Below are positions 1 through 22,417 of a stretch of 22,417 nucleotides of DNA, piece after piece. Source of the DNA: a virus; the IMG/VR virus record IMGVR_UViG_3300044535_003369, positions 1-22,417 of that record; one strand, 5' to 3'. The position numbers and the translations under genes are program-made. The notes beneath the pieces were generated by a model. That model was not told the origin of the DNA, did no database searches, and was given only the letters and a program-made list of their open reading frames with translations. The stretch's first letter is position 1. Every line of letters begins with the position of its first letter.

Positions 1-1
1 T

Positions 2-121
2 AAAGAAAATATTCATAGTATAGGATATTTTGCTTTTTTCAGTAAACCAAAAGAACCAGTATCGTCATTAGTATCGTATGCAGAAAGCAAAGATACTCGT
101 GTAGGCGTTTACAGGTTTTAA
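2..121 (+). CDS. 3' end of an unidentified gene (5' part outside window)
   Basis: An open frame enters from the left edge and ends at TAA 119-121, giving 39 C-terminal residues ending in GVYRF. No start is needed inside the window, and the frame is open from base 2. The fragment is mixed hydrophobic and charged with no recognisable motif, so no function is proposed. The next start lies 24 bases downstream on the same strand, which suits the last part of a co-directional phage gene. The call rests only on frame continuity and spacing. Confidence 0.5.
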   Translation, partial: KENIHSIGYFAFFSKPKEPVSSLVSYAESKDTRVGVYRF

Positions 122-145
122 AGTAAAAATAGAGAGCAATCTAAA

Positions 146-361
146 ATGATCATAAAAACAATTGACGAAATGGAAAAAATTGTTTCCTCCAACAAAGAAC
201 TTTTCTGGGATGGCTGGACAGTTGTAAAGCGATACCCTTCAGATAAGGCAAAGACTTCAAAACAAGGAGTTTTAGTAAAGGGTGTTTGGCATATAGAGCA
301 AAGGTTTGAGCCCACTTCCCAAGGTTGGGAAATTCCTGGAAAGCTTAATGTCAATGCATAA
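146..361 (+). CDS. Small conserved phage-type hypothetical protein, 71 aa
   Basis: The frame starts at ATG 146 behind a weak purine-rich site (GAGAG, 130-134). The product has an acidic N-terminus (DEMEKIV), then aromatic-rich segments FWDGWTVV and KGVWHIEQRF, and ends in GWEIPGKLNVNA. Small proteins with this WDGW...GVW...RFEP...GWEIP pattern look familiar from uncultured actinobacterial phages, but no function is known to me. No membrane segment or Cys motif is present. Its 3' end overlaps the WhiB-like gene by 14 bases, implying coupled translation. Confidence 0.72.
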   Translation: MIIKTIDEMEKIVSSNKELFWDGWTVVKRYPSDKAKTSKQGVLVKGVWHIEQRFEPTSQGWEIPGKLNVNA

Positions 362-635
362 ACATGAGTGGAAAGATTCTGGCTCATGCAATGATTATGA
401 CACAAATCTATTTTTTGAAAAATATGAAGAAAACTTATCTTTGCGTCCAGCTATTGATAAACTTTGCTCTGGCTGTCCAGTTTCCAAAGAATGTTTTGCT
501 GTTGGAGTTTCTCAAAAAGAATGGGGCGTCTGGGGAGGGATCTTCTTGGAAAACGGAAAGATTTCTAGAGAGTTTTCTAGGCATAGGACCAAAGAGCAAT
601 GGGGTGAAACTTGGAAAAGTTTAACAATGGAGTAA
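348..635 (+). CDS. WhiB-family iron-sulfur transcription factor, 95 aa
   Basis: WhiB-like proteins bind a [4Fe-4S] cluster through four cysteines and act with the primary sigma factor as redox-responsive regulators. Here C14 is followed by C40-x2-C43-x5-C49 (CSGCPVSKEC), and then GVWGG (60-64), the family's tryptophan turn, with a basic C-terminal tail (REFSRHRTK). Length is normal for the family. I place the start at ATG 348 because GGAAAG lies at about 336-341. A longer frame from 306 would run deep into the preceding gene. WhiB proteins are confined to actinobacteria and their phages, so this gene is the best host indicator in the window. In mycobacteriophage TM4 such a protein represses a host WhiB and contributes to superinfection exclusion; that role here is inference. 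Confidence 0.93.
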   Translation: MSMHKHEWKDSGSCNDYDTNLFFEKYEENLSLRPAIDKLCSGCPVSKECFAVGVSQKEWGVWGGIFLENGKISREFSRHRTKEQWGETWKSLTME

Positions 636-639
636 TTGT

Positions 640-1176
640 ATGTGGATAGATAAAAATAAAGATATTTTTCTATTAAGGAATTTACCTTTTCAGCAAGCAA
701 TAGACTCTAATTTTGAAGCATACTCTCATGCAGTTTTTGGTGTGGTAGAAAGTAGTTTTAGCCATATTGATGTTTTTAAAGAAAACTCTTTTGATCTAGA
801 CATCTTATATGTTTACCCATTTGATAAAAATCAAAAGTTTATATTTAATCAGGAACAGTTTGACGTTGCTGTTGGAGATTGCTTTATTAGTTTAAACAAA
901 ATTGAGGAGCTGGAGTATTTGAAAACAATAAAGTTTTACTACTCAAGAGAAAAAGCAAAAATCGGGGATGGCTCAAAAAACTTTGAAGTTGAATGCTTAG
1001 TTAGAGATGCATACAAGCTTTCTGTATTTGCAGAAACCGAAGAAGAGGCTATAGAGTTGGCCAGGTTAGTGCCTGCAGCAAAATGGGAACATTCGATAAT
1101 CGATACCCACTTAGAAGAAACTGCTATGATTAGAATAAGCAGATGGGGAAATATGTCAGCAAGGATAAAACAATAA
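640..1176 (+). CDS. Hypothetical protein, 178 aa
   Basis: ATG 640 has a GGAG at 629-632 with 7-base spacing and begins 4 bases after the WhiB stop. The protein is soluble, acidic and rich in Phe/Tyr. Its last ~65 residues (from about FEVECLVRDAYKLSVFAETE) resemble the short beta-strand plus helix modules of DpnD/PcfM-like phage proteins (YxVxVxAxxxEEAIELA), but this is a weak resemblance. No catalytic motif is visible. The stop overlaps the next gene's ATG as TAATG (1174-1178). Function unknown. Confidence 0.75.
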   Translation: MWIDKNKDIFLLRNLPFQQAIDSNFEAYSHAVFGVVESSFSHIDVFKENSFDLDILYVYPFDKNQKFIFNQEQFDVAVGDCFISLNKIEELEYLKTIKFYYSREKAKIGDGSKNFEVECLVRDAYKLSVFAETEEEAIELARLVPAAKWEHSIIDTHLEETAMIRISRWGNMSARIKQ

Positions 1177-1415
1177 TGTATACAGATTCTATGAAAAATG
1201 CTTTTAGATCTTTGGCACACTTTGCACCAAAAGGCTTTGTAGTGCAAATAATTGATAATGATAATTTTATTACCGTCAAAGCAAGTGAAAAAGTTTTTAT
1301 GTCTCTATCTCATGACGGCAAGCGTCAAGCAGTAGAGTATATGATAAGGGTTAAAAAAGCCTTTGAGGATAACGGAGCGATAGTCCTATTGGTTCGAGAA
1401 GGTGGTGCAGAATGA
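1176..1415 (+). CDS. Hypothetical protein, 79 aa
   Basis: I choose ATG 1176, which overlaps the preceding stop (TAATG) and follows AAGGA at about 1160. An in-frame ATG at 1143 would add 11 residues that overlap the upstream gene and has no ribosome-binding site. The product (MYTDSMKNAFRS...) is predicted alpha/beta, with no Cys motif, membrane span or signal peptide. It ends in VREGGAE and overlaps the next gene by ATGA (1412-1415). It lies in a tightly coupled block of small genes; function unknown. Confidence 0.7.
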   Translation: MYTDSMKNAFRSLAHFAPKGFVVQIIDNDNFITVKASEKVFMSLSHDGKRQAVEYMIRVKKAFEDNGAIVLLVREGGAE

Positions 1416-1846
1416 TTTTGGATATCGTTGCACCTGGCGTATTACTATTGATAATTGTTATTTTATTAATAAATAATTTAGCTATTCGATCTAAAAATAG
1501 AAAGCTTTCCGTTGAAGTAGTTCAAGTAGCTTTAGATAAAGCAGTAATTTCTCAAAAACTAAAAGAAGAGTTAGACAAAAAAGATTCTGATTCAATAGAA
1601 AAAAGTGAGGGGTTTTTAAAATTTATATCTCAGTCAAGAGATTGGGCCTTTGACTACATAGAACAAGTACAAGCAGCTCTTATTGAATTTAAAAACAAGG
1701 TAGAGCCACAGATACTTTATGCAAAAACTTATGGCACAACTGTTGGCGAATCTACACACAGTATCATTATTGATAAGATATCTGATGCCTATGACGATCT
1801 TGTCAAGGTAATGCCAGAAGACAATTCTGAGGATATGCTAAAATAG
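1412..1846 (+). CDS. Single-span membrane protein with coiled coil, 144 aa
   Basis: Residues 5-24 (IVAPGVLLLIIVILLINNLA) form one transmembrane helix. A basic patch (RSKNRK) follows and suggests a cytoplasmic C-terminus. Residues about 32-70 are a Lys/Glu-rich likely coiled coil (LKEELDKKDSDS), then an amphipathic C-terminal domain. The start overlaps the upstream stop by ATGA and has GAAGG nearby. Small phage membrane proteins of this shape can be spanins or holin accessories, but there is no lipobox and no lysis gene directly beside it, so I leave the role open. Confidence 0.75.
   Translation: MILDIVAPGVLLLIIVILLINNLAIRSKNRKLSVEVVQVALDKAVISQKLKEELDKKDSDSIEKSEGFLKFISQSRDWAFDYIEQVQAALIEFKNKVEPQILYAKTYGTTVGESTHSIIIDKISDAYDDLVKVMPEDNSEDMLK
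1836..1844 (+). promoter_or_regulatory. Possible extended -10 giving a near-leaderless start at 1850
   Basis: TGC-TAAAAT (1836-1844) sits 5 bases before ATG 1850. The nearest purine run (GAGG, about 1829-1832) is too distant for a ribosome-binding site. The arrangement matches the other -10/ATG pairs of this window, but it lies in an AT-rich gene end and could be chance. Confidence 0.35.
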
Positions 1847-1849
1847 ATT

Positions 1850-2743
1850 ATGATAGAAAAAGCTGAAATATTTAAGCTAACATCTATGAAGCCATCAAAC
1901 CTAACGGATAGCTTTGAAATTGACCATAGCTTAATTCTTGCAAATAGCGACGGCTATACAAGTTATATTTCTTTAAATGAAAAAAATAAAAATCCAGAAG
2001 TTGTTTATAAATTAAATAAAGATGGCTTTAGAACAGAAAATTTTAAAAAATTAGACAATAAAACTTTTAACGTGCTAGCATCTGGATGCTCGTGTACGTA
2101 TGGTCAGGGGGTACCTCAGCAGTATTCCTGGCCAGAGATCTTAGCTAAAAAGCTTCAAATGAAATTATCTAAACCAATAAAAATGCATAATCTTGGGGTG
2201 ATGGGTGCGTCTATTTACTTAATAATTAAGAATGCAATGGCTTTTATTAGAGAGTATGGAGCTCCAGATGAAATTTATCTATTGCTTCCTCCAGATTCTA
2301 GAAAATTGGTTTATGTTGACGGAATTAAAAAATTTAAAAGCTTAGTTATGTCCCCAGATGGTTATAAAAAGATGATTCATGGGAATGATCCATCAACTAA
2401 AAGATTTTATGAATCATACTGTGAAGAAGACAGCTACTTACTTTCAATAACCCTAATTAGTTTTTTTGAGGATTTTTGTAGCTCTAATAATATCAGGCTC
2501 ATCTGGACCTCTTATGCTCAGCCTGTTGACGAAGATTTATACGATAAAGTTGGATTTAAATTTTACAAAAAGTATACCATTGATGACTGTAGTGACTATC
2601 ACAATCAAGACTGTATAGATAAAATGCCTAAAAATATAGAAGGCATGCCTCATTGGGAAATCGCAGCTGACGATGATCATCCTGGTGTTTGGTGGCATAC
2701 AGACGTTGCTAAAATGTTCTATGATTTAAGGGAGCAATCATGA
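1850..2743 (+). CDS. SGNH/GDSL-like hydrolase, 297 aa
   Basis: The N-terminal ~70 residues end in DGFRT, and then the hydrolase core begins with block I, LASGCSCTYGQG, where S81 is the expected nucleophile (GxS of the SGNH family). A block II-like NLGVMGAS follows at about 115, and the C-terminal block V is DDDHPG with D274 and H277 as the expected DxxH pair. These residues support an esterase/acyl-hydrolase such as carbohydrate O-deacetylase. Block III (GxND) is not clear; LPPDSRK lies in the region. It precedes the glycan genes, where O-acetyl editing is a plausible job. The second Cys of block I in place of Phe is unusual. Confidence 0.8.
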   Translation: MIEKAEIFKLTSMKPSNLTDSFEIDHSLILANSDGYTSYISLNEKNKNPEVVYKLNKDGFRTENFKKLDNKTFNVLASGCSCTYGQGVPQQYSWPEILAKKLQMKLSKPIKMHNLGVMGASIYLIIKNAMAFIREYGAPDEIYLLLPPDSRKLVYVDGIKKFKSLVMSPDGYKKMIHGNDPSTKRFYESYCEEDSYLLSITLISFFEDFCSSNNIRLIWTSYAQPVDEDLYDKVGFKFYKKYTIDDCSDYHNQDCIDKMPKNIEGMPHWEIAADDDHPGVWWHTDVAKMFYDLREQS

Positions 2744-2838
2744 AAATAATTGTAAAAAAAATTAAAACTTTCTTTTATATTCTTAGAAATTATAAGAAAT
2801 ATAAAGAAATAAAAAAAATAAATGATTATTTATATTAA
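2740..2838 (+). CDS. Tiny basic ORF, 32 aa, coupled to the hydrolase
   Basis: ATG 2740 overlaps the hydrolase TGA as ATGA, with GGAG at 2731-2734. The frame ends at TAA 2836-2838, just before the strong AAGGAG of the next gene. The peptide begins MKIIVKKIKTFFYILRNYKK and ends INDYLY: strongly basic and amphipathic with no acidic N-terminus. Coupling and the ribosome-binding site support translation. The region is very AT-rich, so a chance frame is possible. No function is proposed. Confidence 0.42.
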   Translation: MKIIVKKIKTFFYILRNYKKYKEIKKINDYLY

Positions 2839-2846
2839 GGAGAAAA

Positions 2847-3149
2847 ATGAAAATCGAACAACTAAAAAATATGCTAGCTTCTTACGGAAGAAGCGTTCTA
2901 GGTGCAGCAACTGCTCTATACCTAGCTGGCGTTACTGATCCCGCAGACCTAGCCTATTCACTGCTAGCTGCACTGATTCCAGTAGCTCTTAGAGCCCTGA
3001 ATCCAAACGATGCAGCATTTGGGCTGCTTCCATCGGCAGAGGCCGTAGAGAAGGCTGCTAAGGCTGCTAAGCCCCTAAAGGCACCTGCTAAGAAGCCAGC
3101 AGCAAAAAAGGCAGTTGCTTCCATGAAACCAGCAAATAAAAAGAAATAG
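2847..3149 (+). CDS. Holin-like small membrane protein with Lys/Ala tail, 100 aa
   Basis: A near-perfect AAGGAG lies 7-8 bases before ATG 2847, the strongest ribosome-binding site in this half of the window. Residues 15-30 (RSVLGAATALYLAGV) and 35-50 (LAYSLLAALIPVALRAL) are hydrophobic helices, with NPNDAAFG following. From residue ~65 a tail of KAAKPLKAPAKKPAAKKA repeats resembles histone H1-like or DNA/envelope-binding tails. This architecture is familiar from uncultured actinophages and is sometimes called a holin. A holin role is inference from size, two short spans and a basic tail. Codon usage is richer in GC than in the flanking genes, which suits high expression. Confidence 0.8.
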   Translation: MKIEQLKNMLASYGRSVLGAATALYLAGVTDPADLAYSLLAALIPVALRALNPNDAAFGLLPSAEAVEKAAKAAKPLKAPAKKPAAKKAVASMKPANKKK

Positions 3150-3163
3150 TGTTATAAGTATTG

Positions 3164-3189
3164 GGGCAGGTCGTTTTTGCGGCCTGCCC
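3164..3189 (+). terminator. GC-rich hairpin after the holin-like gene
   Basis: GGGCAGGTCG (3164-3173) pairs with CGGCCTGCCC (3180-3189), ten pairs including one G-T, around the loop TTTTTG. It lies 15 bases after the stop and before a TATAAT, so it plausibly ends the upstream operon. No U-run follows the stem, which is atypical for an intrinsic terminator. Confidence 0.55.
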
Positions 3190-3191
3190 TG

Positions 3192-3197
3192 TATAAT
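3192..3197 (+). promoter_or_regulatory. -10 element TATAAT before the GT61 gene
   Basis: A perfect TATAAT lies 5 bases before ATG 3203 and directly after the hairpin. No -35 is obvious, since the hairpin occupies that place. A transcript from here would be almost leaderless, or would use the in-frame ATG 3218. Confidence 0.5.
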
Positions 3198-3202
3198 ATA
3201 AT

Positions 3203-4333
3203 ATGAAAGAAAATAATATGAATAAAGACAATATTAAAAACTCATTTACGGTAAGCGCAGCAACTCAAGTCTTTTCTGGCACTTTTGATAATATATATAA
3301 AATAAGTAAAAGACCAAAACACCAACATATTTTTCATGTAAATAACATTTCTTTAAAAAATAAATCACCTAATAATAACGACAAGATAGAAATTTCTGAG
3401 CCAATCATTGCCCTAACAATAAAAAATGGACTTTGGGGATATTTTCATTTTATAAGAGATATTTTAGGAGAGATAGAAATAATTAAAAACAATTATCCCA
3501 AGGCTAAAATTAAAATTTTTCAGTTTTGCGAAGACGACGACTTTGACTGGTTTTTTTCAGTATTAGAAAAAAGACAAATTTTTAAAACATACGGAATTAG
3601 TGATGAAGATATTATTAATATTAATAGCTATTCAGAAATAGCAATAAAAAAACTTTTGTTTATATATAATGATCAAAATTATTTTGCCAGATCAATAGTG
3701 GAGGTTGATCATCCTTATGATTTTGATCTTGCATCTGATCAGGACACTTGGTCTATGGAGTATAAAGAATCAATTCAAAAAAGATTTTTAAAAAATCCAA
3801 CTATTCACGGCAAAAGAAAAATTTTTATAAGTAGGTCACACGATGATAAAAGATTAAGGGCTGATTCCGAAACTCTTTATAAAGCTTTTCATGGTTATCC
3901 ACTAAACTCAGAAGAGCTAGAACTGTTTGGTCAAATTCCAGCATCAAAATATGCAGAATATGCAGATAGGCCACCTACGCTTATTAATGAAAAAAAGATT
4001 GAAAAATTTTTTGAGCAGGCTGGATATGAAATAATAGATCCTGGAGAATCTTTTGAAACTATTCAAGAGCAGGCAGAACTTTACAATTCTGCAAGTCACA
4101 TAGTTAGCCTGCCTGGTGCTGGCTTATCTAATTGCTGTTTTGCAAATCCAAACGTAAAAGTTTTAATTTTAAACAATACAGACTCCTATATTTTTCCACA
4201 CCTAGAAATAGTCAAATCTCTAGGAATTTTTTGTGTTGAATCCCCCACAAGAGTAGTACTTGGTAGTAAAATGTATAGTCCAGAAGAAATCTTTGAATCA
4301 GTAAAAAGAGACTACCCAGAGTTTCTGGTATAA
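3203..4333 (+). CDS. Family 61 (DUF563-type) glycosyltransferase, 376 aa
   Basis: The C-terminal half matches the GT61/EOGT-like pattern: KIFISRS at about 207 followed by an Arg-rich loop, then LINEKKIEKFFEQAGYEI at about 258, the Glu/Gln segment ETIQEQAELYNSASHIV, and GAGLSNCCFANP at about 304, the family's donor-binding GAxLsN motif. The N-terminal half is more divergent. Such enzymes transfer sugars (often pentoses or HexNAc) to glycans or proteins. The gene opens the plus-strand glycan operon. An alternative start is ATG 3218. Base composition is very AT-rich. Confidence 0.85.
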   Translation: MKENNMNKDNIKNSFTVSAATQVFSGTFDNIYKISKRPKHQHIFHVNNISLKNKSPNNNDKIEISEPIIALTIKNGLWGYFHFIRDILGEIEIIKNNYPKAKIKIFQFCEDDDFDWFFSVLEKRQIFKTYGISDEDIININSYSEIAIKKLLFIYNDQNYFARSIVEVDHPYDFDLASDQDTWSMEYKESIQKRFLKNPTIHGKRKIFISRSHDDKRLRADSETLYKAFHGYPLNSEELELFGQIPASKYAEYADRPPTLINEKKIEKFFEQAGYEIIDPGESFETIQEQAELYNSASHIVSLPGAGLSNCCFANPNVKVLILNNTDSYIFPHLEIVKSLGIFCVESPTRVVLGSKMYSPEEIFESVKRDYPEFLV

Positions 4334-4334
4334 T
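4326..4334 (+). promoter_or_regulatory. Extended -10 (TGG-TATAAT) for leaderless start at 4341
   Basis: TATAAT at 4329-4334 overlaps the GT61 stop codon, carries the upstream TG of an extended -10, and ends exactly 6 bases before ATG 4341. No Shine-Dalgarno sequence precedes that ATG. The same geometry recurs elsewhere in the window. Confidence 0.55.
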
Positions 4335-4340
4335 TAGCCA

Positions 4341-5441
4341 ATGATAAACATTGTAATCCCCATGGCAGGAGAGGGCTCTAGATTTAAAGATGTTGGGGTA
4401 GATACTCCAAAGCCTTTGATTGAAATTGATGGAAAGACGTTGATCGAGCATTCAATCAGTACCCTGGGAATTGCTGGAAGGTTTATTTTTATAACAAAAA
4501 AATACTCTGACCCATTGGAAAATGAAAAGCTTAGTAAAATACTTGCTAAGCTTGCTCCAAACCATATAGAGATTTGCACAGACAAGCCACAATATGGGAC
4601 TTCTTATTCGGCACTACTGGCAAAAGATTACATAAATAATGACGAAGAGCTTATACTAACTAATTGTGACCAGCATCTTGTTTGGGATCCTGAAAGTTTC
4701 TTAGAAAAATCCAGGGCAGACGGAATAGACGGTAGCATCCTAGTACACAATTCCTCTAGTCATAAACATAGCTATGCTATGGTTAAAGATGGTTTTGTTT
4801 TACACTTAGCAGAAAAAAATCCAGTTAGCAATAATGCTTTGGTAGGGGTCCATTATTGGAAGCACGGAAAAGATTTTGTAAAATCTGCAGAAGATTTGGT
4901 TAAAGAGTCTGCAAAAGATAACAAAGAGTCTTATGTTTCTTTAACTTATAACTATTTAATAAACAGTGGGAAAAAGATTATTGCCCATGCTATTCCAGCA
5001 AACTCATATATTTCTCTTGGAACCCCCAGAGATTTAGAGATTTACCAGGCAAAAATTAATGAGTATTATTTAGAAAAGCCAAGCACTATATTCTTAGACC
5101 TTGATGGAACAGTTTTAAAACATGCTCATCATTATGATGATTCTCAAAACGTTAGCTCAGAGCTATTGGATGGCGTATTAGATAGGGTAAACAAGTGGAT
5201 TATTGCTGGACATAAAATAGTTATAACTACCGCCAGGCGTGAGGAAAATCGCCAGGTAGTGGAGTCGCAGCTTAAACAGCTTGGGCTTCACTGGGACTAC
5301 ATGGTAATGGACGTATCTAAAGGTAAAAGATTTTTAGTAAATGATAAATTACAAAGCTTAGATGATGATCGTGCAGTTGGAATTAGCGTGATTACTGATG
5401 CTGGTTTTAATTCAGTAGATTGGAATGCATACGGACTATGA
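4341..5441 (+). CDS. Sugar nucleotidyltransferase-HAD phosphatase fusion, 366 aa
   Basis: Residues 1-~240 form an NTP_transferase fold: PMAGEGSRF (7-15) with KPL (24-26) is the nucleotide-binding signature, TNCDQ (107-111) the metal/substrate region, and SYISLGTPRDLEIY (222-235) the typical end. Residues ~247-366 form a HAD domain with FLDLDGT (251-257; nucleophile D253, acid D255), TTAR (296-299, motif II) and a late KGKRFLVNDK with DDD at 341-343. This suggests one protein that activates a sugar or sugar alcohol as an NDP derivative and hydrolyses a related phosphate, as in capsule loci. The final TGA overlaps the next ATG (ATGA). Confidence 0.86.
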   Translation: MINIVIPMAGEGSRFKDVGVDTPKPLIEIDGKTLIEHSISTLGIAGRFIFITKKYSDPLENEKLSKILAKLAPNHIEICTDKPQYGTSYSALLAKDYINNDEELILTNCDQHLVWDPESFLEKSRADGIDGSILVHNSSSHKHSYAMVKDGFVLHLAEKNPVSNNALVGVHYWKHGKDFVKSAEDLVKESAKDNKESYVSLTYNYLINSGKKIIAHAIPANSYISLGTPRDLEIYQAKINEYYLEKPSTIFLDLDGTVLKHAHHYDDSQNVSSELLDGVLDRVNKWIIAGHKIVITTARREENRQVVESQLKQLGLHWDYMVMDVSKGKRFLVNDKLQSLDDDRAVGISVITDAGFNSVDWNAYGL

Positions 5442-5764
5442 TTGTAAAAAAGGTTCAAGACTCTATTGGTGGATGGTACATTGGTAATTTTGAAAAAGCT
5501 GCTTATAAAACAAAAGCTTTTGAAGCTTCTTATAAGGTTCATACAAAGGGAGAAAAGTATGGCTGGCATTACCACCAACACCTAGATGAAATCAATCTTG
5601 TTGTTTCTGGAAGAATGAAAATACAGGGGCAAGAATTCGGTCCTGGAGATATCTTTATTCTTGAACCATATGACATCGCTGATCCAGAATTTCTTGAGGA
5701 CTGTGAGATAATCTGTATAAAGGCACCCAACATAACTAATGACAAGATTGATGTAAAGCGATGA
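5438..5764 (+). CDS. Single-domain cupin, 108 aa
   Basis: I take ATG 5438, coupled to the previous gene by ATGA. An in-frame ATG at 5420 lacks support. Cupin motif 1 appears as H44, H46, H48 and E51 (GWHYHQHLDE), a metal site, followed by VVSGRMKIQGQEFGPGD (56-71) and FILEPYDIADPEF, the second strand set. Small cupins next to sugar nucleotidyltransferases often are sugar epimerases/isomerases or metabolite binders. The exact reaction cannot be told. Its stop overlaps the next ATG by ATGA. Confidence 0.82.
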   Translation: MIVKKVQDSIGGWYIGNFEKAAYKTKAFEASYKVHTKGEKYGWHYHQHLDEINLVVSGRMKIQGQEFGPGDIFILEPYDIADPEFLEDCEIICIKAPNITNDKIDVKR

Positions 5765-6207
5765 ATGTAAAGGTTATATCTCATCGTGGAAATCTTTATG
5801 GTCCAGACAAGAAAAGTGAAAATACTCCTTCTCAAATTTTACTAGCTATTCAAAAAGGATTTGACGTAGAGATAGACTTTTGGGCAGAAGACAATAGGCT
5901 TTTCTTAGGGCATGACTATCCAGAGCATGAAATCCCCATTGGCTTTTTAAGAGACAACCATGAATATCTTTGGATACATTGCAAAAACTTAGAAGCTATA
6001 GATCTTTTAAAGCGGCTGCTGCCAAGCAGTAATTTTTTCTGGCACCAAGAAGATGACTTTACCCTAACCAGTCTTGGCTATATTTGGACATACCCAGGAA
6101 AAGAAACAACAGAACATTCTGTTATAGTAGATTTAACAGAACATCCAAAGCTAACCAACGACATGTTTGGAATTTGCACGGACTATCCAGAGAAAGCTTC
6201 CCAATGA
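5761..6207 (+). CDS. Glycerophosphodiester phosphodiesterase-like protein, 148 aa
   Basis: The N-terminus carries the GDPD signature: ISHRGN (H8, R9), SENTP with E20, DVEIDFW with E37 and D39, and LGHD with H51. This is the metal-binding and catalytic set of the family. The chain is about half the length of classical GDPDs (~250 aa) and ends after the WIHCKN and FFWHQEDDFTLT strands, so it is a compact version. It could act on a phosphodiester-linked glycan substituent. It is coupled at both ends by ATGA overlaps. Confidence 0.8.
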   Translation: MNVKVISHRGNLYGPDKKSENTPSQILLAIQKGFDVEIDFWAEDNRLFLGHDYPEHEIPIGFLRDNHEYLWIHCKNLEAIDLLKRLLPSSNFFWHQEDDFTLTSLGYIWTYPGKETTEHSVIVDLTEHPKLTNDMFGICTDYPEKASQ

Positions 6208-6797
6208 TTGATATAGAAAGGCTTAAAGAAATAGTAAAGCAATCTAAAGAAGAAGGGAAGATTGTTTTTTTAAGTAATGTTTTTCAAGAAACCCCTAACT
6301 GGGAAACATTTTATGATATTTTTAAAATAGCTTTAGGCCGTCAAGCTGCGGATCTTTCAGCTCCAAGCACACTTACTATAGATAATTCAGAAGGCTATAC
6401 CGACAACTTTGACTCAATTGTCTCAACACTCGAAAACCTGCATCCTGGCGATAAGATAGCCGTTTTGTCAATTATACACTTTATGAACTCTCATAACAAT
6501 GACGTCCCAGACGCTGCACAAGCCTTCTACAGGGATTTTATAGAGGCAAACCCCAATAAGCTACCCCCAGGATTTGACTATAGCCTGTTTCAGCCAACGA
6601 TTCACTCTGATCCAGTTGACGGATTCTACATTCAGTGTGAGGGTCAGACAACCTGGAGAGCTTTTTATAAAGATAGGACTGAATCTTATTTAGTTAATCC
6701 TGGAGATCTTTTATATATCCCCAAGGGAATTGATCATAGCGTTGAGTCTATGAATGTTCGTGCAGCAATATCTGTATCTTTTTTTGATGAGGAGTAG
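6204..6797 (+). CDS. Cupin/JmjC-like putative oxygenase, 197 aa
   Basis: The start is ATG 6204, overlapping the preceding TGA. The C-terminal half has the double-stranded beta-helix pattern: H134-S-D136 (IHSDPVDGFYIQCEG), then NPGDLLYIPKGIDH with H178 as distal metal ligand. HxD...H suits Fe(II) binding in cupin_4/JmjC-type 2-oxoglutarate hydroxylases or a bare cupin. The N-terminal ~120 residues are helical and unassigned. Followed by GAGGAG for the next gene. Substrate unknown; a sugar or protein side chain is possible. Confidence 0.72.
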   Translation: MIDIERLKEIVKQSKEEGKIVFLSNVFQETPNWETFYDIFKIALGRQAADLSAPSTLTIDNSEGYTDNFDSIVSTLENLHPGDKIAVLSIIHFMNSHNNDVPDAAQAFYRDFIEANPNKLPPGFDYSLFQPTIHSDPVDGFYIQCEGQTTWRAFYKDRTESYLVNPGDLLYIPKGIDHSVESMNVRAAISVSFFDEE

Positions 6798-6799
6798 CC

Positions 6800-7486
6800 A
6801 TGGACCTAGTTTATATTTGCGGTCCTGGAGATAACGAAGAGCTTAGGTATTCTATTAGGTCTGCCGTTAAAAATTTAAAGTTTGATAACCTTTGGGTAGT
6901 TGGTGGAAAGCCAGGCTGGTATGCGGGAAATCATTTAGAAGTTATTCAAAACAAATCTAAATATGTAAATGCCAGGAATAATCTTAGAGCTATTTGCAAT
7001 TCTCCAGAAATATCAAGCTCTTTTATTTTAATGAATGATGATTTTTATATTATAAGTAAAGTTGATAATGTGCCTTACATGCACGGAGGATCATTATTTA
7101 AAAAAATATCTAGATATCAAGAATTAACTGGAGACACAAGATATGTTTTAATGCTAAAGAAAACTTTCGCCAACCTGTCTCGCAGATTTGGCAATGATGT
7201 TTTAGACTATGAATTGCACGTCCCAATGGTTATGGAAAAAGAAAAACTTTTAAAAATAATAGACGTTCCAGATTTATGGAGATCAAGATACGGAAATGTT
7301 TTTAATGTTGGTGGAATAGAAATGGATGATGTTAAGTTATATTCTTCTGGTGTTTTTGCAAAAAAAATAAGTGAAGTAGACATATTAAAGTATGACTATC
7401 TATCTAGCAATGACGACTCTTTTGAAGAAATGAAACAAACAATTTTAGATGTTTACTTTACAAACAAAACAGTCTATGAGCTTTAA
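6800..7486 (+). CDS. Stealth-like/GT-A sugar(-phosphate) transferase, 228 aa
   Basis: GAGGAG lies 6 bases before ATG 6800. The chain opens with DLVYICGPGDNEELRYSIRS, resembling the DxVyxWvxGxD and LRYSxRS segments of Stealth hexose-1-phosphate transferases. LWVVGGKPGW follows, then the acidic FILMNDDFYI (NDD 79-81) and YELHVPMVMEK (137-147), where stealth-type proteins have a conserved His-Pro region. It is shorter than capsule Stealth proteins (~300+ aa). A generic GT-A transferase is the alternative. The TAA overlaps the convergent GT4 stop at TTAA (7483-7486). Confidence 0.68.
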   Translation: MDLVYICGPGDNEELRYSIRSAVKNLKFDNLWVVGGKPGWYAGNHLEVIQNKSKYVNARNNLRAICNSPEISSSFILMNDDFYIISKVDNVPYMHGGSLFKKISRYQELTGDTRYVLMLKKTFANLSRRFGNDVLDYELHVPMVMEKEKLLKIIDVPDLWRSRYGNVFNVGGIEMDDVKLYSSGVFAKKISEVDILKYDYLSSNDDSFEEMKQTILDVYFTNKTVYEL

Positions 7487-8532
7487 CGATTTACTCTAGA
7501 AGCTCTAGCTACAGCTTTTTGCCTTATAGAGTTATTTACTGGCTTTTTTATTTGACTAATAAATTTTGAAAATTGTTCTAGCTCTTTTTCTTGTCTAGAG
7601 TAAAGCCATTCTGCTCTAGCTCTTGCATTTAAGCTATAAGAGTCATAATTATTTTCTATTAGATCTATTCCATTTGCTGTTTCTACTACGTTTAATGGAC
7701 TTACTAGGACTGCTGCATCCCCAATTCCCTCTCTTACATGTGGGGTGTCTACGTGAACGGTAGGAATTCCATATCCCGCAGCCTCAATAGCCGACATCCC
7801 ATAGGTTTCATACATAGATGGAACTAAAAGAATTCTTGTTTGTTCAAAATATTTATAAACATCTTTAGGGTCTACTCTTGGATGTAGTTCTACATTTGGT
7901 AACTTGGATGCACGTTCTTCAAGGTTCGAAATACCATGAGTTGGCTCAGCTGGAGATCTAACAATAATAAATCTTTTATTAGGATACAGTTTGGCAAGCT
8001 CAAGCACAACCTCTACCCCCTTGTTTAGCAGTGAAGACAAAACTGTATACGCATCCCCAGTTGGTCCTGTTTTTTCTGGAAGTGGGCTAATCGGAGGATG
8101 AACTACCATTGCGTTTGGCTCTCCCCATTGCCTTGCAGAGGTTTCAGTATTGTATACTGCATAATCAGCATAAACCACTCCTTCTCGAATTCCTCTTCCA
8201 TATTTTGGCGGGGTATGAACACTTACTATTGATACCGCCCCCATAGCATTGGCTGCTAAAACTGCTGGAAGAGAAAGTTCATTTTGGGCAATTATAACAT
8301 TGGCATTAAGATCTTTAAGCTGCTCTGCAATTGGAGATGGATTTGCATTTATATTAAGAACATCTGGAGTATTTATTTGAGTAACACGTATTCCATCAAT
8401 GTAATATTCAGCTTGAGTATTTGTTAAGACGACCCTTTCGCCTTTAATAGCAGTCATTGATCTATGAAGAGATACTTCTCCGCCCATATTCCAAAGCGGT
8501 GGATAGCCATGTGATAATGCAACTGTTGTCAT
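7483..8532 (-). CDS. GT4-type glycosyltransferase, 349 aa
   Basis: A GT-B fold retaining transferase. The N-terminal domain contains GYPPLWNMGGEVSL (9-22, glycine loop), and the C-terminal domain contains VPSMYETYGMSAIEAAGYGIPTV, where E242 and E250 form the E-x7-E donor-binding motif of GT4. It ends with a basic tail (RQKAVARASRVNR). It is the last gene of the minus-strand operon and shares a 4-base convergent overlap with the Stealth-like gene. It probably adds a sugar to the glycan built by neighbouring enzymes. Confidence 0.88.
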   Translation of the reverse strand: MTTVALSHGYPPLWNMGGEVSLHRSMTAIKGERVVLTNTQAEYYIDGIRVTQINTPDVLNINANPSPIAEQLKDLNANVIIAQNELSLPAVLAANAMGAVSIVSVHTPPKYGRGIREGVVYADYAVYNTETSARQWGEPNAMVVHPPISPLPEKTGPTGDAYTVLSSLLNKGVEVVLELAKLYPNKRFIIVRSPAEPTHGISNLEERASKLPNVELHPRVDPKDVYKYFEQTRILLVPSMYETYGMSAIEAAGYGIPTVHVDTPHVREGIGDAAVLVSPLNVVETANGIDLIENNYDSYSLNARARAEWLYSRQEKELEQFSKFISQIKKPVNNSIRQKAVARASRVNR

Positions 8533-8534
8533 TT

Positions 8535-9191
8535 TTAATTTCTATACCTTTCGTGTTTTGTATTTACCCAAACCTGATCCTGAATACTCCAACCCCATTG
8601 ATAACTAACATCTACCAAAGAAAATCCAAGGTCTTGCATTATAGTCATAACCTCTAAGTTGTTTGACGGCTCTCCCCAAGCAGCCCTTTCTGGAGTTTCA
8701 GTTTCAATGTGAGCAACCAGCACGTCTTTCATCAAGTCGCCCATCCCCATAATAGTTGGAACAGAGTGTCCCTCAACATCTATTTTTAAAACATCGGTTA
8801 TTCCTGGTTCAATTATAGCATCTAGCCTAGTAACGTCGACATTAACAATTGTGCTTTCTGCTTGATACGCTTTTGATCTTATTAACTCAAGCGAAGATGA
8901 TCCCAAAAAATCTGCATCTTTCATTTTAACAAATTTAGATTTTCCAATAAAGTTAGAAACAGCTATTGGGAAAACTATAAAATTTGGATATTTCTTTTTA
9001 ATTTTATTAGCTGCAGCTTTTCTTGCCTCTATACAAATAACAGCACAATTAGCCTGATTCCCTAATTTTGATAAAATCCATTGAGCATCATCGCCATCAC
9101 GAGATCCTGCATCAATAATTCTAAGAGCATTTCCACCAAAATATTTTTGGTGTGCTTCAATAATTGGCTGAAGCCAAATCTCATTATCCAT
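8535..9191 (-). CDS. FkbM-family SAM-dependent methyltransferase, 218 aa
   Basis: RIIDAGSRDGDDAQW (24-38) is the SAM-binding motif I (Gly-rich loop with DAGSRDGDD in place of the more common G.N.G), and the diagnostic FkbM stretch DVLKIDVEGHSVPTIMG lies at 133-149. FkbM enzymes O-methylate sugars and polyketides. The ATG follows the cytidylyltransferase TAA with no gap. The glycan context suggests O-methylation of a sugar. Confidence 0.9.
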   Translation of the reverse strand: MDNEIWLQPIIEAHQKYFGGNALRIIDAGSRDGDDAQWILSKLGNQANCAVICIEARKAAANKIKKKYPNFIVFPIAVSNFIGKSKFVKMKDADFLGSSSLELIRSKAYQAESTIVNVDVTRLDAIIEPGITDVLKIDVEGHSVPTIMGMGDLMKDVLVAHIETETPERAAWGEPSNNLEVMTIMQDLGFSLVDVSYQWGWSIQDQVWVNTKHERYRN

Positions 9192-9629
9192 TTATGTGGG
9201 ATTCTGTTCGACTTGGCTGTTAATTAAAAGAGTTGTGCTAATGCCTGGCGTTCTTTGCATATAAAGCAAACTAATTCCTTGGTCATCCATCCAGGACAGA
9301 CTAGGAATTCTAAGCTGGTAAGCTAGATCACGGTCAACCCAGTCAAAACTAGCAACGTAAACATCTGGATTATTATAAACTATTTGCTCATCTTGTTTTT
9401 CTGGTCCATGCCAAAGGATAACCTCATCTGCCAATCCAGTAGCAATAACGTCATCTACACGCTCTTGCTGTGTCCTTGCAGGGACACGCTTGTACTCTGA
9501 CATAAACTTATCAGTGTTAACCGCCACTATAAGGTGGCCATCTGGGCCAGCCAATTTGCGAGCCAAAGTAAGAGCGTTTATGTGACCAGCATGAAGTAGG
9601 TCAAAACCGCCTGGGTAAAGCAGCTTCAC
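9192..9629 (-). CDS. Cytidylyltransferase-like nucleotidyltransferase, 145 aa
   Basis: GGFDLLHAGH with H13 and H16 is the HxGH nucleotide-binding motif at the N-terminus. RTPGISTT (126-133) near the C-terminus matches the RTxGISTT signature of TagD/CTP:glycerol-3-phosphate and related cytidylyltransferases. Size fits that family (~130-150 aa). It likely makes a CDP-alcohol or CDP-/ADP-sugar for glycan decoration. The TAA abuts the FkbM start and its start overlaps the GT-A gene upstream by 4 bases. Confidence 0.88.
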   Translation of the reverse strand: MKLLYPGGFDLLHAGHINALTLARKLAGPDGHLIVAVNTDKFMSEYKRVPARTQQERVDDVIATGLADEVILWHGPEKQDEQIVYNNPDVYVASFDWVDRDLAYQLRIPSLSWMDDQGISLLYMQRTPGISTTLLINSQVEQNPT

Positions 9630-10210
9630 TGTTCCCCCCAGCGACTAGCAAACAGGGCACCATCACGTGGAATGTCGTCAGCAAACATTGTTGTTCCCCA
9701 GTTTTCGTAGTCAGTTGTACGAACGTGGATAGGCTCAACTTCCGTGGCCTTGAGTCGTAGTCCAGCTTGCTTTGCACGGTGATATAGATCATCGTCACCA
9801 TGCCACCAAACAAACTGCTCATCCAGACGTATAGTTCCAGCACGAAGACCGAAGCAAGCCCCAGAAAACGGACTGTGAACATATGGGCCGTAATTTTTAG
9901 ACCAAATAAGATCGTTGTCCTCTAGCTCATCTAGAAGTTCGTTGATCATTTCAACCGACATTCCAAGGTCGTCGTTTAGTACCAGAACTGGTGCATTTGG
10001 CATTGTCTTTGTAACATAATCAATACCAAGATTCCACCAATATGTAATTGACATTTTGTCCCAGCCATCAAGCTCTATTGCTCCTGGTACTGGCTTTGCA
10101 TTCTCCCATGTTCGGACAATGACTGGTGTGATACCAGCCTCAAGAAGAATATCAATCAACGGCCAAAGAGTTTTTCTTTCAGTACGAGTTGGGATAACTG
10201 CAAAAGTCAT
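9626..10210 (-). CDS. GT-A fold glycosyltransferase, 194 aa
   Basis: The chain starts with FAVIPTRTER, a GT2-like first strand, followed by LVLNDDLGMS (NDD 79-81, the DxD-equivalent metal site) and a late WWHGDDDLYHRAKQAG (135-150), where an acidic catalytic segment is expected. At 194 residues it is a minimal catalytic domain. It is coupled by ATGA to the neighbouring GT-A gene, and the pair may act successively or as a heteromer. Donor and acceptor unknown. Confidence 0.78.
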   Translation of the reverse strand: MTFAVIPTRTERKTLWPLIDILLEAGITPVIVRTWENAKPVPGAIELDGWDKMSITYWWNLGIDYVTKTMPNAPVLVLNDDLGMSVEMINELLDELEDNDLIWSKNYGPYVHSPFSGACFGLRAGTIRLDEQFVWWHGDDDLYHRAKQAGLRLKATEVEPIHVRTTDYENWGTTMFADDIPRDGALFASRWGEQ

Positions 10211-10878
10211 TTTTGAAGTGCCTGTTTTGCAATTTGAAGACCATCCCCATCACGCCAAGTTTCAAATGCAATTCTGTCCAGCTCACGCTTGTCTTTGTCG
10301 TTAGCCTCTTGGTAGGTCTCATCATCTGGGGCTGCCTTATTCCAGCGGTGGAGGTGACTTAGTTTTACATCTGGTAGATAAATAAACTCTGTAAGCTTTC
10401 CAAGCTCTCTCCAGGCATTGTCAAGGAATAGATGTCTACTTGTTGGTAATCCTAGCCATCCTAAGCGATGATACATCTCCATCGGAACGACAACGTGTGT
10501 TGGAAGGTCCTGACCATGCAAGTGCTCTAGTCCATCGCTACCGTATACCACCCCAAGTTCAGGCAAAGCTTTTACCATTGTCTCATCCCAGCCAATTGTT
10601 TCTGGAAGAACGTCATCTCCAAGAATTGCAACGTGAGTAAAGTTTTCTTTAGATGCTATCTCTGCCAATTCATTTAAAGATGCTGTAAAGAATATCCTTG
10701 GGCCAGTAACGTACCTAACCTTTTCTAAGGCTGGATAAACGTGGTCATCATCTTCATCAATTCTTGCAAGGATTTCGTAATCTAGTTTACAAGTTTCTTT
10801 TACGGCTTTTGCCAATCTTTCTAGATTGTGAGGTCTACCACGTGTGGGAACTGTAATTGCTAATTTAAAATTACTCAT
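10207..10878 (-). CDS. GT-A fold (GT2-like) glycosyltransferase, 223 aa
   Basis: AITVPTRGRPHNLERL (7-22) is the typical GT2 first strand and P-loop-like nucleotide-binding segment. It is followed by RIDEDDD (39-45) and ILGDDVLPE (85-93), both candidate metal-binding acidic motifs. Late residues YLPDVKLSHLHRW resemble the acceptor-side helix of such enzymes. It overlaps the downstream gene and the upstream membrane protein by ATGA each. Composition is GC-richer than the plus-strand glycan genes. Confidence 0.8.
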   Translation of the reverse strand: MSNFKLAITVPTRGRPHNLERLAKAVKETCKLDYEILARIDEDDDHVYPALEKVRYVTGPRIFFTASLNELAEIASKENFTHVAILGDDVLPETIGWDETMVKALPELGVVYGSDGLEHLHGQDLPTHVVVPMEMYHRLGWLGLPTSRHLFLDNAWRELGKLTEFIYLPDVKLSHLHRWNKAAPDDETYQEANDKDKRELDRIAFETWRDGDGLQIAKQALQK

Positions 10879-11465
10879 AGCTTAATCGCCTTGGCAAATA
10901 CAACTCTAGATGCCATCTTAGAGGCGGCAATAATTGCAATAGGAGCAGCAACACTCAGGACAGTTCCTGCCCACATTCGTGGTTCAAGGTAGTTCCATTC
11001 CCAAAAATCAAAAGTGTGAAAAGCGTTAGCAAGAACAGCAATACCACCAAACATAATCATTCCAACAATAGCTCCAAAAGTTTTTTCTGGTTGTCCAGAC
11101 TCATTCATTCTAGATGCAAGAACAAGATAGGCAACCAAGAACAGCAGGTACATAAGCTCGATAAAGAAGAAGAACAGCCCTGCCATCCAAGCTTGAGATA
11201 GTCCAACAAATTGTGCTACAGCTGTAATTCCATTAAACGAAACAATTGCGGAAGAAATAAAAGCAAAGCCAATACCAATAAGCCAAGACCAAAGGATGAG
11301 CTTTTGATCAACCTGAATTCTTGGGGCACGTTTTGATTCCTGAAGCTCATATCTTTGACGCTTAGTATCTTCTACACGTCTAACAGTGGCTTCTACTCCA
11401 TTTGTATAATTTGCTCTCTCAGCAAGTAGTTTTTGTCTATCTCTAAATGACCTTGGATTACTCAT
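10875..11465 (-). CDS. Four-helix integral membrane protein, 196 aa
   Basis: A basic cytoplasmic N-terminus (SFRDRQKLLAER ... KRQRYELQESKR) of ~50 residues precedes hydrophobic helices at about 57-78, 92-118, 130-150 and 165-182. No transporter or enzyme motif is visible; the overall shape recalls SpdB/DUF2637-like four-span proteins of actinobacterial mobile elements, without a clear match. It is the first gene of the minus operon. Its position before two GT genes allows a role in anchoring the enzymes or in lipid-linked sugar handling, but this is speculative. Confidence 0.72.
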   Translation of the reverse strand: MSNPRSFRDRQKLLAERANYTNGVEATVRRVEDTKRQRYELQESKRAPRIQVDQKLILWSWLIGIGFAFISSAIVSFNGITAVAQFVGLSQAWMAGLFFFFIELMYLLFLVAYLVLASRMNESGQPEKTFGAIVGMIMFGGIAVLANAFHTFDFWEWNYLEPRMWAGTVLSVAAPIAIIAASKMASRVVFAKAIKL

Positions 11466-11474
11466 AATGATTAC

Positions 11475-11503
11475 ATTATACCACTAAAAAGAGCTTTGTC
11501 CAA
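11475..11503 (-). promoter_or_regulatory. Sigma70-like promoter of the minus-strand glycan operon
   Basis: On the minus strand TTGGAC (11498-11503) and TATAAT (11475-11480) are 17 bases apart. The -10 ends 9 bases before ATG 11465, so the transcript would have at most a few leader bases and no ribosome-binding site. It lies back to back with the Hsp20 promoter. Confidence 0.7.
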
Positions 11504-11507
11504 CTTA

Positions 11508-11516
11508 TGATATAAT
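11508..11516 (+). promoter_or_regulatory. Extended -10 promoter for hsp20
   Basis: TGA-TATAAT (11508-11516) is 59 bases before the chosen hsp20 start, leaving a leader of about 50 bases with CCTG/CAGG pairing (11524-11536) and AAGGAG. There is no good -35 at the normal distance. Confidence 0.5.
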
Positions 11517-11575
11517 ATATTTACCTGCCCAACAGGGGGGTATTTTAACTCGCTTAATACAAGGAGATGATATAT

Positions 11576-11965
11576 ATGGTTATTACAACACCATTTGGAG
11601 GACTTGGTCTAGATATTGACAAGTTCTTTAGCACAACACCAGCAACAAACACCTACCCACCATACAACGTTGTTAGGATTAATGACGACAAGATCGTAAT
11701 GGAGTTTGCGGTAGCTGGATTCAAAAAGGATGAGATCAGCATTACTGCTGAAAAAAATGTCCTATCTATAAACGCAGAAAAGCCAGACGCTGACGACAAG
11801 AAATACCTACATAAAGGTATTGCTGCTCGTAGGTTTACTCGCTCATTCTCGCTACCAGAATACTATGAGGTAGATTCCGCTGGATTTGAGGACGGTATTC
11901 TGTATGTTTATTTGGTAAGGAACATCCCAGAAGAGAAAAAGCCAAAATCAATTCGCATTCGTTAA
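11576..11965 (+). CDS. Small heat-shock protein, Hsp20/alpha-crystallin family, 129 aa
   Basis: An ATP-independent holdase chaperone. The alpha-crystallin domain spans about residues 27-120: VVRINDDKIVMEFAVAGF, ITAEKNVLSINAEK, a RRFTRSFSLPE stretch and DGILYVYLVRNIPEE, where GILxVxL is diagnostic. The C-terminus carries IRI, the IxI oligomerisation motif. I prefer ATG 11576 because AAGGAG at 11561-11566 lies 9 bases upstream. The alternative ATG 11567 touches that site. Phage sHSPs are known in T4-like cyanophages, where they may assist virion assembly. It is transcribed divergently from the glycan operon. Confidence 0.93.
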   Translation: MVITTPFGGLGLDIDKFFSTTPATNTYPPYNVVRINDDKIVMEFAVAGFKKDEISITAEKNVLSINAEKPDADDKKYLHKGIAARRFTRSFSLPEYYEVDSAGFEDGILYVYLVRNIPEEKKPKSIRIR

Positions 11966-11976
11966 AAACGATGATA

Positions 11977-12020
11977 TCCTATTGGTAGCTTAAGGTTTCC
12001 GAAAGGCCGCTACCTTAGGA
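11977..12020. ncRNA. Imperfect 11-pair stem-loop element
   Basis: TCCTA (11977-11981) and GGTAGC (11984-11989) pair with GCTACC (12009-12014) and TAGGA (12016-12020), with a 2/1 internal loop. The apical part (TTAAGGTTTCCGAAAGGCC) can fold further or offer an alternative TAAGG-CCTTA pairing. It sits between two convergent genes, so a bidirectional terminator is the simplest reading, but no U-run follows on either strand. A structured small RNA is the alternative. Confidence 0.5.
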
Positions 12021-12051
12021 GACAACCTGGGCATGTTGATAAAAGGCCTAT

Positions 12052-12768
12052 TTAATTATACCCAAGAAACTTTTTTTCAAATACATAAGGAACTTTGGGT
12101 TGATAATATTCGTTTGGATTTAAAAGGTTTTGTCTAGCACTTCTCTCTTGAAAAGTCATTTGATTAAAAAATGAAACAAAAGTAATTCTAGTACCACTTA
12201 TAACTGGATGAACCTTGTGTTCTAAATTATATGCAGAGGGAAATAAGAAAAGCTGGTTTGCTTTAGGTTTAATTTTAACTCCAAAATGAATAAAGTCTAG
12301 CTCTCCGCCTTCATAGCTGTCTGTTGGGTAATACACCATAGATGTTGTTCTGGGGGTTGCAAAAGAATCATCTGAGTGCATCCCAAAAAATTCACCAGGA
12401 CCTTCAAATTTTGTAATTCTCATAGACTCAATGCTGTGAGGCTCAAGGTTCCAGTGTGCTAGGTATGAATCTACTACCTCTTCAAATGCATTGGATATTT
12501 CTGGATGGTGTTGTATCCAGCATGTTTTGCTTTTTTTGCCATGATCTTGATCTAAATAATCTTCTCTTATCCACTTTACATCATCTTCAGGAGATGCCTC
12601 TGTTTCCCAAAAATTATCAGAGTCAATCTTATTTATAAAATCCATTGACTCAGGCCAAACATTATCATAAATGTGTACGCCTGGAATTGGAGAAGTAAAC
12701 TTAAACTTATTACCTTTTTTACTTGTTGTGACACTATTTTTGTGGTCTTCTAGCTTTGTGTGATGCAT
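12052..12768 (-). CDS. 2-oxoglutarate/Fe(II) oxygenase, 238 aa
   Basis: The P4H-like double-stranded beta-helix carries H131-x-D133 (GMHSDDS), distal H187 (HKVHPV) and R194 (SGTR), the 2-oxoglutarate-binding Arg, with GGELDF at about 154-159 as the loop usually preceding. Such enzymes hydroxylate protein side chains, small molecules or glycans. The upstream minus-strand GAGGAG is 3 bases before ATG, closer than ideal. It is a separate transcription unit from the glycan operons. Confidence 0.9.
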   Translation of the reverse strand: MHHTKLEDHKNSVTTSKKGNKFKFTSPIPGVHIYDNVWPESMDFINKIDSDNFWETEASPEDDVKWIREDYLDQDHGKKSKTCWIQHHPEISNAFEEVVDSYLAHWNLEPHSIESMRITKFEGPGEFFGMHSDDSFATPRTTSMVYYPTDSYEGGELDFIHFGVKIKPKANQLFLFPSAYNLEHKVHPVISGTRITFVSFFNQMTFQERSARQNLLNPNEYYQPKVPYVFEKKFLGYN

Positions 12769-12787
12769 AAGCTCCTCTTTATAAACA

Positions 12788-12796
12788 ATTATAGCA
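12788..12796 (-). promoter_or_regulatory. Extended -10 promoter for the 12768 oxygenase
   Basis: On the minus strand TGC-TATAAT spans 12796-12788, 19 bases before ATG 12768, leaving a short leader that contains GAGGAG. It overlaps the divergent promoter region of the 12817 gene, so the two are likely co-ordinated. Confidence 0.55.
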
Positions 12797-12801
12797 TAAC
12801 C

Positions 12802-12810
12802 TGATATAAT
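12802..12810 (+). promoter_or_regulatory. Extended -10 with leaderless ATG at 12817
   Basis: TGA-TATAAT (12802-12810) ends exactly 6 bases before ATG 12817, and there is no ribosome-binding site. The +1 would fall on or next to the start codon. Confidence 0.65.
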
Positions 12811-12816
12811 AATACT

Positions 12817-13350
12817 ATGCCATATAGTGTTGGAGAAAAAGGATCATACGGTTGCTCAGGCTACCCTGCAGTTAAGGATGACGATGGTCAGGTTATGGGT
12901 TGTCATGACACAGCTGAAGAAGCTGGGGCACAGATTGCAGCCATTGAAGCTAACGAAAAAGGTATAGGCATTAAAAATCCAGAGGAGTGGCCAGGAACTG
13001 CTATAAAGGCAGCGACAGATAAAGATGGTATGGGATCTGCTATTGGACAACCAGAACCAGCATCTAAAAAACCTTCTGCATTAAAGAAACCAAAGAAAAA
13101 GCCTAAGACAAGTGTAGGCGGCGCTGGAGGAGACCCAACTGGTGCCATCGCAACTACAAATGGCGGTTCGTCCATGGGAACTAAAGCTGATGAAAAACAA
13201 TCTCCATGCTGGGATGGCTATGTCCAGCGTGGAATGAAGCCAGGAGAAAATGGCAGAATGGTTCCTAACTGTGTTCCAGTAGCCAAGTCAGATTCAATCT
13301 GGCACAATTTCGGAAAAGATTATACATCTTCTACAACACTAAAATGGTAA
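12817..13350 (+). CDS. Small phage protein with two Cys-containing modules, 177 aa
   Basis: The N-terminal module (residues ~1-48) has YGCSGYPAVKDDDG, MGCHDTAEEAGAQIAAIEAN. This short two-cysteine fold is familiar as an accessory segment of phage prohead-protease or capsid-associated proteins. A Lys/Ala/Gly-rich disordered linker follows (KKPSALKKPKKKPK). The C-terminal module is SPCWDGYVQRGMKPGENGRMVPNCVP, a conserved CW.GY....K..GR.VPNCVP pattern of phage proteins. It may be a capsid decoration or packaging accessory. The basic linker could bind DNA. Exact role unknown. Confidence 0.78.
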   Translation: MPYSVGEKGSYGCSGYPAVKDDDGQVMGCHDTAEEAGAQIAAIEANEKGIGIKNPEEWPGTAIKAATDKDGMGSAIGQPEPASKKPSALKKPKKKPKTSVGGAGGDPTGAIATTNGGSSMGTKADEKQSPCWDGYVQRGMKPGENGRMVPNCVPVAKSDSIWHNFGKDYTSSTTLKW

Positions 13351-13353
13351 GTA

Positions 13354-14301
13354 ATGAATGAAAAAATCTTTATCAATATTGCTTCTTATAGAGATCCCAG
13401 CTTAATAATTACAATTAAGTCTGCCTTGCTTCATGCTGCTCATCCAGAAAATTTAGTTTTTGGAATTGGACTACAATATTACGATGATGAAATTCCAGAT
13501 TTAAGCTTTATAAAAAATGAAATAAGAACTTTATTCTATCATCCAGATACCAGACCAGGCGTGGTCAAAGTAAGATATGAAATTTCTGAGCTTATCGCTG
13601 ATGAAAAGTATTTTTTAATGATTGACTCTCATACACTTTTTTATCCAAATTGGGATGAAAGCGCTATTCGTAATTTGACTGCAGCAGAAAAAGAGTCGGG
13701 CCACGATAAAGTAATAGTTTCTGGTAATAACCTTCACGCTAGTGGGAAATTATTTTATTCATACATTTATAAAATAGAGGACGGCCTTGATGATTATCCT
13801 ATTTTAAATTTAATTCCTAAATATTATAAAAAAGAAAAAGAGATCTTTCAACACTATCACTTAGATTGCTCAAGCTTATTTACTTATTCAAATTTTTTAA
13901 CCGATGTTGGCCTGGATAGTCATTCAGACTTTTTACTTGAAGAGCCTTACCTTTCCTGGAAAGCCCACATTTCTGGGTGGGATGTTTACGTTCCAGAATC
14001 CTTGTATCTTTATCAGAGTCCATTTTCCTATTTTAATATTGTCTGGAATAATGATATAGAGTCTAAATCCTATATGAGAAAAGAAACTTCTCCATCAGAC
14101 AAGGATAGGGTTGACATGTTTTCTGCAATGATTTTTAATAAATCACAAACCTATTCTGCAAAAAATCAAAGAAGGTCGGAAGATTCTTTTTGGGAGTTAG
14201 TCGGACAAAAAAACTCCTTTAATAAATTAAAAAAGTCTAAAAAATTTGCTCAACAGCTAAAAAACCACAATATTTTTAATAAGGCTAGTCTAATAAAATG
14301 A
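13354..14301 (+). CDS. GlcNAc-type glycosyltransferase (PF11397-like), copy 1, 315 aa
   Basis: The N-terminus INIASYRDPSLIITIKSAL is typical of the GlcNAc transferase family that modifies Skp1-like hydroxyprolines and bacterial glycans. HPDTRPGVVKVRYEISEL and YFLMIDSHTLFYPNWD follow, with D91-S-H93 as the DxH/DxD metal motif, and LEEPYLSWKAHISGWDVYVPE later. The family usually acts on hydroxyproline, and 2-oxoglutarate oxygenases occur on both sides of it. It starts 3 bases after the preceding stop and is a tandem duplicate of the next gene. Confidence 0.85.
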   Translation: MNEKIFINIASYRDPSLIITIKSALLHAAHPENLVFGIGLQYYDDEIPDLSFIKNEIRTLFYHPDTRPGVVKVRYEISELIADEKYFLMIDSHTLFYPNWDESAIRNLTAAEKESGHDKVIVSGNNLHASGKLFYSYIYKIEDGLDDYPILNLIPKYYKKEKEIFQHYHLDCSSLFTYSNFLTDVGLDSHSDFLLEEPYLSWKAHISGWDVYVPESLYLYQSPFSYFNIVWNNDIESKSYMRKETSPSDKDRVDMFSAMIFNKSQTYSAKNQRRSEDSFWELVGQKNSFNKLKKSKKFAQQLKNHNIFNKASLIK

Positions 14302-15263
14302 ATGAAAAAATATTTATAAACATAGCATCTTTTCGTGATCCAACTTTAGGTGTTACTGTAGAATCTGCTTTAGTTAATGCAAGAAATCCAGAAAACCTTG
14401 TTTTTGGAATTGGTGCTCAATATTATGATGGAGAAATGCCATCAATTCATGTGGACCCATCTCAGCTTAAAATTATCAATTATCATCCAGATACTAGGCC
14501 AGGAGTGGTAAAAATTAGGTATGAAATTTCAAAAATGCTAACTGATGAAAAATATTTTTTAATGATTGACTCTCATGTTTTGTTTAAAAAAGACTGGGAC
14601 GTTAATGCAAAAAAATATCTTAGAAAGTTTTCAAAATTATCTGGACATGACAGGGTTTTATTTGGAGGAAAAGCCATCGATCCATTAAAAACGTCAACCT
14701 CAAGCCTTGAGTTTAAGATTTTTAAAAATGATGCTATGGATAAAGATAATAAAGGAATAGTAAAAAATGAAATAATTTTGATCGCAGAAAACACAACTTA
14801 TTCAATAGATTCTGATTTTACCCTTAATCACCATGTTAGTTGTAGCAATTTTTTTACTTATTCAAAATATATTGAAGATGTTGGGCTAGATTCAAAGTCA
14901 GAGTTTTTGTATGAAGAGCCGTATCTTTCTTGGAAAACATATGTTTCTGGATGGGATAATTATGTGCTTCACAAACCAATCATTTACCAAAATCACGAGG
15001 CTTATTTCAATATTGTTTGGCAAGGCAATTATGACAATAGAACGTATTACCGAAAAGAGTTAGAAGCTTCTGATTTTGATAAGGCAGATATAGCTTCTGC
15101 AATGATATTCAATAAATCTAAAAATTTTTCTGTAAAAAATGAAAGAAGATCTCCAGAGTCTTTTTGGGAACTTATCGGAAAAAAAGAAATGTTTGAAGAT
15201 TTAAAAAACTCAAAAGAATTTAAAGAAATTCTATCATCTTTTAATCTATTTAATCTTGACTAA
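14298..15263 (+). CDS. GlcNAc-type glycosyltransferase, copy 2, 321 aa
   Basis: Starts at ATG 14298, overlapping the copy-1 TGA. It shares the long blocks INIASFRDP, NPENLVFGIGAQYYDGE, YHPDTRPGVVKIRYEIS, YFLMIDSHVLF and SAMIFNKSKNFSVKNERR with copy 1. The section from about residue 118 to 175 differs, as would be expected for an acceptor-specificity region. The close similarity indicates a duplication followed by divergence of the middle. The stop overlaps the opposite-strand GT25-like gene by 4 bases. Confidence 0.85.
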   Translation: MNEKIFINIASFRDPTLGVTVESALVNARNPENLVFGIGAQYYDGEMPSIHVDPSQLKIINYHPDTRPGVVKIRYEISKMLTDEKYFLMIDSHVLFKKDWDVNAKKYLRKFSKLSGHDRVLFGGKAIDPLKTSTSSLEFKIFKNDAMDKDNKGIVKNEIILIAENTTYSIDSDFTLNHHVSCSNFFTYSKYIEDVGLDSKSEFLYEEPYLSWKTYVSGWDNYVLHKPIIYQNHEAYFNIVWQGNYDNRTYYRKELEASDFDKADIASAMIFNKSKNFSVKNERRSPESFWELIGKKEMFEDLKNSKEFKEILSSFNLFNLD

Positions 15264-15961
15264 ATATTTGGCAATGACTCAAATATTATTTTAGGAGATT
15301 CTTGAATCTGTGATTTTAGGTTAGTAGGATAGGTGCATATGTTTTTTACATCCCATCTTAGGGAATACCTTTTTAGATCCACGTCTTGCATAATGTATTG
15401 GTCTATAGGACTTATAACTGGCTCTTTTACTAATTCTATTAGCTTTTCTGCCGCAGGCTTAGTAATTACGTAACAAAGGGCAGACGCAATTTGATGTGAT
15501 CTTGCTATATACCCTTTTCCACAATCTAATCTATATTTTTTAAATTCTGGTAGCTTTAAGAATTCTGGGGTGTGTACAAAAAATACCTCCCAATCCTCTG
15601 GTAATTCTTTTTTATAAAAATTAAACTTATCAATAAAGTCATCATCAAGAATAATGTCGTCTTCCATGATAATTAAATAATCATAGTTGCTTTTTACAAA
15701 GTTTTCCCATGCTAGATAGGTGCTTCCCCAAATACCAAGCTCACCTATTTTCCAGCCGCTATTATAAAATCCGTTCTTGTTTATGGCAATTTCTTTATTA
15801 TTAAAAAATTCTCCAACCTCTAGATTATCTTTTAGCACAACTGTCGGAGTATGTAGCTTTGAAAAGTTTTGCAGCATGATATTATGACTTTTAGAATAAA
15901 GATCATCTCTATTGCTGCCTGGTATATGGAATATAGTAAAAGCTATATTATCTTTTGTCAT
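15260..15961 (-). CDS. GT25-like glycosyltransferase, 233 aa
   Basis: GELGIWGSTYLAWENFVKS (73-91) and LIIMEDDIILDDDF (96-109, acidic metal-binding EDD) match the LPS-type family 25 pattern. Late residues GYIARSHQIASALCYVITKPAAEKLI resemble the tyrosine/alanine acceptor loop. GT25 enzymes include galactosyltransferases of LPS and collagen-like hydroxylysine. It is a separate minus-strand unit with its own leaderless promoter, and it converges with GlcNAc copy 2. Confidence 0.82.
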   Translation of the reverse strand: MTKDNIAFTIFHIPGSNRDDLYSKSHNIMLQNFSKLHTPTVVLKDNLEVGEFFNNKEIAINKNGFYNSGWKIGELGIWGSTYLAWENFVKSNYDYLIIMEDDIILDDDFIDKFNFYKKELPEDWEVFFVHTPEFLKLPEFKKYRLDCGKGYIARSHQIASALCYVITKPAAEKLIELVKEPVISPIDQYIMQDVDLKRYSLRWDVKNICTYPTNLKSQIQESPKIIFESLPNI

Positions 15962-15967
15962 TAATAA

Positions 15968-15976
15968 ATTATAGCA
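15968..15976 (-). promoter_or_regulatory. Extended -10 with leaderless ATG at 15961
   Basis: On the minus strand TGC-TATAAT (15976-15968) ends exactly 6 bases before ATG 15961. The 29-base gap after the nuclease has no ribosome-binding site. No good -35 is present. Confidence 0.6.
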
Positions 15977-15990
15977 TGTTAATAGTTAAA

Positions 15991-16407
15991 CTAAAAACGC
16001 TTAACAGTAATAATGTATCTAACGCTATCAATAAAACCAGCTCTTACAGCAGTCTTTAACATCTTATGAGAAGATGATCCATACTTGGGCAAATCTGAAA
16101 AGTAAACTATATATTGAGTTTCTGGATATCTAGATTTTATTAGTGCAGCGTTGGCAATAGCCTTTTTAACATTGTCGGTTCTTTTAGCCCCTGGCCTTTT
16201 CCCTTCGCCCTGTAGCCCACCCTTGGCCTCAACATAAACTTGTGTACCACGAAAGTCATAAGCAAAATCAACTTCGCAACCAACATCTTTGACGGTCACG
16301 TTTTTTTGTATATCTTCTTGTCCAAACCTACCAAGGTCTTCAAGAACCTGTGATTCAAAAAGATCTCCAGAGTGCTTAGACTCTGCTTGAAAATTAGTAA
16401 TAGTCAT
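15991..16407 (-). CDS. PD-(D/E)XK-like nuclease (resolvase-like), 138 aa
   Basis: E18 in a helix, GCEVDFAYDFRG with D47, and VYVEAKGG with E60-x-K62 form a PD-(D/E)XK triad. A helical KRTDNVKKAIANAALIKSRYP segment and the strand YIVYFSDLP follow. The size and motif spacing fit VRR-NUC/Holliday-junction resolvase-type phage nucleases. It may process replication or recombination intermediates. The start overlaps the TGA of the 16559 Cys protein, and a consensus TTGACA lies upstream inside that ORF. Confidence 0.78.
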   Translation of the reverse strand: MTITNFQAESKHSGDLFESQVLEDLGRFGQEDIQKNVTVKDVGCEVDFAYDFRGTQVYVEAKGGLQGEGKRPGAKRTDNVKKAIANAALIKSRYPETQYIVYFSDLPKYGSSSHKMLKTAVRAGFIDSVRYIITVKRF

Positions 16408-16559
16408 GACACTATGGTATCAGAATTTGCAGGGTATGTCAAGCTAATTATAGGACAATAGCAATACTCTTTATATTTAATAATTTCAAAGTATAGCTCT
16501 ATTCCTATGTCATGCACCTTGCCACAATTACATTTATAGATCACCCCCAATTTTACCAA
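16404..16559 (-). CDS. Small Cys-pair (zinc-ribbon-like) protein, 51 aa, TTG start
   Basis: An uninterrupted minus-strand frame from TTG 16559 to TGA 16404 encodes MVKLGVIYKCNCGKVHD..., with a second CxC pair (YKEYCYCP) about 22 residues later. Two CxC pairs around a hydrophobic core suit a small metal-binding ribbon. The TGA overlaps the nuclease ATG as ATGA, the coupling seen throughout this window. An alternative start is GTG, which follows a G-run (TTGGGGGTG). The TTG start has no strong ribosome-binding site, and this is the main doubt. Confidence 0.55.
   Translation of the reverse strand: MVKLGVIYKCNCGKVHDIGIELYFEIIKYKEYCYCPIISLTYPANSDTIVS
16414..16442 (-). promoter_or_regulatory. Sigma70-like promoter with leaderless start for the nuclease
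   Basis: On the minus strand TTGACA (16442-16437) is 17 bases from TACCAT (16419-16414), which lies exactly 6 bases before ATG 16407. The -35 is perfect and the -10 weak. It lies inside the short coding frame that ends at the ATGA overlap, so the nuclease may be transcribed both alone and with it. Confidence 0.6.
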
Positions 16560-16581
16560 TGCTTTATGAATCTGCTATACT
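16552..16581 (+). promoter_or_regulatory. Promoter with leaderless ATG at 16588
   Basis: TTTACC (16552-16557), an 18-base spacer, and TGC-TATACT (-10 16576-16581), exactly 6 bases before ATG 16588. It overlaps the 5' end of the opposite-strand 16559 ORF. Confidence 0.6.
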
Positions 16582-16587
16582 TTAGGC

Positions 16588-16746
16588 ATGGACCTAGAAA
16601 AAGAGATTGACGCTATCCTATTTGAACTGATAAGAGATATTAAGCTATATAAGATTGATAGTGATAATACTGTTATGGATGTTGAGTATCAAAAGTATAC
16701 TGCTAAAGTTTTGAGGGTATTCATGAATTACTTAGCAGAAGAATAA
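16588..16746 (+). CDS. Small acidic helical protein, 52 aa
   Basis: A leaderless candidate: ATG 16588 sits 6 bases after a TATACT and no ribosome-binding site precedes it. The frame ends at TAA 16744. It starts MDLEKEIDAILFELIRDIKL, is helical and amphipathic, and ends NYLAEE. No function is recognised. The TAA is followed within 4 bases by the promoter of the next gene. The promoter geometry and clean frame support it despite its small size. Confidence 0.6.
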   Translation: MDLEKEIDAILFELIRDIKLYKIDSDNTVMDVEYQKYTAKVLRVFMNYLAEE

Positions 16747-16749
16747 CCC

Positions 16750-16778
16750 TTGACTTTGTCTTACGTTTCCTGTATAAT
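16750..16778 (+). promoter_or_regulatory. Consensus promoter with leaderless ATG at 16785
   Basis: TTGACT (16750-16755), 17 bases, TATAAT (16773-16778), then 6 bases to ATG 16785. This is nearly a perfect sigma70/SigA promoter and there is no Shine-Dalgarno sequence, so transcript and coding start should coincide. Confidence 0.8.
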
Positions 16779-16784
16779 TTAGCT

Positions 16785-17006
16785 ATGGAATATTGGTCAT
16801 GGATACTTGCCGTAATTGGCGTAGCTGGAATTTATTTTGTAGGAAAGAAAACTCTTTGGGGCTGGTTTGTCCTTTTATTCAATGAGGCTGTTTGGATTAT
16901 TTATGCTATCATTACAGAGCAATACGGATTTATTGTTTCAGCGTTCGCTTATGGAGCGGTATACATCAAGTCTTATCTGCATTGGAGAGAAGATGCTAAG
17001 GCTTAA
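16785..17006 (+). CDS. Small PnuC-like membrane protein, 73 aa
   Basis: Three hydrophobic segments (about 5-20, 25-45, 48-65): WSWILAVIGVAGIYFVG, KTLWGWFVLLFNEAVWIIYAI and YGFIVSAFAYGAVYIKSYLHW. The W..L..IGV.GIYF.GKK..WGW....NE..W..YA pattern resembles half of the nicotinamide riboside transporter PnuC and similar short phage proteins. It is too short for a full transporter (about 200 aa) and is likely a phage membrane protein. It is expressed from the consensus leaderless promoter. Confidence 0.75.
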   Translation: MEYWSWILAVIGVAGIYFVGKKTLWGWFVLLFNEAVWIIYAIITEQYGFIVSAFAYGAVYIKSYLHWREDAKA

Positions 17007-17024
17007 TAATAGAAGGAGCAACTA

Positions 17025-17123
17025 ATGGCTAAAATGGCAGGATTACACGCAGAGGGCTTGACAGACGCTGATCTAGCTGAGGCAGAAGCAGTAGAAATTT
17101 TAGAGTCTGTGCTGATAGATTAA
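17025..17123 (+). CDS. Very small acidic protein, 32 aa
   Basis: GAAGGAG at 17012-17018 lies 6 bases before ATG 17025. The frame ends at TAA 17121. The peptide starts MAKMAGLHAEGLTDADLAEA and continues helical and acidic to VLID. The strong ribosome-binding site argues for translation. No homologous family is recognised. It lies in the same unit as the membrane protein upstream. Confidence 0.62.
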   Translation: MAKMAGLHAEGLTDADLAEAEAVEILESVLID

Positions 17124-17131
17124 CGAATCTT

Positions 17132-17926
17132 ATGAATTACAACTATTATAATATTCCTGATGAATACGAAGAAGGAAGCTTCTTGCACGGAATGTCCATG
17201 GGGCGAGACTATGGCTATGATAAAGGTATTTTTGAAGGCAAAAAAGAAATAACTGATTTGATCCTGGGGTTCTTGCAAAACGAAATGACTGACACCATTG
17301 ATAAAAACGACTCTATAAAACAATTTTTAGTTAAGATGGATAAATTTGTGCATACAAATCTTATGCCTAACCTAGAGCCAAACCTCATAAACAATTTTAT
17401 AGAAGAAAAAGACAGGATTAGGCTTATAGAAATTATAAACGAATCAGAGTCTGCTGGCCTGCTAAAAAAATCCCCCCATGAAATGGTTCACTCAAATGAC
17501 GGCAGAATAATGCTTTGGGATTCAGAAAATCTAGAGTTTTGGAATATTGTAAAAAAATATTTAAATCAGGTTTCTAGCAATTACAAAGAAAAATTGTATC
17601 CGCATAACATCGCAATGATGAAGTATTATCCTGGCACAGGCCTGGCTTTACATACAGATAATGATGGGATTTGCAGGAAAACCTGTAGCGTGACTTCCGT
17701 TATATATCTAAATGATGATTATGAAGGCGGCGGGGTGAGCTTTCCAATAATAAATAAAGACTACAGTATGACTGCTGGCTCTATAATGCACTTTCCTCAA
17801 AAAGGTCTCCAAGCATATCATTCTGTTGGAGACCTGTTATCTGGCAACAGATATATAATTCTAACCTGCTATACAGATAATCAGTCTATCGTAAATCAAT
17901 TTTATAAAGATTTTTACAACGATTAA
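17132..17926 (+). CDS. 2-oxoglutarate/Fe(II) oxygenase (P4H type), 264 aa
   Basis: The C-terminal half has MKYYPGTGLALHTDNDG with H174-x-D176, VIYLNDDYEGGGVSF (the GGGVSF loop, about 190-204), distal H230 (AYHSV) and R240 (SGNRY), complete for an Fe(II)/2-oxoglutarate prolyl-4-hydroxylase-like fold. The N-terminal ~80 residues (YGYDKGIFEGKKEITDLILG) are helical and lack a known motif, probably substrate or partner binding. The start at ATG 17132 has no clear ribosome-binding site. It differs from the 12052 oxygenase and is not a recent duplicate of it. Confidence 0.9.
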   Translation: MNYNYYNIPDEYEEGSFLHGMSMGRDYGYDKGIFEGKKEITDLILGFLQNEMTDTIDKNDSIKQFLVKMDKFVHTNLMPNLEPNLINNFIEEKDRIRLIEIINESESAGLLKKSPHEMVHSNDGRIMLWDSENLEFWNIVKKYLNQVSSNYKEKLYPHNIAMMKYYPGTGLALHTDNDGICRKTCSVTSVIYLNDDYEGGGVSFPIINKDYSMTAGSIMHFPQKGLQAYHSVGDLLSGNRYIILTCYTDNQSIVNQFYKDFYND

Positions 17927-17944
17927 GGTAATGGGAGATTTTAG

Positions 17945-18496
17945 ATGAAAAAAGAAATTGAAGATATGAAGCTAATAACATACCCCAGATCTGGGCAAAA
18001 TCTGTTTAGAATGCTTCTTGGCCAACAGGGGCATGCAATAAGTTCTTCCCACAATACAGCGGATTTTTTAGATAAAAAACAAACTATAACAATAATAAGA
18101 AATCCAGTAGAATCTGTAGCATCTGCTATGGCTATGGTAGATTTTTATAAAAAAGAAAACGGATATGGAATAATCACTCATATGTTAAAAAAGTATGAGG
18201 AAACTTATCTCTGGCTGCTAGATAATGCAACCTATATTATTTCTTATGAAGATTTAATAGGCAGCCCTCAGGATACAGTAGAAAAATTCTTAGATCATTT
18301 TTCTTTAAAAAAATCAAGTGTTGAGTATCAACTGAACCTTTCTAAAGATGATGCAAAAGAAGGATATTTGGTAAGTTCTAAAAATCTTAACTCATACCCA
18401 GAAGCCTTAGAATATACTAAAACAGCACTCTTCATAGAAGATGCAAAAGAAATATATCAAAGGCTGTTATTTTCAAAATGGGTGGATGGAAATTGA
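17945..18496 (+). CDS. Sulfotransferase-like protein, 183 aa
   Basis: TYPRSGQNLFR (12-22) resembles the 5'-phosphosulfate-binding loop of PAPS-dependent sulfotransferases (YPKSGTT-like), and IRNPVESVAS (51-60) resembles the 3'-phosphate-binding RxP motif. SYEDLIG (100-106) matches the usual Y-E-D-L of that fold. It is shorter than the typical 250-300 aa. A GGGAG lies upstream (17932-17936). It likely sulfates a glycan or small molecule. Its 3' end overlaps the protease start as TTGA. Confidence 0.78.
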   Translation: MKKEIEDMKLITYPRSGQNLFRMLLGQQGHAISSSHNTADFLDKKQTITIIRNPVESVASAMAMVDFYKKENGYGIITHMLKKYEETYLWLLDNATYIISYEDLIGSPQDTVEKFLDHFSLKKSSVEYQLNLSKDDAKEGYLVSSKNLNSYPEALEYTKTALFIEDAKEIYQRLLFSKWVDGN

Positions 18497-19392
18497 AAAA
18501 ACTATTAGTGGCTATCGTTTCTTCAATCCTTGTACTTCAACCAATCCAATCTTTGGCAATTGAAGGTGGAGAAGAGGCAAAGAATCATCCAAGGATTGTT
18601 TCAATCGTACTTTTTAACGGAAAAAACATGTATTGGGCATGCTCAGGATTTCTTTTCGCTCCCAGAATTGTCATTTCTGCAGGGCATTGTCAATTCAGGC
18701 CATTTAGAGATAATGAAAAGTGGCCAGACACCCAGGTCTTTATCGGCTATCCAGGAAAGATTCTTAGCACCCACCGAACTGAAATCGTGCAAGCTCAAAA
18801 GGTGTTCAGCTACAAGAGTTACAACCAGATTAGAAACCTTACAGCCTATAACAATAAGGATTTCATGATTGTGGTGACCAAAGAGCCTGTTGCAAAAGTT
18901 TCCTGGGCTACTGCGGCTACCGAAGCCACATTCAAGAACTTAATCCAAGAGAAGGCGTTTGTGACCATGGGGGGATACGGATTCTCATCGGAGAAAGAGA
19001 GGTCCATGAAAATGGAAGGGTACAAGTGGCCGAGAACACTGACTTTTCCCTTTGTAGATGAGAAGCATTACAACCTTGTAATGGACAATCGTCTTGACAA
19101 ACATTATTGGCCTGCATTTACTGACCCCTATGAAAAATGGGGTTGGACAAAAACCAGTAAGAAAACTGGTGCAGGATGTGATGGAGATAGTGGAGCTGGG
19201 ATTTTTACTGAAACTGCGAACCGTTTCGTCTATGTTGGGCTAAACGCATGGCCAATAGATAGTCCGAACTGTTCTAACAGAGGTAAGTGGAATATCCATG
19301 GAGGGCTTAACAGAGTTGATCCGATTTATTATCACAGTGAGCTGCTAAATAAAGCTATAAAATACGTCAATAAAAAATTCGGCGGTAAGTAG
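18493..19392 (+). CDS. Secreted trypsin-like serine protease (S1), 299 aa
   Basis: An N-terminal signal peptide (MKKLLVAIVSSILVLQPIQS) precedes the mature start IEGGEEAKNHPRIVS. The triad is H65 (SAGHC), D123 (NNKDFMIV) and S233 (GCDGDSGAG), standard for chymotrypsin-like enzymes, with a CSGFLF...AGHC disulfide. I place the start at TTG 18493, overlapping the sulfotransferase TGA. ATG 18478 is the alternative and adds 5 residues. Secreted S1 proteases are unusual in phages. GC content is higher than in the upstream oxygenase and sulfotransferase. It ends in KFGGK, a sequence echoed at 21168. Confidence 0.88.
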   Translation: MKKLLVAIVSSILVLQPIQSLAIEGGEEAKNHPRIVSIVLFNGKNMYWACSGFLFAPRIVISAGHCQFRPFRDNEKWPDTQVFIGYPGKILSTHRTEIVQAQKVFSYKSYNQIRNLTAYNNKDFMIVVTKEPVAKVSWATAATEATFKNLIQEKAFVTMGGYGFSSEKERSMKMEGYKWPRTLTFPFVDEKHYNLVMDNRLDKHYWPAFTDPYEKWGWTKTSKKTGAGCDGDSGAGIFTETANRFVYVGLNAWPIDSPNCSNRGKWNIHGGLNRVDPIYYHSELLNKAIKYVNKKFGGK

Positions 19393-19393
19393 A
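19378..19393 (+). repeat. Repeat copy A: TTCGGCGGTAAgTAGA
   Basis: The 3' end of the protease (FGGK-stop) plus one further base. It differs from copy B (21171-21186) at one of 16 positions. Downstream similarity continues as ...TTACTAC..., then a TTGACA promoter with a 17-base spacer. Confidence 0.65.
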
Positions 19394-19402
19394 GATTACT
19401 AC

Positions 19403-19416
19403 AAGTGCAAGCACTT
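19403..19416. promoter_or_regulatory. Inverted repeat overlapping the -35 (possible operator)
   Basis: AAGTGC (19403-19408) and GCACTT (19411-19416) form a perfect 6-base inverted repeat with an AA centre, running into the TTGACA of the next promoter. This position suits repressor binding or a short hairpin closing the protease transcript. Confidence 0.45.
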
Positions 19417-19443
19417 GACATCCTCTACTATCACCTGTATAAT
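19415..19443 (+). promoter_or_regulatory. Consensus sigma70 promoter, TTGACA-17-TATAAT
   Basis: TTGACA (19415-19420) and TATAAT (19438-19443) are both perfect with a 17-base spacer. The leader is about 27 bases and contains AAGGAG before ATG 19476, so this transcript is leadered. It should be among the strongest promoters here. Confidence 0.82.
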
Positions 19444-19475
19444 GATACATAAGATTTAACTAACAAGGAGAACAA

Positions 19476-19730
19476 ATGAAAAACGTTTATAAAAGCATTG
19501 TAGTTGCTGTAGTATTTGGAAACATCATTGCATTCCCAGTAGTAGCTTACAGCTTCCCTTGGGAAACATATCTAATTGATCCAACACCTTACTACATTGT
19601 TCAGTCAGGTTCCCTTGGATTGCTTATTGCAGCCTGTATTTTTGTCTATGAATGGGCTAGATATTCAGAGAAACCTTGGATAAAGAGGGTCACTAATCTA
19701 AAGCTAAAAACTAAAAATAAAACTAAGTAA
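19476..19730 (+). CDS. Small membrane protein with two spans, 84 aa
   Basis: AAGGAG sits about 6 bases before ATG 19476. Two hydrophobic segments lie at about 7-25 (SIVVAVVFGNIIAFPVVAY) and 40-60 (YIVQSGSLGLLIAACIFVYEW). A basic C-terminus (KRVTNLKLKTKNKTK) follows. The first span could also act as a signal anchor. No enzyme motif is seen. The strong promoter and position between an exported protease and cell-wall hydrolases suggest an envelope-associated role, possibly a holin-like or immunity protein. Confidence 0.75.
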   Translation: MKNVYKSIVVAVVFGNIIAFPVVAYSFPWETYLIDPTPYYIVQSGSLGLLIAACIFVYEWARYSEKPWIKRVTNLKLKTKNKTK

Positions 19731-19751
19731 TGTGAATTTTGTCTTAATTTA

Positions 19752-19760
19752 TGGTAAAAT
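19752..19760 (+). promoter_or_regulatory. Extended -10 upstream of the NlpC/P60 leader
   Basis: TGG-TAAAAT (19752-19760) begins a leader of about 110 bases before ATG 19878. No convincing -35 is present at 17 bases, so this call depends on the extended -10 alone. Confidence 0.4.
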
Positions 19761-19767
19761 AGTAGTA

Positions 19768-19873
19768 CCCCTTTGAGATGGATGTGTCTGTCTCAAGGGT
19801 TTATAACTTAATAGGGTAAACCACCCACTAACGCTCAACGACCGAGTACTAACTACCAAGGAAAGGTAGGTCG
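19768..19873 (+). promoter_or_regulatory. Structured 5' leader of the NlpC/P60 gene (riboswitch candidate)
   Basis: Two clear structures. First, CCCTT-t-GAGA (19769-19778) pairs with TCTCAAGGG (19791-19799) with one bulge. Second, CGACC (19839-19843) pairs with GGTCG (19869-19873) and TACC (19854-19857) with GGTA (19865-19868), leaving AAGGAAA as the apical loop, so the ribosome-binding region sits in or beside a hairpin. In actinobacteria NlpC/P60 genes commonly follow c-di-AMP (ydaO/yuaA) riboswitches. Fragments here (GGGTAAACC, CAACGACCGAGT, CTAACTACC) only loosely recall that class. Confidence 0.5.
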
Positions 19874-19877
19874 CCAA

Positions 19878-20636
19878 ATGAAAAGAAAAAGGTTCATCGC
19901 AATTGGTATGATTGCACTGCTACTTACAAGTGGCACTGGAGTAGCTTTTGGAGCTATGATAGAAGCCACAGAGTCATCGAACATAGAACAACCAGTAACA
20001 CAAGTAACAAAGCCAACACCAGTAATTGATTCTCCAGTAACAACAGAAGTTATCTTCTCAGGGCCAGTGAAGGCTCTAGAGTTAGCAGTTGGGCCAGTCC
20101 TGGCTTCAGACGCACCACTTGTTGGTTCCGTTGATTGGATGGCTCAGGAAAAGGCAGCAAAGGATAAGCTCAAGTCCGAGGCTGAGAAAAAACAAGATGA
20201 GCTAGAGGCAGAGATTGCCAGACTGGAAAAAGTTGCCAGTGATACCAAGAAGTTGAATGAAACTTTAGTCTTGGTCAAAAAGCAAATTGGAAAAACACCT
20301 TGGGTCTTTAGTGGATCCACAACATCAGCCTGGGACTGCTCAGGAATGGTTATGTGGACCTATGCTCACCTGGGTGTTAGCCTAGAGCACAGTGCAACAA
20401 AACAAAGACTATCTGGAGCTATCGTCACCGTTCCTAAGATTGGCGACCTTGTCTCTTTCAATTATCAGAGCTATGGCAGTGCATACCACATTGGTATCTA
20501 CGTGGGTCCTGATGAGATGATCCATGCAGGCGGTAAGCCAGGGGATAGAACAGAAGTTGTTTCTATTAAGAAATGGGCTAAAGGCAACGGTAATAGCGAA
20601 GTCACCTATACCAGAATAATCGAGACAAACAACTAA
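19878..20636 (+). CDS. Secreted NlpC/P60 cell-wall peptidase, 252 aa
   Basis: Residues 1-26 (MKRKRFIAIGMIALLLTSGTGVAFG) form a signal peptide or anchor. A Pro/Thr-rich segment, then a Lys/Glu-rich coiled coil (about 89-130), precede the NlpC/P60 domain from about 130: AWDCSGMVMWTY with catalytic C154, AYHIGIYVG with H204 and EMIHAG with H216. It cleaves peptidoglycan stem peptides. The layout resembles actinobacterial RipA-type enzymes with coiled coil plus NlpC/P60. It precedes a lysozyme-like gene, so the pair could co-operate in cell-wall cutting. Confidence 0.92.
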   Translation: MKRKRFIAIGMIALLLTSGTGVAFGAMIEATESSNIEQPVTQVTKPTPVIDSPVTTEVIFSGPVKALELAVGPVLASDAPLVGSVDWMAQEKAAKDKLKSEAEKKQDELEAEIARLEKVASDTKKLNETLVLVKKQIGKTPWVFSGSTTSAWDCSGMVMWTYAHLGVSLEHSATKQRLSGAIVTVPKIGDLVSFNYQSYGSAYHIGIYVGPDEMIHAGGKPGDRTEVVSIKKWAKGNGNSEVTYTRIIETNN

Positions 20637-20639
20637 TTT

Positions 20640-21167
20640 ATGAATAAAGTTGTAATAGCCATATTGGCATGCCTGTCGGTATTTGTCGGGATACTAACAT
20701 TTAGTCAGACTAGCACAAATGCTAACACAGCATCAATTGACAGGGCAGAGACTCAAAGGCTGCTTGCTCTAGAAAAGCCTACAGTAAAAATAAAGAAGAA
20801 ATATAAGAGGTCTGAGCAGCTATCCCCTAAAGATCTTAAAGCTATTTTGTATGAGGTTGGGTTTCGTGGCAGCAATTTGAAAGAGGCTTGGGCTGTAGCT
20901 ATGAAAGAGTCAACTGGCAGGCCTAGGTCTCATAATGATAATCCTGATACTGGTGATAACTCACACGGACTATTCCAGATCAACATGATTGGAAGCCTAG
21001 GTCCAGCACGACTCAAGCAATATAAGTTAGATAGTAATAAGGACCTGTTTAATCCATTGGTGAATGCTAAGATTGCTTTTCAGATGTCAAATGGTGGAAA
21101 GAACTGGTCTGGCTGGAACGGCATTGGAAGTTCGACGACAAAATGGTTTAAAGAATATCCAGACTAA
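20640..21167 (+). CDS. Lysozyme-like/transglycosylase, exported, 175 aa
   Basis: Residues 1-22 form a signal peptide or anchor (KVVIAILACLSVFVGILTF). The lysozyme-fold domain (about 60-175) has AWAVAMKEST with probable catalytic E90, NSHGLFQINM (107-116) and LFNPLVNAKIAFQMSNGGKNWSGW, as in soluble lytic-transglycosylase-like phage and Rpf-related proteins. The start is 3 bases after the NlpC/P60 stop with no ribosome-binding site, so translation is probably coupled. Immediately beyond its TAA is an in-frame KFGGK-stop remnant. Confidence 0.86.
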   Translation: MNKVVIAILACLSVFVGILTFSQTSTNANTASIDRAETQRLLALEKPTVKIKKKYKRSEQLSPKDLKAILYEVGFRGSNLKEAWAVAMKESTGRPRSHNDNPDTGDNSHGLFQINMIGSLGPARLKQYKLDSNKDLFNPLVNAKIAFQMSNGGKNWSGWNGIGSSTTKWFKEYPD

Positions 21168-21170
21168 AAG

Positions 21171-21186
21171 TTCGGCGGTAAATAGA
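21171..21186 (+). repeat. Repeat copy B: TTCGGCGGTAAaTAGA
   Basis: Lies 3 bases after the lysozyme-like TAA and in the same frame (AAG TTC GGC GGT AAA TAG = KFGGK-stop), so read-through of that TAA would give the same ending as the protease. It looks like a recombination or duplication scar from a shared module end. Confidence 0.65.
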
Positions 21187-21221
21187 AGACTCATGTCTTA
21201 CTACATTACTCCGTAATGCTA

Positions 21222-21250
21222 TTGACAAACATCCTAGTATACCGTATACT
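21222..21250 (+). promoter_or_regulatory. Sigma70-like promoter, TTGACA-17-TATACT
   Basis: TTGACA (21222-21227), 17 bases, TATACT (21245-21250). The transcript would start near 21257, leaving a purine-rich leader (GAGAGAAAAGAG) of ~17 bases before ATG 21274. Confidence 0.78.
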
Positions 21251-21273
21251 TGTTATGAGAGAAAAGAGTAATA

Positions 21274-21471
21274 ATGGAAACCACTAAAAGAAGTTTAATC
21301 AAGACCCTTAGCTGGGAATTCGTACACCTTGTTATCATAGCAGGAGTGATCTTCGTAATCACAGGAGAATGGGAATATGCTACTTTTGGAGCACTTATCT
21401 ACATCGCATGGGAAGCTCTGGCATATTTCATCCATGAGCGTATCTGGTCTAAGTTCGTAAAGATTAAGTAA
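21274..21471 (+). CDS. DUF2061-like small membrane protein, 65 aa
   Basis: METTKRSLIKTLSWEFVHL, a hydrophobic span (VIIAGVIFVITGEW), then a second span (TFGALIYIAWEALAYFI) and the ending HERIWSK match the K-R-S-x-x-K-x-x-S-W ... T-G-x ... Y-x-x-H-E-R-x-W pattern of DUF2061 membrane proteins. Function unknown in the family. It has its own strong promoter and is followed one base later by another small ORF. Confidence 0.85.
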   Translation: METTKRSLIKTLSWEFVHLVIIAGVIFVITGEWEYATFGALIYIAWEALAYFIHERIWSKFVKIK

Positions 21472-21472
21472 C

Positions 21473-21679
21473 ATGTTTGCTACAGCCAAGAGAGATACAC
21501 ATATCAATCTTATGAGCGACTCAGATACTGAGTATGCCATACCAAAGGACAAATGGATGTTTCATATCACATCCCCAAGTCAGGTCAAGTATCTCCAGCT
21601 AGGAGAAATTGCTATTTGGGATATGACCACAGGTGGGGTATGTTATGGATATGCCAAAGACTGGGAATTATCACAATAG
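21473..21679 (+). CDS. Small hypothetical protein, 68 aa
   Basis: ATG 21473 lies one base after the DUF2061 stop. The chain has KDKWMFHITSPSQV and EIAIWDMTTGGVCYGY. It is soluble and Trp/Tyr-rich with no motif recognised. The tight spacing supports co-expression. ATG 21512 is an alternative start. Function unknown. Confidence 0.6.
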   Translation: MFATAKRDTHINLMSDSDTEYAIPKDKWMFHITSPSQVKYLQLGEIAIWDMTTGGVCYGYAKDWELSQ

Positions 21680-21716
21680 ATAATTTTCGGGGGGTATTAA
21701 AACGAGCCTTCGTAAT

Positions 21717-21743
21717 CCCTAGTATAAGATATAACCCCTAGTA
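21717..21743. repeat. Two direct CCCTAGTA boxes upstream of the 21779 promoter
   Basis: CCCTAGTA occurs at 21717-21724 and 21736-21743, starts 19 bases apart. It lies just upstream of the expected -35 position of the next promoter, which suits an activator or repressor pair. Confidence 0.4.
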
Positions 21744-21763
21744 GGAATACATGGTGGTTTTCC

Positions 21764-21772
21764 TGATATACT
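21764..21772 (+). promoter_or_regulatory. Extended -10 with leaderless ATG at 21779
   Basis: TGA-TATACT (21764-21772) ends exactly 6 bases before ATG 21779. No Shine-Dalgarno sequence is present and there is no good -35. Confidence 0.6.
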
Positions 21773-21778
21773 GGATAC

Positions 21779-21862
21779 ATGACAAATGACCAAATCGTGA
21801 TATGCCTGACAATCCTATTTGGCGTTTGTACTGTCATATTATTGTATCTCAATAAGCGATAA
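21779..21862 (+). CDS. Tiny single-span membrane protein, 27 aa
   Basis: The frame from ATG 21779 ends at TAA 21860. It starts MTNDQIVICLTILFGVCTVI and ends LYLNKR: a short polar N-terminus, one hydrophobic helix and a basic end, as in a small transmembrane peptide. The leaderless promoter arrangement matches several others in the window. It could be a regulatory peptide or toxin-like membrane peptide; this cannot be decided. Confidence 0.55.
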   Translation: MTNDQIVICLTILFGVCTVILLYLNKR

Positions 21863-21908
21863 CCGCCTAGCCGAAGATCCAAATACCCCCAAATTTTATA
21901 GATCATTA

Positions 21909-21930
21909 ATTTGTGTGAACGCACGAAAAA
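21909..21930. repeat. Palindromic repeat copy 1 (origin flank)
   Basis: ATTTGTGTGAACGCACGAAAAA-type element (written in parts: ATTTGTGTG, AAC, GCACGAAAAA). It matches the second copy at 20 of 22 positions, and its core is an imperfect palindrome (GTG...CAC). Confidence 0.65.
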
Positions 21931-21969
21931 TACCATTTTTACATCTTTTGGACTAACAAAATTAAAAGA

Positions 21970-21991
21970 ATTTGTGTGTACACACGAAAAA
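21970..21991. repeat. Palindromic repeat copy 2 (origin flank)
   Basis: The core GTGTGTACACAC is a perfect 12-base palindrome flanked by ATTT and GAAAAA as in copy 1. Copies start 61 bases apart, close to six helical turns, so both would face the same side of the DNA. The second copy directly abuts the first DnaA box. Confidence 0.65.
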
Positions 21992-21992
21992 G

Positions 21993-22087
21993 TTATACAC
22001 ATATTTGATAAGTTATTCACAAGTTATCCACATATACATCTTACTGTGGATAAAAGTATTTGGCTATTTGTGGATGGTTGTGGAGAG
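21993..22087. other. DnaA-box cluster
   Basis: TTATACACA (21993-22001), TTATTCACA (22013-22021) and TTATCCACA (22024-22032) are direct boxes, the last perfect. TGTGGATAA (22045-22053) is a perfect inverted box, and TGTGGATGG (22069-22077) and TGTGGAGAG (22079-22087) are weaker inverted ones. Six boxes in 95 bases with opposite orientation around a centre near 22038 strongly resemble a bacterial oriC-like initiator array. Confidence 0.8.
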
Positions 22088-22133
22088 ATATGGTGAATAG
22101 AACATCTGGGGCTGAGGATCGTAATGCTGCGGA

Positions 22134-22215
22134 GTATACCACACCTTGACCAAATTGTCAAATACTGTTTTCCTGTATACCACATATCCATCAAATTGTC
22201 AAATACTGTATACTA
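22134..22215. repeat. 41-base tandem repeat, two units
   Basis: Units at 22134-22174 and 22175-22215 each begin with GTATACCACA and contain the 18-base CAAATTGTCAAATACTGT at the same offset (22151 and 22192). The 7 bases between and the last 6 diverge. These behave as iterons or a double operator beside the DnaA boxes. Confidence 0.7.
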
Positions 22216-22222
22216 ATTTGCT

Positions 22223-22319
22223 CCAATTTGGCATATAAAAACATATAATAATATCCCCAATTTGGGATAAAATATTTGATAATCGTAATCTTATTTTAAG
22301 AAACATATCCCATATTTGG
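22223..22319. repeat. CCAATTTGG quasi-palindromes in AT-rich DNA
   Basis: CCAATTTGG occurs at 22223-22231 and 22257-22265, and CCATATTTGG at 22310-22319. The middle copy is flanked by TATCCC/GGGATA inverted arms (22252-22269). The core is the inverse complement of the CAAATTG in the 41-base units (22150, 22191), so they may form one binding-site family. Confidence 0.5.
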
Positions 22320-22353
22320 GGAAAAATCCAAAGGGTTCGTAATGTATATTATA

Positions 22354-22417
22354 CTAGAGGGATTTGTTATCCAAGGTGTCTTCAATACCCTGGGAATCTG
22401 CAGCCTGCGGCTGCTGC
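22354..22417 (-). CDS. 3' end of a minus-strand gene (partial)
   Basis: On the minus strand a frame enters from the right edge and ends at TAG 22354-22356. It gives 20 C-terminal residues beginning QQPQAADSQG and ending LDNKSL, a Gln/Ala-rich tail with GC-richer composition than the adjacent origin. A plus frame from ATG 22342 (MYIILEGF...) is also open to the edge and is the alternative. The minus reading has the more protein-like composition. No function assigned. Confidence 0.42.
   Translation of the reverse strand, partial: QQPQAADSQGIEDTLDNKSL

Follow-up and report, generated by a model that had tools for sequence, protein, structure and literature searches.

The region immediately upstream of the NlpC/P60 peptidase gene in the virus record IMGVR_UViG_3300044535_003369 (22,417 nucleotides, analysed over its whole length and called the window below) raises two questions. 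Is this region a structured regulatory RNA, and if so, is it a divergent member of the ydaO/yuaA class of c-di-AMP riboswitches or a different regulatory RNA, the two options offered in a preliminary description made from the window's letters? The description of a structured, phage-borne regulatory leader of the NlpC/P60 gene is strongly supported, by the covariation among related leaders as well. The leader as a whole (19752–19877) has a computed fold of −36.8 kcal/mol versus −28.5 ± 3.5 kcal/mol for shuffled sequences (z = −2.4; 3 of 200 shuffles were equally good). From its extended −10 element, transcription would be predicted to start near 19766, and a pattern search found no intrinsic terminator in the window leader. 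The features of the region are as follows.

19752–19760, + strand: predicted extended −10 promoter element TGG-TAAAAT, kept in close relatives (RTGGTAAAATAGTAGTA), from sequence comparison
19770–19799, + strand: P1, the 5′ hairpin, in which 19770–19782 pairs with 19787–19799 (13 bp); lineage-specific
19803–19813, + strand: conserved unpaired element ATAACTTAATA, AYAACUNAAUA in relatives, from sequence comparison
19814–19826, + strand: P2, small hairpin GGGU-AAACC-ACCC; optional, from sequence comparison
19839–19873, + strand: P3, the core hairpin (covariance model match 19833–19879, 61.5 bits)
19839–19843 with 19869–19873, + strand: P3a, CGACC/GGUCG, covarying helix
19844–19846, + strand: 3-nt bulge GAG on the 5′ side of P3, from sequence comparison
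19847–19850 with 19865–19868, + strand: P3b, UACU/GGUA, a pairing open to nearly all relatives
19851–19852 (AA) and 19861–19864 (GAAA), + strand: internal loop of P3
19853–19860 (C-G) and 19854–19859 (U-A), + strand: closing pairs of P3
19861–19866, + strand: Shine-Dalgarno core GAAAGG, invariant in relatives, 11 nt before the ATG, partly looped and partly paired in P3
19878–20636, + strand: secreted NlpC/P60 peptidase, the gene proposed to be regulated (PF00877, E = 3.8e-16; N-terminal hydrophobic signal read from the sequence)

The universal core of the related leaders is one hairpin of 31–46 nt, P3, and in the window this core (19833–19879) ends at the NlpC/P60 start codon. Its cap is a variable loop, often GCAA, GUAA or GAAA, and its lower stem occurs naturally as CGACC/GGUCG, CGAUC/GAUCG, CAGCC/GGCUG, CAGCU/GGCUG, CAACC/GGUUG, UGACC/GGUCA, AGACC/GGUCU or CGACU/GGUCG. 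The closing pair is C-G in 34, A-U in nine and G-U in three of the 46 distinct P3 sequences, with zero exceptions. Much of what the preliminary description had read from the window holds, namely the folded leader, the 5′ hairpin and the CGACC/GGTCG fold (19839–19843 with 19869–19873), which is a genuine covarying helix. The inner TACC/GGTA pairing that it had placed within this fold is unconserved, as many relatives carry TAAC or an unrelated loop; what nearly all relatives can form is TACT/GGTA (19847–19850 with 19865–19868) together with a C-G, A-U or G-U closing pair at 19853–19860. Within the window itself, the TACC/GGTA variant is computed to be slightly more stable (−8.3 versus −6.9 to −7.4 kcal/mol) and may form there as an alternative pairing, and the computed minimum fold uses still other pairs, GCUC/GAGU with CUACC/GGUAG. 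P3 alone is moderately stable, at about −5 to −10 kcal/mol by computation, and when it is folded in isolation as a single sequence its advantage over shuffles is mild (z about −0.5 to −1.4). In the loci L014 and L208 the middle of P3 is lost, yet a stem still spans a Shine-Dalgarno sequence.

Covariation among related leaders, which the preliminary description had named as a check, is present in the lower stem and closing pair of P3. Two-sided changes occur in the 46 distinct sequences at four of the five lower-stem pairs and at both apical pairs, the closing pair included. The covariation score of P3 is 0.185, versus 0.080 for shuffled sequences and at most 0.055 with the partner strand slid, scores that by the tool's own warning are open to inflation by the relatedness of the sequences. 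Most relatives were found with patterns holding parts of P3, and the invariance of those parts there is by construction; the compensatory evidence is drawn from the sets that a protein search or a free-stem pattern brought in. In the free-stem set, at least 4 bp could form in 22 of 23 distinct flank pairs, as against a mean of 6.8 and a maximum of 14 complementary pairs of 23 in 2000 partner shuffles. Insertions and deletions in the two strands are coupled as well: one, two or three extra bases on the 5′ side are matched by zero, one or two A on the 3′ side. These combinations (1/0, 2/1 and 3/2) account for 277 of 277 literal-stem occurrences, a count that includes the same contigs fetched repeatedly, and for 43 of 43 distinct ones. 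Such coupling is hard to explain otherwise than by a continuous helix. The length of the bulge is fixed.

A protein search gave 17 phage loci, with leaders alignable in most. A leader-derived pattern gave 20 and then 23 contig stretches, an alignment search added more divergent relatives, a core-based pattern found at least 119 stretches of IMG/VR viral contigs, and the final pattern, with the inner sequence fixed and the stem free, found 66. All readable genes behind P3 encode NlpC/P60 proteins with a DCSG motif, and these proteins go down to ~38% identity over the domain relative to that of the window. The covariance model finds one strong P3 per locus or record (10–154 kb), the only second copy being an identical one near the other end of one contig; across 14 records and 0.9 Mb of loci it finds no P3 in front of any other gene. 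When phage NlpC relatives were collected by protein sequence only, P3 stood exactly at the start codon in 70 of 80; the contig end truncates one of the remaining ten, another has a simplified hairpin, and a different leader is common to the last eight. No P3 was found by exact pattern in 84,980 bacterial and archaeal species genomes or by the covariance model in 80 bacterial NlpC loci, and the model search of 394 Actinomycetes genomes gave none bar one weak match, which sits inside a solute-binding protein gene and is read as chance. A blastn search of 50,697 sequenced phages returned only short chance matches.

Two observations on individual loci were made in the course of these searches. Another conserved leader, CACACCATTGACAAATACAAAGGCTGGCTGTG...TTGGATAGGAGGTT, stands just upstream of NlpC in the stead of P3 in L212, L221, L224, L225, L227, L249, L255 and L256. 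The record IMGVR_UViG_3300043438_002264 (L002 and L015) has two NlpC loci with the same leader, at ~7.7 kb and 123.7 kb of its 124.5 kb, which terminal redundancy or an effect of assembly could explain.

P1 and P2 do not belong to the core: only close relatives keep P1, and about one third of the sequence clusters have no P2. P1, the CCCTT-GAGA hairpin of the preliminary description, is real but confined to close relatives; beyond them it is swapped for other hairpins or absent, inside the window's lineage its covariation is modest, and in other lineages the hairpin at its place resembles a terminator of the upstream gene. The P2 site is occupied in relatives by unrelated hairpins, e.g. UGUC/GACA, UGAGAG/CUCUCA or GUGCGA/UCGUAC, and the shuffle test for P2 is significant in only 8 of 38 clusters. 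The AYAACUNAAUA element (9–11 nt) lies 0 to ~45 nt 5′ of P3, in most cases close to where the transcript is predicted to begin, and is absent from the GGGAGAACCC lineage (L095, L100, L106 and L148). The minimal leaders, those of L343 and L364, consist of AACUAAAUA and P3 only. Several relatives have a terminator-like hairpin 5′ of the AYAACUNAAUA element. Seven loci (L076, L089, L103, L120, L200, L242 and L243) present a compact terminator-promoter overlap upstream of the leader, in which the 3′ arm of the upstream gene's terminator-like hairpin doubles as the apparent extended −10 element (e.g. TGTGCTAGGGT) of the NlpC promoter.

Three further candidates in the leader were rejected. A leader peptide might have started at the ATG at 19778, but the short frame beginning there is unconserved in relatives. 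Two alternative pairings can form only in the window's lineage and are lost in L014 types and others: GTAGTAC at the 5′ end with GTACTAAC over a long range, and GCTC with GAGT in a hairpin whose loop holds CGACC.

P3 lies over the ribosome-binding site. The preliminary description had put this site, taken as AAGGAAA, in the loop of its second fold; the site is indeed largely looped, and GAAAGG is preferred over AAGGAAA as the site itself because it is the invariant part. It lies 7–13 nt before the first ATG in nearly all occurrences, and is complementary to the extended 16S tail found in Gram-positive bacteria. The predicted duplex of the GAAAGG region with this tail has −9 to −16 kcal/mol, versus −6 to −9 kcal/mol for the hairpin in most variants. 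Within P3 the GG half of GAAAGG is paired and the GAAA half is in the internal loop, and in the computed ensemble, too, the GAAA is mostly unpaired and only the GG is paired, so the occlusion of the ribosome-binding site may be partial. The strand between GAAAGG and the ATG is the 3′ arm of the stem, and initiation should therefore need the stem to open. A translational cis-regulatory hairpin is recognised as an evolutionarily supported helix containing the ribosome-binding site, and P3 is such a helix. In L352, L355 and L381, a frame of 4 codons (GUG AAC UAU GAA UAA) starts with a GUG directly behind the P3 stem and overlaps the NlpC start AUG, possibly a case of translational coupling.

As to the second question, the premise that c-di-AMP riboswitches precede actinobacterial NlpC genes is sound. 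In Corynebacterium glutamicum c-di-AMP controls nlpC translation via a riboswitch (PMC9960051). The Rfam search used here found RF00379 in two bacterial NlpC loci, with 64 bits in that of Streptacidiphilus (L330), where the riboswitch (979–1139) lies 7 nt before the ATG (1146) of the NlpC-domain gene. The L330 match shows that the expectation was reasonable and that the method was able to detect RF00379, for which the membership threshold is a gathering score of 38 bits. In the window, none of the 4227 models of Rfam 15 matched at gathering score; at E ≤ 10 the isolated leader and the related leaders gave only sub-threshold chance matches, and RF00379 was never among them. Both RNAs are structured leaders of NlpC/P60 peptidase genes, and RF00379 precedes actinobacterial nlpC and rpf genes. 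However, RF00379 is a two-domain aptamer of ~134 positions, whereas P3 is a 31–46 nt hairpin over the ribosome-binding site, has no Rfam similarity and, unlike RF00379, is found only in phage contigs. A divergent ydaO/yuaA riboswitch would share with P3 its target gene family, as the Streptacidiphilus locus illustrates, but its signature is missing from the window and its relatives at E ≤ 10 despite the working positive control, and the conserved core is too small and different; we reject the membership and give it next to no credence. Of the earlier interpretation the regulatory leader stands and the ydaO/yuaA class falls, and its second option, a different regulatory RNA, gains support.

We propose instead, with a probability of roughly two in three, that a phage-specific RNA, the leader, regulates the NlpC/P60 peptidase gene in cis, and that P3 within it would act as a translational switch set by a trans factor. 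P3 is conserved, covaries, is associated with one gene and is positioned over the ribosome-binding site; that its folding represses translation is what we infer from this arrangement, and the putative factor that would set the switch, like its kind, is our guess. The 3′ strand of P3 carries the ribosome-binding site GAAAGGuAGGU and extends almost to the start codon; folded P3 would deny the site to the 30S subunit and open P3 would allow NlpC/P60 to be translated. The weakness of P3 (about −5 to −10 kcal/mol) would be as expected of a hairpin meant to open, and the conserved bases that do not pair, those of the bulge and of the AA/GAAA internal loop, resemble a surface for recognition; taken together, these two properties make a translational switch set by a trans factor most likely. 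A phage or host protein would be a more probable factor than a small molecule, and the switch would time or limit a cell-wall-cutting enzyme during infection. Operators and expression platforms that sequester the Shine-Dalgarno sequence are found among phage operator hairpins and small translational riboswitches. In these a weak hairpin over the ribosome-binding site is opened or locked by a trans factor, as proposed for P3, to which they have no sequence relation. What counts against the regulatory reading is the mild advantage of isolated P3 over shuffles, the use of other pairs in the window's computed minimum fold, an occlusion that may be partial, and the finding that about one in ten phage relatives of the NlpC protein is without P3.

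Behind control by a protein, our first choice, we place an initiation element free of regulation and a small riboswitch of a new kind. Strongly conserved ribosome-site sequences, GGGATAGGAGCCC and GGGAAAGGACCCC, occur in cluster K mycobacteriophages and Microbacterium cluster EF phages (PMC3203893, PMC7302621), where the Start Associated Sequences are 13 bp long and stand before different genes, 10–19 per genome (PMC3203893; cluster EF, PMC7302621). P3 resembles these and the Extended SAS in its unusually conserved ribosome-site sequence, in its extended 16S complementarity and in its inverted-repeat character. It might thus be a signal-free translation-initiation element of this kind, setting a fixed rate or protecting the mRNA, and the fit of its GAAAGG to the 16S tail agrees with such a role. 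Nevertheless, P3 is longer, covaries as a helix and is a single copy tied to one gene family; in its records of 10–154 kb it stands once and always before NlpC/P60, not 10–19 times before different genes, and a fixed rate would need neither a covarying helix nor coupled indels. We consider this reading possible, with odds of about one against three. Somewhat less likely is a new small translational riboswitch, whose bulge and AA/GAAA loop would recognise a cell-wall-linked metabolite or second messenger and, on binding it, hold the Shine-Dalgarno region in place. Its attraction lies in nucleotide conservation beyond the needs of pairing, the fixed bulge length, the gene specificity and the precedent of a bacterial nlpC under a translational c-di-AMP riboswitch (PMC9960051); its difficulty lies in a core that is a single 31–46 nt hairpin without a universal second helix (P2 being absent in many), in the failure of any Rfam riboswitch to match and in a ligand that is putative only. 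A specific form of this idea, a phage-only riboswitch class of ~45 nt that includes AYAACUNAAUA, responds to a host metabolite of the cell wall or of second-messenger signalling and sets the timing of the peptidoglycan peptidase in environmental, probably actinobacterial, phages, would be more doubtful again.

Two other explanations are much weaker. The marginal computed stability of P3 and its imperfect helix over the ribosome-binding site would suit an RNA thermometer in which heat melts the hairpin and frees the site, but such RNAs conserve weak pairing rather than fixed unpaired bases, and there is no biological reason for a tie to one phage gene, which makes a thermometer very improbable. 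Slightly less credible still is conservation at the DNA level, as an operator for a DNA-binding protein, or from recent common ancestry only. An imperfect inverted repeat beside a promoter and several nearly identical close relatives could be cited for it; however, the G-U changes in the stem (CGACU/GGUCG and CAGCU/GGCUG) keep the symmetry of RNA and not of DNA, the position of P3 is tied to the start codon and not to the promoter, and the proteins of its carriers diverge to ~38% identity over the domain.

P3 looks like an RNA family not described before, one that covaries strongly, is restricted to phages and goes with one enzyme type only. A published screen of candidate structured RNAs may contain a motif named after NLPC-P60; a literature search for an RNA motif of this name found nothing, and if P3 were that motif in a form undetected by Rfam, its novelty would fall. 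It opens a way to study the control of a cell-wall hydrolase in phages whose hosts are probably actinobacterial; for the same task some actinobacteria use c-di-AMP, and these phages a different RNA. At 31–46 nt it is a simple target for direct biochemical tests.

The phage host is probably actinobacterial, judging from the WhiB-like gene present in the window and from the best relatives of the window's peptidase, which are actinobacterial. A lysozyme-like gene (SLT_3) comes next after the NlpC/P60 gene. The 16-nt sequence TTCGGCGGTAARTAGA occurs twice in the window where none is expected by chance, at 19378–19393, the end of a trypsin-like gene, and at 21171–21186, just past the lysozyme-like gene, and the paired copies suggest a duplication or recombination scar. 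In the viral-classed contig of L344, an ORF near the NlpC gene (about 11019–13187 of the reverse strand reading) resembles catalase-peroxidase (KatG). In that of L148, an ORF looking like the phosphate-binding protein PstS (10949–11998) lies after the NlpC gene, on the same phage contig as a terminase-like ORF.

Follow-up and report, generated by a model that had tools for sequence, protein, structure and literature searches.

Background

A lytic phage that encodes a polymerase and a helicase is usually expected to supply the initiator as well, or else to begin replication at a promoter. The lambda ori and the primary origin of T7 are both transcription-assisted, lambda working through its O protein and T7 through its own RNA polymerase. 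The basal unwinding module of bacteria combines one DnaA box, or more often two in tandem, with no fewer than three 3'-NAN-5' trios on the strand captured by DnaA, and the spacer between box and trios measures at most 16 bp (PMC8287927). In the Helicobacter pylori notation the trios are written as 5'-NTN-3' downstream of the box, and GAC is one of them (PMC8235120). For phage T5, an injection-stop region is described in which DnaA boxes occur together with palindromes, repeats and inverted repeats (PMC13250531). Phages with DnaA boxes are already known, and arrays of three boxes are frequent in viral contigs.

Here we surveyed a non-coding element of an uncultured phage and of its relatives. 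On the sequence comparisons given below, it is rather likely that this element serves large lytic phages as replication origin and that host DnaA opens it, with transcription probably helping.

The analysed sequence and its gene surroundings

The window, i.e. the whole stretch of DNA which was analysed, has 22,417 bases and represents a complete IMG/VR record; it is a linear fragment whose end lies 64 bp past the origin-like stretch at 21863-22353. Its genes include those for a WhiB regulator (306-635), an SLT_3 lysozyme and an NlpC/P60 protein that matches tail-lysin families of phages. With whiB on this viral contig, the fragment comes from a WhiB-encoding tailed actinophage. Freshwater Actinobacteriota of low GC, among them 'Ca. 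Nanopelagicales', are the likely hosts. In freshwater actinophages whiB is treated as a marker (PMC6802176, PMC10202952, PMC10914622); the gene was found on 35 of the 45 element-bearing contigs, and among the control genomes Corynebacterium glutamicum alone was positive. As the terminase family phrog_2 was matched in just 6 of the 45 contigs, the phage identity is grounded in the IMG/VR origin, the tail and structural genes and WhiB.

The final large gene ahead of the element codes for an SLT_3/lysozyme-like transglycosylase, a late (lysis) gene (20640-21167, plus strand; Pfam SLT_3, E=1.4e-18), which was used as the anchor for finding relatives (L002-L040). It is followed by a gene for a DUF2061 membrane protein (21274-21471, plus strand; PF09834, E=7.6e-12) and by an ORF for a 27-aa membrane-type peptide, MTNDQIVICLTILFGVCTVILLYLNKR (21779-21862, plus strand), read from the sequences of the window and of the close relative L003. 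This ORF forms the left border of the non-coding stretch and a similar frame is present in L003. The stretch at 21863-22353 is AT-rich, with 32% GC, and lacks a convincing gene. In the closest relatives the element is placed between convergent gene blocks.

Some other contents of the window and its relatives were also recorded. The region 3203-17926 is dense in sugar and modification cargo, with glycosyltransferase 61, a fusion of nucleotidyltransferase and HAD, and further frames that look like transferases or small heat-shock proteins. Positions 16795-16954 match Arthrobacter phage Jasmine in a PnuC-like gene, and a secreted trypsin-like protease (PF00089), an unusual phage cargo, lies in the late region at 18478-19392. 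Genes for tRNA-Leu(TAA) are found close to the element in near relatives (L003 13057-13130, L249 7164-7237, L005 2131-2205).

DnaA boxes, triplets and the C-free zone of the window

The exact DnaA box TTATNCACA occurs at four non-coding sites which together span 61 bp, and at no other place in the 22,417 bases. Three copies are on the plus strand, TTATACACA at 21993-22001, TTATTCACA at 22013-22021 and TTATCCACA at 22024-22032, and one is inverted, TGTGGATAA at 22045-22053 on the minus strand. The second and third copies are the upstream and the proximal member of a conserved tandem pair, and the family alignment was numbered from the proximal one (position 0). A further two boxes, weak and inverted, are TGTGGATGG at 22069 and, 10 bp on, TGTGGAGAG at 22079. 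All six boxes named in a preliminary description of this DNA (three direct and one inverted exact, two weak) were hence located, and scanning of the whole contig returned exact boxes only in the 61-bp cluster. When the whole window was dinucleotide-shuffled 1000 times, the maximum was two boxes per 61 bp, reached in 4 shuffles; for the 491-bp region, shuffled 2000 times, it was one box. One-mismatch boxes are at background in the window (34 found against 30 expected), so the signal is that of the exact cluster.

Five nt past the proximal box begin three NTN triplets, ATC-TTA-CTG (22038-22046, plus strand; 3'-NAN-5' on the bottom strand), which are DnaA-trio-like and near-invariant in the family; the order in the window is TTATCCACA-GATAA-ATCTTACTG. 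In the sub-lineage of the window (L003, L141, L249, L276) the triplet run ends after ATC-TTA-CTG, and the inverted box TGTGGATAA replaces the further triplets. Set against the bacterial basal unwinding module, which allows up to two mismatches in boxes usually in tandem up to 3 bp apart, the pair at 22013 and 22024 is exact with a 2-bp gap. The trio part (at least three consecutive trios within 16 bp of the box) is present in its bare minimum of three at 22038-22046. The preferred trio is 3'-GAT-5', and the window reads TAG-AAT-GAC, in which the first (3'-TAG-5') differs from the preferred 3'-GA-; some relatives have CTA (= GAT).

The triplets are followed by a C-free zone of GTGGA-type repeats (22047-22101, plus strand) with 1 C and 19 G in 55 nt by base counts, and both weak inverted boxes sit inside it. 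The motif TCGTAAT stands at a family-conserved position (22119-22125, plus strand), with further copies at 21710, 22283 and 22337. The copies in the gap share one orientation, and some relatives have 40-50-nt units with GGGGAAAA ahead of the motif. In several loci it lies near the starts of leftward promoters, and it was also seen in L003 at about 11970-13000 and in L201. The equivalent gap of Streptomyces phages Faust and Annadreamy has TTACGATGG, the reverse complement of the TCGTAAT motif. The non-coding region of the window is flanked by CTAGTATAAGATATA (21713-21745) and its inverted partner TATATTATACTAG (22337-22357), about 610 nt apart, each of which adjoins a TCGTAAT.

Distribution of the element in viral contigs

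Among the relatives found through the lysozyme gene, L003, L004, L005 and L007 have the box array at the matching place and share the downstream ATAnATCTTACTG, followed by GTGGAGA...TGGnGAA. A degenerate 19-base core pattern, TTATNCACANATANATNTTACTG, was scanned over IMG/VR and gave at least 119 stretches, which with the earlier loci make at least 106 distinct sequences. Because the core pattern itself fixes some bases, independent anchors were also run. The GTGGAG repeats as sole anchor gave 105 distinct loci, with TTACTG upstream in 91, an exact DnaA box at offset 44-47 in 75 and the tandem pair kept in 71; the remainder is mostly one unrelated sequence family. With the tandem boxes as sole anchor, 116 distinct loci were obtained; 57 lead directly into TTACTG, several others lead into TTACTA, and the rest are unrelated viral sequences. 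Judged by these alignments, the compact layout is shared by a hundred or more related phage contigs (at least about 110 distinct true loci). A triple DnaA-box array was tried as family signature and was given up as too common (at least 120 matches, most of them without the TTACTG element).

The core scan of 257 Gb of GTDB bacterial and archaeal genomes gave 4 matches. L279 alone carries the remaining element, and the other three (L278, L280 and L281), in which it is missing, were rejected as chance matches. L279 is contig CANGYR010000020.1 (22.9 kb) of a freshwater Chitinophagaceae (Bacteroidota) MAG; it shares TAATCCCTAGTATAAGATATAA with the window and is perhaps a misbinned actinophage.

The order of parts in the family is tandem boxes 2-3 bp apart, 5 bases, ATCTTACTG, an AT-rich run with T at every third base, GTGGA-type repeats (10-nt period, 30 nt), a short gap, TCGTAAT at an approximately constant place and a G-poor stretch. 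In 28 non-redundant elements, T recurs at +24, +27, +30 and +33, in register with the core. At positions left free by the pattern the on-minus-off difference for T is 0.34 (shuffle s.d. 0.058; reached in 0 of 5000 shuffles), and six or more triplets are present in 17 of the 28. Unrelated viral tandem-box sites show no triplet excess (12/340 against 26/340 in shuffled sequences). The C-free zone is found in 28/28 elements, with 0-3 C against 12-22 G, and the family top strand has 2.7% C from +23 to +77.

This regularity bears on one alternative, that the stretch is only a spacer between convergent genes where unrelated terminators, promoters and chance DnaA boxes have come together. The convergent gene blocks around it in the closest relatives, and the terminator-like hairpin and promoters inside it, would suit such a spacer, but order and spacing are conserved across sequences less than 80% identical and the shuffle tests also argue against chance, which leaves this the least credible of the readings considered. 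For the DnaA core it is effectively refuted, and it is possible only for the 22-base palindromes and the CCAATTTGG repeats.

The element is single-copy in 21/21 contigs with a core match. A protein-coding reading was rejected, as a frame stays open through 150 nt in just 6/27 elements and in differing frames. An RNA reading was rejected likewise: no conserved fold was found on either strand of the 28 elements, and the window region gave no Rfam match. Extra tandem DnaA pairs without TTACTG were observed near early genes (G013:101860, G018:110505 and 2190, G001:15337-15445); these are possibly DnaA-regulated promoters or secondary origins.

Promoters, repeats and palindromes

A tandem repeat with 41-bp period (22134-22168 and 22175-22209; 86% identity over 35 nt) had been noticed in the preliminary description and taken for iterons. 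The repeat is indeed there, and each unit holds a leftward promoter of the form TTGACA-17-TATAC[T/A]. Promoter 1 (22133-22161, minus strand) has -35 TTGACA at 22156-22161, 17 nt and -10 TATACT at 22133-22138; promoter 2 (22174-22202, minus strand) has -35 TTGACA at 22197-22202, 17 nt and -10 TATACA at 22174-22179, and both are of sigma-70 type. The iteron reading was dropped, since the units are duplicated leftward promoters and strong leftward promoters are a family trait. A mechanical promoter count in the window alone is non-significant (2 found against 6.2 expected), and the significance comes from the family comparison only.

In that comparison, a minus-strand promoter with at least 11 of 12 consensus bases between +80 and +320 was found in 64 of 87 non-redundant loci (0.9% of shuffles; 1/87 on the opposite strand), and 51 of the 64 are perfect TTGACA-17-TATAAT. 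It is located 130-240 nt to the right and points back across the element. It is retained in 14 of 22 loci in which the nearest genes are convergent and no leftward gene needs it.

Such a promoter facing the boxes in most loci, along with the tandem boxes near early genes in G013, G018 and G001, where DnaA may regulate, could also suit a second alternative: that the element is a DnaA sink (datA-like titration), or a regulator of the leftward promoter or of a non-coding transcript, and not an origin. Titration needs boxes alone, whereas here the order of spacer, triplets and C-free zone is held at fixed distances, and one copy per contig with 2-4 boxes makes a weak sink. A regulatory transcript would go poorly with the missing RNA fold and Rfam match reported above. 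We regard this alternative as unlikely.

Two 22-base palindromic copies were described 61 bp apart, and they are present at that distance: copy 1 at 21908-21930 is imperfect, copy 2 at 21969-21991, TTTGTGTGTACACACGAA, is near-perfect, and the two are 91% identical by repeat search. As a core feature they did not hold, because among close relatives they occur only in L249 and are not found in L003. By the alignments they are lineage-specific, unlike the deeply conserved boxes and following parts. The CCAATTTGG-type quasi-palindromes were located at 22223, 22257 and 22310, and one of them is a terminator-like hairpin, TATCCCAAATTGGGGATA (22252-22269, minus strand, leftward), identical in L003.

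The AT-rich filler words of the gap vary by lineage at matching places, being ATTTGG-type in the window (22134-22330), L003 (12300-13050) and L007, and AAACCT/GGTTTG-type in L004 (11850-12371) and L005 (3400-4200). These lineage-switched words resemble a binding-site family with changed specificity.

Replication genes and GC skew

The Bac_DnaA_C domain and PolA were each found in 0/36 contigs. A DnaB-type helicase was found in 10/17 and PolIII-alpha in 11/17 of the longer contigs, and ribonucleotide reductase is also present on long contigs; neither PolIII-alpha nor helicase was found in the closest long relative, G001, a fragment of 54.9 kb. The element, the helicase and the polymerase are mutually distant in the genome. 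The proposal that the locus is an origin recruiting host DnaA agrees with its conservation in relatives and with phage replisome genes occurring without a DnaA gene, from which we infer the function. A bacterial chromosomal oriC, which adjoins dnaA/dnaN-type genes, does not fit, as the genes around are those of a phage.

It had also been suggested that the region belongs to a phage-plasmid, i.e. that it is a maintenance origin of iteron/Rep type. AT-rich DNA in which direct repeats adjoin DnaA boxes does resemble iteron plasmid origins. Against this, ParA (ParA-type AAA_31) and tyrosine integrase were both absent in 20/20 long contigs, which points to lytic phages, and the 41-base units are promoters and not true Rep-bound iterons. 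Rep, DnaN and partition families were found in none of the L003 genes tested right of the element, and 72,556 plasmids gave no full-length match. A maintenance origin is hence very improbable.

A minimum of cumulative GC skew had been predicted at the element, and the result was the reverse: in three long relatives the cumulative curve has its maximum at the element or close by. The maximum is non-decisive and gives no independent support, because it follows the convergent gene direction.

Proposed mechanism and significance

Opening by host DnaA is proposed because the family has the sequence definition of the basal unwinding module and unrelated tandem-box sites lack the triplet run. Host DnaA would bind the boxes, and a DnaA filament would extend from the proximal box onto the bottom-strand triplets, leading to duplex opening. 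The C-free strand and its G-free partner could form no G-C hairpins once open and would thus give clean single-stranded DNA, ready to receive the phage's own DnaB-type helicase. Leftward transcription may aid the opening or provide the first primer, after which phage PolIII-alpha would copy the genome. The GTGGA repeats may act as weak inverted DnaA boxes capping the bubble. These phages would then probably start DNA copying by imitating the host chromosome origin.

We see an even chance that a large, hitherto undescribed group of lytic actinophages carries a viral DnaA-box/DnaA-trio unwinding module, at which host DnaA opens the genome for a phage DnaB/PolIII replisome, with the facing promoter and the C-free landing strip as additions which are not known from bacterial origins.

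If this is true, host DnaA is the initiator of the viral genome in many uncultured freshwater-type actinophages and phage replication is tied to the host cell cycle. The dataset would then supply more than 100 natural origin variants for testing the requirements of the trio motif, and a sequence signature for locating replication origins in metagenomic phages. It would also give a common frame for the unexplained DnaA boxes of T5-like and Streptomyces phages.

Comparison with known systems

No full-length match of the element was found in 50,697 phage records, and among the titles and abstract openings of the open literature on DnaA-trio with bacteriophage, no title concerns such a phage origin. 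DnaA boxes were seen in the phage collection in T5-like, Streptomyces, Microbacterium, Carnobacterium and T7-like phages and in one microvirus. Arrays of them in non-coding gaps of cultured or assembled phages, mostly unannotated, were noted in L458, L459, L460, L309, L308, L311 and L310, covering a microvirus, Carnobacterium phage, Berlinvirus, Squashvirus, Stanwilliamsviridae and T5-like phages.

The Streptomyces phages Faust and Annadreamy (Stanwilliamsviridae; L308, L311) and Microbacterium phage Squash (L309) have AGTTATCCACAGGNTTATCCACA in a non-coding gap with leftward genes adjoining, and Faust and Annadreamy likewise carry repeats rightward. All three differ from the window in having no TTACTG triplets or GTGGA repeats after the boxes and in their repeat families; in Squash the boxes stand at the genome end.

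The T5-like phage vB_SenS_UTK0009 of Salmonella (Demerecviridae; L310) has TTATACACA-GGTT-ATCCTACTG in a non-coding gap, like the window element. Beyond ATCCTACTG the alignment is limited to the DnaA-box part, and hosts and surrounding genes differ. This likeness brings in the strongest rival to the origin, a T5-like injection-stop signal, at which DNA entry would pause between the first-entering early genes and the rest. The T5 region has DnaA boxes in combination with palindromes and repeats (PMC13250531), and the window contains all three. The tandem boxes are matched by T5-like Salmonella phages, with L310 close to the window sequence, and small leftward genes form a block of about 10-12 kb next to the actinophage element. 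The palindromes, however, are not conserved in the family, whereas the triplet periodicity, the C-free zone and the promoter are, and a passive stop needs none of these. Such a signal is of low probability. Either the T5 site is also an origin-like module, or the window element also controls entry.

With lambda ori and the T7 primary origin, the candidate origin described here shares a promoter across the origin, and in place of the O protein or a phage RNA polymerase it has DnaA boxes and a sigma-70-type promoter. It is also close to the basal unwinding module, as in Bacillus subtilis (boxes #6/#7 and DnaA-trios) and H. pylori (ts boxes and trios) (PMC6669920, PMC8287927, PMC8235120, PMC10721633). 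Shared with it are the tandem boxes 2-3 bp apart, the spacer of less than 16 nt, the AT-rich start and the 5'-NTN-3' run downstream of TTATCCACA, equal to 3'-NAN-5' on the bound strand. Unlike the bacterial module, the element stands in a phage setting without dnaA/dnaN, its ATCTTACTG is near-invariant, its trios are mostly not the preferred 3'-GAT-5' (and only three in the window), and it is extended by GTGGA repeats in a C-free zone and by a promoter facing it.
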